Assembly (NCBI GenBank): GCA_025458025.1
Contig: JALOTF010000014.1
Location: 1-63,898, forward strand
Source of the DNA: Beijerinckiaceae bacterium
GTDB taxonomy: Bacteria; Pseudomonadota; Alphaproteobacteria; Rhizobiales; Beijerinckiaceae
Length of the DNA stretch: 63,898 nucleotides
Direction: 5' to 3'
Below are positions 1 to 63,898 of the stretch, piece after piece. Each line of letters begins with the position of its first letter. The first letter of the stretch is position 1. The notes beneath the pieces are model-generated. The model made no database searches and had not been told where the DNA came from. It saw only the letters and a program-made list of their open reading frames with translations. The position numbers and the translations under genes are program-made.

Positions 1-180
1 ATGGGCGAGCCCAGCGAAACGCGGCACCTCGTGGTGGCGAACGAGCAGGCGATCCTTTCGCCAAACTGGTCAATCCATTCGGGCTGCGGCACCTCGAATT
101 ACAGCTTCATCTGGGGCATGGGCGGCGACAACGTGGAATTCACCGATATGGACCCGGTGAACATGGCGGAGCTGCGCTGA
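1..180 (+). CDS. kduI: 5-keto-4-deoxyuronate isomerase, C-terminal part
   Basis: The window opens inside this gene; the frame is open from base 1 and stops at 178-180, giving the last 59 residues. They match the KduI C-terminus: [11 protein letters not shown], an [14 protein letters not shown] segment, and [11 protein letters not shown] near the end, which belongs to the last cupin strands. KduI isomerises 5-keto-4-deoxyuronate (from unsaturated uronates released by pectin or glycosaminoglycan lyases) to 2,5-diketo-3-deoxygluconate. The stop overlaps the kduD start (TGATG), as expected for consecutive enzymes. The ATG at base 1 is an internal methionine, not the start. Confidence 0.9.
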
Positions 181-938
181 TGGCCGGCTCCTTCCGCCTC
201 GATGGCAAGCGCGCGCTCGTCACCGGTGCCAATACCGGCATCGGACAGGGCATCGCGTTGGCCTTGGCCGAGGCGGGCGCGGAAGTGGTGGCCGTGGGGC
301 GCTCCTCCATGGCGGAGACCGAGGCGCTCATCGCCAAGGCCGGTGGCATCTGCCACGCGCTGAAGGCCGATCTTGGAGTGCCGAAAGAGCGGCAAGGGCT
401 GATCGACAGCGCCGTGGCCCGGTTCGGCCCGCTCGATATCCTCGTGAACAATGCGGGCATCATCCGCCGGACGGATGCCCTCGAATTCTCGGAGAAGGAT
501 TGGGATGAGGTGATGGACCTCAATCTCAAGGCTGTCTTCTTCCTCGCCCAGAGCTTTGCAAAGCATGTGCTGGCGCGCGGGGCCACGGGAAAGATCATCA
601 ACATCGCCTCGTTGCTCTCGTTTCAGGGCGGTATTCGTGTCGCTTCCTACACTGCGAGCAAGGGCGGAGTTGCGGGCATCACCCGGCTTCTCGCCTGCGA
701 ATGGGCCGCGAAGGGCCTGAACGTGAATGCCATCGCGCCGGGTTATGTCGTTTCGAACAACACGGAAGCCCTGCGCGCCGATCCCGATCGCAATGCTGCG
801 ATCCTCGCGCGCATTCCCGCGGGGCGCTGGGCGAACCCGGCGGATATCGGCGGTTCGGCGGTGTTTCTCGCGAGTTCCGCAGCGGATTACATCCACGGCA
901 CCATCCTGCCGGTGGATGGAGGATGGCTCGCACGATGA
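180..938 (+). CDS. kduD: 2-dehydro-3-deoxy-D-gluconate 5-dehydrogenase (SDR)
   Basis: A 252-aa classical short-chain dehydrogenase. The Rossmann TGANTGIGQG motif is near residues 15-25, NNAG near 90, a catalytic serine follows the NIASLLS strand, and the YTASK catalytic pair is near 155-160. Length and order are typical for KduD, which reduces 2,5-diketo-3-deoxygluconate to KDG with NAD(P)H in the cytoplasm. It starts on the last base of the kduI stop, and its own stop overlaps the next start (ATGA). SDRs are hard to assign alone; the adjacent kduI makes KduD the best call over a generic gluconate 5-dehydrogenase. Confidence 0.9.
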   Translation: MAGSFRLDGKRALVTGANTGIGQGIALALAEAGAEVVAVGRSSMAETEALIAKAGGICHALKADLGVPKERQGLIDSAVARFGPLDILVNNAGIIRRTDALEFSEKDWDEVMDLNLKAVFFLAQSFAKHVLARGATGKIINIASLLSFQGGIRVASYTASKGGVAGITRLLACEWAAKGLNVNAIAPGYVVSNNTEALRADPDRNAAILARIPAGRWANPADIGGSAVFLASSAADYIHGTILPVDGGWLAR

Positions 939-1300
939 CCAGCAGCCCACGCCAGCCCAAGACCGGCGCGCCCTTCGCGCATGAAGCCGATGGCCTCTGG
1001 GAGCCGACCGATCCCGGCGTGAAGCGCCAGATCCTCGCGCATGGCCGCGACCTGATGCTCGTGCGCGTGGTGTTCGAGGCTGGCGCGATCGGGGCCATGC
1101 ACCAGCACCCGCATGCGCAGAACTCATACGTCGAAAGCGGTCGCTTCGAGATCACCATCGCGGGTGAGACCCGCGTTCTCTCCCAAGGCGACAGCTTCTA
1201 CGTGCCCGGCAACATCCTGCACGGCGCGAAAGCACTGGAAGCGGGCTGCCTGATCGACGCCTTCAACCCCATGCGGGAGGAGTTCATCCGCCCCGCGTGA
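935..1300 (+). CDS. kdgF: KdgF-like cupin, unsaturated uronate-linearising protein
   Basis: A 121-aa single-domain cupin. The metal-binding motif HQHPHAQNSYVESGRFE is around residues 55-70 and a second motif, GDSFYVPGNILHG, around 90-102. The FNPMREEFI ending is characteristic of KdgF. KdgF speeds conversion of cyclic unsaturated galacturonate to the linear ketonic form, the substrate of KduI. The start is the ATG at 935, overlapping the kduD stop; an upstream in-frame extension runs through kduD and is not real. Function is inferred from family and from kduI-kduD adjacency. Confidence 0.85.
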   Translation: MTSSPRQPKTGAPFAHEADGLWEPTDPGVKRQILAHGRDLMLVRVVFEAGAIGAMHQHPHAQNSYVESGRFEITIAGETRVLSQGDSFYVPGNILHGAKALEAGCLIDAFNPMREEFIRPA

Positions 1301-1332
1301 CGCCTCGCCTGCCCTTTTCGCCTGACCAAAAA

Positions 1333-1369
1333 CCCCGGAAGACCGGGGACAAAGCAACCGGAGGAAACC
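1333..1369 (+). promoter_or_regulatory. Leader hairpin and strong ribosome binding site of first TRAP binding protein
   Basis: A perfect inverted repeat CCCCGG-aaga-CCGGGG (1333-1348) lies just before GGAGGAAACC (1360-1369), three bases ahead of the dctP start at 1373. The same ten-base GGAGGAAACC precedes the second dctP (5809-5818). The hairpin has no T tract, so it is more likely a 5' mRNA-end or processing stem than a terminator. Regulation is inference only. Confidence 0.4.
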
Positions 1370-1372
1370 TGC

Positions 1373-2353
1373 ATGACCACCCGCCGCCAGTTCAGCCTGA
1401 TGGCCTCGGCGCTCGCCGCTGGCCTTCTCGCAAGCCCCGCCAGCGCCCAGACCGTGCTGCGCTCGACCGACATCCACCCCACGGATTACCCGACGGTGGA
1501 AGCGGTGCGCCATATGGGCCGCATTCTTGAGCAGCGCACCAACGGGCGCATCAAGATCAACGTGTTCCACTCGGCCCAGCTCGGCCAGGAAAAGGACACG
1601 ATCGAGCAGACGCGTTTCGGTGTTATCGACATCAACCGCATCAACATGGCGCCGTTCAACAACCTGATCCCGGCGACCAACGTGCCGTCGCTGCCCTTCA
1701 TCTTCCGCTCGGTCGAGCATATGCGGAACGTGATGGACGGCCCGATCGGTGATGACATCCTCAAGGAATTCGAAAAGCACGACCTCGTGGGCCTCGCCTT
1801 CTACGATTCCGGCTCGCGCTCCTTCTACAATTCCAAGCGCCCGATCACGAAGCCTGACGACATGAAGGGCATGAAGATCCGCGTGCAGCAATCCGACATG
1901 TTCGTGGCGCTCGTCTCGGCCTTGGGTGCCAACGCGACCCCGATGGCCTTCGGTGAAGTCTATTCGGCGCTCCAGACCGGCGTGATCGACGGTGCCGAGA
2001 ACAACTGGCCTTCTTACGAGTCGACCAAGCATTTCGAGGTCTCGAAGTTCTACTCGCTGACCGAGCACTCGCTCAGCCCGGAAGTGCTGGTGATGTCCAA
2101 GAAGAGCTTCGACAAGCTCTCCAAAGAAGATCAGGGCCTCGTGCGCATCGCCGCGCGGGAATCGGTCGGCAAGATGCGTGAACTCTGGGATGCACGCGAG
2201 AAGGCCTCCGAGGCCAAGGTGCGCGCGGGCGGTGCCCAGATCAACACGGTCGAGAAGCAGCCCTTCATCGATGCGATGAAGCCTGTCTATGACCGCTTCG
2301 TGACCGATCCGGCCCTGAAGGCGCTCGTCGCGCGCATCCAGGCCGCGAAGTAA
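1373..2353 (+). CDS. dctP: TRAP transporter solute-binding protein (DctP family), copy 1
   Basis: A 326-aa periplasmic binding protein. The N-terminus TTRRQFSLMASALAAG is followed by an Ala-X-Ala site near residue 25; the paired arginines suggest possible Tat export. The mature part has the DctP layout, with the conserved arginine segment MKIRVQQS near 165 and FGEVYSALQTGVIDGAENN near 200, which in this family binds the carboxylate of the ligand. It precedes matching dctQ and dctM genes in the uronate operon, so a hexuronate or a related sugar acid is the likely ligand. Confidence 0.9.
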   Translation: MTTRRQFSLMASALAAGLLASPASAQTVLRSTDIHPTDYPTVEAVRHMGRILEQRTNGRIKINVFHSAQLGQEKDTIEQTRFGVIDINRINMAPFNNLIPATNVPSLPFIFRSVEHMRNVMDGPIGDDILKEFEKHDLVGLAFYDSGSRSFYNSKRPITKPDDMKGMKIRVQQSDMFVALVSALGANATPMAFGEVYSALQTGVIDGAENNWPSYESTKHFEVSKFYSLTEHSLSPEVLVMSKKSFDKLSKEDQGLVRIAARESVGKMRELWDAREKASEAKVRAGGAQINTVEKQPFIDAMKPVYDRFVTDPALKALVARIQAAK

Positions 2354-2365
2354 CCGGTTTCTCCC

Positions 2366-2399
2366 GGCGGAGGCGGCCTTGTGCCGCCTCCGTCATTTT
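2366..2399 (+). terminator. Strong hairpin plus T-rich tail between dctP and dctQ (copy 1)
   Basis: GGAGGCGGC (2369-2377) pairs perfectly with GCCGCCTCC (2383-2391) around a five-base loop. The stem extends outward by a C-G pair, a G-T wobble and a G-C pair, and is followed by ATTTT. It sits 13 bases after the dctP stop and 50 bases before dctQ. It looks like a partial terminator or 3' stabiliser that would yield more binding protein than permease; read-through is inferred because dctQM lacks an obvious promoter of its own. Confidence 0.7.
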
Positions 2400-2448
2400 C
2401 CGGCTGATCCGGATCGAACTGCTCGAACATGCTGCCCGGGGGGCGCAC

Positions 2449-2982
2449 ATGAAAGCCTTTGCCGCCGCCTATTCGCGCTTCGCTGCGAACCTAAGTTTCG
2501 TCTGTCTTGTGGCGGCCGGGATCGGCCTCGTCGCGATGACCGTGATTGTCAGCTGGACCGTATTCGGTCGCTACGTGCTGAACGCCACCCCGACCTGGGG
2601 CGAGCCAGCCTCGCTGTTCCTGATGCTCTGGTTCATCCTGCTGGGCGGGGCCGTGGGCGTGCGCGAGCTCGACCACATGGGCTTCGACGTGATGCTCTTC
2701 TACATGCGCGGGAAGTGGCGTTCCGGTCTCGTGGTGTTCAATGAGTTGCTGGTGACACTCTTTGGCTGCGCCATGGTGATCTACGGCACGCAGCTTGCCG
2801 CGAAGGTCTGGGGCGACCGGCTCCCGATGATCGGCATCTCCAAGGGCTGGGATTATGTGCCGATCGTCGCCGGCGGTGTGCTGGTGATGGTGTTCTCCCT
2901 TGAAAAACTGCTGCTTCAGGCAAGCGGGGAACGGCTCCGGCCGATGCCTTTCTTCGCCGGTGGTCATGGCTCGGAGGCCTGA
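2449..2982 (+). CDS. dctQ: TRAP transporter small permease (DctQ family), copy 1
   Basis: A 177-aa membrane protein with four predicted hydrophobic segments, at about residues 15-40, 55-75, 95-115 and 135-155. It carries the DctQ hallmarks FGRYVLNATPTWGEPAS in helices 1-2 and a conserved acidic/histidine patch, RELDHMGFD. DctQ pairs with DctM to form the Na+-coupled importer that accepts substrate from DctP. The stop lies three bases before dctM. The start is the ATG at 2449, after GGGGGGCGCAC, a weak purine-rich site. Confidence 0.88.
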   Translation: MKAFAAAYSRFAANLSFVCLVAAGIGLVAMTVIVSWTVFGRYVLNATPTWGEPASLFLMLWFILLGGAVGVRELDHMGFDVMLFYMRGKWRSGLVVFNELLVTLFGCAMVIYGTQLAAKVWGDRLPMIGISKGWDYVPIVAGGVLVMVFSLEKLLLQASGERLRPMPFFAGGHGSEA

Positions 2983-2985
2983 GCC

Positions 2986-4266
2986 ATGGAAATCCTGATC
3001 CTCTTTGGCACCTTCGCGCTGATGCTGCTGATGGGCATTCCGGTGGCCTTCTGCCTCGGGCTCTCCAGCCTCGCGACCGTGCTCTACATGGGCATTCCGC
3101 CGGTGGTGGTGTTCCAGCAGCTTTCGACCGGCATGAACGCCTTTGCGATGCTGGCGATTCCCTTCTTCATCTATTCCGGCGACCTGATGATCCGCGGCGG
3201 GATTGCCGACCGGCTCATCCAGTTTGCAGCGAGCCTGGTTGGCCATCTGCGCGGCGGTCTGGGACAGGTGAACGTCATCACCTGCACTTTGTTCGGCGGC
3301 ATTTCGGGCTCGGCCGTGGCCGATGCCAGCGCCGTCGGCGGCATCATGATCCCGCAGATGGTGAAGCGCGGCTATGCGCCGGATTACGCGGTGAACGTGA
3401 CCGCGAATGCCGCGATCATCGCGCTTTTGATCCCGCCCTCGCACAACATGATCATCTACTCGCTCGCGGCGGGCGGCACGATCTCGATTGCCGATCTCTT
3501 CACGGCGGGTGTCATCCCCGGTTTGCTGCTGGCTGGCGCGCTGATGCTCGCGGCCTGGCTGGTGGCGGTGAAGCGTGGCTACCCGGCTGATCCGTTCCCC
3601 GGCTGGATGACCGTTGCGCGCTATTTCGTGGCTGCGATGCCGGGCATCCTGCTGATCGGCATCATCTTCGGTGGTGTGCGCTCGGGCGTGTTTACGGCGA
3701 CGGAGTCCTCCTGCGTGGCCGTGGTCTATGCGCTGCTCGTAACGATCTTCGTCTATCGCAGCCTGAGCTTCAGCGGCTTTGTGCAGGCCACACTCGGCGC
3801 GGTTCGCACCACGGCGATGGTGCTGCTGGTGATCGGTGCCGCCTCCTCCTTCGGCTGGCTGATGGCCTTCCTGCAGGTGCCGGCGGCGACAATCAGCCTC
3901 ATGAAGTCGATTTCCGACAACCCGATCGTGATCCTGCTGATGATCAACATCATCCTGCTGGTGCTCGGCACCTTCATGGATATGGCGCCAATGATCATCA
4001 TCTGCACGCCGATCTTCCTGCCGGTTGTGAAGGCGATTGGCGTGGACCCGGTGCATTTCGGTGTGATCCTGATCCTCAATGCGGGCATCGGGCTAAACAC
4101 CCCGCCGGTTGGCTCCGTGCAGTTCGTGGCCTGCGCCATCGGCAAGGTCTCGATCAGCGAGAGCATGCGCACGATCTGGCCATTCTATGGCGCGAGCGTC
4201 GCGGTTCTGCTGTTAGTGACTTACGTGCCGGGCTTCTCGCTCTGGCTGCCTGCCCTCTTCAAGTGA
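2986..4266 (+). CDS. dctM: TRAP transporter large permease (DctM family), copy 1
   Basis: A 426-aa protein of usual DctM length, hydrophobic throughout with about 12 membrane segments. Family landmarks include IPFFIYSGDLMIRGGIADRL near residue 60, the GGISGSAVADASAVG loop near 105, IPPSHNMIIYS near 150 and LGTFMDMAP near 325. DctM is the transport subunit. It follows dctQ directly, and its stop abuts the uxuB start region, so transporter and enzyme are transcribed together. Confidence 0.92.
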   Translation: MEILILFGTFALMLLMGIPVAFCLGLSSLATVLYMGIPPVVVFQQLSTGMNAFAMLAIPFFIYSGDLMIRGGIADRLIQFAASLVGHLRGGLGQVNVITCTLFGGISGSAVADASAVGGIMIPQMVKRGYAPDYAVNVTANAAIIALLIPPSHNMIIYSLAAGGTISIADLFTAGVIPGLLLAGALMLAAWLVAVKRGYPADPFPGWMTVARYFVAAMPGILLIGIIFGGVRSGVFTATESSCVAVVYALLVTIFVYRSLSFSGFVQATLGAVRTTAMVLLVIGAASSFGWLMAFLQVPAATISLMKSISDNPIVILLMINIILLVLGTFMDMAPMIIICTPIFLPVVKAIGVDPVHFGVILILNAGIGLNTPPVGSVQFVACAIGKVSISESMRTIWPFYGASVAVLLLVTYVPGFSLWLPALFK

Positions 4267-4271
4267 TTGCG

Positions 4272-5783
4272 ATGGAACGCCTTTCTCCCGATATCCTCAC
4301 CCTCCTTCCCGCAACGGTGATGCGCCACGCCGGGGCACGCCCTTCTGGCCCGCGCATCGTGCATCTTGGCCTCGGCGCTTTCGCGCGCGCCCATCTTGCA
4401 GCCTATACGCAGGAGGCCAATGCGCTGGCCGGCACGGATTGGCGGATCGTCGGCGTGAGCCTGCAGCGGCCGGATATGCGCGATGCGCTTCAGCCCCAAT
4501 CCGGGCTCTACACGCTGGTGACGCGCGCCCCGGAAGGACCGCAGCGTGCGATCATTGATGTCGTGACGGACGTCCTCGTTGCGCCGGAAAATCCGAGTGC
4601 CGTGGTGGACATGCTGGCGGATGCGAAGACCCGCATCGTCACGCTCACCGTCACCGAGAAGGGCTATTGCCATCTCCCCGCGAGCGGCAAGCTCAACTGG
4701 GAGCATCCGGATATCGTGCACGATCTCGCAAACCGCGAGAGGCCGCGTTCTGCGCCAGGGTTCCTCGTGGCGGGTCTCGCGAAGCGACTTGCGATGGGGC
4801 TCGCGCCCTTCACGGTTATGACCTGCGACAATCTCCCGTCGAACGGGCGGGTTCTCGCCGGGCTCGTGCTGGAATTCGCGGAGAAGGTTGACCCCGCGCT
4901 GGCCGCGTGGATCCGCAGCGAAGGCGCTTTCCCCTCCTGCATGGTTGATCGCATCGTGCCTGCGACGACACCTGCCGATATCGCCGAAACGGAAGCCGCT
5001 CTCGGCCTCCACGATGCCAGCCCGGTGATGAGCGAGCCATTCCGGCAATGGGCCATCGAGGATCATTTCGTCGCTGGCCGCCCCGCCTGGGAGAAGGCCG
5101 GCGCGGAAATGGTGGCGGAGGTCGAGCCCTACGAGTTCATGAAATTGCGCATGCTCAATGGCGCGCATTCGAGCCTCGCCTATCTCGGCTATCTTGCGGG
5201 CCATGAGACGGTGGCGGAGGCGACCGCCGATCCGCTGTTCGCGGGCTTCCTCGAAAAGCTCTGGGCAGAGATCATCCCCACGGTGCCCGCCCCGCCGGGC
5301 GTGGATCTCGCGGATTACGCGCGCCGCCTGTTGGAGCGCTTCCGCAATCCGGCCATTCGTCATCGCACCTGGCAGATCGCCATGGATGGCTCGCAGAAAT
5401 TGCCGCAGCGCCTGCTCGGCACGTTGCGCTGGCGGCTCGAACGCGGGCTCGCCTCGCCTGCGCTTCTCCTCGGGATCGCCGGATGGATGCGCTACGCCGC
5501 GGGCCAGGATGAGAAAGGCCAGCCGATCGATATCCGCGATCCTCTCGCCGCTCGCTTCGCTGAGATTTCCGCTGCCGCGCAAGGCGATGCGGCGAAACTC
5601 TCGGGCGGGTTGCTCGATCTTCAGGCCATCTTCGGGGCTGATCTTCCCGCCCGCGACGATTTGCGCACCGCTTTCGCCGGCGAGTTGCGGGCGCTTCTTT
5701 CGGGGGGAGCCCGGCAAACGCTTGCGCATTTTCTGAACCAGCCTCCTAATGTGGGGGCCAGTATCCAACGGTCCCAACCATAA
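4272..5783 (+). CDS. uxuB: Fructuronate reductase / mannitol dehydrogenase family
   Basis: About 503 aa, of usual length for the polyol-specific long-chain dehydrogenases. It has the N-terminal Rossmann motif IVHLGLGAFARAH, the VTEKGYC strand, a SCMVDRIVPATTP segment near 230 and the catalytic MKLRMLNGAHSSLAYLG region near 290. UxuB reduces D-fructuronate to D-mannonate with NADH, feeding UxuA downstream. I use the ATG at 4272; a GTG at 4263 overlapping the dctM stop is also possible. Because uxaA is present without a separate tagaturonate reductase, this enzyme might serve both branches, which is inference. Confidence 0.85.
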   Translation: MERLSPDILTLLPATVMRHAGARPSGPRIVHLGLGAFARAHLAAYTQEANALAGTDWRIVGVSLQRPDMRDALQPQSGLYTLVTRAPEGPQRAIIDVVTDVLVAPENPSAVVDMLADAKTRIVTLTVTEKGYCHLPASGKLNWEHPDIVHDLANRERPRSAPGFLVAGLAKRLAMGLAPFTVMTCDNLPSNGRVLAGLVLEFAEKVDPALAAWIRSEGAFPSCMVDRIVPATTPADIAETEAALGLHDASPVMSEPFRQWAIEDHFVAGRPAWEKAGAEMVAEVEPYEFMKLRMLNGAHSSLAYLGYLAGHETVAEATADPLFAGFLEKLWAEIIPTVPAPPGVDLADYARRLLERFRNPAIRHRTWQIAMDGSQKLPQRLLGTLRWRLERGLASPALLLGIAGWMRYAAGQDEKGQPIDIRDPLAARFAEISAAAQGDAAKLSGGLLDLQAIFGADLPARDDLRTAFAGELRALLSGGARQTLAHFLNQPPNVGASIQRSQP

Positions 5784-5820
5784 GGGCCGGGGCAAACTGA
5801 AAAACCAAGGAGGAAACCCC

Positions 5821-6804
5821 ATGATCAACCGCCGCATCCTGTGCCTCACGGGCGCTGCCCTGATGGGCACCGCGCTCGCTACGCTGCCCGCCACCGCGCA
5901 GACCAAGCTGAAATGGGCGCATGTCTACGAGACCTCTGAAGCCTTCCACACCGAATCCGTCTGGGCCGCGCAGGAATTCGCCAAGCGCACGAACAACAAG
6001 TACCAGATCGAGGTCTTCCCGGCCTCGCAGCTCGGCAAGGAAACCGACATCAACCAGGGTCTGACGCTCGGCTCGGTGGATATCATCATCTCCGGTTCGA
6101 GCTTCGCCGCGCGCGCCTTCCCGCCGATCGGAGTGACCTATTATCCCTTCACCTTCAAGAGCCCGGAGCATCTGCTCGCCTACACCAAGGCGGACATCTA
6201 CAAGGAACTGACGAAGGGCTACGAGGAGAAGACCGGCCACGTCATTACCGCGACGACCTATTACGGCACGCGCCACACCACCTCGAACAAGCCGATCAAG
6301 ACCTGCGCCGACATGAAGGGTCTGAAGATGCGCGTGCCGGACGTGCCCGCCTATCTCGCCATGCCCCGCTCCTGCGGTGCCAACACCACGCCGATCGCCT
6401 TCGCGGAAGTGTATCTCGCGCTGCAGAACGGCACGGTGGAAGCGCAGGAAAACCCGCTGACGACCATCGAGGCCAAGAAGTTCTACGAGGTGCAGAAGCA
6501 CATCGTGCTGACCGGCCATATCGTCGACCACCTCAACACAGTTGTCGCCAAGGGCACCTGGGCGAAGTTCTCGGATGAGGAGAAGAAGATCTTTACGGAA
6601 GTCAGCCAGGAAGCCGCGGCGCGCGCGACCAAGATGATCAAGGCCGACGAGCAGAAGCTCGTGCAGTTCTTCAAGGACAAGGGCCTGACCGTGACCGAAA
6701 TCAACCGCCAGGAATTCCTTGATGCGGTGGGCAAGGGCGTGACCTTCGAGCAGTTCGGCTATCGCAAGGCCGATTGGGATCGCATCCAGGCCGTGAAGTT
6801 CTAA
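5821..6804 (+). CDS. dctP: TRAP transporter solute-binding protein (DctP family), copy 2
   Basis: A 327-aa exported binding protein starting at the ATG after AAGGAGGAAACCCC; the in-frame extension further upstream has no start signal. The signal peptide is MINRRILCLTGAALMGTALATLPATAQ. DctP landmarks are MKGLKMRVPDVPAYLAM near 170 with the ligand arginine, and AEVYLALQNGTVEAQENP near 200. It diverges clearly from the first copy in the same operon, so the two TRAP systems probably have different sugar-acid ligands. A hairpin follows, as in the first cassette. Confidence 0.9.
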   Translation: MINRRILCLTGAALMGTALATLPATAQTKLKWAHVYETSEAFHTESVWAAQEFAKRTNNKYQIEVFPASQLGKETDINQGLTLGSVDIIISGSSFAARAFPPIGVTYYPFTFKSPEHLLAYTKADIYKELTKGYEEKTGHVITATTYYGTRHTTSNKPIKTCADMKGLKMRVPDVPAYLAMPRSCGANTTPIAFAEVYLALQNGTVEAQENPLTTIEAKKFYEVQKHIVLTGHIVDHLNTVVAKGTWAKFSDEEKKIFTEVSQEAAARATKMIKADEQKLVQFFKDKGLTVTEINRQEFLDAVGKGVTFEQFGYRKADWDRIQAVKF

Positions 6805-6821
6805 GGCCCTCACTCCTTCGC

Positions 6822-6851
6822 GGCGCGCCCCGACTTGGGGTGCGCCGTTTT
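6822..6851 (+). terminator. Hairpin plus T tract between dctP and dctQ (copy 2)
   Basis: GGCGCGCCCC (6822-6831) pairs with GGGGTGCGCC (6837-6846) with one G-T wobble and a five-base loop, followed by GTTTT. It lies 17 bases after the dctP stop and 27 bases before dctQ. Shape and position repeat those of the first cassette although the sequence differs, supporting a role in setting the ratio of binding protein to permease. Confidence 0.7.
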
Positions 6852-6878
6852 CTCCCCCGAGGGCAGGACGACAAAGCC

Positions 6879-7463
6879 ATGTTGCGCGAGACAAGCGAAA
6901 CACATACCCCCATCACGAGCGAAGAAATCGCCCGGACCTTCGAGGAAGCGGAAGCTCCCGTGGATGTTTCGGGCCACGGCGTCGAAGATTGGCTGGCGCT
7001 GGCCATTTTCTGGCTGATGTGCGGCTGCGTATTCCTGCAATTCTTCACGCGCTACGTGCTCAACAATTCCTTCGCCTGGACCGAGGAAATCGCGATCTAC
7101 TGCCTCGTGGCCGTGGTGTTTCTCGGCTCGGTGGGCTGCGTGCGCCTCACGCGGCACATCCACGTCGATTTCCTCTACCGAATGATTTCACCGGGTTTGG
7201 CGCGTGTCATGGCGACGCTGGTGGATGTCGCGAAAATCGCGGTCTTTTCGTATCTCGCGGTGCTGGTCTGGCGTTATTCGGCGCTCATCGATGACGAGCG
7301 CATGACCACGATCGATTTCCCGAAATCGCCGCTTTTCTACATCGTCTTCGCCAGCTTTGTGCTGATGGCGCTGCGCGGTGTGCAGGTGCTTATCGGCAAT
7401 GTGCGGCGCGGCTATTCCGTGCTTGAGCGCCCCGGCGCCTTTGACGGCTCGCAGGAGGGCTGA
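6879..7463 (+). CDS. dctQ: TRAP transporter small permease (DctQ family), copy 2
   Basis: A 194-aa protein starting at the ATG at 6879. A polar N-terminal tail of about 45 residues precedes four hydrophobic segments. The DctQ signature TRYVLNNSFAWTEEIA is near residues 68-83, with LTRHIHVDF near 98. It is longer at the N-terminus than copy 1. It works with the adjacent DctM, three bases downstream, and accepts substrate from the preceding binding protein. Confidence 0.88.
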   Translation: MLRETSETHTPITSEEIARTFEEAEAPVDVSGHGVEDWLALAIFWLMCGCVFLQFFTRYVLNNSFAWTEEIAIYCLVAVVFLGSVGCVRLTRHIHVDFLYRMISPGLARVMATLVDVAKIAVFSYLAVLVWRYSALIDDERMTTIDFPKSPLFYIVFASFVLMALRGVQVLIGNVRRGYSVLERPGAFDGSQEG

Positions 7464-7466
7464 ACC

Positions 7467-8873
7467 ATGCTGCTTCTGATGGGTGGGTTCGTCCTGCTGA
7501 TGATCCTCGGCATTCCCGTGGCTGTTTCCATGGTCATGGCCTCGCTTGCCTATATCGCGGTTTATGGTGTCGCGCCCGACGTCATTGTCGCGCAGCGCAT
7601 GATCGCGGGCGTGGAGAGCTTCCCGCTGCTGGCGGTGCCCTTCTTCATCCTCGCGGGCAACCTCATGAACATCGCGGGCGTGACGGGCCGCATCTACAAG
7701 TTCGCGGTGGATCTCGTGGGCTGGATGCGCGGCGGCCTCGCGCAGGTGAATATCATCGGCTCGGTGATCTTCTCCGGCATGTCCGGCACTGCGATTGCCG
7801 ATGCCGCGGGCATCGGCACCATCGAGATCAAGGCGATGAAGGAGCATGGCTACCCGGTGGAGGTGGCTGTGGGTGTCACCGCTGCCTCGGCCACGCTTGG
7901 GCCGATCATCCCGCCCTCCCTACCCTTCGTCATCTATGGGATGATGGCGAATGTCTCCATTGGCTCGCTCTTCCTCGCGGGCATCCTGCCCGGCCTGCTC
8001 ATGACGCTGCTGATGATGATCACGGTGGCGGTCTTTGCCCGCATCAAGGGCTGGGGTTCGGATGCACCCTTCGCGCTCGCGAAGATTGGCTCGGCGCTGA
8101 TCGAGGTGGCGGTGGTCTTCCTGTTCCCCGCGGCCGTGATTGGCCTCGGCTATCTCGGCATGTCGGAGAATGCCGCCATCTTCCTCTCGCTCGGCGTCGT
8201 GCTGCTGCTCGACTACATCTTCAAGTTCTCGGCCGTGATGGCGCTGATGACGCCGGTCATCCTGATCGGCGGCATGACGCTCGGCTGGTTCACGCCCACC
8301 GAGGCCGCCGTGGCCGCCGTTATGTGGTCGCTCTTCCTCGGCCTCGTGCGCTATCGCTCGATGACGATGAAGGCACTCGCAAAGGCGACCTTCGACACGA
8401 TCGAAACCACCGCTTCCGTGCTCTTTATCGTCACGGCCGCCTCGATCTTCGCGTGGCTGCTGACCGTATCACAGGCTGCGCAGGCCCTATCCGGGCTGAT
8501 CTTCGCGATCACCGACAACAAGTGGGTGTTCCTGATCCTCGTGAACCTGCTGATGCTGTTCGTGGGTTGCTTCCTCGATACCATCGCGGCCATCACCATC
8601 CTCGTGCCGATCCTGTTGCCAATCGTGCTGAAGATGGGCATCGACCCCGTGCATTTTGGCCTCATCATGGTGCTGAACCTGATGATTGGCCTGTTGCATC
8701 CGCCGCTGGGCATGGTGCTCTTCGTGCTTGCGCGCGTCGCGAAGCTCTCTGTCGAGCGCACGACCATGGCGATCCTGCCTTGGCTTGCGCCGCTCTTCGC
8801 CGCGCTGGTGCTCATCACCTTCGTGCCGGAAATCACGCTCTGGCTGCCGCGCTATCTGGGAATGATCAAATGA
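7467..8873 (+). CDS. dctM: TRAP transporter large permease (DctM family), copy 2
   Basis: A 468-aa multi-spanning protein, about 40 residues longer than copy 1 because of an extra hydrophobic stretch near residues 205-245. DctM landmarks are VPFFILAGNLMN near 58, the SGTAIADAAGIGTIE loop near 108, IPPSLPFVIYG near 150 and VGCFLDTIAAI near 368. It is the transport subunit of the second TRAP system. Its stop overlaps the following dehydrogenase start by four bases (ATGA), tying uptake to the first catabolic step. Confidence 0.92.
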   Translation: MLLLMGGFVLLMILGIPVAVSMVMASLAYIAVYGVAPDVIVAQRMIAGVESFPLLAVPFFILAGNLMNIAGVTGRIYKFAVDLVGWMRGGLAQVNIIGSVIFSGMSGTAIADAAGIGTIEIKAMKEHGYPVEVAVGVTAASATLGPIIPPSLPFVIYGMMANVSIGSLFLAGILPGLLMTLLMMITVAVFARIKGWGSDAPFALAKIGSALIEVAVVFLFPAAVIGLGYLGMSENAAIFLSLGVVLLLDYIFKFSAVMALMTPVILIGGMTLGWFTPTEAAVAAVMWSLFLGLVRYRSMTMKALAKATFDTIETTASVLFIVTAASIFAWLLTVSQAAQALSGLIFAITDNKWVFLILVNLLMLFVGCFLDTIAAITILVPILLPIVLKMGIDPVHFGLIMVLNLMIGLLHPPLGMVLFVLARVAKLSVERTTMAILPWLAPLFAALVLITFVPEITLWLPRYLGMIK

Positions 8874-9910
8874 GTGCTGCCTTCGCTGCCACGCTCTTCG
8901 GCCCCGAAGACCTGCGTTACGTCGCCTATGATCCCGGGCCCCTCGCCCCGGGCATGGTGCGCGTGGAATTCGGTGCGGCGGGCATTTGCGGCTCGGATAT
9001 GCATTACTTTCGCCACGCCCGTTCCGGCGATTTCCGGATGACCTCGCCGCTCATTCTCGGCCACGAGATCTCGGGCACGGTGGTGGAGATCAATGCCGGG
9101 ACGAGTCTGAAACTCGGCCAGCGCGTGGCCGTGAACCCGTCGCGCTGGTGCGGCACCTGCCCGGCTTGCCAGGCGGGACGCGAGAACCATTGCGAAAACA
9201 TCTATTTCATGGGCTCTGCCTCGAAGACCCCGCATATGCAGGGCGGTTTTGCGACAAAATTCGATGCTGTCCCTGCGCAATGCGTGCCGATTCCCGACCA
9301 TGTGAGCTTCCGCGAGGCGGCTCTCGCTGAACCGCTGGCCGTGTGCCTGCATGCCGTGAAGCGCGGCGGGGATCTCACCGGTCGGTCTGTTCTAGTGATT
9401 GGCGCGGGCCCCATCGGGCTCCTTACCCTCCTCGGCGCGAAAGCGGCGGGCGCGGCGAGCCTCGCCGTGGCCGATCTCGCGGCGGCACCCCTCGCGCTCG
9501 CGGCGAAGCTTGGTGCAGGGGAAACGCTCGACCTCTCCGCTGATCCCGAGGCCCTGAAGCGCAAGGGTGCCTTCTACGACGTGGTGTTCGAGGCGAGCGG
9601 CGCTCCTGCCGGGCTTGCCTCGGCCGTTGCCGCGGCGCGAAAGGCGGGCATCGTCGTGCAGATCGGCAACCAGCCCACCGGCGACATCCCCTTCCCCGCC
9701 AACCAGGTGATGGTGAAGGAGATCGACCTGCGCGGCACGTTCCGCTTCGGAACGGAATTCATGGATGCCGTGCGGCTCATTTCTGAAGGCAAGGTGCCGG
9801 TCGAAGACCTGATCACCGCCGAATTGCCGTTGAGCGATGCACCCGAGGGCCTGCGGATGGCGATGGATCGCAGCCGGCAGGTCAAGGTCATCCTCACGGC
9901 CAACTCTTGA
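8870..9910 (+). CDS. idnD: Zinc-dependent L-idonate/sorbitol-type dehydrogenase
   Basis: A 346-aa zinc medium-chain dehydrogenase. It has the catalytic zinc motif GICGSD..H near residue 40 and GHE near 68, the four-cysteine structural zinc loop CGTCPACQAGRENHC near 95-110, and the nucleotide fold motif GAGPIG near 175. The HARSGDF..SPLILGHE segment resembles L-idonate 5-dehydrogenases. The start at 8870 overlaps the dctM stop; the open frame further upstream lies inside dctM. The exact substrate is uncertain; a sugar acid or polyol brought in by the second TRAP system is the natural candidate. Confidence 0.75.
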   Translation: MSAAFAATLFGPEDLRYVAYDPGPLAPGMVRVEFGAAGICGSDMHYFRHARSGDFRMTSPLILGHEISGTVVEINAGTSLKLGQRVAVNPSRWCGTCPACQAGRENHCENIYFMGSASKTPHMQGGFATKFDAVPAQCVPIPDHVSFREAALAEPLAVCLHAVKRGGDLTGRSVLVIGAGPIGLLTLLGAKAAGAASLAVADLAAAPLALAAKLGAGETLDLSADPEALKRKGAFYDVVFEASGAPAGLASAVAAARKAGIVVQIGNQPTGDIPFPANQVMVKEIDLRGTFRFGTEFMDAVRLISEGKVPVEDLITAELPLSDAPEGLRMAMDRSRQVKVILTANS

Positions 9911-9921
9911 AGGCTTGAAGT

Positions 9922-11121
9922 ATGGAACAAAGCTGGCGCTGGTTCGGCCCCGACGACCCCATCACCCTACGCGAGATCCGGCAGGCCGGTGCCACGGGCA
10001 TCGTCACGGCCCTGCATCACATCCCCTATGGCGTGGTGTGGAGCGTGGAGGAAATCGAGAAGCGGAAGGCGCTGCTCGCGGCTGACCCGAGCCTTGGCCT
10101 GCGTTGGAATGTGGTGGAAAGCCTGCCGCTCCATGAGGATATCAAGCTCGGCGAGGGACCGCTGCAGCGGCATTTCGACGCCTATCGGCAGTCGATGCGG
10201 AACCTCGCTTCCTGCGGCATCACGACGATCTGCTACAATTTCATGCCGATCCTCGATTGGACGCGCACCGATCTCGCCTATCCCATTCCCGGCGGCGGAC
10301 GCGCCCTGCGCTTCGATGCGGTGAAGTTCTGCGCCTTCGATTGCTTCATGCTCCAGCGTCCGGGCGCCGAGGCCGATCACGCGCCGGAGCTGATCGCGCG
10401 GGCGAAAACCTGGTTCGATGCGGCGAGCGAGAGCGAGAAATCCGCGCTTCTGGTCAACATCAATGCCGGCCTACCCGGCGCTTACGAACGGTACGATATT
10501 CCCGGCTTCCGTCGCATGCTCGACCGCTACAAGGGCATCGGGCGCGACGAACTACGCGCGCATTTTGCGCGGTTCCTGCGCGAGGTGATCCCGCTCGCGG
10601 AGGAACTCGGCATGCGCTTCGCGGTGCACCCGGATGATCCGCCGCGTTCGCTTTTCGGTCTGCCGCGCATTGTCTCGACCGGCGATGATCTCGCATTCAT
10701 CACGGGAGCGGTGCCCTCGCAGGCCAATGGCGTGACCTTCTGCTCGGGTTCGCTGGGTGCCGGGCCCATGAACGATGTGCCGGCGCTTGCCAAGCAATTT
10801 GCGCCGCTCATCCATTTCGCGCATCTGCGCAATGTGGCGAAGGACCCGGACGGCTCCTTCATGGAAGCGGAACATCTCGGCGGCGACACCAACATGGTCG
10901 CGCTGATGCAGGCCTTGCTCGCCGAGCAGCACCGCCGCAAGAACGAGGGCCGCGCGGATTGGCGCATCCCCTTCCGGCCTGATCATGGCCATGAATTGCT
11001 GGAAGATGTGGGGCGGAAGACTCACCCCGGCTATCCGCTGATCGGGCGGTTGCGCGGCCTCGCGGAACTGCGCGGCGTGATGCAGGCGGTGAGCCAGCTG
11101 GAAAACCGCCCTCTTGCGTGA
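9922..11121 (+). CDS. uxuA: D-mannonate dehydratase
   Basis: A 399-aa protein close to E. coli UxuA in length. Motifs along the TIM barrel are WRWFGPDDPI at the start, ALHHIPYGVVW near 30, VVESLPLHEDIK near 70, CYNFMPILDWTRTDL near 105, AVHPDDPPRSLFG near 235 and RPDHGHELL near 353. These include the metal-binding histidines and the Cys of the family. It dehydrates D-mannonate to KDG using Fe2+ or Mn2+, taking the UxuB product. It sits 11 bases after the dehydrogenase gene. Confidence 0.93.
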   Translation: MEQSWRWFGPDDPITLREIRQAGATGIVTALHHIPYGVVWSVEEIEKRKALLAADPSLGLRWNVVESLPLHEDIKLGEGPLQRHFDAYRQSMRNLASCGITTICYNFMPILDWTRTDLAYPIPGGGRALRFDAVKFCAFDCFMLQRPGAEADHAPELIARAKTWFDAASESEKSALLVNINAGLPGAYERYDIPGFRRMLDRYKGIGRDELRAHFARFLREVIPLAEELGMRFAVHPDDPPRSLFGLPRIVSTGDDLAFITGAVPSQANGVTFCSGSLGAGPMNDVPALAKQFAPLIHFAHLRNVAKDPDGSFMEAEHLGGDTNMVALMQALLAEQHRRKNEGRADWRIPFRPDHGHELLEDVGRKTHPGYPLIGRLRGLAELRGVMQAVSQLENRPLA

Positions 11122-11130
11122 GGTATGCCC

Positions 11131-12669
11131 ATGAACGCCCCCGTGCCGCCCCCTCTCGCCCCGCGTAGCCTGCGCCTCCACGCCAGCGACAATGTGGTGA
11201 TCGCGGTCGATGTGCTGCCCGAGGGGCAGGTGATCGAGGGCGTGCGGGTTAAGGCGCGCATTCCCCGCGGGCACAAGCTCGCGGTGAAGGGCATCGCACC
11301 CGGCGAGGCCGTGCTGAAATTCGGCCAGATCATCGGCTTTGCCTCGGCGGCTATCGAACCCGGCGACTGGATTCACGAGCATAATTGCGCTTTCGCGGCC
11401 TTCGCGCGGGATTATCACCATGCCGAGGATGGCCGTGAGCCGGATATCCTGCCCGTCGAGGCGCAGGCGACCTTTCAGGGCTTTCGGCGCGAGAATGGCA
11501 CATTCGGCACGCGCAACTATGTCGGCATCCTCACGAGCGTGAACTGTTCGGCTTCGGTCGCGAAATTCATCGCGGAGGAGATCAACCGCTCCGGCCTCCT
11601 GCGGGATTTTCCGAATATCGATGGCGTCATCCCGCTGGTGCATTCCACGGGCTGCGGCATCGCCGAGAAGGGCGAGACGGTGGATGTGTTGAAGCGCACC
11701 ACCTTCGGTTATGCCGCGAACCCCAATATGGGTGCGGCCATCCTCGTTGGCCTCGGCTGCGAAGTGTTCCAGATCGGCCAGTTCAAGCAAGCCTACGGGC
11801 TGAACGAAGGCGAGCGATTCCGCGCGCTGACCATTCAGGAGAGCGGCGGCACGAAGAAAACGGTCGAGGCGGGTATCGCCGCGATCCGCGAAATGCTGCC
11901 GGCCGCGAATGCCGTAAAGCGCGAAACCGCGCCCGCCAGCGCGCTGATGCTTGCGCTGCAATGCGGCGGCTCGGATGGCTATTCCGGCATCACCGCGAAT
12001 GTCGCGCTCGGTGCTGCGGTGGATATCCTCGTGAAGCATGGCGGCACGGCGATCCTCTCGGAAACGCCGGAGATCTATGGCGCGGAGCACCTGCTAACGC
12101 GCCGCGCGCGGAACGTCGCGGTGGGCGAGAAGCTCGTGGAGATCATCCGCTGGTGGGAGGATTACACCGAGCGCAACAAGATGAGCATGAACAACAACCC
12201 CTCCCCCGGCAACAAGGCGGGCGGGCTCACCACCATTCTCGAAAAGTCGCTAGGGGCTGCCGCAAAGGGCGGCACCACGACGCTGAATGCCGTCTATCGC
12301 TATGCCGAGCCCGTCACCGAGAAGGGCTTCGTCTACATGGATACGCCGGGCTACGACCCCGTAGCCGCCACCGGGCAGGTCGCGGGTGGCGCGAACCTTC
12401 TCGCCTTCACCACCGGGCGCGGCTCCGCCTATGGCTGCAAGCCTACGCCCTCGATGAAGCTCGCGACGAACAGCGAGATCTTCCACCGCATGAGCGATGA
12501 CATGGACATCAATTGCGGGGACATTCTCGATGGCGTGAGCATCGCCGAGAAGGGGCAGGAAATTTTTGATCGCCTGCTTGCAATTGCCTCGGGCGAACGC
12601 ACGAAATCCGAACTGCTGGGCTATGGCGATGCCGAATTCGTGCCCTGGCAGATCGGCGCAACGATGTAA
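11131..12669 (+). CDS. uxaA: Altronate dehydratase
   Basis: About 512 aa, a full-length UxaA with an N-terminal SAF domain (about residues 10-85) joined to the C-terminal altronase/galactarate dehydratase domain. Motifs are GTRNYVGILTSVNCSA near 128, HSTGCGIA near 172, CGGSDGYSGITAN near 275, SPGNKAGGLTTI near 353 and FTTGRGSAYGCKPTPS near 425. It converts D-altronate to KDG with Fe2+. I prefer the ATG at 11131 because TGAGG at 11119-11123 is correctly spaced for it; an ATG at 11125 is also in frame. It is the last recognisable gene of the uronate operon. Confidence 0.92.
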   Translation: MNAPVPPPLAPRSLRLHASDNVVIAVDVLPEGQVIEGVRVKARIPRGHKLAVKGIAPGEAVLKFGQIIGFASAAIEPGDWIHEHNCAFAAFARDYHHAEDGREPDILPVEAQATFQGFRRENGTFGTRNYVGILTSVNCSASVAKFIAEEINRSGLLRDFPNIDGVIPLVHSTGCGIAEKGETVDVLKRTTFGYAANPNMGAAILVGLGCEVFQIGQFKQAYGLNEGERFRALTIQESGGTKKTVEAGIAAIREMLPAANAVKRETAPASALMLALQCGGSDGYSGITANVALGAAVDILVKHGGTAILSETPEIYGAEHLLTRRARNVAVGEKLVEIIRWWEDYTERNKMSMNNNPSPGNKAGGLTTILEKSLGAAAKGGTTTLNAVYRYAEPVTEKGFVYMDTPGYDPVAATGQVAGGANLLAFTTGRGSAYGCKPTPSMKLATNSEIFHRMSDDMDINCGDILDGVSIAEKGQEIFDRLLAIASGERTKSELLGYGDAEFVPWQIGATM

Positions 12670-12734
12670 CGCCGCAACCGAAACGCAAGGAAGCCGCGCT
12701 AACTTCTCCCCGCTTTCAGAAGGAAAGGCCGGGG

Positions 12735-13604
12735 ATGATCGGAGAAGCCGGGCAGATTCTGCTCTTCATTTATCGCGAGTTCTTCTCCGATCCCAAGACG
12801 CTGATCGTCATGGGCTTTGTGAGTACGGTCATCCTCGTGCTGGGCCTCACGGGCATCGAAAAGCGCGCGCTCTCCCGCGAGGCGCTGATGAACACGTTCA
12901 CGACCTTCGCCATTCTCGCGGCCAATCTCGCGCTGGCGCCGCTGGTTTTTCTTGTTACGAGGCAGTTTCAGGCAGGCTATCAGGCGCTGGGTATTCCGAG
13001 CATCGATCCCGTTTTCTGGTCAGGCGTGCCGTGGATCGTCACGGCGGTCATCGCGTTGATCGGCAAGGATTTCTGCGATTACTGGTGCCATCGCGCGCTG
13101 CACACGCCACTGGGATGGCCGGTGCATGCCGTGCACCACTCGGACAGCCATGTGAACGGCTTCACGAGCTTCCGCGTGCATGTGCTGGAATTACTGCTGA
13201 TGAAGGCGTTTTACATCACGCTGCTAAGCTGGCTCGGCATTCCGCCCGAGCTTGTGGCGACGGCCTATATCGTCGCGAGCCTGCACAACGCCTATGTGCA
13301 TTTCGAGGTGGATATTGACCATGGCCGGCTGAACTGGCTCATTGCTTCCCCGCGCTTCCATCGCTGGCACCACGCCGACTTGCCCGAGGCCTATGGCAAG
13401 AACCTCGCAAACATGATTCCCGCCTGGGATATGCTGTTCGGCACCTATCGCGCCGCCGGTCCCTGCCATGAGCCGATGGGCCTTGCGAAGGATGGCATTT
13501 CCGCCACCGATCCCGCGAAGCTGATGCTACTGCCCTTCGTGATGTGGGGGCGAAGCGCGAAGACCGCGATTTCCGGGCTTTTCACCCGCGCGCGGCGCGT
13601 TTAA
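12735..13604 (+). CDS. Sterol desaturase / fatty acid hydroxylase family membrane protein
   Basis: A 289-aa integral membrane di-iron hydroxylase. The histidine clusters are HRALH near 118, HAVHH near 132 and FHRWHHADLPEAYGKN near 215, on a scaffold of four or five hydrophobic segments. The family hydroxylates or desaturates lipid chains (sterols, carotenoids, ether lipids, sphingoid-like lipids); the substrate cannot be read from sequence. It lies 65 bases after uxaA without a clear terminator between them, but its role is unrelated to uronates. Confidence 0.85.
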   Translation: MIGEAGQILLFIYREFFSDPKTLIVMGFVSTVILVLGLTGIEKRALSREALMNTFTTFAILAANLALAPLVFLVTRQFQAGYQALGIPSIDPVFWSGVPWIVTAVIALIGKDFCDYWCHRALHTPLGWPVHAVHHSDSHVNGFTSFRVHVLELLLMKAFYITLLSWLGIPPELVATAYIVASLHNAYVHFEVDIDHGRLNWLIASPRFHRWHHADLPEAYGKNLANMIPAWDMLFGTYRAAGPCHEPMGLAKDGISATDPAKLMLLPFVMWGRSAKTAISGLFTRARRV

Positions 13605-13613
13605 ACGGCAGAT

Positions 13614-13853
13614 ATGAGCCGGAAAGAAGCCACGAATTCGCGCGAGCGGCGGGCCAAGCGCCTCGCCATTCGCTACAACCTGCACGTCATGACCTGCCAG
13701 AAGCCGGACAAGCGCGTGCTGGCCCATGGCGGCTATATGCTGCGCGACGGCGAGACGATGAAGATCGTCTTCGGGGATCAGGAATATCCGTTTTCCGCCA
13801 GCCTCGATGAGATCGAGGCATGGCTGGATGCTCTGGAAGAGAATCAGAAATAA
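13614..13853 (+). CDS. Small conserved-looking protein of unknown function
   Basis: A 79-aa soluble protein with a basic N-terminus (SRKEATNSRERRAKR), then GGYMLRDGETMKIVFGDQEYPFSASLDEIEAWL. The last part looks like a strand-strand-helix unit seen in short alphaproteobacterial hypotheticals. It starts 10 bases after the hydroxylase stop and is probably co-transcribed. Coding status is supported by position, by codon use like the neighbours, and by facing the HAD gene end-on. No function is assigned. Confidence 0.6.
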   Translation: MSRKEATNSRERRAKRLAIRYNLHVMTCQKPDKRVLAHGGYMLRDGETMKIVFGDQEYPFSASLDEIEAWLDALEENQK

Positions 13854-13905
13854 CGCACAAGCGTCTGTTTAATCTCTGTTTTTCAGGGCAAGAGAAAACC
13901 GGGCA

Positions 13906-14541
13906 TCACGCCCCGATCTCATCCGGGTGCGCCACCAGGCGATGCGCGCCGGCACTCGTGAGTTCATCCGCGCTGCCATAGCCCCAGAGCACGCCGATGC
14001 TCGGCATGGCATTCTCGTTCGCGGCGATGATGTCATTCGCGCGGTCGCCGATCATGATCGCATCCCCGGCCCGGATGCCGGTTTCCGCAAGGATATGGCG
14101 GATGAGATCGCCCTTGTGGTCGCGTGTGCCGTCGAGTTCCGGGCCATAGACCTCATCGAACAGCTCGATCAGCCTGAAATGCGCAAGGATGGGTTTCGCA
14201 AACACATGCGGCTTTGCGGTCACCACCGAAAGGCGGTGCCCCTTCTCCCGGAAATGCTGCAGCCGCTCGGCCATGCCGGCATAGACCACCGCGCGATACA
14301 TGCCGCCGCCGCCATAGGAAACGCGATAGGATGCAAGCGCTTCTTCCACGCGATGCGTTTGCACGCCCAGCTTCGGGAAGGCTTTCCGCAAGGGCGGGCC
14401 GATCACCCAGGTGAGATCCTCGTGCACGGGAACTGGCAGACCCTGCTCGGCAAGCGCGAACTGCACCGCGCCGACGATGCCCGGCGCGGGATCGGTGATC
14501 GTGCCATCGAGATCGAAGAACAGATGTTCCGGCAAGTTCAT
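13906..14541 (-). CDS. HAD-family phosphatase (phosphoglycolate-phosphatase-like)
   Basis: A 211-aa haloacid dehalogenase hydrolase. Motif I is FFDLDGTITD near residues 8-17 with the nucleophile Asp, motif II is SVVTAKP near 104, motif III is the lysine in DHKGDLI near 143, and motif IV is MIGDRANDI near 163-171. An alpha-helical cap lies between motifs I and II, as in Gph-type enzymes. The substrate is a small phosphomonoester, not definable here. Its start overlaps the rlmE stop by four bases, so it is the last gene of the Ppx-rlmE-HAD minus-strand operon. Confidence 0.85.
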   Translation of the reverse strand: MNLPEHLFFDLDGTITDPAPGIVGAVQFALAEQGLPVPVHEDLTWVIGPPLRKAFPKLGVQTHRVEEALASYRVSYGGGGMYRAVVYAGMAERLQHFREKGHRLSVVTAKPHVFAKPILAHFRLIELFDEVYGPELDGTRDHKGDLIRHILAETGIRAGDAIMIGDRANDIIAANENAMPSIGVLWGYGSADELTSAGAHRLVAHPDEIGA

Positions 14542-15257
14542 CCGCGAAACCCCGTCGCAAGCACGTAAAGTTCGGAGGAACCCGCGCGGCTCGAGGCTGG
14601 CTTCACATGCCGAACAGTCGCAAAATCGCGCTTCAATTCGGTGATGATCGTTGCCGTGTCCCCGCCCTGGAACAGCTTGCAGAGGAAGAAGCCGCCGGGT
14701 GCCAGCACCTCGCGCGCGAAGACCACCGCCGCTTCCGCAAGGCCGATGATGCGCAGGTGGTCGGTTTTCTTGTGGCCTGTTGTGTTCGCCGCCATATCCG
14801 AGAGCACGCCATCGGCGAGCCCGCCGAGTTCGGCTTTCAGCCGCTCATCGGCCTCTTCCGTGGTGAAATCCATCTCGAGCAGCACGACACCGGGAATGGG
14901 ATCGACCGGCAAGAGATCGATGCCGACCACGCGCGGATGAGCCTCGGTGGAGCCTACGCGCTGGGCTGCCAGCTGGCACCAGCCGCCCGGTGCGCAGCCG
15001 AGATCGACAATCCGCATGCCCGGTTTCAGCAGTTTGTATTTGTCGTCGATTTCCTTGAATTTGAAGGCCGCGCGGCTGCGCCACCCCTCCGCCTTGGCCT
15101 TGGCCACATAGGGGTCGTTCAATTGCCGTTCGAGCCATTTCTGCTGGCTGGTCGTGCGCTTGCCGGCCGTGCGAAGGCGCACCGCCATCTCGCGGCCCGA
15201 AACCTTGGCTTTGCCCTTTTGCTTGCCCGGCGTGTGATTTTTAGGAGGTTCGCTCAT
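14538..15257 (-). CDS. rlmE: 23S rRNA 2'-O-methyltransferase (U2552), RrmJ/FtsJ
   Basis: A 239-aa RlmE. A basic N-terminal tail of about 35 residues is followed by WLERQLNDPYVAKAKAEGWRSRAAFKF, whose lysine is the first residue of the K-D-K-E tetrad. Then come the SAM-binding motif VDLGCAPGGW near 86, VLSDMAANTTGH near 150 with the catalytic Asp, and a lysine in FLCKLFQGG. It methylates the A-loop uridine of 23S rRNA. Overlap with Ppx/GppA upstream (ATGA) and HAD downstream is a common alphaproteobacterial arrangement. Confidence 0.94.
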   Translation of the reverse strand: MSEPPKNHTPGKQKGKAKVSGREMAVRLRTAGKRTTSQQKWLERQLNDPYVAKAKAEGWRSRAAFKFKEIDDKYKLLKPGMRIVDLGCAPGGWCQLAAQRVGSTEAHPRVVGIDLLPVDPIPGVVLLEMDFTTEEADERLKAELGGLADGVLSDMAANTTGHKKTDHLRIIGLAEAAVVFAREVLAPGGFFLCKLFQGGDTATIITELKRDFATVRHVKPASSRAGSSELYVLATGFRG

Positions 15258-16444
15258 CGACGTCGCCTCTTGAGAACGCCATCGGCGCGCATCATCTCGA
15301 TCAGCATGCCCTCCCGCAGGCCCCGGTCACCGATTCGCATACTCTCGGAGGGGAAAGCGCGGCGGATGGCCTCGAAAATCGCCGCGCCGGCGATCACGAG
15401 ATCCGCCCGGTCGCGCCCGATGCAGCCATTCGCGGCGCGTGCGGCATAGGACATGACCAGCAGGTTCTCGATGGCGGCATCGACCTCGGCCTTCTTCATC
15501 CAGAGGCCATCGACCTGCCGACGATCGTATTTCTCGAGCCCGAGATGCAGGCCGCCCAGCGTCGTCACCGTGCCGGAGGTGCCGAGCAGATGAAAACCGG
15601 CGCTGTCGATGGCGGGGCGCGCGGCCTCGGCAAACTCGGCCAGAAGCTCCAGCGTTTCCGCGACCATCGCCTCAAAGGTCTCGCGCGTGACTTCCACGCC
15701 ACCATGCTTTTCGGCGAGCGTGACAACGCCTACCGGCAGCGAGGCCCAACTGCGCACGCGGCTGGCAATGCCCGGATCCTGCACACGATCCCGCATCGCG
15801 AGCCAGACGAGTTCGGTCGAGCCGCCGCCGATATCGAACAGCACCACGCTCTCGGCTTGCTTATGCGCAAGTGCGGAGCATCCCGCCGCAGCCAGCAGGG
15901 CCTCCGAGCGGCGATCCAGCAATTCCAGCTCCAGCCCGAGTTCCTCGCGCACGCGGGCGAGGAAGGCTGGGCCGTTCCCGGCCACGCGGCAGGCCTCGGT
16001 GGTGACAAGCCGCACGCGGGCGACATTGCGCTCCTCGATCTTGCGCCGGCAGATCGCGAGAGCTTCCAGCGTGCGCGACATCGCGCCATCCGAGAGGTTG
16101 CCTGTGGTGGCGATGCCCTCGCCGAGGCGCACGATTCGCGAGAAGGCATCGACCACGCGGAAGCCATCGCCATCGGGCCGGGCAATCAGCAGGCGGCAAT
16201 TGTTCGTGCCCAAATCGAGCGCGGCATAGCGCGGATCGCGCCCGCCCGGCATGCCATAGCGCGCGACATGGGCACCGGCGCGCGCGCCAGACCGCAGAAG
16301 CGGGCGCGGCGTAGCCACGCTTGCGGACGGCGCCTCGAGGACGCCTCCGCCCGTTTCTCCATCGTCGTCCACGCGCCGCTCCGGCAAATTCGAAAACCTG
16401 TCTTTCTGGACATAGCCGAGGGCGGGCGTTCCGGCAAACGCCAA
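15254..16444 (-). CDS. Ppx/GppA family phosphatase
   Basis: Up to 396 aa. The ASKHA-fold phosphate motif YAALDLGTNNCRLLIA is near residues 73-88, the second motif VVLFDIGGGSTELVW near 190, and GTSGTVTTLGG near 300. The family hydrolyses polyphosphate or the guanosine pentaphosphate alarmone. The start is uncertain: a TTG at 16444 has a good GGAGG site, a GTG at 16372 is also plausible, and the conserved domain begins only near residue 70. It overlaps rlmE by four bases. Exopolyphosphatase versus GppA cannot be decided by eye. Confidence 0.88.
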   Translation of the reverse strand: MAFAGTPALGYVQKDRFSNLPERRVDDDGETGGGVLEAPSASVATPRPLLRSGARAGAHVARYGMPGGRDPRYAALDLGTNNCRLLIARPDGDGFRVVDAFSRIVRLGEGIATTGNLSDGAMSRTLEALAICRRKIEERNVARVRLVTTEACRVAGNGPAFLARVREELGLELELLDRRSEALLAAAGCSALAHKQAESVVLFDIGGGSTELVWLAMRDRVQDPGIASRVRSWASLPVGVVTLAEKHGGVEVTRETFEAMVAETLELLAEFAEAARPAIDSAGFHLLGTSGTVTTLGGLHLGLEKYDRRQVDGLWMKKAEVDAAIENLLVMSYAARAANGCIGRDRADLVIAGAAIFEAIRRAFPSESMRIGDRGLREGMLIEMMRADGVLKRRRR

Positions 16445-16552
16445 GCCCTGCCTCCACGCGGATGTCTCGCCTTGACCAAGATCATGGACCCTGCTGGACG
16501 AACGCGAAACTCTCGGCCAAGCTTGATCGTTCGCCCCACAGGAGTTTCACGC

Positions 16553-16930
16553 ATGCCGCTTCAGCGCATCACCCTCACCCTGGCACGCAGCAAGGATTAT
16601 CCGAATGGCTCGCAGGCCCACGGCTACGAGATCGTCGCGCCGCTGGATGATGCCGGGCATCTCGATGCCGCAGGATGGGCCAGCGCGAAGGCGGCCTGCA
16701 CCGTGCGACGTTTCTGGGGCAAGGAGGAAATGGACCTCGGCCACCTCGTCCATCGCGGCGGGCCAAAGGGCGGCACTTGGCTCTTCACCTATGACATCGC
16801 TGGCGACGAGGATGACGAATCCGGTTTTCGCTTCGGCGCGCACAGCTTCAATATCGGGGATTACGTCTCGATCCGCGATGAAGACGGTGTGATGCACACG
16901 TTTACGGTTAGCCTGATCGAGCCGGCCTGA
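16553..16930 (+). CDS. Conserved alphaproteobacterial hypothetical protein
   Basis: A 125-aa soluble acidic protein starting at ATG 16553, nine bases after an AGGAG site at 16540-16544. It begins PLQRITLTLARSKDYPNGS, has a VRRFWGKEE..GHLVHRGGPKGG middle and ends with GDYVSIRDEDGVMHTFTV, all patterns I associate with a widespread uncharacterised rhizobial family. It diverges from Ppx/GppA and converges with ureG; the stop codons lie nine bases apart. No function is assigned. Confidence 0.7.
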   Translation: MPLQRITLTLARSKDYPNGSQAHGYEIVAPLDDAGHLDAAGWASAKAACTVRRFWGKEEMDLGHLVHRGGPKGGTWLFTYDIAGDEDDESGFRFGAHSFNIGDYVSIRDEDGVMHTFTVSLIEPA

Positions 16931-16945
16931 GCCGGGAAATCAGGC
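16925..16945. terminator. Symmetric hairpin across two convergent stop codons
   Basis: GCCTGA (16925-16930) and TCAGGC (16940-16945) are perfectly complementary around nine bases, and they contain the stops of the upstream hypothetical gene and of ureG. It could act as a weak bidirectional terminator, but neither side has a T tract. Confidence 0.3.
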
Positions 16946-17557
16946 AGCCTTCAGAGCCAGCCCCCCGCGCTTTTGCAGGAAGGCAATGATTTCGGCCACG
17001 CCCTCGCCGGTCTTCAGGTTCGTGAAGACCACAGGGCGCGGGCCCCGCTGGTTGGCTGCATCCTTCGCCATGACCGTGAGATCGGCCCCGACATGCGGCG
17101 CGAGATCGGTCTTGTTGATCACCAGCAGATCCGATCGCGTGATGCCGGGACCGCCTTTTCGCGGGATTTTCTCGCCCTGCGCCACATCAATCACGTAGAG
17201 CGTGAGATCCGCGAGATCGGGTGAGAAGGTCGCGGCGAGGTTGTCGCCGCCGCTCTCGATCAGGATCAGTTCAAGCGCGGGGAATTTCTTGCGCATCTCC
17301 GCGATGGCATGGAGGTTGAGCGAGCAATCCTCGCGAATGGCCGTATGCGGGCATCCTCCGGTCTCCACGCCCATGATCCGCTCCAGCGGCAGGGCCTGCA
17401 GGCGCGCGAGGATTTCCGCATCCTCCTTCGTGTAGATGTCGTTGGTGATCACCGCGAGATCGCAGGCCGATCGCAGGCGCTGGCAGAGTGCCGCCGTGAG
17501 CGTGGTTTTGCCCGAGCCGACCGGGCCACCGATGCCGACGCGAAGGGGCCCATTCAT
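16940..17557 (-). CDS. ureG: Urease accessory GTPase UreG
   Basis: A 205-aa SIMIBI GTPase. The P-loop GGPVGSGKT is near residues 10-18, the metal-binding Cys-Pro-His triad sits in [13 protein letters not shown] near 66-76, and there are an [13 protein letters not shown] switch and the NKTD base-recognition motif near 147. UreG hydrolyses GTP to deliver nickel to urease together with UreD, UreF and UreE. Length and motifs are intact, in contrast with UreC and UreD in the same locus. It is the last gene of the urease operon. Confidence 0.96.
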
Positions 17558-17570
17558 TGAAACGATCCTG

Positions 17571-18245
17571 TCATGAGCGGAAAAGCCTTCCGTTGAGGGT
17601 TTCGTGCCGAAGCGCCATCAGGTCAGCCATCAGGGCCGAGCCGCCGAGCGCGGAAAGCGGCAGGGCGGAGGCCTGCGCCGCTTCGAGAATGAGGGGCTGA
17701 AGCTCCGCGAGCCGCTGCTGCGCCTCGCTCTGCCCGATAATGGCCAGACGGATGCCCGCAGCCAGCAGATTGCCCGCGAAGGCTTGCAGATAGCTCGCGG
17801 CGAGTACGTCCAGCGGCTGTCCATGCAAGCCACCGGCGAGGCCAACCGCCACGGGAAAGGCGATGTCCCGCCCCTCCTCCGGCCAGAGCATGGCGAGCCG
17901 GTCATGCGGCCAGGCACGGCGCACCAGCGCAAGGAAGCTCGCGCCCTGCTGCGCGCTTTCGAGACGGCGCTCGGCGGCCTGCGAGAGCGCAAGCGCGAGA
18001 TCGGAGAGGTCTGTGAGCGCCGTTGCATCGTCACGCGACGACAGCCGCCACGCCTCCCCGAGCAGGATCGCATCATTTCGGCCCGTGCCAAGGCTGAGGA
18101 TGTCACCGATCCAGCCCGCGAGCGCGGCGCCGTTCGTGACGATCCCCTCCTCCACAGCCGACTCGATGCCGTGGGAATAGGCGAAGCCGCCCACCGGAAA
18201 GGCCGGCGAGAACCACGCCTGACGCTGGAATTCGAGGCTCGTCAC
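17571..18245 (-). CDS. ureF: Urease accessory protein UreF
   Basis: A 224-aa all-helical protein. The UreF opening [24 protein letters not shown] is near residues 11-34, the R-N-D-A segment near 56, [11 protein letters not shown] near 92, and the conserved tail [28 protein letters not shown]. UreF bridges UreD and UreG during nickel insertion. No gaps are apparent. It is separated by three bases from ureE and 13 from ureG, all on the minus strand. Confidence 0.93.
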
Positions 18246-18248
18246 GGC

Positions 18249-18899
18249 TTACCCGTGCTTGTGGCCATGATGATGGTGCGCGTGATCATGCGCATGATCG
18301 TGGTGGTGATCATGGTCATGGTGATGCCCGCAGCCGCAACCCGGCCCATGATCGTGATGCGCATGGGAATGCGCCTCGGCATGGGAATGAGCATGCGCAT
18401 GGTCGTGATCATGGTGATGATGTCCATGATCATGGTGATGATCGTGGCCATGATGATGGGCATGCGTCGCCTGCGCATAGGCCCCGCCCTCGGGGTCGAA
18501 AGCGGCCTCGATCGCGCGCACCTGCCCGCCGAGGCCCTGCACCATTGCCTCGATCACGTGATCGCGCCGGATGCGCAGTTTCTGGCCCACGACCTGAACC
18601 GGCAGGTGCCGGTTTCCGAGATGCCAGGCGAGGCGCAGGAGATGCTCGGGGCTTTCGGCGCGGATTTCGGCGAGAGGTTCGCTCGCGCCCACCACTTCCA
18701 CCATGCGACCATCTTCGAGCTTCAGCGCGTCGCCGGTTCGCAAGGCCACGGCCTCGGGCAGGTCGAGCAGGAAATTCAGGCCGCCCACGCCTTCCATGGC
18801 GAAACGGCGGCGATGGCGATCGTCGAAATCGAGCACCACGGTATCGGCGGGGTCACCGCGCCAATCTCCCTTGGCGACGACTTCCGTGGCGCGGATCAT
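18249..18899 (-). CDS. ureE: Urease nickel metallochaperone UreE with long His-rich tail
   Basis: A 216-aa protein. The N-terminal peptide-binding domain is about residues 1-70, followed by the metal-binding domain with [13 protein letters not shown] and [11 protein letters not shown] near 90-120. From about residue 146 to the end it is a tail rich in His and Asp, with roughly 39 histidines and a CGCG pair. Such tails store nickel. The tail explains the AT-rich, repetitive look of 18250-18470. It follows the MsrQ-like gene at a 29-base gap, rather than ureC as in the usual order. Confidence 0.95.
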
Positions 18900-18928
18900 G
18901 CTGGTTCTCCGGGGTCAACAAAACGACT

Positions 18929-19777
18929 TCAAGCGGTAGCACGGCGCGTGCCAGCGGCGGAAGGCCGGGCACGGAAAATCGCGAGCAGCGGCAGCGAGAG
19001 CGCGATTGCCCCCACCACCACGGCCGGGCGCGGCGCGAGCGCGAGCATGAGGTTTGCGTCAAGAATGCGCCGCCACGGCACGCCGGTCGCGAGGCCATAC
19101 CACAGGGCTTCCAGCCCGGCCGTCAGGGGCACGGCGAGCAGCGCCAGCAGAAGCAGCGTCCACGCATTCAGCCAGCGCCGCTTGTGCAGCACGCGCACGG
19201 CCATGAGCACCACGAAAACGCCGATCTGCACCACCTCCTCGCTCACATTGATCTTCGCCTGCAGGAAGGCGTGAAAGATCGCCAGCACGGTGAGCGGATA
19301 GATGAGCCGATGCAGCTTGTTCCAGCCCTCCGCCCCCATGCGGCGGATCGCGCCATCGGTGGAGGTCACGCCCAGCGCGACCATCGCCGCGAGGCTCACG
19401 AAGCCGATGGTGAGGTAGAAGCGCTTGATGATTTCCAGCGCCACCACCACAAGATCGTAGCGCTGCTGCACGACATACAGAAACAGGTGGATGAGCGTGT
19501 AAGCCAAGGCCGCGACGCCGAGCATGCGGCGCAATTGCACGAGCTTCCCCCAGCCGGTAATGAGGCGCAAAGGCGTGATGGCGAGCGTGACGAGCAGCAA
19601 TCGCACGGCCCACAGGCCGGTTTCATGCAGCGCCACCTCGAGCGGTTTCGCGCCGAGCGTGCCGTTCAGCCAATGCCAGCCGATCCAAAGGCCGGGCGCA
19701 ATGACGCCCGCGAGCGCCAAGGCCTTCAGCGGCGCGAAGCGGCCTTGGCGGTCTTTCCAGGGAAGCGCGATCTGCAT
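18929..19777 (-). CDS. msrQ: MsrQ/ferric-reductase-like heme membrane protein
   Basis: A 282-aa polytopic protein with about seven or eight hydrophobic segments. The ferric-reductase-like core includes VALHETGLWAVRLLLVTLAITPLR near 50, RMLGVAALAYTLIHLFLY near 85 and WNKLHRLIYPLTVLAIFHAF near 155, with histidines placed as heme b ligands in MsrQ (YedZ). MsrQ feeds electrons to the periplasmic methionine sulfoxide reductase MsrP. No msrP gene lies nearby. About 70 extra C-terminal residues form two further helices. It lies inside the urease gene run, between ureC and ureE. Confidence 0.75.
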   Translation of the reverse strand: MQIALPWKDRQGRFAPLKALALAGVIAPGLWIGWHWLNGTLGAKPLEVALHETGLWAVRLLLVTLAITPLRLITGWGKLVQLRRMLGVAALAYTLIHLFLYVVQQRYDLVVVALEIIKRFYLTIGFVSLAAMVALGVTSTDGAIRRMGAEGWNKLHRLIYPLTVLAIFHAFLQAKINVSEEVVQIGVFVVLMAVRVLHKRRWLNAWTLLLLALLAVPLTAGLEALWYGLATGVPWRRILDANLMLALAPRPAVVVGAIALSLPLLAIFRARPSAAGTRRATA

Positions 19778-19824
19778 GATCGAGAGATGGCGCGCGGGGC
19801 ACCCACGCGCAAGTCACGCCTGCG

Positions 19825-20121
19825 TCAGAGGATTTCCACCCGATCAGGATGGATGATTTCCACGCGCCGCTCCAGCACGAATTCTGCCGCGGCCGCGCGC
19901 CAGGCCTTGAGATGCGGGGTCTCAAAATGTGCCGCGAGATGCTCCCGCGTCTCCCAGCGCTCGACGAAGACCACGCAATTCGGGTCGCTGATGCTCTGGT
20001 GGAGATCGTAGCTGAGGCAGCCCGGTTCCTTCCGCGTCTCTACAAGGCAATGGGCGGCGGCGGCCCGCACCGCATCCGCAGTGCCGGGCTTGATGCGCAT
20101 GGTGGCGATCACGAAAATCAT
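19825..20121 (-). CDS. ABM-domain putative quinol monooxygenase
   Basis: A 98-aa single-domain ferredoxin-like protein of the antibiotic biosynthesis monooxygenase (YgiN-like) type. It shows IFVIATMRIKPGTADAVRAA at the start, ETRKEPGCLSYDLHQS near 32, VVFVERWETREHLAAHFETPHLKAW near 50-75, and a final strand. Such proteins act as dimers on quinols or as small cofactor-free oxygenases; the substrate is unknown. It is 37 bases after ureC and 48 before the MsrQ-like gene. A redox pair unrelated to nickel insertion is suggested, but linkage to urease is unexplained. Confidence 0.75.
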   Translation of the reverse strand: MIFVIATMRIKPGTADAVRAAAAHCLVETRKEPGCLSYDLHQSISDPNCVVFVERWETREHLAAHFETPHLKAWRAAAAEFVLERRVEIIHPDRVEIL

Positions 20122-20157
20122 GCGGAGACTCGCTTGGCTGAAGACATCCCCGCAACG

Positions 20158-21837
<1,680 letters not shown>

Positions 21838-21838
21838 G

Positions 21839-22144
21839 TCAGATCTTCCCCATCACCAGCCCACGGAAGCCGTAGACCTCGCGTTTCCCGGCGATTTCCA
21901 CCAAAGCGACCTCGCGGGTCTGGCCCGGCTCGAAGCGCACGGCGGTGCCGGCGGGAATGTCGAGCCGGAAGCCCCTCGCCTTCTCGCGTTCAAAGCTCAA
22001 GGCTGCGTTCGTCTCGAAGAAATGGTAATGCGAGCCGACCTGAATGGGCCGGGTGCCGGTATTGGCGACCGTCAGCCGAAGCGTCGTGCGCCCGGCATTC
22101 ATCTCGATCTCGCCGTCCTTGGTGATGACTTCGCCGGGGATCAT
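21839..22144 (-). CDS. ureB: Urease subunit beta
   Basis: A 101-aa protein of standard length. It begins [19 protein letters not shown], followed by [21 protein letters not shown] near 27-47, the [20 protein letters not shown] core, and ends [10 protein letters not shown], all diagnostic for UreB. It forms the trimeric structural shell with UreA and UreC. It is intact. It overlaps the small upstream gene by four bases and is one base from ureC. Confidence 0.96.
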
Positions 22145-22377
22145 GCCCGGTCCTCCGGGCGACGGACGAGCTTCTCGATGGCGCGCGCTTCGGCCCGGCG
22201 TCCAGCGCGGTAGGCCAGCACGCTGGCAATTACGGTAATGGCGGCGAAGAGGAGATGATCCGGCTCGAAGAGATGCGCGAGTGCCGCAACGAAACCGAGA
22301 TGCGCATGTTCGCCGGGATGCGCGAAGGTCGCCGAAGGCAGCAGCATAAACAGGCAGATCGCGTATTTTTTCATCAC
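22141..22377 (-). CDS. Short HupE/UreJ-like membrane protein
   Basis: A 78-aa protein between ureA and ureB. A signal-like N-terminus ([17 protein letters not shown]) is followed by HPGEHAH, then [30 protein letters not shown], and a charged tail with many Arg and Glu. The AHPG start and the A-H-x-x-x-P-D-H-L-L pattern resemble the first helices of HupE/UreJ nickel permeases, but only one or two membrane helices remain of six or seven. It may be a reduced nickel-related accessory protein. Overlap with ureB (ATGA) supports it being real. Confidence 0.6.
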
Positions 22378-22390
22378 TCGGCCTCCAATT

Positions 22391-22693
22391 TCAGCGAATG
22401 GGTTCGTGCACGGTCACGAGCTTGGTGCCGTCCGGGAAAGTGGCTTCCACCTGCACATCGTGGATCATCTCGGCGATGCCGCTCATAACCTGCGCCCGCG
22501 TCAGGATTTTCGCGGCACTCTCCATGAGTTCGGCCACGGAGCGGCCATCGCGCGCGCCCTCCACCACATGGTCGGTGATGAGGGCCACCGCCTCCGGGTG
22601 GTTCAGCTTCACGCCGCGTTCCAGTCTGCGGCGCGCGACCATCGCAGCCATGGCGACGATCAGCTTGTCCTTTTCGCGCGGGGAGAGATTCAT
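22391..22693 (-). CDS. ureA: Urease subunit gamma
   Basis: A 100-aa protein of exact family length. It begins [11 protein letters not shown], continues [21 protein letters not shown] near 20-40 and [14 protein letters not shown] near 45, and ends [21 protein letters not shown]. All conserved positions are present. UreA is a structural subunit of the urease trimer. It lies 16 bases after ureD and 13 before the small HupE/UreJ-like gene. Confidence 0.97.
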
Positions 22694-22709
22694 CGAAGGC
22701 CTCGGTTCG

Positions 22710-23516
22710 TCACTGCAACATCAGAAGCCGCGAGAGCTGCAGATCGCCCCCGGCGGCGGCCCGGACCGCGCTCAGGAAGGCGCGTCGCAGGGCGACATCA
22801 TTGGAGGACAGGGCACGAGCAAAAACGAGTCCGGAATGGCTGGTGGCCCCGGCCTGCACCGTGGGCTCGCTTCCGAAAGCCTCGCGGATGCCCGCAAGCC
22901 GTTCGCCAGCATCGGGCATGGCGAGAATGAGCGTGGCCATGAAAGGCTGCCCTGCCAACGCACCGGGATGACCCGAGCGCGGCTCCTCACCCTTCAGATG
23001 GAACTCTTCGGCCAGCACCAGCTTACCACCGATGCGCAGGCGCCAGCGATCTTGCCACGAGCCGGAGGTGAAGCGCTCGCCGCTCGCGATGCGCCCGATC
23101 TGCAGCATTTCTCCCAACAGAAGCTGCGAATCCGGTGCAAGCGTGATGGAAAAATCGCGCATGAGCCGCGCACCCTTGTGGATGATCGTCTCCGCCGGAA
23201 GCCAGCAGAGTGTCGCGCCGTTTTCAGCCTTGAGCGACATTGTCATGCGCGTCATATCCCCGCCCGACCGGTAAATGCGCTCGGCCGCCGCACCCCCCGC
23301 GACATTGACCATCAGCGCCTCGATCGCATCCGGCGTGCGGCGCGGCATGCGGAAGCGAAAAGCTCCGGCTTCATGCCGATCGGTCAGGCGCAGGCGACCC
23401 GCTTCCCGGGCTACGGCAAGGCGCAATTGTGCATCCACGCGCAGGCAGGCGGGCAAATCGTTGCCCGGCTCATCTGGCGCCGGGGGTGCAGGCAAGGAAT
23501 CGAAGTCGAGGCGCAT
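22710..23516 (-). CDS. ureD: Urease accessory protein UreD, with an internal in-frame deletion
   Basis: About 268 aa from the ATG at 23516; an ATG at 23549 and a TTG at 23576 are alternatives. UreD landmarks are present: [35 protein letters not shown], and the [16 protein letters not shown] strand. Between VNVAGG and AAAERIYRS about 24 residues are missing; the family has a GGDR-containing strand pair ending in TTQ there. The junction is at about 23291/23292. UreD is the scaffold through which nickel passes to UreC, so the loss may impair maturation. It is the first gene of the urease operon. Confidence 0.88.
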
Positions 23517-23703
23517 GTTGGTTCCGGTTTTTCCTGAAAGACCATGCATCTCATGGGCCAACACGATCAGACCCAACGAGGTCGCTACCGAGAATAACGG
23601 GAACCGAGGAAAAACTGGCGGATTTGCCAGCCCGGGGGAAACCTTTCACAACGTTCCTGCGTAGAGAGAAACGACACGCTCCCTGTTCGAAAGCCGGGTT
23701 TCC

Positions 23704-24114
23704 ATGAAAATGATTTTAGGTCTCTTCGCCGTCGCAGCCATCGTCTATCTGGTGCTCGATATGCTCTGGCTGCTGGTCATCGCCCGCGGATTTTACCAAG
23801 CCGAAATCGGCGCGCTGCTGAAGCCCGAGCCGGATCTGATGGCTGCAGGCCTGTTCTACATTCTCTATCTCGTGGGCATCATGGTGTTTGTCATTCTGCC
23901 CGGCGCGGAAAACGGGCAGATCGTGAAAGCCATGGCCATGGGCTTTTTCTTCGGGCTCGTGGCCTATGGCACCTATGATCTCACGAACTGGGCCGTGATG
24001 AAGGGCTTCGGCCCGCGCATCGCGCTGGTCGATATGATCTGGGGCGCAAGCGTTTCGGCCATCATCACTGGCGCTTCCCTCGGCGTCGGGCGGATGGTCG
24101 GCTGGGTGGATTGA
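23704..24114 (+). CDS. DUF2177 family membrane protein
   Basis: A 136-aa protein with four hydrophobic segments. The family-specific stretches are YLVLDMLWLLVIARGFYQAEIGALL near 14-38, FYILYLVGIMVFVILPG near 51, and GTYDLTNWAVMKGF near 91 followed by DMIWG. No function is known for this family. It is divergent from ureD, with about 190 bases between them holding both promoters, and its end faces the next gene with only six bases between stop codons. Confidence 0.88.
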   Translation: MKMILGLFAVAAIVYLVLDMLWLLVIARGFYQAEIGALLKPEPDLMAAGLFYILYLVGIMVFVILPGAENGQIVKAMAMGFFFGLVAYGTYDLTNWAVMKGFGPRIALVDMIWGASVSAIITGASLGVGRMVGWVD

Positions 24115-24120
24115 TCGCCC

Positions 24121-25881
24121 TCACGGTGTGCGGCGAATATTGATCGCGCGATCGAAATCGCGGCCCGCCGCACGCAGCACCGGCGCCAGTTCCCGCACCA
24201 TATCCGCCGAGCAGAGCGGCCCCGGCGGATTGAGTTCGAGGCGCCGCTCCACATGAAGATGGCCGGTCTCCAGCCGGTAACGCGCCTGATAAGAGCCGTG
24301 CTGCTCTTCGACCCGCAGATCGGGCAGAACATCCAGCAGGATGCGTGAATCCGGCAGATGCAGCACCAGATGCTGTTCCAGCCTAAGCGGATGGCAGGCG
24401 ACCGGCCCTTCCACCCGCTCCCGCAGCACGGGCATGAGATGGGCGAGCGGCGCCCGAAACAGGCGTGGCCCTGCTCCGGCCTGCACGGTCGGCATCGACG
24501 CTGTTCCGGTCGGGGCTGCGAGCGCAAAGGTCAGATGCTGGCGGAGCCGATCAGGCCCCTCCTCCATAAATCCGAGGCGGATTGTTCCGGAATGGCCCTG
24601 CTTCCGCAGCAATTCCTGTTGCCGTCCCGGCTGCTCCTCCAGGCGCTGGATCAACCGGGCCAGCAGCGGCTTCGCGGTGCCGCGGGCTTCCGTGAGCGAT
24701 TGGCCATCAATGGCTCCGGCATGGTCGAGGCTCAATTGGGCACGCTGTATCAGGTGGTGATCCGCTGGGCGCAAGGGGCGAAAGCTGCGTCTTTCGATGT
24801 GCGAACCATCGATCACCAAAGTAGCCTTGCCGCCGAGTTCGAGATGCGGTGCATCGGAATCGAGCAGTACGCCGTTCACGGGGTCGAGCAGCACCCCTGT
24901 TCCCGGAGCTTCAACCAGAACCGTATCGAACAGGAAGACGGGGTGAAGCGTTGGTCCCGGGACCGGACGGCGATTGGAAAGAACGAGCCGGCTCGCCCAG
25001 CCGCGCTGTTCCATCTCGGCCATCAGGGCCACGGCATGGTCGAGCGGCCCGGGCAACCGTTCATGTTCGCTCAACGTGGGCGCCGGTTCGGCGAGTGATC
25101 GCCCGAGCGAAGGATCGAAGCCGTTCCCACGCTCGTCCATGTTGAATTGTCGCAGAAGCGCCAGCAGGTTGGCCCGGTTTGGCGGCGGCGATGCCACGGG
25201 CTCTTTCGGCCGTTTGAGCGTAACTTCAAAGGGCGCCAGAAGCGCTCGCGCCAGATTATCGAGGTTCCCATGGTTCGACAGGCTCATCCGCACCGGGCTC
25301 GCGAAGCCGGTTGCCGCGGGCGAGGCCGGTTCGATGCGGCCCTCGAGGATGATCGTTCCGCCTATCAGCGGTTCCTCCGACAGATCAAGGCCCGACATGT
25401 CGAGGGTCGTTGCTGGCGTGAGGCCGATGATCTCGATCCGTAATCGTCCCGGCACGGTCGCTGGAAAGGCGAAGGACTGGTCGAGCCCCTGCCCCGGCCC
25501 CATCGGGCGCAGGCGGAAAGCGCCCCGCCAACCGGGTGCTGGATCATTGGGCGACGCATCGTGGATGGATTGCCGCGCGTCTTGCGCAGGCTCGAGTGCT
25601 GCATGTTTGGCCCCCGCTGGCCAAAGCCGTTCAAGCCGGGCCAGCCCCTCATGAATAAATGGTTCGACCTGCCATTCCCCTGTGCTTGGCAGGGCGGGCC
25701 ATTCCTGCCACCAATCGACGCGCCATTCCGCGCGGTCAGAAAGATCTATGCGCAGGGTGAGGCGCATGCCTTTCTGTCCGGCCAGCAAGGGCGAGGCAAG
25801 GAACAGACCGGGCAAAGCGAGCAGAATGCAACCGATAGCTGCCAGTCGCCGTCGCAGCGAAAAAAGCCGGAACGCCCGCAT
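24121..25881 (-). CDS. Degenerate DUF3857/transglutaminase-like exported protein
   Basis: 586 aa. The N-terminal 35 residues look like a signal peptide or anchor. The middle resembles a transglutaminase core: LPGPLDHAVALMAEMEQRGW near 276-294, LFDTVLVEAPG near 317, and LLDPVNG near 331. At the positions where active members have Cys (GDC-E-D) and His (FDH), this protein has Leu/Pro and Thr, so it is predicted catalytically dead; only the Asp remains. The last 90 residues resemble the DUF3858 beta-rich tail (LPDSRILLDVLPDL, then ERRLELNPPG). The role is unknown. Confidence 0.6.
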   Translation of the reverse strand: MRAFRLFSLRRRLAAIGCILLALPGLFLASPLLAGQKGMRLTLRIDLSDRAEWRVDWWQEWPALPSTGEWQVEPFIHEGLARLERLWPAGAKHAALEPAQDARQSIHDASPNDPAPGWRGAFRLRPMGPGQGLDQSFAFPATVPGRLRIEIIGLTPATTLDMSGLDLSEEPLIGGTIILEGRIEPASPAATGFASPVRMSLSNHGNLDNLARALLAPFEVTLKRPKEPVASPPPNRANLLALLRQFNMDERGNGFDPSLGRSLAEPAPTLSEHERLPGPLDHAVALMAEMEQRGWASRLVLSNRRPVPGPTLHPVFLFDTVLVEAPGTGVLLDPVNGVLLDSDAPHLELGGKATLVIDGSHIERRSFRPLRPADHHLIQRAQLSLDHAGAIDGQSLTEARGTAKPLLARLIQRLEEQPGRQQELLRKQGHSGTIRLGFMEEGPDRLRQHLTFALAAPTGTASMPTVQAGAGPRLFRAPLAHLMPVLRERVEGPVACHPLRLEQHLVLHLPDSRILLDVLPDLRVEEQHGSYQARYRLETGHLHVERRLELNPPGPLCSADMVRELAPVLRAAGRDFDRAINIRRTP

Positions 25882-25958
25882 GGGTTCCTCCTCTCGATGA
25901 TCCGGAGAAGAGGGCTAGCGGGCGTCCGGCCAAGAAAAGGCTAAGGCCAAGGGGGAGA

Positions 25959-25979
25959 AGCCGGATTCTTCACCCGGCT
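25959..25979 (-). terminator. Candidate terminator after the first ABC cassette
   Basis: Read on the minus strand, AGCCGG and CCGGCT (six pairs, nine-base loop) are followed by TCTCCCCCTT. It lies about 75 bases downstream of the ATPase stop. The stem is modest and the tail mixed C/T, so this is a weak call. Confidence 0.35.
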
Positions 25980-26054
25980 GGTTCACCGAAAGGCACGCCA
26001 AAACAAGGCTTTTAAGCCAAATCCTGCGATTGTGATTCCGCTTCAGCCGAGCTC

Positions 26055-27122
26055 TCAGGGGCGCACGAGAATGGTGCCGCGCTCCACGAAGGAGAGCCCG
26101 ACCTCCTCGCCCACGGCGCGCACCGCATGGGCCTCCGGCGCAATGACGAAAAGCCGGCCTGCTGGCGTCTCAAGGTTGTATTCCGCAACGCCACCCATAT
26201 AGGTCGCAGTGGCGATCTTCGCCGCGAGCGTGTTCTCCGTGCCGGCTGCATGAAGCCGCACAGCTTCGGGACGGATGACGAGATCGGCCGAACCGGGCGT
26301 GAGCCCGCGCGCCGGCAGGTTGAACTGCGCACCACCGAGTTTCACATCGGCGCGAGTGCCCGTCACTTTGATCACCTCGGCATTCACATGGTTCGCTTCG
26401 CCCATGAAGGTTGCCACGAAAGTGTTCGCGGGCTCCTCGTAGAGATCGCGCGGGCTGCCGGCCTGCGCGATCTCCGCCGCCTTCATCACCACAATCTTGT
26501 CAGACACGGCGAGCGCCTCGGACTGGTCATGCGTGACATAGACCACGGTGACGCCGAGCCGCTGCTGCAACTCGCGGATTTCCTCGCGCATCGAACGGCG
26601 CAGGCGAGCATCGAGGTTCGACAGCGGCTCATCGAAGAGCAGCACATCCGGTTCGAGCACAAGCGCGCGGGCCACGGCCACACGCTGCTGCTGGCCGCCG
26701 GACATCTCGGATGGCAGGCGGCTGCCATAGCCCTTGAGGCCTACGGTCGTCAGCGCATCCTCGGCCTTGGCATAGGCCTCGGGCTTGCCCATTCCGCCGG
26801 AAATCAGCCCGAAAGCCACGTTTTCCAGCACGGACATGTGTGGAAACAGCGCGTAGGACTGGAACACCATCGAGACATTGCGCTCGCCGGCCGAAAGATC
26901 GGTCACGTCGCGCCCCCCGATATAGAGCTTGCCTTCGGAGACGCGTTCCAGCCCCGCGATCATGCGCAGCAAGGTGGTCTTGCCGCAACCGGACGGGCCA
27001 AGAAGGGTGACGAGCGAGCCCGCCTCGATCACGAGGTCGAGTGGCTTCACGGCGGTCACCGCGCCATATCGCTTGGCGACGCGCGTCAGGCGAACCTCGG
27101 CGGCTTGCTTCTTCGTGGTCAT
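26055..27122 (-). CDS. ABC transporter ATP-binding protein (FbpC/AfuC-like), cassette 1
   Basis: A 355-aa ATPase. Walker A LGPSGCGKTT is near 38-47, the Q-loop lies in VFQSYALFPHM, the signature is LSGGQQQR near 137, Walker B LLFDEPLSNLDARLRR near 158, and the H-loop YVTHDQSEA near 195. The C-terminal third is a TOBE regulatory domain. It powers the importer formed with the overlapping permease gene (four-base ATGA overlap). Sequence is close to the mirrored cassette at 38754-39800. Confidence 0.93.
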   Translation of the reverse strand: MTTKKQAAEVRLTRVAKRYGAVTAVKPLDLVIEAGSLVTLLGPSGCGKTTLLRMIAGLERVSEGKLYIGGRDVTDLSAGERNVSMVFQSYALFPHMSVLENVAFGLISGGMGKPEAYAKAEDALTTVGLKGYGSRLPSEMSGGQQQRVAVARALVLEPDVLLFDEPLSNLDARLRRSMREEIRELQQRLGVTVVYVTHDQSEALAVSDKIVVMKAAEIAQAGSPRDLYEEPANTFVATFMGEANHVNAEVIKVTGTRADVKLGGAQFNLPARGLTPGSADLVIRPEAVRLHAAGTENTLAAKIATATYMGGVAEYNLETPAGRLFVIAPEAHAVRAVGEEVGLSFVERGTILVRP

Positions 27123-29332
27123 GCGGAAACTCCGGCAGGATTGGCGGCAGGGGAATCGGCCTTGCGCCGGCCGAGCTTGCGCTCGCCCACCAGCAGGGTG
27201 ATCAGCCCGATCGCGGCCATCATCAGGACAATGAGAACAGTGGAATAGGCAATCGCGAGGCCGTAATCGCCGTTGATCACGCGGTTGATGATGAAGACCG
27301 TCGCCATCTCATGCTGCGCCGAGACGAGGAAGATCACGGCTGAAACGGTCGTCATGGCGCGCACGAAGGAATAGACCAGCGCGGTGACGATTGCCGGCTT
27401 CATCAGCGGCAGCACCACCAGCCGCAAGGTACGGAAGGTGGAGGCGCGCAAGGTCACCGCCGCCTCGTCGAGGCTCTTGTCGAGCTGGCTCATCGCCGCC
27501 ATGCCCGAACGCACGCCCACCGGCATGTTGCGGAACACGAAGCAGAGGATGAGGATCAGCCCGGTGCCGGTCACTTCCAGCGGCGGGATGTTGTAGGTGA
27601 GGATATAGGCGACGCCGATCACCGTTCCGGGCACGCAGAAGGTGAGCATCAGCGCGAATTCCAGCGCGGTTTTCCCGGCGAATTTCTGGCGGGATAGCAG
27701 CCAGGCCGCGAGCAGGCCCACAGAGGCCGTGAGCGGTGCCGCGATGCCCGCGAGCTGGATCGTCGTGAAGAGCGACGACCATGCACCACCCGACCAGATC
27801 AGGCCATGCGGCCCCCATTCGATCGCGAAGGCACGGCCGAAATGCGAGAGCGTGGGCGTCCAGTCGCGGCCCCAGACCTTCACGAAGCCACCCGCCAGCG
27901 CCAGCGTGTAGACCGTGACGGTCAGGATCGCCCAGGGGATCGCAATACCATAGGCCGTGCGCTTCACCCAATCCGGCAGCGGGCGCGCGAGACCCGGATC
28001 ACCCTTGCCGGTGACGGACACATAGGAGCGCGTGCCGATCACCTTGCGCTGGATGAAGAAGGCAGCGAGCGCGAAGGCGAGCAGAATAAGCGCGAGCGTC
28101 GCGGCGCGGCCGAAATCGGCCTGAGCCCCCACGACCGCGAAGAAGATCTCGGTCGAGAGCACGCCAAACGAGCCCCCGAGCACGATGGGGTTGCCGAAAT
28201 CCGCGAGGCTTTCGACGAAGACCACGAGGAAGGCATTGGCGATGCCCGGCATCATCAGCGGCAGGGTTACGGCGCGGAAGGTGCGGGTGCGATCCGCGCG
28301 CAGCATCTCCGCAGCCTCTTCCATCGATGGCGCGATGCCCTGCACCACGCCGATCAGCACAAGGAAGGCCGTGGGCGTGAAGGAGAAGACCTGCGCCAGC
28401 AGAACGCCGTCAAAGCCGTAGATCCAGCGGCCCAATTGCCAGCCGAAGAGGTTCTCCGCCGCCTGATTCACGAGACCCGAGCGGCCGAAGATCAGGATTA
28501 GCCCGAGGCCGATGACGAAAGGCGGCGTGATGATCGGCAGAACCGTCAGCAGGCGCATGCCCTTCTTGAAGGGGAAGCTCGTGCGCGTCACGATCAACGC
28601 GAAGCAGAGGCCGAGAATGGTCGCGCAGGTCGCAGTCGAGAGCGCCAGCGCCAGCGTGTTCCACGCCACACCGCATTGCGATCCGGAATAGACGCAGGCG
28701 AGCCCCCACACCTTCGGGTGGAAGAAGCGATCGACGAACGCCACCCACAGCGTCTGGTCGGAGGGCGGCTTGAAAGCCTGTCCGAGGATCGTCACCACCG
28801 GCCAGACCGTGAAGAGGATGATGCAGGCCACGAGGAAACCCACCGAGCCGGCGATGAAGCGGTCGCCGCCGAAGCGGCCCTTCAGCGCGAGGCCTTCCGT
28901 GGTGAGGAACAGCAGCGCGAAGAAGCTCAGCGCGCCCCCTGCCCCGATGCCGAATTGCCGCTCGGAGAGTTCACCGAACATGCCCTCCAGACGCGGCGAG
29001 AACCAGCCGCGTGGGCCAATCGTCCAGCCTTGCAGGATGAGCATCGCGAGACCGAACAGGCCGAAACCGAACAGTAGCCGGCCCTTCGCCTCGCGGCTGA
29101 GGCCGGGGCGCAGCGCAAGTGCCAGCGCCGCCCAGGCAATCAGCACCGGCCAGAACCAGAACCGGCCATGGAACAGAGCCTGCATCAGTGCGGAGGTGGA
29201 ATCCGCATCGGTGACGAAGGGCGCGAAAAGCGCGGGAATGCTGTGGCCGTTCTGCAGCCAATGCCAGGGCAGAACCACCAGCCCGAGGCTGAGCAGCGAC
29301 CACCAGAGCAGAACCGGATCTTTGCGGGTCAT
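27119..29332 (-). CDS. ABC transporter permease with two fused inner-membrane domains (FbpB/AfuB-like), cassette 1
   Basis: About 737 aa from the ATG at 29332; a TTG at 29374 would add 14 residues. The N-terminal block of some 190 residues is very hydrophobic. Two binding-protein-dependent permease domains follow, each with an EAA-type loop: EEAAEMLRADRTRTFRAVTLPLMMPG near 340 and DEAAVTLRASTFRTLRLVVLPLMKP near 635. Fused permeases of this sort serve FbpABC and AfuABC systems. It is separated from the binding-protein gene by a strong hairpin. Confidence 0.92.
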   Translation of the reverse strand: MTRKDPVLLWWSLLSLGLVVLPWHWLQNGHSIPALFAPFVTDADSTSALMQALFHGRFWFWPVLIAWAALALALRPGLSREAKGRLLFGFGLFGLAMLILQGWTIGPRGWFSPRLEGMFGELSERQFGIGAGGALSFFALLFLTTEGLALKGRFGGDRFIAGSVGFLVACIILFTVWPVVTILGQAFKPPSDQTLWVAFVDRFFHPKVWGLACVYSGSQCGVAWNTLALALSTATCATILGLCFALIVTRTSFPFKKGMRLLTVLPIITPPFVIGLGLILIFGRSGLVNQAAENLFGWQLGRWIYGFDGVLLAQVFSFTPTAFLVLIGVVQGIAPSMEEAAEMLRADRTRTFRAVTLPLMMPGIANAFLVVFVESLADFGNPIVLGGSFGVLSTEIFFAVVGAQADFGRAATLALILLAFALAAFFIQRKVIGTRSYVSVTGKGDPGLARPLPDWVKRTAYGIAIPWAILTVTVYTLALAGGFVKVWGRDWTPTLSHFGRAFAIEWGPHGLIWSGGAWSSLFTTIQLAGIAAPLTASVGLLAAWLLSRQKFAGKTALEFALMLTFCVPGTVIGVAYILTYNIPPLEVTGTGLILILCFVFRNMPVGVRSGMAAMSQLDKSLDEAAVTLRASTFRTLRLVVLPLMKPAIVTALVYSFVRAMTTVSAVIFLVSAQHEMATVFIINRVINGDYGLAIAYSTVLIVLMMAAIGLITLLVGERKLGRRKADSPAANPAGVSA

Positions 29333-29445
29333 GGCGCAGAAAACCTTGATGAAAGGGAGATCCGGCCGAAACAAAAGGCCGTGTCATCGCAAGAGGATAT
29401 GCGGCAATAGCCGGTGAGCGGATATGCACCCGCATTCGGGAGAGC

Positions 29446-29475
29446 CCGGGCCGAAGCGCATAGGCGCCGGCCCGG
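29446..29475 (-). promoter_or_regulatory. Strong hairpin between binding-protein and permease genes, cassette 1
   Basis: CCGGGCCG (29446-29453) pairs perfectly with CGGCCCGG (29468-29475). Inside, GCGC pairs with GCGC around a four-base loop after a two-base bulge, giving about 12 pairs. There is no T tract, so a 3' stabiliser or processing stem is more likely than a terminator. Position matches the hairpins of both TRAP cassettes. Confidence 0.6.
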
Positions 29476-29512
29476 ACCCTACCTTGATCCTCGACGTGGA
29501 GAGTTCTTCCGC

Positions 29513-30544
29513 TCAGCGCGGAAGCGAGCCGATCTCGGCATCCCACTTCGCGAGAAGCCGGCGACGCTCGGCGGCGGCGCCATATTTCACGAAGTTGTAT
29601 TCCACGAGCTTGATCTTGCTCAGATCCGGCGCGCCCGGCGGAAGCGGGGTCGCCTTGTTCGACGGCGTCTGCAACTGGCCGCCACGGGTGTAACCGAGCT
29701 TCTGCGCCTCGGGTCCGAGCGCCCAATCGTAGAATTTGCGCGCATTCGCGACGTTGCGCGTGCCCTTCATGATGGACATCGAGCCGATCTCGTAGCCCGT
29801 GCCTTCGCAAGGCGTGGCGTAGGAGACAGGGAAGCCCGCATTGTTCTCGGTCACGGCGTCATGGACGAAGGAGAGCGACACGGCCGTTTCGCCGCGCGCC
29901 ACCGCCTTGATCGGGCCGGTGCCGGAGCGGGCGTAGGCCGAGATGTTGGGGTGCAGCTGCTTCATGTAGTCAAAAGCCTGCTGCTCGCCCATGAGCTGCA
30001 CGAGGGTCGCGATGATCACGTAGGCCGTGCCCGAGGAGTTCGGGTTCGCGACCTGAATCTCGCCCTTGAAAGCCGGCTTGACGATGTCGGCCCAGCATTT
30101 CGGGGCCTCGAGGTTCTTCTTCTTCAGCAGTTCGGTGTTGAAGCCGAAGCCGATTGCGCCCGAATAGATGCCGACCGAACGGCCCTTCGAAGCTTCATAC
30201 TGGCGCAGCGCCCAGGGCTGGAGCTGGTCGTTCAGCGGAGATTTGTAGGCCTCGGAGAGCCCCTCTTCCGCCGCCGCGAGATGCGGGTCGCCCGTGCCAC
30301 CGAACCAGACATCCACCTTCGGGTTGTCCTTCTCGGCGCGGATCTGCGCAAAGGCCTCGCCGGAGCCCTTCTGCGTCATGTTGACGGTGATACCCGTGTC
30401 TTTCTGGAAATTCGTGGCGATGGCCTGGCACCATTCTACCTGCACCGAGCAGAGCAGGTTGATCTGGCCCTGCGCCTGCGCGCCGTTCGTCGCGGCAAAA
30501 GCCGTCGCGGACGCGAGAAGCGCCGCCTTCAGGATCTTCGTCAT
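29513..30544 (-). CDS. ABC transporter solute-binding protein (AfuA/FbpA superfamily), cassette 1
   Basis: A 343-aa protein starting at the ATG at 30544 after GGGAGGAAGAG; the upstream extension has no start signal. The signal peptide is MTKILKAALLASATAFAATNGAQAQ. Family landmarks are LLCSVQVEWCQAIA, DVWFGGTGDPHLAAAE, NPNSSGTAYVIIATLVQLMGE and TPCEGTGYEIGSMS. It lacks the adjacent tyrosine pair used by FbpA to bind Fe3+, so iron is unlikely. AfuA members bind sugar phosphates. The paralogue at 35429-36469 is highly similar over the whole length. Confidence 0.88.
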   Translation of the reverse strand: MTKILKAALLASATAFAATNGAQAQGQINLLCSVQVEWCQAIATNFQKDTGITVNMTQKGSGEAFAQIRAEKDNPKVDVWFGGTGDPHLAAAEEGLSEAYKSPLNDQLQPWALRQYEASKGRSVGIYSGAIGFGFNTELLKKKNLEAPKCWADIVKPAFKGEIQVANPNSSGTAYVIIATLVQLMGEQQAFDYMKQLHPNISAYARSGTGPIKAVARGETAVSLSFVHDAVTENNAGFPVSYATPCEGTGYEIGSMSIMKGTRNVANARKFYDWALGPEAQKLGYTRGGQLQTPSNKATPLPPGAPDLSKIKLVEYNFVKYGAAAERRRLLAKWDAEIGSLPR

Positions 30545-30618
30545 CTCTTCCTCCCAAGAGCCCACCGCGCCCGCTGATCCGCCCTTTGATCGGCGGAACA
30601 TCCGTGCACTGTGGTTTT

Positions 30619-30650
30619 ACTACATAAGCACGTAGTTTTTATACATGTCA
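30619..30650 (-). promoter_or_regulatory. Candidate promoter with overlapping palindromic operator, cassette 1
   Basis: On the minus strand, TTGACA (30650-30645) is followed after about 19 bases by TATGTA. Between and over the -10 lies ACTAC-N8-GTAGT (30619-30636), a perfect 5+5 inverted repeat with the size expected for a GntR- or LacI-type dimer site. The stretch is clearly AT-richer than its surroundings. It would drive the binding-protein gene (start 30544). The cognate regulator is not in the window. Confidence 0.45.
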
Positions 30651-30722
30651 AGATGCTTTGCCGGCGATCCGACGGCTGGTGGCCGGGCGCGGAGCGGCGT
30701 GCCGCCGAGTTGCGATGTGGTT

Positions 30723-32573
30723 TCAGCCCTCGCCGGAAAAATCGTTCGCGAAATGCTGGAGCTGCTTGCGCATCAGCGTGGTGGCCGCCGCATCATCCAG
30801 CTCACCGCCGAGCCAGAGCTGGAAGGCCACGCCGAACACCGAGCGACCGCCCACGAAGCCCATCACGCGCGGCTGTTTCCCCGCCTTCTTCAGATCCGGG
30901 CCGGATTGCGCATTGCGAGCGATGACGATGAGGCCCCGGCAGAGCGGATCTTCCTTCGCGATCACGGCATCGATGGCGTTCCACGACATCGCGTCATGCT
31001 GCAACTCAACAAGCCAGTAATCGGGCTTGAGACCCTCTTCATAGAGCCGTGCGAGCATCATCGCCGTGGTTTCGCCTTCCGGCGGCAAGGCCTCGATCAG
31101 CACTTCACGACCAAGGGCCTGTGCGGCGGCGGAGACCTGCTTGATCTCCGGCAGATGCTTCGCGAAGGGCGTTCGTGCATCCGAGCGGCCATTGGCGATG
31201 AGCTTCGCGACCTGCCGCGCCGGCCATTCCGTGAGGCGGATGCGCTCGCCATGCGGCACCTGCCGCGCGATCCAGAAATCATGGTCCTCGGCCCGGAAGA
31301 GCGCCTCGCGCCCCAGCGTTCCATCGAGGAACATGCCGACCCCGAGGCCCTTGCGCGCGCCGAATTCGTCCGCCGCCTCCGCCGCAGCCTTCACCGCGAG
31401 AGCCTTGAAATAGGCAATCTTCCCGGCATCCGCCCCCTGCCCTTTTCCGAATTGCTCGAAATCATGGAGGCCATGATCAATCGAGAGGATTGCGAGCTTC
31501 GGCGGCACGGGCCGGCGGTTTGTGGCGTGGTGAAGGTGGTTCAGCACCGGATCATGCCGCAGGGCGTGATGACTCGAACCCTTCTCCATGAAGTGCTTCA
31601 GCTCCAGGGCGCTGGGATATTCCGGCGCGCAGAGCAGGCGCGAAACCGCAATCGCGCCGCAGGCATTGGCATAGGCGCAGCATTGATCGATGGGCTCATC
31701 GCGCAGCCAGCCCGAGAGGAAGCCGGCCATGAAGGCATCGCCCGCGCCCAGCACGTTATAGACCTCGACCGGGAAGCCCGGCCCGCGAATGCCCTCATCC
31801 AGCGTGGCGGGAATCGCCTTCGGGAAAGCGACGCAGCCCTGCGCGCCACGCTTCGCAACGATCAGCGCCTTGGGCGCGAGCTTCCGAATGGCCTTCAGCG
31901 CGGCAATCGTATCCATGGAGCCGCCGGCAATGTGGAGTTCCTCCTCCGTGCCGACGATGAGATCGCAATCCGGCAGGATTCCCGCGAGATGCGCGCTGAC
32001 CGTATCGGAGGCGATGAACCGGCTTTCGCCCGCGCCATGCCCCGCGAGGCCCCAGAGATTCGGGCGATAATCGATGTCGAAAATCACCTTCGCGCCGGTT
32101 TCCTGCGCAAGGCGGATCGCCTTCTTCTGCGCTGCATCGCTGTTCGCCTTGGCGAAATGCGTGCCGGTGACGAGCACGGCGCGGGTGCGGGCGATGAGTT
32201 CGCGCGTCACATCGCCCTCATCCAGAGCGGCATCAGCGCAATCCGTGCGGTAGAAAATCAGCGGGAAGGAATTCTCGTCGCGCACGCCGAGCAGCACCAA
32301 AGCCGTGAGCCGCTGCGGATCGGTCGCAAGGCCATCGACGCACACGCCCTCGCGCACCAGCTGCTCACGGATAAAGCGGCCCATCGCCTCGTCACCCACG
32401 CGGGAGATCAACGCAGATTTCAGGCCGAGACGCGCCGCCCCCACCGCGATGTTGGTGGGGCAGCCGCCCACCGCCTTCACGAAACTCGCCATGTCTTCCA
32501 GACGGCCGCCGATCTGCTGGCCGTAGAGATCCACCGACGAGCGGCCGATGGTGACGAGATCGAGATCTTTCAT
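30723..32573 (-). CDS. iolC: Fused 5-dehydro-2-deoxygluconokinase (IolC) and DUF2090 aldolase-like protein
   Basis: 616 aa from the ATG at 32573. Residues 1-310 form a PfkB-family sugar kinase: DLVTIGRSSVDLYG at the start, GGCPTNIAVGAARLG near 36 and the catalytic NVLGAGDAFMAGFLSGW near 275. Residues 330-616 form a DUF2090 domain (LAILSIDHGLHDFEQF near 352, GRSVFGVAF near the end), thought to be the phosphate-aldolase step. The fusion is typical of proteobacterial myo-inositol catabolism. IolE, IolD, IolB and IolA are not in the window. Confidence 0.9.
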   Translation of the reverse strand: MKDLDLVTIGRSSVDLYGQQIGGRLEDMASFVKAVGGCPTNIAVGAARLGLKSALISRVGDEAMGRFIREQLVREGVCVDGLATDPQRLTALVLLGVRDENSFPLIFYRTDCADAALDEGDVTRELIARTRAVLVTGTHFAKANSDAAQKKAIRLAQETGAKVIFDIDYRPNLWGLAGHGAGESRFIASDTVSAHLAGILPDCDLIVGTEEELHIAGGSMDTIAALKAIRKLAPKALIVAKRGAQGCVAFPKAIPATLDEGIRGPGFPVEVYNVLGAGDAFMAGFLSGWLRDEPIDQCCAYANACGAIAVSRLLCAPEYPSALELKHFMEKGSSHHALRHDPVLNHLHHATNRRPVPPKLAILSIDHGLHDFEQFGKGQGADAGKIAYFKALAVKAAAEAADEFGARKGLGVGMFLDGTLGREALFRAEDHDFWIARQVPHGERIRLTEWPARQVAKLIANGRSDARTPFAKHLPEIKQVSAAAQALGREVLIEALPPEGETTAMMLARLYEEGLKPDYWLVELQHDAMSWNAIDAVIAKEDPLCRGLIVIARNAQSGPDLKKAGKQPRVMGFVGGRSVFGVAFQLWLGGELDDAAATTLMRKQLQHFANDFSGEG

Positions 32574-32574
32574 C

Positions 32575-33387
32575 TTAGAGCCCCGGTTCGAGGGGATCAG
32601 CGCCGATCCCGACAATGGTTTGATCAAAATCGATGTTCGAGCCGGTCATCAGGCCGGATTCATCGCTCGCGAGATAGAGGCAGGCACGCGCCACCTCCTG
32701 CGGATCAATGAGCCGACCGAAGGGCCGATCCTTCACCGCGTTTTCGAGCCAGCCATCCTCGGCACCATGGTAGACGCGCATCACACGCTCCTCGCCGGGC
32801 GTGTGCATCCAGCCGATATTGAGGCCGTTGACGCGAATCCGGTGCTTCACGAGGGCATGGGCGAGGTTGCGCGTGAGCGTCGCCAGCGCACCCTTCGACG
32901 AGGAATAGGCCGAGAGGAACGGCTGCCCGCCATGCGCGGACATGGACTGGATGTTGATGATCGAACCGGCGATCTTCTCGCGCGCCATGATGGTCACGGC
33001 ATCCTGCGTGAGGAAAAACGGCGCGCGGACATTCACCGCGAAAAGCTCGTCGAATCGCTCCTGCGTGGTGTCGAAAATCGTGCCGCGATCCGTCAGCCCC
33101 GCCGCATTCACCAGAACGTCCACCCGACCAAACTGGTGATCCGCCGCCGCAATGACCGAGCGGACATCCTCCATCTTAGACAGGTCTGCCTGCGCGAAAA
33201 TCGAGGGGGTGCCTTGCCGAGTGAGTTCGTCGCGGATGCGTGCGCCGCGCGCCGCATTCCGGCCCGTGAGGCAAAGTCCTGCCGCGCCCGCCGCGGCAAA
33301 GGCACGGGCGATTGCTTCGCCCAGACCTTGCGTGGCACCGGTCACCACCGCGACCTTTCCCGTGAGGCGACCCACGCCTGTGCTCAT
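32575..33387 (-). CDS. Short-chain dehydrogenase/reductase of the inositol-like cluster
   Basis: A 270-aa SDR from the ATG at 33387. It has TGATQGLGEAIA near residues 14-25, NAAG near 93, and the catalytic YSSSK near 160. The C-terminal DFDQTIVGIGADP is the usual end of an SDR with an unusual D-F-D-Q motif in place of VDGG. It probably oxidises or reduces a cyclitol or sugar in the pathway. It lies one base upstream of the iolC start and is divergent from iolG, 128 bases away. Confidence 0.82.
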   Translation of the reverse strand: MSTGVGRLTGKVAVVTGATQGLGEAIARAFAAAGAAGLCLTGRNAARGARIRDELTRQGTPSIFAQADLSKMEDVRSVIAAADHQFGRVDVLVNAAGLTDRGTIFDTTQERFDELFAVNVRAPFFLTQDAVTIMAREKIAGSIINIQSMSAHGGQPFLSAYSSSKGALATLTRNLAHALVKHRIRVNGLNIGWMHTPGEERVMRVYHGAEDGWLENAVKDRPFGRLIDPQEVARACLYLASDESGLMTGSNIDFDQTIVGIGADPLEPGL

Positions 33388-33515
33388 TCTGCTTCCCCGC
33401 TGCCGCCAGTTTGCCGGCTCAAATTCTTCTCGCAACAGCATTGCCTGAGTCTGTTTGCAATTCTAGTCTCGCCACGAGTTGGAAAGAGCCGGTTGACCGG
33501 CGGGGGAAGATTGTC

Positions 33516-34508
33516 GTGATCGGATTGGGAGTCATCGGCGCGGGGCGCATCGGGCGCATCCATGCGGGGAATGTCGTGGCGCATGCCGGCGCAAAACTGG
33601 TTGCAGTGAGTGATGCGCTGCCCGGTGCGGCAGAGAGCCTTGCCGCTGAACTCGGCACGAAGGCCACGACGCGCGAGGCGATGCTCGCAGATTCCTCGAT
33701 TTCCGGCGTACTCATCTGTTCACCCACCGATACGCACGCGGATTTCATCGAAGAGGCCGTGAAGGCCGGCAAGGCCGTGTTCTGCGAGAAGCCGGTGGAC
33801 CTCTCGTCGGATCGCATCCGCGCCTGCCTGAAGACGGTGGCCGCCAGCGGCAAACCGCTGATGATCGGCTTCAACCGCCGGTTCGACCCCAATTTCGCGG
33901 AAGCGAAAAAGCGCCTTGTCGCCGGGGCGATTGGCAAGATCGAGATGGTGACGATCCTCTCTCGCGATCCCGGCCCGCCCCCGGCGGAGTATGTGAAGCG
34001 CTCGGGCGGGCTTTTCCGCGACATGATGATCCACGATCTCGACATGGCGCGCTTCCTCCTCGGCGAAGACCCGGTGGAGGTGCATGCGGTCGGCTCCTGC
34101 CTCGTTGATCCCGCCATCGGGCAGGCCGGAGATGTCGATACCGCCGCCGTGCTGCTGAAGACCGCCTCGGGCAAGATCGCGCAGATCTCGAATTCGCGCC
34201 GCGCGAGCTATGGCTATGACCAGCGCTTCGAGGTGCATGGCGAAAAGGGCATGGTGCGCGCGCAGAACGTGCCGATGACCACCGTGGAAACGGCCAATGC
34301 CGAGGGGTTCCGGGCCGATCCCGTGCTGCCCTTCTTCCTGGAGCGTTATGCCGCGGCCTATCGCGCGGAACTTGCTGCATTCCTCGATTGCATGACGAAC
34401 GGCATGGAACCCTCGCCCTCGGGCGTGGATGGCCTCAAGGCGCAGGTGCTCGCGGATGCCGCGACCGAATCCGCGCAAACGGGCAAGCCTGTCCACCCCG
34501 TCTATTGA
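33516..34508 (+). CDS. iolG: Inositol 2-dehydrogenase-like (Gfo/Idh/MocA family)
   Basis: About 330 aa with a GTG start at 33516, eight bases after GGGGGAAG; the frame upstream lacks a start signal. The Rossmann motif GVIGAGRIGRIHAGN is at the very N-terminus, the catalytic lysine sits in CEKPVDL near 90, and MIGFNRRFDPNF and the active-site RDMMIHDLDMARFL follow near 170. The pattern is typical for myo-/scyllo-inositol 2-dehydrogenases. It heads the plus-strand arm and overlaps the phosphatase gene (TGATG). Confidence 0.85.
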   Translation: MIGLGVIGAGRIGRIHAGNVVAHAGAKLVAVSDALPGAAESLAAELGTKATTREAMLADSSISGVLICSPTDTHADFIEEAVKAGKAVFCEKPVDLSSDRIRACLKTVAASGKPLMIGFNRRFDPNFAEAKKRLVAGAIGKIEMVTILSRDPGPPPAEYVKRSGGLFRDMMIHDLDMARFLLGEDPVEVHAVGSCLVDPAIGQAGDVDTAAVLLKTASGKIAQISNSRRASYGYDQRFEVHGEKGMVRAQNVPMTTVETANAEGFRADPVLPFFLERYAAAYRAELAAFLDCMTNGMEPSPSGVDGLKAQVLADAATESAQTGKPVHPVY

Positions 34509-35314
34509 TGAGTATCCAGATGACCGACAACGCGTTGCTCGCCGCCCGTTTCCATGCCGTGCATGGCATGGCGCTGAAACTGGGCGAAACGGCCCTCTCC
34601 TATTTCGGCCGCACGGATGCGCTCGAAATCTCGATGAAGGGTTTTCAGGACTGGCTCACCGTTGCCGATGGCACGGTAGAGAAGGAATTCCGCGCGATGA
34701 TCGCGGAGGCCTTCCCCGGTGATGCCGTGATGGGCGAAGAACAGGGCGGCGGCGCGTCGGATCATCTCTGGATCATCGACCCGATCGACGGCACCTCGAA
34801 TTTCGCGCGCGGGGATCGCCAATGGTGCATCTCCATCGGCTTCGTGCTGAAAGGCGTGCCGGAAATCGGGCTCATCTATGCGCCAGCCATCGGCGAGATG
34901 TGGCTCGCGCGACGCGGCGCTGGCGCGACGCTCAATGGCCAGCCGATCCGCGCAGCGACCACCACCGATCTGCGCCGCTCGACCATCGAATGCGGCTGGT
35001 CCACCCGCCGTCCGGTCGAGGATTATCTGAGCGTCGTCGCGCACCTTTACGGGGCCGGTTCCAGCGTCAAGCGTTCGGCATCGGGCGCGCTGGGAGTTGC
35101 TCATGTGGCAAACGGGCGCACGGACGCCTACATCGAAGCCCATATCAATTCATGGGATGTCGCGGCCGGGCTGGTCATCGCGGTCGAGGCTGGGTGCCGC
35201 ACTAATGCCTTTTGCAGCGGAAACTGGATCGCCGAGGGCAATCCCATCCTCGTGGCCACGCCGGGCGTGGCGGAAGAGGTTTCCACCCTTTCGGGCATTG
35301 CGCTGGCCCCTTGA
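34508..35314 (+). CDS. Inositol monophosphatase family phosphatase
   Basis: A 268-aa protein with all metal-site motifs of the Mg2+-dependent phosphatases: GEEQGG near 76, WIIDPIDGTSNFARG near 88-102, and HINSWDVAAG near 215. It is expected to dephosphorylate a small polyol or sugar phosphate in the cytoplasm. Direct overlap with iolG and position inside an AfuABC-type import cluster suggest it acts on the imported compound. Histidinol-phosphatase-like activity is the main alternative. Confidence 0.88.
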   Translation: MSIQMTDNALLAARFHAVHGMALKLGETALSYFGRTDALEISMKGFQDWLTVADGTVEKEFRAMIAEAFPGDAVMGEEQGGGASDHLWIIDPIDGTSNFARGDRQWCISIGFVLKGVPEIGLIYAPAIGEMWLARRGAGATLNGQPIRAATTTDLRRSTIECGWSTRRPVEDYLSVVAHLYGAGSSVKRSASGALGVAHVANGRTDAYIEAHINSWDVAAGLVIAVEAGCRTNAFCSGNWIAEGNPILVATPGVAEEVSTLSGIALAP

Positions 35315-35327
35315 GGCTAAACCGCAA

Positions 35328-35356
35328 TTGACGGGGCGGGAAAGACCTGCATTTTA
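35328..35356 (+). promoter_or_regulatory. Candidate sigma-70 promoter of the second binding-protein gene
   Basis: TTGACG (35328-35333) and ATTTTA (35351-35356) are 17 bases apart, about 70 bases before the binding-protein start at 35429. The -10 is a moderate match. It would give the binding protein its own promoter in addition to read-through from iolG. Confidence 0.4.
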
Positions 35357-35428
35357 GTCGGCAAATGTCACACAGATGACGCGGGATGCGGAGAAAAAGC
35401 CGATCTCGAGATTTGGGAGGAGACCACT

Positions 35429-36469
35429 ATGGCCACACGCCGTTCTTTCGCGCTTGCCCTTTTTGCCGCCACGGCGATGGGCGGGCTTGCCCCGGCCCCG
35501 GCGGCTGCGCAGGGCGAACTCGTGCTTTACTGCTCCGTGCAGGAGGAATGGTGCCGCCCGATGGCGCAGGCTTTCGAGCGCGCCACCGGCATCAAGGTCG
35601 CGATGACGCGCAAGTCGTCTGGCGAAACCTATGCGCAGATCAAGGCGGAAGCCGCCAACCCGCGCGGCGATGTGTGGTGGGGTGGCACGGGTGACCCGCA
35701 TCTGCAGGCGGCCGAAGAGAATCTCACCGAGGCGTACAAGAGCGCGAAGCTCACCGAACTCCTGCCATGGGCGGTGAAGCAGGCAGAGCAATCCGGCTTC
35801 AAGACCGTGGGCATCTATGCTGGTGCGCTCGGCTTCTCCTTCAACAAGGAGCAGATCGCCCGCAAAAAGCTGCCGGAGCCCAAGTGCTGGGCCGACCTCA
35901 CCAAGGCGGAATACAAGGATGAGGTGCAGGTCGCCGACCCGAACTCTTCCGGCACTGCCTACACCAAGGTCGCGACGCTGATCCAGCTCTTCGGCGAGGA
36001 CAAGGCCTTCGAGATGATGAAGGCCATGCACAAGAACATCAACCAGTACACCAAGTCCGGTGCCGCCCCGGCCCGCGCCGCCGCAACCGGTGAGAGCCTG
36101 ATCGGCATCACCTTCCTGCATGACGCCGTGACGCAAGCCGTGAGCGGCGCGCCGGTGCAGATCGTGGCACCTTGCGAAGGCACGGGCTACGAGATCGGCT
36201 CGATGTCGATCATCAAGGGCGCCAAGAACATGGACAACGCCAAGAAGTTCTATGACTGGGCGCTGACCCCGGAAGCCCAGAAGCTTGCGCTCGCCGCGAA
36301 GAGCTATCAGGTGCCGTCCAACAAGGCTTCTGAAGTGCCGAAGGAATCGCCGAACCTCGCGGAAATCAAGCTGATCGACTACAATTTCGCGAAATATGGC
36401 TCCTCCGCCGAGCGCACGCGCATCCTGCAGAAGTGGGACGCAGAAGTGCGCAACGCACCGCGCCGCTGA
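35429..36469 (+). CDS. ABC transporter solute-binding protein (AfuA/FbpA superfamily), cassette 2
   Basis: A 346-aa exported protein preceded by GGGAGGAGACC. The signal peptide runs to AAAQG near residue 28. Landmarks match cassette 1: YCSVQEEWCRPMAQAFE, DVWWGGTGDPHLQAAEENLTEAYKS, PKCWADL, DPNSSGTAYTKVATLIQLFGE and PCEGTGYEIGSMSIIKG. The Fe3+-binding adjacent tyrosines of FbpA are absent. I infer a phosphorylated polyol or sugar ligand related, but not identical, to that of cassette 1. Confidence 0.88.
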   Translation: MATRRSFALALFAATAMGGLAPAPAAAQGELVLYCSVQEEWCRPMAQAFERATGIKVAMTRKSSGETYAQIKAEAANPRGDVWWGGTGDPHLQAAEENLTEAYKSAKLTELLPWAVKQAEQSGFKTVGIYAGALGFSFNKEQIARKKLPEPKCWADLTKAEYKDEVQVADPNSSGTAYTKVATLIQLFGEDKAFEMMKAMHKNINQYTKSGAAPARAAATGESLIGITFLHDAVTQAVSGAPVQIVAPCEGTGYEIGSMSIIKGAKNMDNAKKFYDWALTPEAQKLALAAKSYQVPSNKASEVPKESPNLAEIKLIDYNFAKYGSSAERTRILQKWDAEVRNAPRR

Positions 36470-36480
36470 GGACAACTCAC

Positions 36481-36582
36481 GTGTGATTTCCGCTCGATGT
36501 GGCAGCTTCGAGCGGGATTCCACGATGGTCGCGGAATGAGGGATTCGCCTCCGCTGGCTCGCGTCAGTGCCGAGAATCACAC
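36481..36582 (+). other. Candidate structured RNA element between binding-protein and permease genes, cassette 2
   Basis: GTGTGATT (36481-36488) is complementary to AATCACAC (36575-36582). Inside lie CCGCTCGA (36490-36497) pairing with TCGAGCGG (36508-36515), ATTCC (36517-36521) with GGAAT (36533-36537), and CTCG (36558-36561) with CGAG (36571-36574). The helices nest into a four-way junction. It occupies the gap where other cassettes have single hairpins. No known RNA family is recognised. Confidence 0.4.
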
Positions 36583-36609
36583 CTGAATGAACGGCTCGGG
36601 GGGAGCAAC

Positions 36610-38742
36610 ATGCAACGCAGGCAGGCGGATCGGGGGATCGTGGATCTCGGCGCAGCCGGGGTCGCATTGGTCGCGTTTCTGCTGCTCCCCTTCGCCTTTG
36701 TCGGCGACATGCGCTCTGGCCTCGGCTGGCTGATGGATGGTCGCTGGGCCTTTCTGTTGCCGGTTCTTGCAAGCCTCGTTGTCGCGTTTCTGGCCCGGCA
36801 GGGCGTGACAACCGCCGGGACGCGCCTTACGCTCGCGGGCGGTGGCCTCTTCTGGATGATCCTCTACGGCTTCCACGGGAAGCTGATCGACGATCGTCCC
36901 CTGCTGGCGCATGGTCTTGGCGCAGGGCTGATCGCCTCCGCGTTGGTGCTTCAGGGCACGCGTGCGCTGGCGAGCCTCGGCGCCTTCAAGGCGGATCGCT
37001 GGGTGGCAACCACCACGGTCACGATCCTCGTGCTGGTGTTGACCTTCGTATTCTTCCCCGTGGCGAAGGTGCTGGGCAGCGCCTTCCTCGACAAGGCGGG
37101 GAACCTTGATCTTACCTTGTTCTGGGCCCGCCTGACTGCACCGGATGTCTGGGGCATGGCCTGCTACTACTCGAGCGCCTCTTGTGGTGTGGTGCCGAAT
37201 ACCATCCTTCTGGGCGTGTTGGCGGGCCTGCTTTCAACGTTTCTCGGTCTCGCTTTCGCGCTTCTGGCGCAGCGCGGGGGACTCAAGAATACGCGCGTTT
37301 TCGATGCGCTTTCGGTGCTACCGATCATCACCCCGCCTTTCGTGATTGCGCTGGCATTGGTGGTGTTGTTTGGACGGACGGGCATTGTCACGACGTTTCT
37401 CGACAACTGGTTCAACATCCCGCGCTCGCGCTGGATTTACGGCCTGCCCGGCGTGCTGATCGCGCAGGTGCTGTCACAGACGCCACTGTCCTACATGATC
37501 CTGCGCGGGGCCTTGCAGGGCATCTCGCCCTCGCTGGAGGAAGCCGCGCAGACACTCCGCGCTTCCCGCTGGACGACCTTCCGCACCGTGACCTGGCCGC
37601 TGCTGCGCCCCGCGATTGCTGCGTCAATCCTGCTCGGATTTGTCGAAAGCCTCGCGGATTTCGGCAACCCGCTGGTGCTTGGTGGTTCGTTCGAGGTGCT
37701 CTCGACCAAGATCTTCTTCGCGGTGGCCGGCGCGCAGCATGATCCCGGACGCGCGGCAATCCTCGCGGTGATCCTGCTGGCGCTCACCCTCACCGCTTTC
37801 TGGATGCAGCTCGTCTGGCTCGGAAAGAAATCTTACGTCACCGTGACCGGTAAGGGCGATTCCGGCCAGCCGCTGCCTTTGCCGAAGGGCGTGCGCATCG
37901 CCACACTTTCCGTTGTGGTTCCGTGGGTTATGCTCACACTTCTCATTTATGGAATCATCGTTGTCGGCGGCTTCGTGCAGGATATCGGCCGTGGCGCGAT
38001 GAAGCCGACCTTCGAGCATTTCCAGACCGGCTTTGCCATCGAATGGACCCAGCATGGCTTGTTCCTCGCCGGCTCCGCCTGGGATAGCTTCATCACCACC
38101 GTGCAGGTCTCGGCGATTGCCGCGCCGCTGACCACGATTATCGGCATCCTAACGGCCTACGTATTGGTGCGGCATGATTTCGTGGGCCGGCGCACCTTCG
38201 AATTCATCACCATGCTGGCCTTCGCCATTCCCGGCACGGTGATCGGCGTGGCCTATATCGTGGCCTTCAACGTGGCCCCGCTGGAACTCACCGGCACGGG
38301 GTTGATCCTCATCATCTGCTTTGTCTTCCGCAACATGCCCGTGGGCGTGCGCGCCGGCATCGCGGCGCTGAGCCAGATCGACAAGTCGCTGGATGAAGCC
38401 TCGACCACGCTCGGCGCTTCCACCGGCACCACTGTGCGCCGTGTGACCCTGCCGCTGCTGAAGCCCGCGATCATCGCGACTTTGGTTTTCTCGTTCGTGC
38501 ACGCCATGACATCGGTCAGCGCGATCGTGTTTCTCGTCACCGCGAAATACAACATGGCAACGGCCTATATCGTGAACCGGGTGGATGCCGGCGAATACCC
38601 GCTGGCGATTGCCTATTCCTCCCTTCTCATCATTTTCATGCTGGTCGTGGTGCTGGCGATCCAGATCGGCGTCGGCGAGCGCAGGATTGGTCGCCGGCAG
38701 GTTTCGGGCAATGCGCCCGCGCCCGTCGCGGTTGGCCGCTAG
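36610..38742 (+). CDS. ABC transporter permease with two fused inner-membrane domains (FbpB/AfuB-like), cassette 2
   Basis: 710 aa from the ATG at 36610 after GGGGGGAGCAAC; the frame continues upstream without a start signal. After a hydrophobic N-terminal block come two permease domains with EAA loops: EEAAQTLRASRWTTFRTVTWPLLRP near 317 and DEASTTLGASTGTTVRRVTLPLLKP near 595. Architecture and length match cassette 1. It is 11 bases from the ATPase gene. Confidence 0.92.
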   Translation: MQRRQADRGIVDLGAAGVALVAFLLLPFAFVGDMRSGLGWLMDGRWAFLLPVLASLVVAFLARQGVTTAGTRLTLAGGGLFWMILYGFHGKLIDDRPLLAHGLGAGLIASALVLQGTRALASLGAFKADRWVATTTVTILVLVLTFVFFPVAKVLGSAFLDKAGNLDLTLFWARLTAPDVWGMACYYSSASCGVVPNTILLGVLAGLLSTFLGLAFALLAQRGGLKNTRVFDALSVLPIITPPFVIALALVVLFGRTGIVTTFLDNWFNIPRSRWIYGLPGVLIAQVLSQTPLSYMILRGALQGISPSLEEAAQTLRASRWTTFRTVTWPLLRPAIAASILLGFVESLADFGNPLVLGGSFEVLSTKIFFAVAGAQHDPGRAAILAVILLALTLTAFWMQLVWLGKKSYVTVTGKGDSGQPLPLPKGVRIATLSVVVPWVMLTLLIYGIIVVGGFVQDIGRGAMKPTFEHFQTGFAIEWTQHGLFLAGSAWDSFITTVQVSAIAAPLTTIIGILTAYVLVRHDFVGRRTFEFITMLAFAIPGTVIGVAYIVAFNVAPLELTGTGLILIICFVFRNMPVGVRAGIAALSQIDKSLDEASTTLGASTGTTVRRVTLPLLKPAIIATLVFSFVHAMTSVSAIVFLVTAKYNMATAYIVNRVDAGEYPLAIAYSSLLIIFMLVVVLAIQIGVGERRIGRRQVSGNAPAPVAVGR

Positions 38743-38753
38743 GAGTATTGTGC

Positions 38754-39800
38754 ATGGCGAAAGCCGCGAGTGTCGAGTTCATCAATGTTTTCAAGCGCTA
38801 CGGCAACGTGACTGCCGTGCGCGACGTCTCCTTCAAGGTGGAAGCGGGCCAGCTTGTGACGCTGCTTGGCCCCTCGGGCTGCGGCAAGACCACGACTCTG
38901 CGCCTCGTTGCGGGCCTCGAACTGGCCTCCGAAGGCACGATCAAAATCGGCAACGAGAACGTGACGCAGCTTGGCGCCGCCGAGCGCGATGTCTCGATGG
39001 TTTTCCAGTCCTACGCGCTGTTTCCGCACATGAATGTGCTGGATAATGTGATGTATGGCCCGCTCGTCTCCGGCGCCTCGAAGAAGGATGCCGAGGCGAT
39101 GGCCATCGAGAAGCTCGGCCTGGTCGGCCTCAAGGGCTTCGAGAAGCGCCTGCCCTCCGAACTCTCCGGTGGCCAGCAGCAGCGCGTCGCGGTCGCGCGC
39201 GCAATTGTGCTCGAACCCTCGGTGCTGCTCTTCGATGAGCCGCTCTCGAACCTCGATGCCAAGCTGCGCCGCAAGGTGCGCGATGATATCCGCGACCTCC
39301 AGCAGCGGCTGGGGCTCACGGTGCTCTATGTCACCCACGATCAGGAGGAGGCTTTGGCCGTCTCCGACAAGGTCATCGTGATGGACAATGCCGTGATTGC
39401 GCAGGAGGGCACGCCCGCGGACCTCTACGAGCGCCCGAAAACGCGCTTCCTCGCGGATTTCATCGGCGAGGCGAACCTGATCGACGGCTCCTTCAGCCAG
39501 CAGGCCGGCAATGTGATCTTCACGGCCAGCGGCACGACCTTGGCGCTCGGCGCGGTTGCGGTGCCGGAGAACGCGAAAACGCTCGCCTTCCGGCCGGATC
39601 GAGCGGGACTGGCGCTGGATGCGGCGAGCCCACTGGTCATCCGCCGGCAGGCCTATATCGGCCCCTCGCGCGAATATGTGGTGGATGCGCCCTGGGGCGA
39701 ATTGCTGGTCGTGCGGCCCGTGCGCGAGGCCATTCTGCCGAATGGCGCGAATGTGCGCCTCGAGATCGAACCGGATGCCGCGATGGTCCTTCCGGGCTGA
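38754..39800 (+). CDS. ABC transporter ATP-binding protein (FbpC/AfuC-like), cassette 2
   Basis: A 348-aa ATPase, start at 38754 after AGGAG. Walker A LGPSGCGKTTT is near 37-47, VFQSYALFPHM carries the Q-loop, the signature LSGGQQQRVA is near 136, Walker B LLFDEPLSNLDAKLRR near 158 and YVTHDQEEA near 194. A TOBE-like domain closes the protein. It is the partner of the preceding permease and close in sequence to the ATPase of cassette 1. Confidence 0.93.
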   Translation: MAKAASVEFINVFKRYGNVTAVRDVSFKVEAGQLVTLLGPSGCGKTTTLRLVAGLELASEGTIKIGNENVTQLGAAERDVSMVFQSYALFPHMNVLDNVMYGPLVSGASKKDAEAMAIEKLGLVGLKGFEKRLPSELSGGQQQRVAVARAIVLEPSVLLFDEPLSNLDAKLRRKVRDDIRDLQQRLGLTVLYVTHDQEEALAVSDKVIVMDNAVIAQEGTPADLYERPKTRFLADFIGEANLIDGSFSQQAGNVIFTASGTTLALGAVAVPENAKTLAFRPDRAGLALDAASPLVIRRQAYIGPSREYVVDAPWGELLVVRPVREAILPNGANVRLEIEPDAAMVLPG

Positions 39801-39821
39801 ATGGCCAAGCGAGGAGCTTGC

Positions 39822-40670
39822 ATGAGACGGTTTCTCGCTGCCCTCGCGCTGTTTTTCGCCACCGCCCTGCCCGTAGCGGCGCAATCGCCCGCCGCCGAGC
39901 CCATCGAGATTTTCGACGCACATCTCCATTACAACTGGGAGCCGACGCCGTTCTTCACGCTGACCGAGGTGCAGGCGCTGTTCAAAAAGCACCGCGTCAC
40001 CGGCATTCTCGCGACGAGCCGCCCGAATGACGGCACGCATGCACTCGTGGGCTCACCGCAGGACGGCCTGTGGGTCGTGCCGTTCATCCGGCCCTATCGC
40101 GTGCGTCCAGATGTGCAGAGCTGGTTCTCGAACCCGGTGATTTTCGAACTGATCGAGCAGGAATTCAAACGCGGCTATTACATCGGAATCGGCGAGTTTC
40201 ACCTCTCGGGTCGCGCGGCGGCGACGGAAACCGTGCGTAAAACCGTGAATTTCGCGGTGGAGCATGATCTTTTCCTGCATGCTCATGCGGATGAGGAGGC
40301 GGTGGAGATCCTCTTCCAGCACAACCCCAAGGCCAAGATCATCTGGGCGCATACCGGCTTCGGCCTCGCAACCGAGCGTGTGGAAGCCTTGCTAAAAAAG
40401 CACCCGATGCTCTGGGGCGAACTCTCCTACCGCTCGGGAATCACGAGCGGAAACGGAGTCCTTTCAAGCGAATGGCGCAATCTCTTCACGCGCTACCCTG
40501 ACCGGTTCATGGTGGGTTCGGATACGTGGATCAACGAGCGCTGGGCGAGCTACGGCGAGATCATGGCACAGTATCGCGGCTGGCTCGGCCAGTTGCCGCC
40601 GGCGGTCGCCGCACGCATCGCGCATGGCAACGCGAGGGCGCTGTTTGAACCGCGCATGCAGCGGCGCTGA
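39822..40670 (+). CDS. Exported amidohydrolase-family protein
   Basis: 282 aa from the ATG at 39822, after GAGGAG; an upstream ATG at 39801 is less well placed. The signal peptide is [21 protein letters not shown]. The TIM-barrel metal residues of the amidohydrolase-2 (COG2159-like) type are visible: FDAHLHY near 34, GIGEFHLSG near 120, LHAHADE near 150, WAHTGFG near 174 and GSDTW near 228. It is expected in the periplasm, where it may process the ligand of the linked importer. The reaction (hydrolase or decarboxylase) is unknown. Confidence 0.75.
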
Positions 40671-40738
40671 CGCTTTCGCGCTGGCGGGCGGCCCGGCAAA
40701 CCTTTAAGCCTTGGCACGATGTTTCAGGAGGATGGCTG

Positions 40739-41596
40739 ATGCCCCTGCCCGCGCCGCTTTCGCCCCTCGTTGTCGATGATCTCGTGCGCATGGCGCTGCT
40801 GGAGGATCTGGGTCGCGCGGGCGACATCACCTCGCAGGCGACGATCCCTGCGAGCAAGGAAGCGAAAGCCGTGTTCCGCGCGCGCGAACCGGGCGTGGTG
40901 GCGGGCACGCAGTTCATCGAGGCGGCGTTCCGGCTCGTGGGCTCTGGCACGATGACGGTGATCCTCAAGCCCGACGGCTCCCGGCTCGAAAAGGGCGATA
41001 TCATCGCCGAGGTCGTGGGTACGGCGCGCACCATCCTCTCCGGTGAGCGGATTGCCTTGAATTTCCTGGGCCGACTCTCGGGAATCGCCAGCGCCACCGC
41101 GCGCTATGTCGAGGAGGTGCAGCACACGAGGGCCTCCATCGTTTGTACCCGCAAAACGACGCCCGGCCTGCGGGCCATCGAGAAGTATGCGGTGCGCTGC
41201 GGCGGCGGCATGAACCACCGCTTCGGGCTCGATGATGCGATCCTCATCAAGGACAACCACATCGCGGTGGCCGGCGGCGTGAAGGCGGCTTTGGAGGCTG
41301 CACGCGCCCATGCCGGGCATCTCGTGAAGATCGAGATCGAGGTCGACGATCTAGACCAACTCGATGAGGTACTCGCGACCGGCCTCGCGGATGTCGTGAT
41401 GCTCGACAACATGCACCCCGATCTGATGCGGCAGGGCGTAGCGCGCGTCGCGGGCCGCATGAAGGTCGAGGCCTCGGGCGGCGTGCGGCTCGACACCGTG
41501 CGCGCCATTGCCGAGAGCGGCGTGGACATGATCTCCATCGGCGCGCTTACACATTCGGTGAAGGGGCTGGATATCGGCCTCGATATCGACCTTTGA
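40739..41596 (+). CDS. nadC: Nicotinate-nucleotide pyrophosphorylase (carboxylating)
   Basis: A 285-aa quinolinate phosphoribosyltransferase. It has [18 protein letters not shown] near 20, [15 protein letters not shown] near 103, [38 protein letters not shown] near 137-174 (PRPP and quinolinate-binding residues), and EASGGV near 245. It makes nicotinate mononucleotide from quinolinate in NAD synthesis. nadA and nadB are not adjacent. selO starts four bases after the stop. Confidence 0.96.
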
Positions 41597-41600
41597 TCGC

Positions 41601-43022
41601 ATGCCGATTTCTACCGAATTCCGCCCGGAAACGACGCATCTTGCCCTCGGCGACGCCTTCTATGATGTCGTGCGTCCGGCGGAATTCCCGCAGACCATCC
41701 TGCGCTTTCGCAACGATGCCCACGCGGCGCGCGTGGGTCTGCGCGACCTCTCCGATGCCGAATGGATCAGCCATTTCGGTCGGTTTCAGCCGCTACCCGG
41801 CTCGCTGCCAGAGCCGCTGGCCCTGCGCTATCACGGCCATCAATTCCGCTCCTACAATCCCGATCTCGGCGATGGGCGCGGTTTTCTCTTCGCACAGTTG
41901 CGGGATGATCGCGGGCGGTTGCTCGATCTCGGCACGAAGGGCTCAGGCCAGACACCCTGGTCGCGGCGCGGCGACGGGCGCCTCACGCTGAAAGGCGGCG
42001 TGCGCGAGGTGCTGGCGACCGCGATGCTCGAAGCCCTCGGCGTTGATACCTCGAAAAGCTTCTCGCTGATCGAGACGGGAGAACAGCTCCACCGGGGTGA
42101 CGAGCCCTCGCCCACGCGCTCCAGCGTGCTCGTGCGGCTCTCGCATTCGCATATCCGGATCGGCTCGTTCCAGCGCCTGCTCGCGCAGAACGATGCCGAG
42201 GGTCTGGGGCGCCTGCTGGCGCATACGGTGACGCATTATGCGCCTGAGGCGCGGCGGAATGATCCGGTGGAGGAAGCCACGGCCTTCCTCGAAAGCGTGA
42301 TGCGAAAGACCGCGGCCACTGCCGCGCGCTGGGTGGCCGCCGGCTTCGTGCATGGCGTGCTCAACACCGACAACATCAACGTGACCGGCGAGAGCTTCGA
42401 TTACGGGCCGTATCGTTTCCTGCCGGTCTATGATCCCGGCTTCACAGCGGCCTATTTCGACCAGACCGGGCTCTACGCCTTCGGCCGGCAGGCGGATACG
42501 ATCGCCTGGAACTGCGCGCGCCTCGCCGAGACCTTGCTGCTCGTGGCGCCGGTGGAACCCATGCAGGCGATGCTCGAAAGATACCCGCATTTCTTCTGGC
42601 CCGCGATGCGCGAGGCTTTATCGGATCGCCTTGGCCTTGCGCCCATCCCCGATGCCGAGGCCGATGCTTTCTCCAAGGCTTTGTTCCAGTTCCTGAAAGA
42701 GAGCGGCATTCACTTCGAAGTCGCGATGTTCGACCTTTATGGCGGCCCGGCGCGGCTTGAGAAGGCGATTTCCGGCGAGCGCGCGAGCTTCTACGCCCAC
42801 CCCGCCTTCGAGCCCGTGAAGGTGATGCTGGAAGCGCGAAAACCCGGCGCAAAGGCCAACCTCGCGCATGCCTATTTCGCGCGCGGCAACCCGTTCACCT
42901 TGCTTTACCCCGATATCGAGTCACTCTGGGCCGGAATCGCCGAGCGTGACGACTGGAGCGCGTTCTACGCCAAGCTCACGGAGATCGAGACCATCCGCGA
43001 GGCCTATGCGCTTGCGCGGTGA
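41601..43022 (+). CDS. selO: Protein adenylyltransferase SelO (YdiU/UPF0061)
   Basis: A 473-aa pseudokinase-fold AMPylator. Landmarks are RYHGHQFRSYNPDLGDGRGFLFAQL near 78-102, DLGTKGSGQTPWSRRGDGRLTLKGGVREVLATAMLEALGV near 112-150, FVHGVLNTDNINVTGESFDYGPYRFL near 251, and YDPGFTAAYFDQTGLYAFGRQ near 278. SelO transfers AMP to Ser, Thr or Tyr of target proteins and is linked to oxidative stress. Bacterial forms lack selenocysteine, as here. It forms an apparent two-gene unit with nadC. Confidence 0.94.
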   Translation: MPISTEFRPETTHLALGDAFYDVVRPAEFPQTILRFRNDAHAARVGLRDLSDAEWISHFGRFQPLPGSLPEPLALRYHGHQFRSYNPDLGDGRGFLFAQLRDDRGRLLDLGTKGSGQTPWSRRGDGRLTLKGGVREVLATAMLEALGVDTSKSFSLIETGEQLHRGDEPSPTRSSVLVRLSHSHIRIGSFQRLLAQNDAEGLGRLLAHTVTHYAPEARRNDPVEEATAFLESVMRKTAATAARWVAAGFVHGVLNTDNINVTGESFDYGPYRFLPVYDPGFTAAYFDQTGLYAFGRQADTIAWNCARLAETLLLVAPVEPMQAMLERYPHFFWPAMREALSDRLGLAPIPDAEADAFSKALFQFLKESGIHFEVAMFDLYGGPARLEKAISGERASFYAHPAFEPVKVMLEARKPGAKANLAHAYFARGNPFTLLYPDIESLWAGIAERDDWSAFYAKLTEIETIREAYALAR

Positions 43023-43129
43023 AGCCGAGCCGCATTCTTTGCGAAAGCTGGTCGACAGCGCCGGCAAAACCATCGCAAGATAAGAGCCTGCCCGACTCGA
43101 CAAACCCGGGCCTGAACGCACGTCGCACG

Positions 43130-44050
43130 ATGTCCGAATCCCATGAACGGCCTGCCCAGAACAAGGCGGTCGCGATTTTCCTGCTGATGACGACGACGGT
43201 GCTATTTGCAGCCGGCGATACCATCGCCAAACTCGCTGTCAGCACCCTCCATCCGATCCAGATGCTGTTTGTGCGCTGCGTGATCGTCGTGGCTTTCACA
43301 GTGCCCTATGCCTTGTGGAGCATCGGCCCGGCCGTGTTCCACACCGATCATCCCAAGACGCAGATCTTTCGTGGCCTTGCGGTTCTTGGTTCCTCCTATC
43401 TTTTCGTCTCGGGCCTGTCATATCTGCCGCTGGCCGATGCGAGCGCGATCAATTTTGTCTGGCCGCTGCTCATGACCGTGCTCTCCGTGTTCATTCTCAA
43501 GGAGAAGGTTGGCGTGCGCCGCTGGGCCGCGACTGCCGTCGGTTTCTGTGGCATGCTGCTGATCATCAGGCCGGGAACCGGTGCATTTCACGTCGCCGCC
43601 CTCTTTCCGCTGGGTGCGGCCTTGCTCTGGTCTTTTGCGGCTGTGGTGACACGCTCTGTTTCGGCGCATGATCGTGCCCTGACCACGCTGGTATGGACCA
43701 GCCTCGTGATGCTCGCGGGCGCCACCCTGCTGATTCCGTTCTTCTGGCGCCCAATGACCGGACATGAATGGCTGCTGATGGCACTGATCGGCGGGATCTC
43801 GATTGCCGGCCATTCCACGCTTGTTTTTGCGTATGAACGGGCCAATGCCTCGTTTTTGGCACCATTTTCCTACGTCCAACTCGTCTGGGCGACCTTGCTT
43901 GGTTATCTGGTGTTCGGAAGCCTGCCGGATCGCTGGATTGCAGCCGGATCAATTCTCATTGTCGCCAGTGGAATCTACACCGCGCATCGCGAGCGCGTGC
44001 GCGCCCGGGAAGCCCGCGAGAAGGCCTCGCGTAGCGGCGAGGCCGGCTGA
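43130..44050 (+). CDS. EamA/DMT-family transporter
   Basis: 306 aa from the ATG at 43130. It has ten hydrophobic segments in two five-helix EamA repeats. Helix 1 carries DTIAKLAVSTLHPIQMLFVRC near 27-45, repeat 1 ends GVRRWAATAVGFCGMLLII near 130, and repeat 2 has YERANASFLAPFSYVQLVWATLLGYL near 245. A basic C-terminal tail follows. Such proteins export or exchange small metabolites; the substrate cannot be inferred. A start at 43019 overlapping selO has no support. Confidence 0.86.
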   Translation: MSESHERPAQNKAVAIFLLMTTTVLFAAGDTIAKLAVSTLHPIQMLFVRCVIVVAFTVPYALWSIGPAVFHTDHPKTQIFRGLAVLGSSYLFVSGLSYLPLADASAINFVWPLLMTVLSVFILKEKVGVRRWAATAVGFCGMLLIIRPGTGAFHVAALFPLGAALLWSFAAVVTRSVSAHDRALTTLVWTSLVMLAGATLLIPFFWRPMTGHEWLLMALIGGISIAGHSTLVFAYERANASFLAPFSYVQLVWATLLGYLVFGSLPDRWIAAGSILIVASGIYTAHRERVRAREAREKASRSGEAG

Positions 44051-44554
44051 AATTCCGATTTTCTGAAAAAGAAACTGACTGGGAGACCTGGGCTTGAAGC
44101 TCGTTATGAGGCCTCTACATGCACTTGATAAATCAGGATATTCAAGCTTCAGAGCTGCGCGTGGATGAGAGGTCTTTAGCACAGTTCGGACCGCTGAAAA
44201 AAAGTCGGCAGCGCCTGGTACAAGGGTTCGGGCATCTGCCTTACTCGCCAGTCATTGTGACAATCGCAACGCGCGTTTTTGCGAGCAGGCAAGCCTGGCG
44301 CGGAGACAAACGGATAACCTCGTGAGCCTGATCGGGGAAGAACCATCTCATGGCCGGGCAAAATCAATCATCACTTCCCGATAGTCCCTCCCCTTTGCGG
44401 CCAACGAGTATCCGCTGGCGGAAATGCCTATGGCCGAGGCTCCCGCCAACCTTGACGCCCTGCTCCGGAATGTTTCGGAGACGAACCGGACAGCGACTGC
44501 GCGCGACCTCCCGATCGAGCTGACCTGCGCTGAAATATGAGCTCACTTGTAACT
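44051..44554. other. Intergenic AT-richer stretch without convincing genes
   Basis: About 500 bases between the EamA gene and the chemoreceptor. Short open frames exist on both strands, but none has a ribosome site or recognisable motif. It holds one copy of a diverged direct repeat (44101-44160). Together with the matching region beyond the chemoreceptor it looks like decayed or inserted sequence. Confidence 0.5.
44101..44160 (+). repeat. Diverged direct repeat, copy 1
   Basis: Starts TCGTTATGAGG, contains ACTTGATAAATCAGGATATT, and ends AGCTGCGC. It aligns to 46437-46495 over about 60 bases at roughly 65% identity with one gap, in the same orientation. The two copies bracket the chemoreceptor gene and the IS3 remnant. 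Confidence 0.4.
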
Positions 44555-45913
44555 TCAGGCTGCACGAATATCACTCAGGAACTTCTCGACATCGACCTGC
44601 AATCGACTGCTTTGCGAGGCAACCTCGGCGGAGGCTGTCTGGACAGAGACAGCCGCGTCCTTGGTCTCGGTTGCTGCTCCACTGACAATCGTAATGCTTT
44701 CGGACACGTTCCCTGTTCCCTTGGCAGCCTCCGAGATATTGCGAGCAATATCGCGCGACGTGGCGCTTTGCTCCTCCATTGCGACGGCAATCGATGTCGT
44801 AATCATCGATATCTCCCCGATTGTCTTTCCAATCTGCTCGATCCGCGCAACCGAATTCTGAGTCGCACCCTGCATCGAGCGAATCTGTGCTGCGATCGTC
44901 TCGGTTGCGTTGGCCGTTTGGCTTGCCAGTTCCTTCACCTCCGAGGCAACAACAGCAAAACCGCGGCCTGCTTCACCGGCTCTCGCAGCCTCAATTGTGG
45001 CGTTTAGCGCGAGGAGATTGGTCTGGCTCGCAATGTTGTTGATGATCTGCACTACGTTGTCGATGCTCGTCGCCACCTCAGCCAGAGCCTTGATGTCGCT
45101 GATGGTCGTGGCAGCCTCTGCGACAGCCTGCCGCGCAATTCCGTCGGATTGTTCAACCTGACGGCTGATCTCGCTGATTGTCGAGGTCATCTCTTCGGTC
45201 GCAGCAGCAACCGAGGAAACATTGATCATTGCCTGTTCGGATGCTGCGGCAACGGAAGATGATTGCTGTGTGGTTTCCTCCGCGGTCCGCGCCATGTTGG
45301 CAGCAGTTCCATTCATTTCCTGCGAGGCGCCCATAAGGCTGCGCAAGGCGACGGAGATCTCGTTTTCGAAGCCTTGGATTAGCTCGTCGACCCGGCGTTG
45401 TCGCTTGGCCCGCTCCTCCAACATCGCCTCCTGATAGACGGAAATGGCAATGTCCATGTCGAGCATGACAGCGCTGTTGACCGCTTCCAGGACCGCAACA
45501 AGCCGCCTTGGGCGCCAGCGATAATGACGGATGACCACCTGAGTGAGGCGCGACAGAACATAGGCATAACCTCCAATGTACCAGCGCGGCTCCAGGCCGA
45601 TCTTGTTGTGCACCATGCCAATGGTCCGGACGCCTTTCATATATTCGACGTCGAACTTGCCGTTGAAGAGCCGCTCCCAGTGACTGCCCTGAACCTTTTT
45701 CAGGCGCGCGACCTGCGTGCCAAGCATGCCAGCAAGCTTCTGTTCGCTTGTGACGTGTGCGTAAAAACCCTCGAGAATATCAGGAAGAGCGGCTGCGACC
45801 TTGGGCCAGATCTCTCTTAGAGCTTCGCCGGTTGCGGCATCGATCCGCAAAAATCGGAGGCGGACCTCCCGATCCTGAGTGCCAATTTCGGGAACAGCAA
45901 TATCCTTCATCAT
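44555..45913 (-). CDS. Globin-coupled methyl-accepting chemotaxis protein
   Basis: A 452-aa soluble chemoreceptor; no membrane helix is visible. Residues 15-175 form a globin sensor domain with the proximal heme histidine H102 in [18 protein letters not shown] helical linker follows, then the methyl-accepting domain (about 200-452) with the hairpin tip [32 protein letters not shown] near 293-324. By analogy to HemAT it senses oxygen or another gas. It starts after AGGAGG, with ATGs at 45913 and 45910. Base composition is lower in GC than the flanking operons, consistent with acquisition. Confidence 0.92.
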
Positions 45914-46099
45914 GGCCTCCTAGGCTCGCAATCAATGGAGAAAGCATTCAATTGGAGAGTGAAATTTCTTCTAATCACCGCCACGCCACGGTGGGATGAA
46001 CCGGCGCGTTCGCCCCTTTTGCTGCCGAGCATTGATCCAGATCAAAACCTGAGAAGAAAAAAAACGCGGGGAGATATGCCGGCTTGGGCGAGAGTTTTC

Positions 46100-46394
46100 C
46101 GGCCCATCGCACAGGAGTATCGAGCGCCATACACCGGATGCGTTCGCCCAGAGCGTGATCGGTCTGTTCAAGATAGAGGTCATCCAGCGCCTCGGGCTAT
46201 GGAAGCCCTTTGAAGCTGTGGGACACAAGACCCTCGAATGGGTCGATTGGCTCAACCATCAGCGCCTGCTGGAACCGATCGGCAACATCCCGCCAGCCGA
46301 GGCGGAAGCGAACTCCTAAAGCGGCCCTTGAGAACCTCAGAATCGCTGCGTAGGACCCAAACAATCCGCCCTCCAGCAAACTCAGTGCGGTTCA
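46100..46394 (+). mobile_element. Remnant of an IS3-family insertion sequence
   Basis: The region holds the 3' end of an IS3-type transposase gene followed by about 75 bases ending GTGCGGTTCA, a terminus type seen in several rhizobial IS3 elements. The 5' part, including orfA and the catalytic Asp residues, is absent. No matching left end or target duplication is found. Boundaries are approximate. Confidence 0.6.
46140..46319 (+). pseudogene. C-terminal fragment of IS3-family transposase (OrfB)
   Basis: The open frame reads AFAQSVIGLFKIEVIQR, continues LWKPFEAVGHKTLEWVDWLN, and ends LLEPIGNIPPAEAEANS before TAA at 46317-46319. This is the last 60 residues of an IS3-group integrase-type transposase, including the region of the third catalytic Glu. 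Homology stops just upstream, so about 80% of the protein is gone. No start codon or ribosome site. Confidence 0.8.
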
Positions 46395-46436
46395 AAGAGC
46401 TTGCAGAAATTTGGCTGGGGGAACAGAATTCAAGGT

Positions 46437-46495
46437 TCGCTATGAGGTCACCTCAAATACTTGATTAATTGAGATATTTAGCGCCATAGCTGCGC
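46437..46495 (+). repeat. Diverged direct repeat, copy 2
   Basis: Starts TCGCTATGAGG, contains ACTTGATTAATTGAGATATT and ends AGCTGCGC; see the copy at 44101-44160. The segment 46395-46634 otherwise holds no gene that I can support. Confidence 0.4.
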
Positions 46496-46634
46496 ACATA
46501 CGACATGTCGGCGTCACAGAACAGCCGATGAAGATGTCGGCCGCTGCCCGACGAAAATCTTCTGGCATCGAGGGGAGTTGTCTGACCGGCGGCAGGCCTG
46601 CCCCAGCGGGGTGCACGCAAGCGGCGTGAGCGGC

Positions 46635-47324
46635 TTAGAATCGGATGATCCTGAACCAGCGTGCGACGTCAAGCAGGGTTGCCAGTGCCGCGGCAACATA
46701 GGTCCAGGCCGCCGCCTTCAGCACCTGCCGGGCGGCAGGCAGGTCGGATTCCGCCAGATAGCCCTGCTCCCTCAGCACCGGCAACGCCTTGCCGAAGCTT
46801 GCATCAAGCTCGATGGGCAATGTCACGAGATGCACTGCGACCCGCACAAGCAGCAGCAGGAGACCGATCGCGATCTGCGCAACAATCAGGATGGGGGCCT
46901 TGATCAGCAGGAACAGCAGCGGGCTTGAAACAAGGATGATGCCCCCGATGGTGTCGATCCAGCCGATATTGCGGACCACAGCCATGCGCCGCATGAAGCC
47001 GGGCTCCTCGCGGGCATGCTGGATGGCATGCGCCACCTCGTGCGCGGCAATGGCCACCGCAGCAATCGATTTGCCCGAATGATGCTGGTGCGACAGGCGA
47101 ACGGCGCGGGTCTCCGGGTCGTAGTGATCGCCCGTATCGGTCTCGCCAACCTCGACATGCGCGAGGCCCGCCTGATCCAGGAGATGCCGCGCCAGTTCGC
47201 CACCCGTGCCGGGAAGATCCGGCCGCTCGACGCCATGTGTGCGCAGCGCATAGCGAATGTAGATTTGCGGGCCGAAAACGAGAGCAAGAAGGGCGCATGC
47301 GCCAAGGGCGAGGAGAAGAGGCAT
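46635..47324 (-). CDS. YugP-like membrane zinc metallopeptidase
   Basis: 229 aa from the ATG at 47324; a TTG at 47351 is an alternative. One N-terminal helix is followed by TGGELARHLLDQAG, DHYDPETRAVRLSHQHHSGKSIAAVAIAAHEVAHAIQHA with the zinc motif HEVAH near residues 94-98, then two or three hydrophobic helices and the LPIELDASFGKALPVL segment with a third ligand candidate. These features match the neutral zinc metallopeptidase family of B. subtilis YugP. Its link to the upstream operon is unclear; about 65 bases separate it from DUF4387. Confidence 0.85.
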   Translation of the reverse strand: MPLLLALGACALLALVFGPQIYIRYALRTHGVERPDLPGTGGELARHLLDQAGLAHVEVGETDTGDHYDPETRAVRLSHQHHSGKSIAAVAIAAHEVAHAIQHAREEPGFMRRMAVVRNIGWIDTIGGIILVSSPLLFLLIKAPILIVAQIAIGLLLLLVRVAVHLVTLPIELDASFGKALPVLREQGYLAESDLPAARQVLKAAAWTYVAAALATLLDVARWFRIIRF

Positions 47325-47390
47325 GGGATGAAGATGTCCCTGCGCAGGCAAGGCTTCAAGCCCGGCCCGCGCAGGTTCTGAAGTCGCGCT

Positions 47391-47702
47391 TCAGGGAATA
47401 TCCAGCGAAAGCAGCGGCGCATATTGCTGCGCGCCAAAAATATCCGCGTCTCCGGCCGAGCCCGAGGGGCGCTCGCGCAGGATGGTGAACTTGATCGCAA
47501 AAGCCGGATCGAAGCATACGAGGTCGGTGATCCGCTTCTCGTCAATCTTGTAAAGCGCGGCCATGCTCGCGCGATTGATCGCGTTCGATTCCTTCACGCG
47601 CTCGTAATTGGCGCGATTGGTGAAAATGATGTCGAAGGTGATCTTGTCCGTTCCTGCGTTCTTGGAACGGATGGTCTTGGCAAGGTCTGTCAGTCTGGTC
47701 AT
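47391..47702 (-). CDS. DUF4387 family protein
   Basis: A 103-aa protein from the ATG at 47702, after AAGGA. It reads TRLTDLAKTIRSKNAGTDKITFDIIF, then VCFDPAFAIKFTILR, and ends DIFGAQQYAPLL, the pattern of the DUF4387 family. These proteins are encoded next to, or fused to the end of, AtuA-like DUF1446 proteins, as here. The function is unknown; they probably form a complex with the DUF1446 partner. The gene lies 23 bases downstream of it. Confidence 0.87.
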   Translation of the reverse strand: MTRLTDLAKTIRSKNAGTDKITFDIIFTNRANYERVKESNAINRASMAALYKIDEKRITDLVCFDPAFAIKFTILRERPSGSAGDADIFGAQQYAPLLSLDIP

Positions 47703-47725
47703 CGGAATGTCCTTGTCTCGCCTGC

Positions 47726-49090
47726 TCAATGGCCGATTGTCACGAGATGGCAGGGGAAGAGTTCGAGCGGATCGTCGACAGCGACGGTGTGGTTGAGCGT
47801 CCACCGATAGGCGGGGCTCGCGCGCAGCACCTCGTCGAGCGCAAACGCGACAGAACCCGCCGTACCCTTCACTTCCGGCAGGCGTGCATAGAACATCTGC
47901 CGCGAACCGGTCATGCACACTTCTTCCGCCAGTTCCGCAGTTGGCGCGACGCCCTGCACCAGAACGGCGAGTTCATGCCCGGTGCTGGCGCGTTCGGGCT
48001 CCATTGCTCCCATCACGCCATCGCGGCCATAGACGGTGTAATGAAGCTCGTAGGGCTCGTTGCCGAAACGCTCACGGGCCTGCTGCTTTGCCCAGTCGAT
48101 CACATTGTCGATATGCGCGATCGTGTAAGGGTCGCGCACGCCGACAATGCCGACATAGCGCTCGCCCACCTTGCCCGCGCCTTCAAGCTTGACGCGAACC
48201 CGCTCGACGGGAGCAAAGGTCGGGCCGGTGACACGCGTGGTTTGCGGGCCGGTTTCCTCATAGTGGCATTGGCTCATGTCGAGGCAGCCGCCTGCGACAT
48301 ATTCATAGAATGGGTTGGAGCGCTCATACATCGCATGGCCTGCGACAGAGGCGACCGTGCAGCGCTGGGCCGGGCTCATGGCCGTGACGGAGACATCGGC
48401 ATCGGTGATCTCACCCATGACGGTCTCCTTGCCGCCATAGGGCTCGGCACAGAACGAGGCGCATTCAAGCACCTTGCCAAGGTAGTACGACAAGGCCTCG
48501 GGATAGCCGGCCCGGATCGCGGGGGCCGCGAAAATTGCGCAATCGCTGGAACGGCCACCGATGATGACATCCGCTCCCATGTCGAGCAGCTTGATGAAGG
48601 GATGCACGCCGGCCATCGCGACGATCCGATCCGTGGCATCCAGTTCTGATTCCGTGAGGTTCTCGCGCGCATCAAGGCCGGTTACCGGGTCATCCGATCG
48701 GATTTTTCCGCGGAGCCATTCCTTGTCCACCTCGGAATAGAAATATCCGAGCTTGAACGGCGCTAGCCCATGCTTCGCGGCCAGCTCGCGAATGATCCGA
48801 ACATAGAGATCAACGCGGCTGTTGGTGCCGGTATCGCCCGCCGAACCGATGATCATCGGCACGCCCGCCTTCCGCGCAGCCAGCAGCATCATTTCGAGAT
48901 CATGCGTCTGCCAGGCGAGCGGACTCGTCGAGGTATCAGACCCCAGCGGCCCCGGCCCCACATCATCGCTGCCGGAATCGGCGGCAATGATGTCCGGTCC
49001 GGCCGCAACGCCGATGGCGAAGCTCTCCGGCTTCGAGGGCGCGAACCCGAGATGGCCATTGGGGCAGATAACTTTCATGGACCGGGTCAC
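47726..49090 (-). CDS. AtuA-like DUF1446 (acyclic terpene utilisation family) protein
   Basis: 454 aa with a GTG start at 49090, seven bases after GAGGAG; an ATG at 49078 lacks such a site. Landmarks are ICPNGHLGF at the start, DIIAADSGSDDVGPGPLG near 33, IGSAGDTGTNSRVDLYV near 80, and GADVIIGGRSSDCAIFAAPAIRAG near 175. The family is named after Pseudomonas AtuA but its biochemistry is not settled; a CoA-ester or hydroxy-acid role is usually suspected. It is paired with DUF4387 and sits in an ABC importer operon. Confidence 0.88.
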   Translation of the reverse strand: MTRSMKVICPNGHLGFAPSKPESFAIGVAAGPDIIAADSGSDDVGPGPLGSDTSTSPLAWQTHDLEMMLLAARKAGVPMIIGSAGDTGTNSRVDLYVRIIRELAAKHGLAPFKLGYFYSEVDKEWLRGKIRSDDPVTGLDARENLTESELDATDRIVAMAGVHPFIKLLDMGADVIIGGRSSDCAIFAAPAIRAGYPEALSYYLGKVLECASFCAEPYGGKETVMGEITDADVSVTAMSPAQRCTVASVAGHAMYERSNPFYEYVAGGCLDMSQCHYEETGPQTTRVTGPTFAPVERVRVKLEGAGKVGERYVGIVGVRDPYTIAHIDNVIDWAKQQARERFGNEPYELHYTVYGRDGVMGAMEPERASTGHELAVLVQGVAPTAELAEEVCMTGSRQMFYARLPEVKGTAGSVAFALDEVLRASPAYRWTLNHTVAVDDPLELFPCHLVTIGH

Positions 49091-49101
49091 AACGAAACTC
49101 C

Positions 49102-50091
49102 TCAGGATTTTCCGGTAAAGGATGATGGATCAAGGCCCAGCTTCTTGAGCTGGTGACGAAGGGCGTGGCGCGTCAGGCCGAGCGCGGTCGCCGCGCCGTG
49201 CACATTGCCGGCATGGGCGACAAGCGCCCGACCGAGCAATTCGCGCTGGAAATTTTCGGTTGCCGCGTGGAAATCGGAGCCGGCAGGAAGCGGCAGCTGC
49301 GTTTTCGGCTCGGAGAGCGAGCGAAGGACGCGCGCAGGGAGATGGGCCCGCTCGACGCTATCGGCTTCCTCAAGCGCCACGATCCGCTCGAGCAGATTCT
49401 GCATCTCGCGCACATTGCCGGGCCAGCGATAGAGCCGGAAGATCTCCCCGACCTCTTCGGAGATCACCATGGGCGCGCGGCCATAGCGCTGGCACAATTC
49501 GGCCAAAAAATGCCGCGCGAGCAGCAGGATATCATCGCCTCGCTCACGCAGGGGCGGCAGGTTGATGGCGATGACCTGGAGCCGGTAATAGAGATCCTCC
49601 CGGAAACGGCCCTCACGCACCTCACTGAGCAGGATGCGGTTCGTGGCCGCAACGAAACGCACATCGACGCTGATCGGCGTCACGGAACCGACCCGGCGGA
49701 ACCGCTGTGTATCCATCACGGTCAGCAATTTGGCCTGCAGAACGGGGCTCAACTCGCGGATCTCGTCGAGGAACAGGGTCCCCTTGTCTGCGGCTTCGAC
49801 AAGCCCGATTTTTTTCTGGCTTGCCCCGGTGAAAGCCCCGCGTTCAAAACCGAACAATTCGGATTCCAGAAGCTCCGCAGGGATTGCCGCGCAGTTGATA
49901 TCCACAAAGGGGCCAGCACCGCGCGGCGACAATTCATGGATCACGCGCGCAACCAGCCCCTTGCCCGTGCCGGTTTCCCCATAGATCAGGATCGTGCGGG
50001 CCGGGCTGACGGCCGCCTTGCGGACAAGCTTCCGGACGCCCTCGATGGCGTCATTCCGGCCGAGGATCTGGTCGATTGCAGCATTGCTCAT
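49102..50091 (-). CDS. Sigma-54-dependent transcriptional activator without N-terminal sensor domain
   Basis: A 329-aa protein starting almost directly with the AAA+ domain: Walker A GETGTGKG at 38-45, the sigma-54 contact loop GAFTGA at 85-90, Walker B GTLFLDE at 104-110, and WPGNVREMQNLLER near 225. A Fis-type helix-turn-helix (GNVHGAATALGLTRHALRHQL) closes the protein. It is PspF-like in lacking a receiver, PAS or GAF domain. It lies inside the dpp-like operon, which has a -24/-12 promoter at 56711-56726, so it is its likely activator. Confidence 0.92.
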   Translation of the reverse strand: MSNAAIDQILGRNDAIEGVRKLVRKAAVSPARTILIYGETGTGKGLVARVIHELSPRGAGPFVDINCAAIPAELLESELFGFERGAFTGASQKKIGLVEAADKGTLFLDEIRELSPVLQAKLLTVMDTQRFRRVGSVTPISVDVRFVAATNRILLSEVREGRFREDLYYRLQVIAINLPPLRERGDDILLLARHFLAELCQRYGRAPMVISEEVGEIFRLYRWPGNVREMQNLLERIVALEEADSVERAHLPARVLRSLSEPKTQLPLPAGSDFHAATENFQRELLGRALVAHAGNVHGAATALGLTRHALRHQLKKLGLDPSSFTGKS

Positions 50092-51185
50092 GGCGTGGCT
50101 GCTTCCGGAGGGGTTCTGCTTTCCAGAACCATGGATTCCCAGGCGCCCTCGCAGGGCGCGGAACGGGAGAAGGTTATGCTCCGCTGGCGTGTGTCATACA
50201 CCACGCAAGAGACCGTATGCGAGCCATCGGCGCCGCCATGCCGGCAAAGCGCCTCGCGATCTTCATCACCGTGATCGGCCATCACGGCTACCGTCTCGTC
50301 GAAACCGCCAAGACCAAGTCCGGAGGCCAGGGCCTGCTCGAGCACTCCCTTTCGCCCCGAAGTCGAACGCCAGGCATCTGCCCCCACCCGCTGCGCAATT
50401 CCCGTCTCCGGCTCGGTCCAGAAATGGTTGGTGCGGAATGCGGGATCGCTGAACTCGATTCTGGCCCCTTCGGCATGAAGCTCTACGGCGGCCGTTTCGC
50501 CGGCGGCGTCGGCAAGGATCAGACTCCCGCCACCCGCGTGGCGCGTGGCAGCGATCAGGGCAAGGGCATCGGCGACAGTTGTGCATGTCGAGAGGATGCG
50601 CGTCATCAGCAGGTAGCGCAGCCAGCCGATGCCATGACGCGGCGCGGTGATGGCGGTATCGGCCATTGCGAGGCCCGCTGCATTCATCCCGGAGGAATAG
50701 GCGCCGGGTGCGCCCAACGTTCCCAGACAGACCATCCGCGATCCCGCGATGTCCGCTCCCTCATGCAGGAAGACCGCCTGCCCGTTCCGATGGGGACCGG
50801 ATAAATCACGGTTCTTGCACAGCAAGGCGCCACCTTCCGGCCTTTTGCGCGCCCAGGCCGTGCAGCCGTCAATCTCGAACCGCCCCTTCAGGATCGAGAG
50901 ATGCATCAGCGCGAAAACATGATCGCGTGCGAGGCCGAAGCCATCACAGACCCCTGTCAGTTCGTCGAGTTCCGGGGTGCATTGCGCGGCCGTGAAGGCA
51001 AGCTGGCGCGCGAGATAGGCCGATGCCTCCGAGGTTTCGAGAACCGATCGGGCGGCCTCGTAGCGCGTCTGGAGCGTCGCCCGGATTGCGTCGCCATCAA
51101 CGCCCGGTGTCATGGCCTGCATGCGTCCCCGTTCGTAGGGAGTTCCCGCGAGACGCAATGGCTGGAGTGGCATTGGCACGATCAT
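50088..51185 (-). CDS. C45-family (acyl-CoA:6-APA acyltransferase-like) Ntn hydrolase
   Basis: 365 aa from the ATG at 51185, overlapping the ATPase stop. The N-terminal 107 residues precede IDGCTAWARKRPEGG; in C45 Ntn hydrolases the chain self-cleaves before such a Cys (C108), which becomes the nucleophile. CKNRDLSG near 123, APGAYSSGMNAAGLA near 154 and the ALALIAATRHAGGGS..LADA strands fit the alpha-beta-beta-alpha fold. Such enzymes cleave or transfer amide-linked acyl groups (penicillins, N-acyl amino acids). In this operon it probably works on an imported amide. Confidence 0.83.
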   Translation of the reverse strand: MIVPMPLQPLRLAGTPYERGRMQAMTPGVDGDAIRATLQTRYEAARSVLETSEASAYLARQLAFTAAQCTPELDELTGVCDGFGLARDHVFALMHLSILKGRFEIDGCTAWARKRPEGGALLCKNRDLSGPHRNGQAVFLHEGADIAGSRMVCLGTLGAPGAYSSGMNAAGLAMADTAITAPRHGIGWLRYLLMTRILSTCTTVADALALIAATRHAGGGSLILADAAGETAAVELHAEGARIEFSDPAFRTNHFWTEPETGIAQRVGADAWRSTSGRKGVLEQALASGLGLGGFDETVAVMADHGDEDREALCRHGGADGSHTVSCVVYDTRQRSITFSRSAPCEGAWESMVLESRTPPEAATP

Positions 51186-52180
51186 GATCCTGCGCCTCCG
51201 TGCAGATGACAGGCCACATGATGCCCGGCACCGAGATCGGTGATCCCCGGCGCAAGCGTCGCGCAGATGGGTTTCGCGACGGGGCAACGGGTGTGGAAAC
51301 GGCAGCCATTCGGCGGATTGAGCGGCGACGGCAAATCACCCTTGAGCGCCACACGCTCGGAGCCGGGGCGGCGTTTCAGCCGCGGTGCAACGGCCAGCAA
51401 TGCGCGGGTGTAGGGATGGGCAGGTTGATCGAGAATGGCCTGCTTCGGGCCGATCTCGACGATCTGGCCGAGATACATCACGGCGATCCGGTCGGCGATG
51501 CGCCCGACAACTGCAAGATCATGGCTGATGAAGAGATAGGTCAGACCGCGCTGCTGCCGGAATTCGGTAAGCAGTTCGAGGATCTGCGCCTGAATGGAGA
51601 CATCAAGCGCTGAAACCGGTTCATCGCAGACCACAAAATCGGGGTTGAGGATCAACGCGCGGGCGATGCCGATGCGCTGGCGCTGACCGCCGGAGAACTG
51701 GTGCGGATAACGCCTGAGATGCTCCGTGGAAAGGCCAACGCGCGGCAGGAATTCCGCCGCCCTTTCTTCCGCCTGCCGGGCACTCGCCCCCTCATGAATC
51801 CGGACGGGCAGGCCGACGATTTCCGCGACCGATCGGCGCGGATTAAGCGAGGCGTATGGGTCCTGGAAGATGATCTGCATGCGCCGCCGATAAGGCCGGA
51901 ATGCCGCTTCCGGCATCGCGGAAATCTCGGTTCCGTCGAATGAAACAGATCCTCCATCCGCGCGATGCAGATTGAGCACCGTGCGCCCGAGCGTCGATTT
52001 TCCGCAGCCGGATTCGCCAATAAGCCCCAGGGTTTCACCCCGAGCGACCTCAAAGGAGACATCGACGACCGCCTTGAGGCTGACAGGCGGCACCCGCATC
52101 AGCCACTCGACCGGTGATTTGCGCTTCGTGAAATGCTTTGTGAGCGCGCGCACGGCCAGAAGGGGAAGCAATTCAGCCAT
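51182..52180 (-). CDS. Dipeptide/oligopeptide-type ABC transporter ATPase (DppF/OppF-like)
   Basis: A 332-aa protein. Walker A GESGCGKSTL is near 55-64, FQDPYASLNPR near 105, the signature FSGGQRQRIGIARAL near 160, and Walker B VVCDEPVSALDVSIQAQ near 182. The C-terminal oligopeptide-transporter extension with GCRFHTRCPVAKPIC near 299-313 is characteristic of DppD/F and OppD/F. It pairs with the overlapping DppD-like ATPase. Substrates of this class include peptides, nickel chelates and opines. Confidence 0.93.
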   Translation of the reverse strand: MAELLPLLAVRALTKHFTKRKSPVEWLMRVPPVSLKAVVDVSFEVARGETLGLIGESGCGKSTLGRTVLNLHRADGGSVSFDGTEISAMPEAAFRPYRRRMQIIFQDPYASLNPRRSVAEIVGLPVRIHEGASARQAEERAAEFLPRVGLSTEHLRRYPHQFSGGQRQRIGIARALILNPDFVVCDEPVSALDVSIQAQILELLTEFRQQRGLTYLFISHDLAVVGRIADRIAVMYLGQIVEIGPKQAILDQPAHPYTRALLAVAPRLKRRPGSERVALKGDLPSPLNPPNGCRFHTRCPVAKPICATLAPGITDLGAGHHVACHLHGGAGS

Positions 52181-53165
52181 GACTGCCCTCCTTCAGCCGG
52201 ATGCAGCGCGCGGTGCGTCCATCCGTGAATGGCCGAAGGGGCACTTCAATCCGGCAGGCTTCGCTTGCCTGCTCGCAGCGATCAAAAAAGCGGCATTGGG
52301 CGGGCATGGGGCCCGGCAGCGGTGCCTGTCCGCGAATGGGGTGGATCGGCCGATCCAGCGTATCGAGGCTCGGCATCGAAGCGAGGAGGCCGGCCGTGTA
52401 AGGATGGGCGGCGTCCTCGATCACCGCGCGGCACGCCCCCTCCTCGACGATTTGCCCGGCATACATCACCATGATCCGGTCGGCCTGCTCGACAACAACG
52501 CCCAGATCATGCGTGATGAGCACGACGCTCATGCGCAATTCGCGCCGGAGTTCGGCGATCAACTCCAGAACCTGCGCCTGAATGGTTACATCGAGCGCGG
52601 TGGTTGGCTCGTCGGCAATGAGCAGACGTGGCCGGCAGGCGAGCGCTGTCGCGATCATGATGCGCTGGCGCATGCCGCCGGAAAACTGGTGCGGGTAATC
52701 GTCAAGCCGGTTCGCGGCAGCCGGAATGCCCACGAGCCGCATCATCTCGATGGCGGCGGCGCGCGCCTCTTCCTGCGATCGCGCACGGCCATGGGCGAGC
52801 ATGACCTCGGTGATCTGGGTCGCGACCGTCAGCGCGGGATTGAGCGCGGTCAGCGCATCCTGCATCGTGATGGCGATGTCCCGCCCGCGGATCGCCCGGC
52901 GCTCGCCCTCGCCAAGCGCGAGGAGATCCTTCCCGGCAAAAATCATCCGTTTGGCACTCACCCTCCCGGGCGGGCGCACAAGACCGAGAATGCTGAGGAA
53001 GGTGATGCTCTTGCCGGAGCCGGATTCGCCAACGACGCCGAGACATTCCCCTTCGTTGACGTGAAACGACACGTCATCAACGACGCGCGCGGGCCCGGCC
53101 CGCGTCGGGAAGATGGTCGTCAGACCCTCAACAGCGAGCAGAGGGGGGAGGAATGGCCCGGTCAT
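52173..53165 (-). CDS. Dipeptide/oligopeptide-type ABC transporter ATPase (DppD/OppD-like)
   Basis: 330 aa from the ATG at 53165, overlapping the permease stop; the open frame extends upstream but only within the permease gene. Walker [11 protein letters not shown] is near 45, [14 protein letters not shown] near 100, the signature [15 protein letters not shown] near 155, and Walker [19 protein letters not shown] near 175. The cysteine-rich tail [14 protein letters not shown] is near 300. It is the first of the two ATPases. Confidence 0.92.
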
Positions 53166-54073
53166 TCCTGCATCCTCGGATCGAAGGCGTCGCGCAGCCC
53201 CTGGCTGAAGACATTGATCGCCATCACCAGCACGAGAATGGCGATGCCGGGGAAGGTCGAAACCCACCAAGCATCGAGCAGGAATTCCCGGCCCTCGGAT
53301 ACCATCGACCCCCAAGAGGCTGTCGGCGGCTGAACGCCGAGGCCGAGGAAGGAAAGGCTCGCCTCGAGGATGATGACATGCGCCATGCGCACCGTCGCCA
53401 CCACGATCACCGGCGAGAGGATATTCGGCAGGATCTCCCGCAGCATCACATGGCTGCGCGACGCACCCAGCGCACGGGCCGCCTCGACATAATCCTGCTC
53501 GCGCGCAGCGAGGGTCTCGCCGCGCACGATGCGGCAAGGCACCACCCATTCCTTGTAGACGAGCGCCAGCACAATGTTCTGGAAGCCGGCCCCCATCATC
53601 GCCATCAGGCCGATTGCGAAGATGAGGTAGGGAAAACCGAGCAGGATATCGACAAGCCCGGTAATCACCCGGTCAACCCAGCCGCCGAGATACCCAGCGG
53701 CGAGCCCCGCGAGAATGCCCACGACACTCGCAATCAGCACCACAAGCGCACCCACGAAAATGGAAATGCGCGCGCCATAGATCAGTCGCGAGAGAATATC
53801 GCGCCCCAGCCCGTCGCAACCGAGCGGAAAGGCCCATTCGCCCCCAAGCCAGACGGGCGGCTGCAACCGACGGAAGAGATCGGCCTCATTCGGATCCTGC
53901 GGCGCGATCAGCGGTGCAGCCAGGGCTGCGGCGATGATCACCAGCGCGACGATGGCCGCAGATATCGCCATGCGATTCTGCTGCAGGCGCATCCAGCCGA
54001 GGCCCAACGGCGATTGAACGCCGGTATTGATCCGCATGGCCCCGCTCACAGCCGAACCTTTGGGTTGAGCCAT
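53162..54073 (-). CDS. Dipeptide-type ABC transporter permease (DppC/OppC-like)
   Basis: Up to 303 aa. After a polar start comes a first helix, then the OppC-type N-terminal segment APLIAPQDPNEADLFRRLQPP, GCDGLGRDILSRLIYGARIS near 88-107, the EAA loop YVEAARALGASRSHVMLREILPN near 198, and SLSFLGLGVQPPTASWG near 245. The start at 54073 overlaps the upstream permease by 28 bases; an ATG at 54037 is also plausible. It forms the pore with the DppB-like protein. Confidence 0.92.
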   Translation of the reverse strand: MAQPKGSAVSGAMRINTGVQSPLGLGWMRLQQNRMAISAAIVALVIIAAALAAPLIAPQDPNEADLFRRLQPPVWLGGEWAFPLGCDGLGRDILSRLIYGARISIFVGALVVLIASVVGILAGLAAGYLGGWVDRVITGLVDILLGFPYLIFAIGLMAMMGAGFQNIVLALVYKEWVVPCRIVRGETLAAREQDYVEAARALGASRSHVMLREILPNILSPVIVVATVRMAHVIILEASLSFLGLGVQPPTASWGSMVSEGREFLLDAWWVSTFPGIAILVLVMAINVFSQGLRDAFDPRMQE

Positions 54074-55053
54074 GTGTAGAGGATGTCGGCGAAGAAATTG
54101 AGGAGGACGTAGGTCACTGCGTAGAGCAGCACCGCCGCCTGAACCAACGGGTAATTGCGGCTGAAAATCGCTTCGACGACGAGCCGCCCAAGGCCGGGCC
54201 AGCCGAAAACCGTTTCGACGATCATGTTGCCGCCGAGCAGCGAGCCGGTCTCCAGCGCCGCGACGGTGACCGTCGGGATCAGCGCGTTCTTGAGGGCATG
54301 GAGGCCAATCACCCGCGCCTTCCTGAGCCCCTTGGCCTCTGCGAAGAGCACGTAATCCGTCCGCAGAACCTCGATCATCGAGGAGCGCGTTACGCGCGTC
54401 AGCACCGCCGCCATGGGCAAGGCCAGTGTGAGCGCCGGCAGGCTGATATGGCGGAGGGCCTGCCAGAAACTGTCCAAACGCCCCGCGAGCAGGGTGTCGA
54501 TCAGCAAAAGCCCCGTGACCGCCCGGACCTCAGCCGAGAACCCGATCCGCCCGGAAACCGGGAACCAGCCGAGCTTCACCGAGAAGAGCAGGATCAAGAG
54601 GATACCGAACCAGAAACCCGGTAACGAAACACCGAAGAGCGAGCCAACGGTCGACAGCCTGTCGAGCCAGGAATTGCGTTTCACGGCAGCAATGACGCCC
54701 AGCGGAATGGCGATGGCCAGTGCGAGGATCAAAGCGACAAGTGTCAGTTCAATCGTCGCCGGCAGCCGCTCACCGATGACCTCGATCACCGGGCGGCGGT
54801 GGAAGAAGGACAGTCCGAACTCGCCGCGCAAGGCATTGGCGATAAACAGGATGAAGCGTTCATGGATGGGCCGGTCGAGCCCCATGTCGCGGCGGAGTGC
54901 CGCCTCCTGCTCCGGCGACGAACGCGCATCGCCGAGCATGATCTGCACGGGATCGCCCGGGGTGAGGGTGATCATCAGGAAGACGATTACACTCACGCCG
55001 AGGAGCACCGGGATCAACCCGATGAACCTTTCGACGACTTTTCCGAACCTCAT
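54046..55053 (-). CDS. Dipeptide-type ABC transporter permease (DppB/OppB-like)
   Basis: A 335-aa six-helix permease. It starts RFGKVVERFIGLIPVLLGVSVIVFLMITLTPGDPVQIMLG, typical for DppB, with the EEA-like loop DYVLFAEAKGLRKARVIGLHALKNALIP near 230, then GGNMIVETVFGWPGLGRL near 272. Each element is in the expected place. It lies 27 bases after the binding-protein gene. Confidence 0.93.
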   Translation of the reverse strand: MRFGKVVERFIGLIPVLLGVSVIVFLMITLTPGDPVQIMLGDARSSPEQEAALRRDMGLDRPIHERFILFIANALRGEFGLSFFHRRPVIEVIGERLPATIELTLVALILALAIAIPLGVIAAVKRNSWLDRLSTVGSLFGVSLPGFWFGILLILLFSVKLGWFPVSGRIGFSAEVRAVTGLLLIDTLLAGRLDSFWQALRHISLPALTLALPMAAVLTRVTRSSMIEVLRTDYVLFAEAKGLRKARVIGLHALKNALIPTVTVAALETGSLLGGNMIVETVFGWPGLGRLVVEAIFSRNYPLVQAAVLLYAVTYVLLNFFADILYTWLNPKVRL

Positions 55054-55080
55054 GGGATCGCTCCGGCTGCCAGCCTTTTG

Positions 55081-56655
55081 TCAATCCACCGAGGCATCAT
55101 GCAGGTTGATGCGGGCATCCGCCGAAGGTCTCCAGCCCTTCAGGCGCTTCGAGACGCCATAGAGATCCTGCGGCAACCAAAGAAAGATCCATGGCGCCTC
55201 CGCGTTCACGATGGCCTGGGCTTCCTTGTACATCGCCGCGCGTTTGGCCTGATCGGCCTCGGTTTCCGCGGCATCGAGCAGCGTATCGACCCTGGCATTC
55301 GAGAACCCGGCAAAATTGCCCCTCCCCTTCGTGCGCAGCGTCGGCACCATGATATCCGAAGGATCAAGCGCACCATTGCCCCAGGAGTTGAAATAAGCGT
55401 CGCGCTCCGCGCGCTTTTCGGCACTGGCCCACATGGGCGAGAGCACCGCACCTTCCCAGACCTGCACCTTCGCCCGAATGTTCGACCGGGCCAGCAATGC
55501 CGCAACCGCTTCAGCCGTCGACTTGAAAGCACCGATGGTATCAATGGTGAGTTCAATGCCGTTCGGATAGCCGGCTTCCGCCAACAGCTTCCTCGCGAGC
55601 GCCGGATCATAGGCATAGGCCGGCAACTGATCGTTGAAGGCGAAGGCATCCGGGCTCATCACCCCGTTGAGAGCGGTCGCCTTGCCGGCGAGAATCCGTT
55701 CGATGATCAGGTTGCGATCCACCGCATGGTTGAGCGCCTTGCGCACGCGCAGATCGTCAAACGGCTTCTTCGCCAGGTTGAGCGCCACGAAAAAGGTGCG
55801 CGTGCCATTCACGGCCATCACCTGCGCCCTGTCACTGGCCTCAACCTGCTTGATTGCAGAGGGTGGCAACTCGTTGATGATATCCACCTCACCCGCGAGC
55901 AGCGCCGCAACGCGCGAGGAGTTCTCGGGGATGATCTTGAAGATCACCCGGTCAGGTTTCGCCGGGCCGACCGGCGGGATCGCCGTTGCGCCGCCGTAGT
56001 AGCCGGGATCGCGCGCCATGATCACGCTGTCCCCACGTCGCCATTCAACGAGCTTGTAGGGGCCGACACAATCCACCGAGGTCGCGAGTGCTGCATCGCC
56101 GACCTTCTTTGCATGGGCTTCCGAAATCATCTCCTGGAAGGGCAGCATTGCCGGAAGGATCGCCCAAGGCGCGGAGAGTTTCAGCCGAACCGTACGTGCA
56201 TCGATCACCTCGCTGTCTGCGAGCGGCCCGAGCAGGCTCTGGCGCGGGCTTGTCTTGCCGCCAAGCGCATTTTCCTTGGTGAGGCGATCGAGATTGAATT
56301 TGATGTCCGAGGCCGTGAACGGGTGCCCCGCATGTGATTTCAGGCCGTCGCGGATCTTGATCTCCCAGGTCGTCGCGTCGATCTGACGGATGGACTCAGC
56401 CAGTTCCGGCACAACCTTCATCGCAGGGTCGCGCGTGAGAATGCCATCACAGAGATTGCGGATAATCGTTTCCGTTTCGCGGTTGCGATGATTGCCGGGG
56501 TCGAGGGTCTGCGCATCCTGGCTGAACCCGACGCGGATTTCGCCGGCCGCATGGGCCAACCCCATGGCCCCTGCCAGAATGGCGAAGGCTCCAACTGCCA
56601 GAACAATCTGATGACGCATCGCCCCTGATTTCGGGGTCTTATGAATCGCGACCAT
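55081..56655 (-). CDS. Dipeptide/nickel-type ABC transporter substrate-binding protein
   Basis: 524 aa from the ATG at 56655, which follows AGGGAGGG; the longer frame to 56715 would start upstream of the predicted transcription start. A signal peptide with charged N-terminus ends at LAHAAG near 38. SBP family 5 landmarks are IRVGFSQDAQTLDPGNHRN, NLCDGILTRDP, SDIKFNLDRLT, VRKALNHAVDRNLII near 282 and YAYDPALARKLLAEAGYP near 325. It would catch peptides or a peptide-like compound in the periplasm. First gene of the operon. Confidence 0.92.
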   Translation of the reverse strand: MVAIHKTPKSGAMRHQIVLAVGAFAILAGAMGLAHAAGEIRVGFSQDAQTLDPGNHRNRETETIIRNLCDGILTRDPAMKVVPELAESIRQIDATTWEIKIRDGLKSHAGHPFTASDIKFNLDRLTKENALGGKTSPRQSLLGPLADSEVIDARTVRLKLSAPWAILPAMLPFQEMISEAHAKKVGDAALATSVDCVGPYKLVEWRRGDSVIMARDPGYYGGATAIPPVGPAKPDRVIFKIIPENSSRVAALLAGEVDIINELPPSAIKQVEASDRAQVMAVNGTRTFFVALNLAKKPFDDLRVRKALNHAVDRNLIIERILAGKATALNGVMSPDAFAFNDQLPAYAYDPALARKLLAEAGYPNGIELTIDTIGAFKSTAEAVAALLARSNIRAKVQVWEGAVLSPMWASAEKRAERDAYFNSWGNGALDPSDIMVPTLRTKGRGNFAGFSNARVDTLLDAAETEADQAKRAAMYKEAQAIVNAEAPWIFLWLPQDLYGVSKRLKGWRPSADARINLHDASVD

Positions 56656-56710
56656 AGCCACCCTCCCTATGCTTTTTTGGAAACGCCATACGGGCTTCTT
56701 CGACAAAGGC

Positions 56711-56726
56711 AGCAATCGCCATGCCA
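56711..56726 (-). promoter_or_regulatory. Sigma-54 (-24/-12) promoter of the dpp-like operon
   Basis: On the minus strand the sequence TGGCATGGCGATTGCT (56726 to 56711) matches the sigma-54 consensus TGGCACG-N4-TTGCW at all but one position, with the invariant GG and GC exactly ten bases apart. Transcription would begin near 56700, leaving a 45-base leader with a good ribosome site before the binding-protein start at 56655. A sigma-54 activator is encoded in the same operon. Confidence 0.75.
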
Positions 56727-56795
56727 GTGCGCAAGCGTTCCCCTGATCAGGAGAATGTCACCGCAATGCGGGCTTTCACACAAAATTCACGATTA

Positions 56796-56840
56796 AACCG
56801 CCCCGGAGAGCGGTTCAATGTGTGTAATTTTTCACGCACA
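56796..56840 (-). promoter_or_regulatory. Candidate upstream activator sites for the sigma-54 promoter
   Basis: Two inverted repeats lie 70-130 bases upstream of the -24/-12 site: AACCGC-N8-GCGGTT (56796-56801 and 56810-56815), and an imperfect palindrome TGTGTGT..ACGCACA (56819-56840). Distance and symmetry fit enhancer-binding activator sites. The intervening DNA is AT-rich, as for IHF bending. The assignment is inference. Confidence 0.4.
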
Positions 56841-57089
56841 TGAGAAATTTTTCTACCCAAACCAGGATACCAACACATGCTTATCCAGCATGGGGAAGCG
56901 ATCTTTCCTCTGCTCTAGGTCGATCATCGTCTGGTCGGCGCCGGCAAAGTCTCACCTCAGATCTCATTCAGGCAGGCCTTTTCACGCCAATTCAAAAGTT
57001 GTTGCCAAGCGGCATTCGCAGGTAGCCATTACATGGAACCTGAGATTGGGATTGGCGCCAAACCGATCGGGCTTGCGAGACTGCCTTTG

Positions 57090-57911
57090 CTATCTGTGTT
57101 GATCGTTGCCCAGGAACTGCGAGATCGCCAGCAACATCGACGTTAGAAGGACGACGAGAGTTGAAATCGCCGCAATGGTCGGGTCGATCTGGTCCCGCAA
57201 TGCATTGAACATGTTGCGCGTGAGCGTCGAGTTCGCACCCCCGGAAACAAAGAGCGAGACGATCACTTCATCAAACGAGGTCAGAAAAGCCAGGACAGCT
57301 CCCGAGATCACTGAAAAACGGATTTGCGGAAGCGTGACGAGAAAAAAGGCACGTATACGCGATGCACCGAGGCTGCGCGCGACCCGTTCCTGGTTCATGT
57401 CGAAACTTTTCAGTGCCGACGAGACCACCATCATCACGATCGGAATGGCCAGCATGGTGTGGGCCAGAACAAGCCCGATCAGGGAATTTACCAGCTTGAT
57501 CTTCACATAGACGTAGAAGATGCCGATCCCGACGAGGATCACCGGCACGATGATGGGCGTCAGCAGGATACCGAGGATCAGACCGGAAAATCGCAGCCGG
57601 GCAGCGTGCAACCCATAGGCCGCCATCGTGCCGAACAGCGTCGCGACGATCATCGTCAGAAACCCGGCCTTGAAGGATGTCACGGTTGCCTGCATCCAGG
57701 CCGTCGAGTTGAAGTAGTTCCGATACCAGCGCAGCGACCACTCGCGTGGAGGAAACTCGAGATACTGCGATTCCGAGAACGACATCGGGATCACGATCAG
57801 CGTCGGCAGCATGAGGAAGAGAAGAATCAGCCCGGCCAAGACATAAAGCCAGAGGCGGCGACCATGCGTGATATGGGTATCCGTGGCGGGTCGGCTGAGC
57901 CAGCTCATCAC
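57090..57911 (-). CDS. Polyamine-type ABC transporter permease (PotC-like)
   Basis: A 273-aa six-helix permease. It has MSFSESQYLEFPPREWSLRWYRNYF near 48, GTMAAYGLHAARLRF near 96, the EAA loop RVARSLGASRIRAFFLVTLPQIRFSV near 175, and AFLTSFDEVIVSLFVSGG near 206, the pattern of PotC/YdcV proteins. It overlaps the PotB-like gene by four bases. Last gene of the operon; I see no clear terminator in the 57090-56850 stretch. Confidence 0.92.
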   Translation of the reverse strand: MMSWLSRPATDTHITHGRRLWLYVLAGLILLFLMLPTLIVIPMSFSESQYLEFPPREWSLRWYRNYFNSTAWMQATVTSFKAGFLTMIVATLFGTMAAYGLHAARLRFSGLILGILLTPIIVPVILVGIGIFYVYVKIKLVNSLIGLVLAHTMLAIPIVMMVVSSALKSFDMNQERVARSLGASRIRAFFLVTLPQIRFSVISGAVLAFLTSFDEVIVSLFVSGGANSTLTRNMFNALRDQIDPTIAAISTLVVLLTSMLLAISQFLGNDQHR

Positions 57912-58798
57912 GCGCCTCCTCCGCCCAGAAGGCGGTCCAACCGGACAATGCGGGACGCCACGTAGAGGATGATCCCCGTCAGGATGAACAGGACCACACC
58001 CAGTGAGCTTGCCGCCCCCCAGTTGAAGAACAGCTCGATGTCAGTCGCGATGCGGTTCGCGACCATCGTGATCTTGCCCCCGCCCAGCACGGCCGGCGTT
58101 ACGTAGAAACCAAGGCAGAGGATGAACACCATCAGCGATCCGGCGAGCAATCCGGGCAAGGAAAGCGGCAGGAACACAAGCCAGAACGCACGGGTCGGGC
58201 TCGCGCCAAGATTGGCGGCCGCCTTTAGGTAATCCTTGTCGATCGCGCGCATGGAGGCATAGACCGGCAGGACCAGAAATGGGAGCATGATGTGAACCAT
58301 GCCGATCAGCGTGCCATTGAGATTATGCACCAGCGCTAGTGGTGTATCCCAGAGGCCGAGCTTCATGCCCCAGCTGTTGATCACGCCCTGCCGCTGGAGC
58401 AGCACGAGCCAGGCGTAAGTGCGCACCAGCAGCGATGTCCAGAATGGCAGCATCACCGCGATCATGCAGATATTGGCGGCGCGGCGCGGCAGTTGCGACA
58501 GCACATAGGCCAGCGGATAGCCCAGCACGATGCAGATTGCGGTCGTGATGAAGCTGATCTCGAATGTCATGCGGAAGGCGCGCCCATAGGAGGGCTGCAC
58601 GAGCATCCGGTGGTAATGCTCCAGGCTGAACGCGCCCGCATCATTGAGGAATGACAGCCAGAACAGCCAGCCAACCGGCAGCAGCATGGTGACCGTGACG
58701 AGCAGAAGCGCCGGCCCCGTCAGGCTGAACAGGGCCAGCCGTTCGATCAGCGCGTCCCGGCGCAAGCCTTCCGCGTTTGGGCCCACCGGATGGCTCAT
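57908..58798 (-). CDS. Polyamine-type ABC transporter permease (PotB-like)
   Basis: A 296-aa permease with six helices. Landmarks are LLLVTVTMLLPVGWLFWLSF near 31, LPFWTSLLVRTYAWLVLLQRQGVIN near 119, the EAA loop YLKAAANLGASPTRAFWLVFLPLSLPG near 191, and YVTPAVLGGGKITMVANRI near 230; all are typical of PotB/PotH. It overlaps the ATPase and the PotC-like gene by four bases each. Confidence 0.92.
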   Translation of the reverse strand: MSHPVGPNAEGLRRDALIERLALFSLTGPALLLVTVTMLLPVGWLFWLSFLNDAGAFSLEHYHRMLVQPSYGRAFRMTFEISFITTAICIVLGYPLAYVLSQLPRRAANICMIAVMLPFWTSLLVRTYAWLVLLQRQGVINSWGMKLGLWDTPLALVHNLNGTLIGMVHIMLPFLVLPVYASMRAIDKDYLKAAANLGASPTRAFWLVFLPLSLPGLLAGSLMVFILCLGFYVTPAVLGGGKITMVANRIATDIELFFNWGAASSLGVVLFILTGIILYVASRIVRLDRLLGGGGA

Positions 58799-59871
58799 GC
58801 CGCGCTCTCATCCGCCGGGAGCAGATAAGTCTCCGACGCTTTCAGCCCCACCCTGAGATGTTCACCAATGGACGGCATACGGCCAGAGGCGATCGTTCGG
58901 ACGCTGACCATGGTTCCGCCAGGAAGCGAGGCCTGAACAAGCACGCTGTCCCCCTGATAGATTGCTGCGGTGACGGTGGCCGGCAGAACGTTGACGCCGG
59001 CAGGCGTTGCGTCTTCCAAAATCGTCAAGCGTTCGGGTCGGATCATCAGGTGATGTGATCCGTCTCGTGCGGGCTGGCTGGCCAGCGCGAGCGGAATGCC
59101 CTGAAAGGTGCATTCGCCTGCTCTGACATCAACCGTGACAAAGGTGGATTCGCCAATGAATTCCGCGACAAAGCGATTGGATGGGCGTTCGTAGATCACC
59201 TTCGGCGTATCGATCTGACGGATGCGCCCCTGATCGATCACCGCGATACGGTCTGACATGGTCAGCGCCTCGCGCTGGTCATGCGTGACGTAAACAGTGG
59301 TCATGCCGAGCCGTTCGTGAAGTTGGCGCAGTTCGATTTGCATGTGCTCGCGCAACTGCTTGTCGAGCGCAGAAAGAGGCTCGTCCATCAACAGGATACG
59401 CGGCTCGAAGACGATCGCGCGAGCCAGCGCGATGCGCTGGCGCTGGCCACCGGAGAGCTGATCGATGCGGCGTGCGCCGTAGCCACCAAGCTTGACCAGT
59501 TCGAGCGCCTGCTCGACGCGCTGCGCCGTCTCGGCCTTGCTCACGCCCCGAAGCTTGAGCGGAAACGCGATATTGGCCGCTACATCCATATGCGGAAAGA
59601 GGGCGTAATTCTGGAAGACCATGCCCACATCGCGTTTGTGTGGCTCCAGCCGGATGACCTCGCGATCGCCAAACCGGATGCTGCCGCAATCCGGCCGGAC
59701 GAAGCCGGCGAGCATCATCAGCAGCGTGGTCTTACCTGAGCCGGATGGCCCGAGCAGAGTGAGAAATTCGCCGCGCTGGACATCGACATCCACTGCATCG
59801 AGAACGCGAAGCGTGCCGTAGCTCTTCGTCAGCTGTCTGACAGTGATCGGGAGCGCCGCGTCTCTGGCCAT
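58795..59871 (-). CDS. Polyamine-type ABC transporter ATPase (PotA-like)
   Basis: 358 aa from the ATG at 59871. Walker A LGPSGSGKTT is near 42, VFQNYALFPHMDV near 86, the signature LSGGQRQRIALARAI near 137, Walker B LLMDEPLSALDKQLRE near 162, and VTHDQREA near 199. A TOBE domain follows from about 280. It energises import with the PotB/PotC-like permeases. The open frame upstream of 59871 lacks a start signal. Confidence 0.93.
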   Translation of the reverse strand: MARDAALPITVRQLTKSYGTLRVLDAVDVDVQRGEFLTLLGPSGSGKTTLLMMLAGFVRPDCGSIRFGDREVIRLEPHKRDVGMVFQNYALFPHMDVAANIAFPLKLRGVSKAETAQRVEQALELVKLGGYGARRIDQLSGGQRQRIALARAIVFEPRILLMDEPLSALDKQLREHMQIELRQLHERLGMTTVYVTHDQREALTMSDRIAVIDQGRIRQIDTPKVIYERPSNRFVAEFIGESTFVTVDVRAGECTFQGIPLALASQPARDGSHHLMIRPERLTILEDATPAGVNVLPATVTAAIYQGDSVLVQASLPGGTMVSVRTIASGRMPSIGEHLRVGLKASETYLLPADESAA

Positions 59872-59897
59872 TCCTGTTTCCTGTACTTGTTCTGTGC

Positions 59898-59942
59898 GCA
59901 GGGGTTGGGTGGAGCAAGGCCACGATAGACCCTGCCCCACCC
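59898..59942 (-). other. Overlapping inverted repeats between binding-protein and ATPase genes
   Basis: GCAGGG (59898-59903) can pair with CCCTGC (59930-59935), and GGGTGG (59907-59912) with CCACCC (59937-59942). The order 1-2-1'-2' means two mutually exclusive hairpins or a pseudoknot. It lies in the 91-base gap between the two genes. Chance pairing in GC-rich DNA is possible. Confidence 0.25.
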
Positions 59943-59962
59943 GATCAGGCGACAATGCTGGT

Positions 59963-61030
59963 TTATTCGCTCAGCATGTTCTCATAGGCCGTCGCGGCCT
60001 GCGCCTCGAACTTGATGTACCAGTCGAGGTTGATGGTCAGCTGCTTTGCGGCATTATCCGGGTGTGACGGAAGCCGCTTCGCATAAGCGGCATCAATAGT
60101 GCCGAGATCGTAGGCCTTCTTGTTGGTCGGGCCGTAGGTGATGTATTTCGTGAACTCGGCCTGGTACTGCGGCTTACTGATCTCGGCGAGGAATTTCATC
60201 GCCAGATCCTTGTTGGGCGCGCCCTTGGGAACCGCGAAGCAATCATAATCAAGCAGGGCCTGGTTGAAGGTGTAGGCCACCTTGGCACCATCCTTCGCCA
60301 CCACATCGAACCGGCCGTTCCAGCCGGTGATCATGTCGACTTCGCCGTCCTTCATGAGCTGGGCATGCTGCGCGCCCGATGTCCACCAGACCGCGACATG
60401 CGGCTTGAGTTCCCGAACCTTCTTGATGGCGCGTTCGATGCCGCCCGGCGAGCTGAGCACCTCGTAGACCTTGTTGGGCGGCACGCCATCCGCCATCAGG
60501 GCAGGCTCTAGGGCACCCGCGACACCCTTGCGATAAGAACGCTTGCCGGGGAATTTCTTCACGTCCCAGAAATCCGCCCAGCTCTTCGGGCCATTTTCGC
60601 CGAAGGTCTTGGTGTTCCAAGCGAGCACGGTCGAGAAAACATCCCCGCCGACGCAATAGTCGGTCGCCATTTGCGGCAGGAAGTCCTTGGTATCGATCAC
60701 TTTGTAGTCGAGTTTCTCAAGAATGCCTTCTGCACCGGCGCGTGCCGCACTGCCGGAGCCGCTTGCAACGATATCCCAGGTAACGGCGCCGGCCTTCACC
60801 TTCAGCCTCAGGTCGGCGATGCCCGAATAGGTCTCTTCCTTGAGCGTGATGCCCAGCGCCTTTGCGGCGGGCTGGAACAGGGCCTTGCTTTGTCCGTCCT
60901 GATAGGAACCGCCGAAGGATACGACGGTCAGGGTCTGCTGTGCTGCTGCACCATTGACGCTCACGGACAGCGCAATGCCACTCAGAATGAGGGCGGCGAA
61001 ACGTCCTCCTGCTGTAACCTTGTCGTTCAT
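59963..61030 (-). CDS. Polyamine-type (PotD/PotF family) ABC substrate-binding protein
   Basis: 355 aa from the ATG at 61030. The signal peptide ends near VNGAAAQ (residue 31). The mature part starts TLTVVSFGGSYQDGQSKALFQP, then TWDIVASGSGSAARAGAEGILEKLDY near 84, PKSWADFWDVKKFPGKRSY near 148, and WWTSGAQHAQLMKDGEVDMITGWNGR near 218. The family binds polyamines but also many other small organic compounds. Linkage to an aldehyde dehydrogenase and an MR/MLE enzyme argues for a ligand other than putrescine. Confidence 0.9.
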   Translation of the reverse strand: MNDKVTAGGRFAALILSGIALSVSVNGAAAQQTLTVVSFGGSYQDGQSKALFQPAAKALGITLKEETYSGIADLRLKVKAGAVTWDIVASGSGSAARAGAEGILEKLDYKVIDTKDFLPQMATDYCVGGDVFSTVLAWNTKTFGENGPKSWADFWDVKKFPGKRSYRKGVAGALEPALMADGVPPNKVYEVLSSPGGIERAIKKVRELKPHVAVWWTSGAQHAQLMKDGEVDMITGWNGRFDVVAKDGAKVAYTFNQALLDYDCFAVPKGAPNKDLAMKFLAEISKPQYQAEFTKYITYGPTNKKAYDLGTIDAAYAKRLPSHPDNAAKQLTINLDWYIKFEAQAATAYENMLSE

Positions 61031-61108
61031 GGCTTTTCCTCCCTGTGGCCCGTTGAGCCTGTGGCTCTTTGAGAATTTTCGTCGCTTATTTGGTCGGCAG
61101 AACAGGGC

Positions 61109-61138
61109 CATTTTAGACTGCCAACGATACCATTTAGA
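61109..61138 (-). promoter_or_regulatory. Candidate operator upstream of the binding-protein gene
   Basis: CCATTTTAGA (61109-61118) and CCATTTAGA (61130-61138) form a spaced direct repeat. The second overlaps GATACCATTT (61126-61135), which recurs exactly at 63815-63824 upstream of the MR/MLE gene. The TGGTATC half-site resembles GntR/FCD-type operators. It overlaps the end of the aldehyde dehydrogenase gene. Confidence 0.35.
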
Positions 61139-62627
61139 GCCGTGCTGTGACGCATTTGAGCTTCGAGAAGCTGGCTAGCGCCTCGAGACCCTTGGCGCGA
61201 CCGAACCCGGACGCGCGATTTCCGCCGAAAGGCGTTTCAATGCCACCGGCGAAAAACTCGTTGATGTAGACCTGCCCTGCATCCACCCTTGCGGCGATCC
61301 GGTGTGCATTCGACAAATCCCGCGTGTAGATGCCGGCGACGAGCGCATAAGGCGTGCCATTCGCCAGCGTGACAGCGTGCTCGACCGTCTCGGCAACCTG
61401 CACACAGAGAACCGGGCCGAAGATCTCGCTCTGTATGGCTTCGTCATCCGGTGAAAGGCCATCGAGTATCGTGGGCTCGTAGAACCAGCCGAGGCCCGTC
61501 TCGGGGTCGGTTGCGATGCGACCGCCGCACAATATCGCAGCACCCCGGCGGCGTGCCCGCTCCACGAAGCCGCTGATCCTTTCAATCTGCGCCAGCGAAT
61601 TGACCGGCCCCATATCGACGTCACGCAGTCCATGCCCGAGGCGCAGCCCGCGGGCACGCTCGACCAGCATTTCGACGAAACGGTCGTGAACTGCGCGCTC
61701 CACGATTAGACGGGAACCGGCGGAGCAAATCTGGCCAGCATTCTCGAAGATTGCGCCCATCACGCCGTCCAGCGCGGCATCGAGATCGGCATCGGCCAGC
61801 ACGATCACGGGCGATTTGCCGCCCAGTTCGAGCGCGAGGCGCGTCACCTGAGGCGCGGCATTCTGCATGACGCGGATGCCCGTGGCGACCGAACCCGTGA
61901 ACGTGATGTGATCGATCCCCGGATGCGCGACAAGCGGCTCGCCAACCTTGGCTCCGGTTCCCGTCACGACATTGAAGACCCCGGCGGGCAACCCGGCCTC
62001 GGCCAGTATTTCGCCCAGCATCAGTGCTGTCAGAGGCGTTTGTTCGGCCGGCTTGGCCACAACCGTGCACCCCGCCGCCAAAGCCGGGGCAAGGCCGCGC
62101 ACCAGGGTGGAAATCGGGTAGTTCCACGGCACGATCTGCGCGACGACGCCAATCGGCTCATGGCGCGTGTAGGCGATGTAATCCGGGCCGAGCGGAATGC
62201 TGCTGCCCTGAAACTTGTCGCAAGCTCCGGAATAATACTCGAAGGCGCGGGCGGCTCCACCGACATCGCCCTGCGCCTCGACCAATCGCTTGCCGGCATC
62301 GAGGGCTTCCACGATTGCCAACCGATCTGCACAGGCGCGGATCAGCGTGGCAGTGCGGGCCAGAATGCGGCCGCGCTCGGCTGGCACCATGCTGCCCCAT
62401 GGGCCGGTCAACGCCTTGCGCGCGGCAGCGATCGCCCGTTCCACATCCGCAGCATCGCCCGCAGCAACGGTGGCGAAGGCCCTGCCCGTTCCGGGATCGA
62501 GCGTTTCCATGCGGCCGCCGGCGACCGATGGGCAGCGTTGTCCGTCGATCCAGTGCTGGCCGGGCAGACCGGAAATCGTCCCGGTCCGGCGCGCCTCATC
62601 CACCAGTGGGTTCAGCTCCGCCGTCAT
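61134..62627 (-). CDS. NAD(P)-dependent aldehyde dehydrogenase
   Basis: A 497-aa ALDH of normal length. It has IVPWNYPISTLVRGLAPALAAGCTVVAKPAEQTPLTAL near 165-200, the catalytic Glu in LALELGGKSPVIVL near 267, and the nucleophile Cys in ENAGQICSAGSRLIVE near 300. ETPFGGNRASGFGRAKGLEAL is near the end. The substrate is not evident; it shares an operon with an MR/MLE-type dehydratase and an ABC importer, so an aldehyde formed from the imported compound is likely. It overlaps the MR/MLE stop by four bases. Confidence 0.93.
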   Translation of the reverse strand: MTAELNPLVDEARRTGTISGLPGQHWIDGQRCPSVAGGRMETLDPGTGRAFATVAAGDAADVERAIAAARKALTGPWGSMVPAERGRILARTATLIRACADRLAIVEALDAGKRLVEAQGDVGGAARAFEYYSGACDKFQGSSIPLGPDYIAYTRHEPIGVVAQIVPWNYPISTLVRGLAPALAAGCTVVAKPAEQTPLTALMLGEILAEAGLPAGVFNVVTGTGAKVGEPLVAHPGIDHITFTGSVATGIRVMQNAAPQVTRLALELGGKSPVIVLADADLDAALDGVMGAIFENAGQICSAGSRLIVERAVHDRFVEMLVERARGLRLGHGLRDVDMGPVNSLAQIERISGFVERARRRGAAILCGGRIATDPETGLGWFYEPTILDGLSPDDEAIQSEIFGPVLCVQVAETVEHAVTLANGTPYALVAGIYTRDLSNAHRIAARVDAGQVYINEFFAGGIETPFGGNRASGFGRAKGLEALASFSKLKCVTARL

Positions 62628-63733
62628 CGGCCCTCCAGCGCGCTGACGTGATGCCGCGCCTTCGCGAGCCAGTCCGGGTGGATCTCGATGCCCCAGCCCG
62701 GCTCATCCGTGACCGTGGCGTGGCCGTCGACGATGTCGTAGGGCGACTTGCGGAATAGCCCGTATTGCCAGGGGTAGTAATCGGCTTCCTCGATCGAGAA
62801 TTCGAGATAATCCCCCGCATTGGGGATCGCGCGCAGCAGATGCATTGTGAACAGCGTCACCAGCGACCAGTTGGCGCAATGCGGCGTGCAGGGCAGCCCG
62901 GCAGCCGCGCCCATGGCCGCAACGCGCATGGTGCGCACCATGCCGCCGAGATAGCAGATATCCGGCTGGATGATGTCGACGGCCTTCATCTCGATCATGT
63001 GCCGCCAGATCGGCATGTAGCAATCCTGCTCGCCGCCGGTGACATCGAGCGAGAGCGCCTCCCGCACCTCCTGGGTCTGCTCCAGTTCCCAATAGAGGCA
63101 GGGCTCCTCGAAATGGCTGATGCCGTTATCCTCCAGCACACGCCCCACCTCGATCGCGCGCCGGGGCGAAAAGCCGCTATTCGCATCGACCAGCAGCGTG
63201 ACCTCGCTGCCCAGAGCCTTGCGAATGGCCGGAATGATCGCTTCCGTGCGGCCCGGCCATTCATCGATGTCGTGGCCGAACTCGGCCGCCACGCGAAACT
63301 TGAAGGCATCGAACCCGAACCGGTCTCGCAGCCGCAGGAAGCGCAGGGCCTCGTCATCGGGCGTGATGTCGCGCTTCATCGATGAGGCATAGGCACGCAG
63401 GCGCCCCGGTGTTCCGCCCAGCAATTCGCACACGCTCTTGCCCGCGCGCTTGCCGGCCATGTCCCACAGGGCTGTGTCCAGTCCTCCGATCGCCCGGAAA
63501 AGGTGGCTGCCGGGAAACTTGTGCTCCTTCTCGGGCACGAGATCGACAATCCCGGCGATGTCTGTGCTGTCGTGGCCAAGAGCCCAGGGCGCGACCTGCC
63601 GATGCAGGATCAGGGCGGAAATATCGGCGTGATAGGTCGAGACCTGCCCCCACCCCTCCGCACCATCCTCGGCGGTGACGCGAACGAAGCCGACATCCTG
63701 TGTGGTGAATGTCTCGATCCTGGAAATCTTCAT
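62624..63733 (-). CDS. Mandelate racemase/muconate lactonising enzyme family protein
   Basis: A 369-aa enolase-superfamily protein. The capping domain is about residues 1-115, then a barrel with ASSMKRDI near 117, FDAFKFRV near 140, metal ligands VDANSGFSPRRA near 187, FEEPCLY near 214 and TGGEQDCYMP near 237, and PHCANWS near 288. These are the positions of acid-base and Mg2+ residues in sugar-acid dehydratases. Substrate not assigned; a sugar acid is likely. First gene of the minus-strand operon, divergent from the gene at the window end. Confidence 0.87.
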   Translation of the reverse strand: MKISRIETFTTQDVGFVRVTAEDGAEGWGQVSTYHADISALILHRQVAPWALGHDSTDIAGIVDLVPEKEHKFPGSHLFRAIGGLDTALWDMAGKRAGKSVCELLGGTPGRLRAYASSMKRDITPDDEALRFLRLRDRFGFDAFKFRVAAEFGHDIDEWPGRTEAIIPAIRKALGSEVTLLVDANSGFSPRRAIEVGRVLEDNGISHFEEPCLYWELEQTQEVREALSLDVTGGEQDCYMPIWRHMIEMKAVDIIQPDICYLGGMVRTMRVAAMGAAAGLPCTPHCANWSLVTLFTMHLLRAIPNAGDYLEFSIEEADYYPWQYGLFRKSPYDIVDGHATVTDEPGWGIEIHPDWLAKARHHVSALEGR

Positions 63734-63814
63734 GCCTGATCACGCCCCGTTCCGTGGGACCATCAGGGGGCAACCAGATTGGCGGGAAACAAAGGTCCAA
63801 TCTCGTTAAACTGT

Positions 63815-63824
63815 GATACCATTT
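63815..63824. promoter_or_regulatory. Candidate operator in the divergent promoter region
   Basis: GATACCATTT, identical to 61126-61135, lies in the 130-base gap between the MR/MLE gene and the divergent gene. On the minus strand it reads AAATGGTATC, extended to AAATGGTATCACAG here. This is a position where a divergently encoded regulator would bind. Confidence 0.4.
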
Positions 63825-63863
63825 TGCCGTTCGACCCTATGCACCCGCGACGGAGAAGCGCAG

Positions 63864-63898
63864 ATGGTGAAGCGAGCAGGCGGAGCGTTGCTCCTCGG
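63864..63898 (+). CDS. N-terminus of a divergent gene, possibly the operon regulator
   Basis: Only eleven codons are visible (MVKRAGGALLL) after a CGGAGAAG site at 63850-63857. Position, divergent from a catabolic operon with a shared short operator-like sequence, suggests a transcriptional regulator of GntR, IclR or LysR type. The sequence itself is too short to classify. Confidence 0.4.
   Translation, partial: MVKRAGGALLL

What the first reader, a model, noticed from the sequence alone, without database searches (positions are those of the whole stretch)
26055..40670. Mirror-image ABC/inositol cluster: candidate uptake and breakdown system for a phosphorylated polyol or sugar
Seen: two complete AfuABC/FbpABC-type importers, clearly paralogous, run outward from a divergent centre. 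The minus arm is SDR, IolC-DUF2090, binding protein, permease, ATPase; the plus arm is IolG-like, inositol-monophosphatase family, binding protein, permease, ATPase, exported amidohydrolase. Known: AfuA-type proteins bind sugar phosphates; IMPase proteins dephosphorylate polyol phosphates; IolG and IolC act in inositol catabolism. Inference: an inositol phosphate or similar ester is imported intact, dephosphorylated inside, and fed into an IolG-IolC route. I know of no described system with this layout.
Basis: partly seen in the sequence, partly recalled or inferred. Interest (0 to 1): 0.72.

Follow-up and report, generated by a model that had tools for sequence, protein, structure and literature searches.

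The report
Inositol-phosphate import and breakdown gene cluster
This bacterium carries a gene cluster that probably pulls in inositol with its phosphate still attached, cuts the phosphate off inside the cell and burns the inositol; the parts are known ones, but this combination was not found in the papers searched.

Summary
The cluster is real. Its plus arm (IolG, IMPase-family phosphatase, AfuABC-type importer) is a conserved unit: the same order recurs in relatives, often beside iolC-iolD-iolE, and other arrangements of the same genes occur in a Rhodoferax MAG and a distant class member. Of 17 same-genus genomes, 10 have both the IMPase orthologue and iolC, 7 neither. The genome has one iolC (here), iolB/D/E on another contig, and no recognised IbpA- or IolT-type free-inositol importer. 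Both binding proteins keep AfuA's key sugar-phosphate residues. Most likely: a phosphorylated inositol is imported, dephosphorylated by the IMPase and fed to the iol pathway. The ligand is inferred; hexose 6-phosphates are not excluded, since the pocket is nearly that of G6P binders. Corrections: the two importers are not mirror copies (50-56% identical, different clades); the minus-arm importer is accessory; the amidohydrolase is not part of the unit. Exceptions exist: some AfuABC+IMPase genomes lack iolC, and one iol-linked importer has no IMPase nearby. Intact import of inositol phosphate is known from Thermotoga (recalled), so this is a new variant of a known kind.

The parts
33516..34508 (+). 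iolG, inositol 2-dehydrogenase
   Evidence: TIGR04380 446 bits, cut-off 355; first gene of the plus arm in 12 loci including the window
34508..35314 (+). IMPase-family phosphatase, predicted inositol-phosphate phosphatase; ATG overlaps the iolG stop by one base
   Evidence: PF00459 175.5 bits; GEE, DPIDGT and WD motifs invariant in the 15 aligned sequences; overlap read from the sequence; under every NCBIfam equivalog cut-off listed
35429..36469 (+). AfuA-type binding protein SBP2 (plus arm)
   Evidence: best PDB matches 8x1a E 6.8e-96 and AfuA 4r72 E 4.3e-95; AF2 model pLDDT 85.5; Foldseek best 8x1a, titled G6P binding protein VcA0625, then AfuA, 47% identity
36499..38742 (+). AfuB-type fused permease (plus arm)
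   Evidence: two BPD_transp_1 stretches
38748..39800 (+). AfuC-type ATPase (plus arm)
   Evidence: ABC_tran and TOBE_2
30723..32627 (-). iolC-DUF2090, 5-dehydro-2-deoxygluconokinase with fused DUF2090 domain; the only iolC over cut-off in the genome
   Evidence: TIGR04382 380.9 bits, cut-off 300; NF047869 560.5 bits, below its cut-off 600; single copy over cut-off
32575..33441 (-). SDR oxidoreductase (true start probably internal); conserved beside iolG
   Evidence: NF004847 398.7 bits, cut-off 240; present in all 12 loci with the conserved plus arm, absent from L102 and L124
33442..33515 (.). divergent promoter region; no GGAA-N6-TTCC IolR box there
   Evidence: 26 window matches with up to 1 mismatch, 24.1 expected; none in this interval; alignment of 6 loci
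29513..30601 (-). AfuA-type binding protein SBP1 (minus arm, accessory)
   Evidence: AfuA 4r72 E 8.2e-95; clade with proteins of G104, G274 and G137 that have no iol neighbours in the stretches seen
27119..29374 (-). AfuB-type fused permease (minus arm, accessory)
   Evidence: two BPD_transp_1 stretches
26055..27122 (-). AfuC-type ATPase (minus arm, accessory)
   Evidence: ABC_tran and TOBE_2
39801..40670 (+). Amidohydro_2 protein, adjacent but not part of the conserved unit
   Evidence: PF04909 43.6 bits; no NCBIfam match at 1e-15; no listed match in the related loci mapped

Best explanation
The plus arm with the divergent iolC is an uptake and breakdown unit for a phosphorylated inositol, most simply an inositol monophosphate. 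The AfuA-type protein SBP2 binds the ester in the periplasm and the AfuB/AfuC permease-ATPase brings it in intact. The IMPase-family enzyme, whose start overlaps the iolG stop, removes the phosphate. IolG oxidises the freed inositol to inosose, and IolE, IolD and IolB (encoded on another contig) and the IolC-DUF2090 protein finish the standard pathway. The organism gains carbon and phosphate at once. The minus-arm importer is an accessory AfuABC system of another clade, seen at the locus in two (window, G003) of the nine same-genus loci whose flank could be seen, and probably takes a related phospho-sugar or phospho-polyol. Shown: gene identities, conserved linkage, co-occurrence, pocket residues, no recognised IbpA- or IolT-type importer. 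Inferred: ligand, phosphatase substrate, flux.
For: (1) The order IolG-IMPase-SBP-permease-ATPase recurs in 12 loci: window, L097 (contig ends in the SBP gene), L098-L101, L103-L105, L107, L108, L116 (contig ends in the ATPase gene); iolC-iolD-iolE are adjacent in 6 of them (L101, L103-L105, L107, L108). (2) Other arrangements: Rhodoferax MAG L124 (iolC-D-E-B then IMPase, AfuABC convergent), G146/L216 (AfuABC, IMPase, SDR, iolG, iolC, iolD, iolE), G149/L217 (IMPase-AfuABC with iolD and iolG). In the SBP tree the iol+IMPase label needs 7 changes (6 forced by starred branches; two are due to the minus-arm SBPs), 14.7 when shuffled. (3) Same genus: IMPase orthologue (best E 2.3e-94 or better; the rest 1e-27 or weaker than 1e-32) and iolC both in 10 of 17 genomes, neither in 7 (Fisher 5e-5). 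All 61: 16 of 16 genomes with an IMPase hit at E 1e-60 or better (a threshold set after seeing the list; G026 and G051 are only 44-45% identical) have iolC, against 10 of 45 others (p 2.6e-8; outside the genus 6 of 6 against 10 of 38, p 0.001). (4) 13 of the 13 searched genomes of AfuABC+IMPase loci have iolC, against 11 of 20 chosen loci with an IMPase hit but no AfuABC (p 0.004). (5) The genome's Peripla_BP_4 hits are XylF and a LacI-type regulator; of four proteins hit by PF00083 the three named are a metabolite/H+ symporter and two Bcr/CflA pumps. (6) AfuA's ring residues H205, D206, E229 and phosphate residues S37, T150 are kept in both SBPs (residues from PMC4546632; alignments).
Against: The pocket is almost that of G6P/F6P binders: of 19 positions named in PMC4546632 and PMC8427247, SBP2 keeps 16 and SBP1 17, and AfuA tells G6P from glucose 1-phosphate, whose phosphate, like that of inositol phosphates, sits directly on the ring. 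No pocket position looked at separates iol-linked from unlinked importers. In the class sample AfuA occurs without iolC in 9 of 17 genomes, and two of the eight AfuABC+IMPase genomes there (G149, G179) lack iolC. G220 has AfuABC with iolE, iolD, iolG and SDR but no IMPase in the stretch and no iolC. G035 (L109) has IMPase-IolG-SDR without an importer, and G051 (L111) has the IMPase without an AfuA-type SBP. No IolR box was found at the promoter. Genomes are not independent, the controls are not matched, and CUT1-type importers were not examined.
Confidence: 0.58

Rival explanations
1. The importers are ordinary hexose-phosphate (G6P/F6P) AfuABC systems and the IMPase dephosphorylates sugar phosphates; the iol genes are neighbours because all serve polyol and sugar scavenging.
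For: Closest solved structures are G6P-binding proteins: AfuA and 8x1a, titled G6P binding protein VcA0625; pocket nearly unchanged; AfuABC+IMPase pairs without iol genes in the stretch are common; AfuA occurs in 9 class genomes without iolC.
Against: It does not explain the repeated linkage with iolG/C/D/E/B, the 10-of-10 against 0-of-7 co-occurrence in the genus, or the lack of a recognised free-inositol importer. Imported hexose phosphates need no phosphatase to enter glycolysis (general knowledge).
Confidence: 0.2
2. The substrate is an inositol phosphodiester or another substituted inositol phosphate (glycerophosphoinositol, lipid head groups, phytate fragments), with a further enzyme acting before the IMPase.
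For: Same linkage evidence. L223 carries an extra oxidoreductase and an alpha/beta hydrolase next to an iol-linked AfuABC.
Against: No phosphodiesterase or phytase is among the cluster genes scanned; the rest of the genome was not searched for one. The described AfuA and P5PA pockets enclose a monophosphate.
Confidence: 0.12
3. The plus-arm importer carries free inositol and the IMPase is there for another reason, such as clearing inositol phosphate formed in the cell.
For: No IbpA- or IolT-type importer was recognised in the genome; G220 has AfuABC with iol genes and no IMPase in the stretch.
Against: Phosphate-binding residues S37 and T150 are kept in both SBPs, and AfuA showed no interaction with unphosphorylated glucose (figure legend).
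Confidence: 0.07

Closest known systems
AfuABC, sugar-phosphate importer (Actinobacillus, Citrobacter; PMC4546632)
   Same: Binding protein, permease and ATPase; ring residues H205/D206/E229 and phosphate residues S37/T150 kept; SBP2 model 47% identical to the solved proteins
   Different: Here paired with an IMPase and iol genes; pocket-edge changes at T11, L61 and Q64 (both SBPs), G36 (SBP2 only) and I186; ligand untested
Thermotoga InoEFGK inositol(-phosphate) transporter with inositol catabolic genes (Rodionova et al. 2013, recalled; InoEFGK listed as the inositol regulon's transporter in PMC3750489; inoEFG named inositol-phosphate transport in PMC12008989)
   Same: Imports phosphorylated inositol for catabolism (recalled); belongs with inositol catabolic genes
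   Different: A different ABC type and a different downstream route (recalled); no homology test was made here
Alphaproteobacterial iol module with IbpA-IatA-IatP (Caulobacter, Sinorhizobium; PMC2597717)
   Same: IolG/IdhA, IolC, IolD, IolE, IolB pathway
   Different: Imports free inositol through another ABC importer under IolR with GGAA-N6-TTCC boxes; neither the importer type nor the box was found here. That paper already suggests that a different, HlyB-family ABC protein might carry inositol phosphates
P5PA, pyridoxal phosphate binder (PMC8427247)
   Same: AfuA-like fold
   Different: P5PA has Ala where AfuA has D206 and E229; both window SBPs keep D and E

Membership tests
AfuA sugar-phosphate binding proteins | H205, D206, E229 ring residues | tested here: met
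   Both SBPs keep them (residues)
AfuA sugar-phosphate binding proteins | nanomolar binding of a sugar phosphate | not testable with these tools
   no ligand assay or docking available
FbpA ferric-iron binding proteins | nearest to iron-binding proteins in sequence and structure | tested here: not met
   SBP2: AfuA-type E about 1e-95, other proteins named as iron binders E 6e-13 or weaker; Foldseek 47% against about 20% identity
P5PA | Ala at the AfuA D206 and E229 positions | tested here: not met
   Asp and Glu in both SBPs (P5PA)
IMPase family (PF00459) | family match with GEE, DPIDGT and WD motifs (motifs recalled) | tested here: met
   175.5 bits; motifs invariant in the 15 aligned sequences
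IMPase family (PF00459) | activity on inositol monophosphate | not testable with these tools
   best NCBIfam models are HisN (137 bits, cut-off 275) and SuhB (130 bits, cut-off 332)
iol inositol catabolic pathway | iolG, iolC, iolD, iolE, iolB in the genome | tested here: met
   iolG and iolC here; iolE and iolD over cut-off on C142; iolB over cut-off on C142; iolA not looked for
IolR/IbpA-type iol module | GGAA-N6-TTCC box at the iol promoter | tested here: not met
   none at 33442-33515; window total 26 against 24.1 expected
IolR/IbpA-type iol module | CUT2 (Peripla_BP_4) inositol binding protein in the genome | tested here: not met
   only XylF and a LacI-type regulator; no homologue at E 1e-30 of the CUT2 protein from G034's iol locus in any of the 17 same-genus genomes
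Thermotoga InoEFGK | homology to InoE | not tested
   no InoE sequence was at hand

The most novel reading that the evidence does not exclude
AfuABC plus a dedicated IMPase is a widespread, repeatedly assembled proteobacterial route for taking up inositol monophosphates intact, in part standing in for the free-inositol importer; many genes now labelled iron(III) transporters would be inositol-phosphate importers.
Probability: 0.4. Interest if true: 0.68.

Novelty: new variant of a known kind. Interest (0 to 1): 0.5.

Why it matters
Inositol phosphates are reported to make up 2-60% of the organic phosphorus in animal waste, and phytate is the main phosphorus store of plants (PMC9430895, abstract in listing and passage). 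Known bacterial iol systems, Thermotoga apart, take up free inositol (general knowledge). A conserved importer-phosphatase-iol unit would give bacteria the carbon and the phosphate together and deny both to neighbours, and would give a specific function to proteins that are annotated as iron(III) transporters (an example of that labelling: PMC9611204). The prediction can be tested with one binding protein and one enzyme.

Tried and rejected
Iron uptake was rejected on sequence and structure. PhnS/PhnU/PhnT-type aminoethylphosphonate uptake: the NCBIfam models score below their cut-offs. A local mirror duplication was rejected by the SBP tree. An IolR box at the promoter was not found. A pocket residue that would mark iol-linked importers was looked for and not found. 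IMPase tree: AfuA-linked IMPases are clustered (12 label changes against 22.4 shuffled, 0 of 500 shuffles as low) but not one clade; the careful tree did not finish and the quick one was used. Importer displacement: the CUT2 binding protein of G034's iol locus is in 2 of 16 iol genomes with the IMPase orthologue and 6 of 10 without (two-sided p 0.026); suggestive only, since that protein's ligand is unproven and genomes such as G029, G041 and G046 may use another importer. Class sample: AfuA with IMPase nearby, 6 of 8 have iolC; AfuA without, 2 of 9 (two-sided p 0.057). In that count G214, with a 26% IMPase-like hit near one of its four AfuA copies, was put among those without, and contig ends cut the stretches of G104 and G270. 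A plasmid search gave only partial matches (no record covers 80% of the query). The first gene map used wrong-strand IolD/IolE queries; it was redone and one search is not relied on for those two genes. Of the 15 AfuABC+IMPase loci among the 80, 14 were given to (L127 was not) and 13 searched (L145 not held); the 20 controls are a choice from L117-L150, and L149 and the loci from L152 on were not given. A VIA-align comparison did not run.

Papers. Seen as found passages: PMC8427247, PMC2597717, PMC9430895, PMC12482443, PMC9611204, PMC11065229, PMC3750489, PMC12008989; PMC4546632 as abstract and passages; other papers only as search listings. Rodionova 2013 is recalled and was not held. The statement that no paper was found joining AfuA or an importer-linked IMPase to inositol catabolism rests on searches of one open-access library, of which only the papers named here were opened.
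Full report
What is there. The plus arm runs iolG (33516-34508), IMPase family (ATG at 34508, overlapping the iolG stop), binding protein SBP2, permease and ATPase to 39800. The minus arm runs SDR, iolC-DUF2090, binding protein SBP1, permease and ATPase to 26055. IolG and the IolC kinase domain pass their NCBIfam cut-offs. The IMPase matches PF00459 but reaches none of the HisN, SuhB or CysQ cut-offs, so its substrate is not given by its family.

Genome context. The genome (3.29 Mb, 153 contigs, 97% complete) has one iolC over cut-off, the one here. iolE and iolD lie on contig C142 with iolB beside them. The pathway is therefore complete as far as looked at (iolA was not). No free-inositol importer was recognised: the Peripla_BP_4 hits are XylF and a LacI-type regulator, and of the four proteins hit by PF00083 the three that were named are a metabolite/H+ symporter and two Bcr/CflA pumps. 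CUT1 importers were not examined.

Conserved unit. Mapping window proteins onto fetched loci shows IolG-IMPase-SBP-permease-ATPase in the same order in 12 loci, the window included (L097 is cut by its contig end inside the SBP gene, L116 inside the ATPase gene). In six of these (L101, L103, L104, L105, L107, L108) iolC, iolD and iolE stand next to it. L102 has IolG-IMPase beside iolC-D-E with the permease and ATPase on the far side; L109 has IMPase-IolG-SDR without an importer; L111 has the IMPase without an AfuA-type SBP. Elsewhere, the Rhodoferax MAG locus L124 has iolG, iolC, iolD, iolE, iolB and then the IMPase, with AfuABC convergent. G146 (L216) has AfuABC, IMPase, SDR, iolG, iolC, iolD and iolE together, and G149 (L217) has IMPase-AfuABC with iolD and iolG. 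AfuABC+IMPase pairs without iol genes in the stretch are also common: Microvirga, Mesorhizobium, Rhodobacteraceae, Thalassospira and others.

Co-occurrence. In the same genus, the IMPase orthologue and iolC are both present in 10 of 17 genomes and both absent in 7 (p 5e-5). In all 61 relatives, 16 of 16 genomes with an IMPase hit at E 1e-60 or better have iolC, against 10 of 45 without (p 2.6e-8; outside the genus 6 of 6 against 10 of 38, p 0.001); the threshold was set after seeing the list. For loci, 13 of 13 searched AfuABC+IMPase genomes have iolC (one of them, G072, just under the family's bit cut-off) against 11 of 20 chosen controls with an IMPase hit but no AfuABC (p 0.004). In a class-wide draw of 190 genomes, AfuA (E 1e-70) occurs in 17, iolC (E 1e-80) in 17 and both in 8 (p 1e-5). 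There the rule is not absolute: 6 of 8 genomes with AfuABC+IMPase have iolC (G149 and G179 do not), against 2 of 9 with AfuA and no IMPase nearby (p 0.057). None of these tests is corrected for phylogeny.

Binding proteins. Both SBPs are nearest to AfuA and 8x1a by sequence. The SBP2 model (pLDDT 85.5) is nearest to 8x1a, titled G6P binding protein VcA0625, and AfuA, at 47% identity; iron-binding proteins lie at about 20%. PMC4546632 (passages) gives H205, D206 and E229 as ring residues and S37 and T150 as phosphate residues; all are kept in both SBPs. Of 19 pocket positions named in PMC4546632 and PMC8427247, SBP2 keeps 16 and SBP1 17. T11 becomes Q in both, I186 becomes A or T, and G36 becomes S in SBP2; at the pocket edge L61 becomes G and Q64 becomes H in both. 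This supports a phosphorylated ring ligand but cannot tell inositol phosphate from hexose phosphate, and the same changes occur in importers not linked to iol.

The two arms. SBP1 and SBP2 are 56% identical. In a tree of 54 binding proteins SBP2 groups with iol-linked proteins, while SBP1 groups with proteins of G104, G274 and G137 (support 99/96) that have neither iol genes nor an IMPase in the stretches seen. Within the genus the minus-arm importer stands beside iolC in the window and in G003 only, of nine loci whose flank could be seen; G010's contig ends there. So the mirror image is the meeting of two AfuABC lineages, and the minus arm is accessory.

Importer replacement. A CUT2 binding protein from the iol locus of G034 is found at E 1e-30 in 8 of 61 genomes and in none of the 17 of this genus. 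Among iol-positive genomes it is in 2 of 16 with the IMPase orthologue and 6 of 10 without (p 0.026). This fits AfuABC standing in for the free-inositol importer, but weakly, and that protein's ligand is unproven.

Mechanism and rivals. The best reading is uptake of a phosphorylated inositol, dephosphorylation inside, and the iol pathway. The main rival is hexose-phosphate uptake with loose association; it fits the pocket but not the repeated linkage to iol genes. Against my reading also stand G220 (L223), with AfuABC, iolE, iolD, iolG and SDR but no IMPase in the stretch and no iolC, and AfuA's discrimination between G6P and glucose 1-phosphate.

Prior knowledge. Import of inositol phosphate by InoEFGK in Thermotoga is recalled (the 2013 paper is not held; InoEFGK is listed for the inositol regulon in PMC3750489), and inoEFG is used as an annotation for inositol-phosphate transport (PMC12008989). 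PMC2597717 suggests that a HlyB-family ABC protein of Caulobacter might carry inositol phosphates. PMC9611204 lists a myo-inositol 1-phosphate transporter and AfuA/FbpA 'iron(III)' proteins as separate items in Rhizobium etli. No paper found joins AfuABC or an importer-linked IMPase to inositol catabolism. I therefore class it as a new variant of a known kind.

Noticed in passing
L100 4074-5078 (-), with L211 and L229: SBP1-type importers in G003, G104 and G274 carry a second, tandem binding protein; the one in L100 has lost AfuA pocket residues (H205 to F, S37 to G, Y103 to S, Q269 to H), suggesting a changed ligand.
   Followed up: partly
L223 (G220) 3574-15159: iolE, iolD, iolG, SDR and AfuABC with an extra Gfo/Idh/MocA oxidoreductase, a GntR regulator and an alpha/beta hydrolase, but no iolC at E 1e-80 in the genome: a possible variant inositol route.
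   Followed up: partly
window 24121-25881 (-): A 586-aa open frame with no Pfam or NCBIfam match at 0.001 and a low codon score for its length; it may not be a gene.
   Followed up: no
window 1373-12669 (+): TRAP transporter parts with mannitol dehydrogenase-type, UxuA and altronate/galactarate dehydratase genes: apparently a hexuronate utilisation region.
   Followed up: no
window 20158-23576 (-): Urease alpha subunit and UreD genes.
   Followed up: no
window 40739-43022 (+): NadC and SelO follow the cluster and stay next to it in L098, L099 and L100.
   Followed up: no
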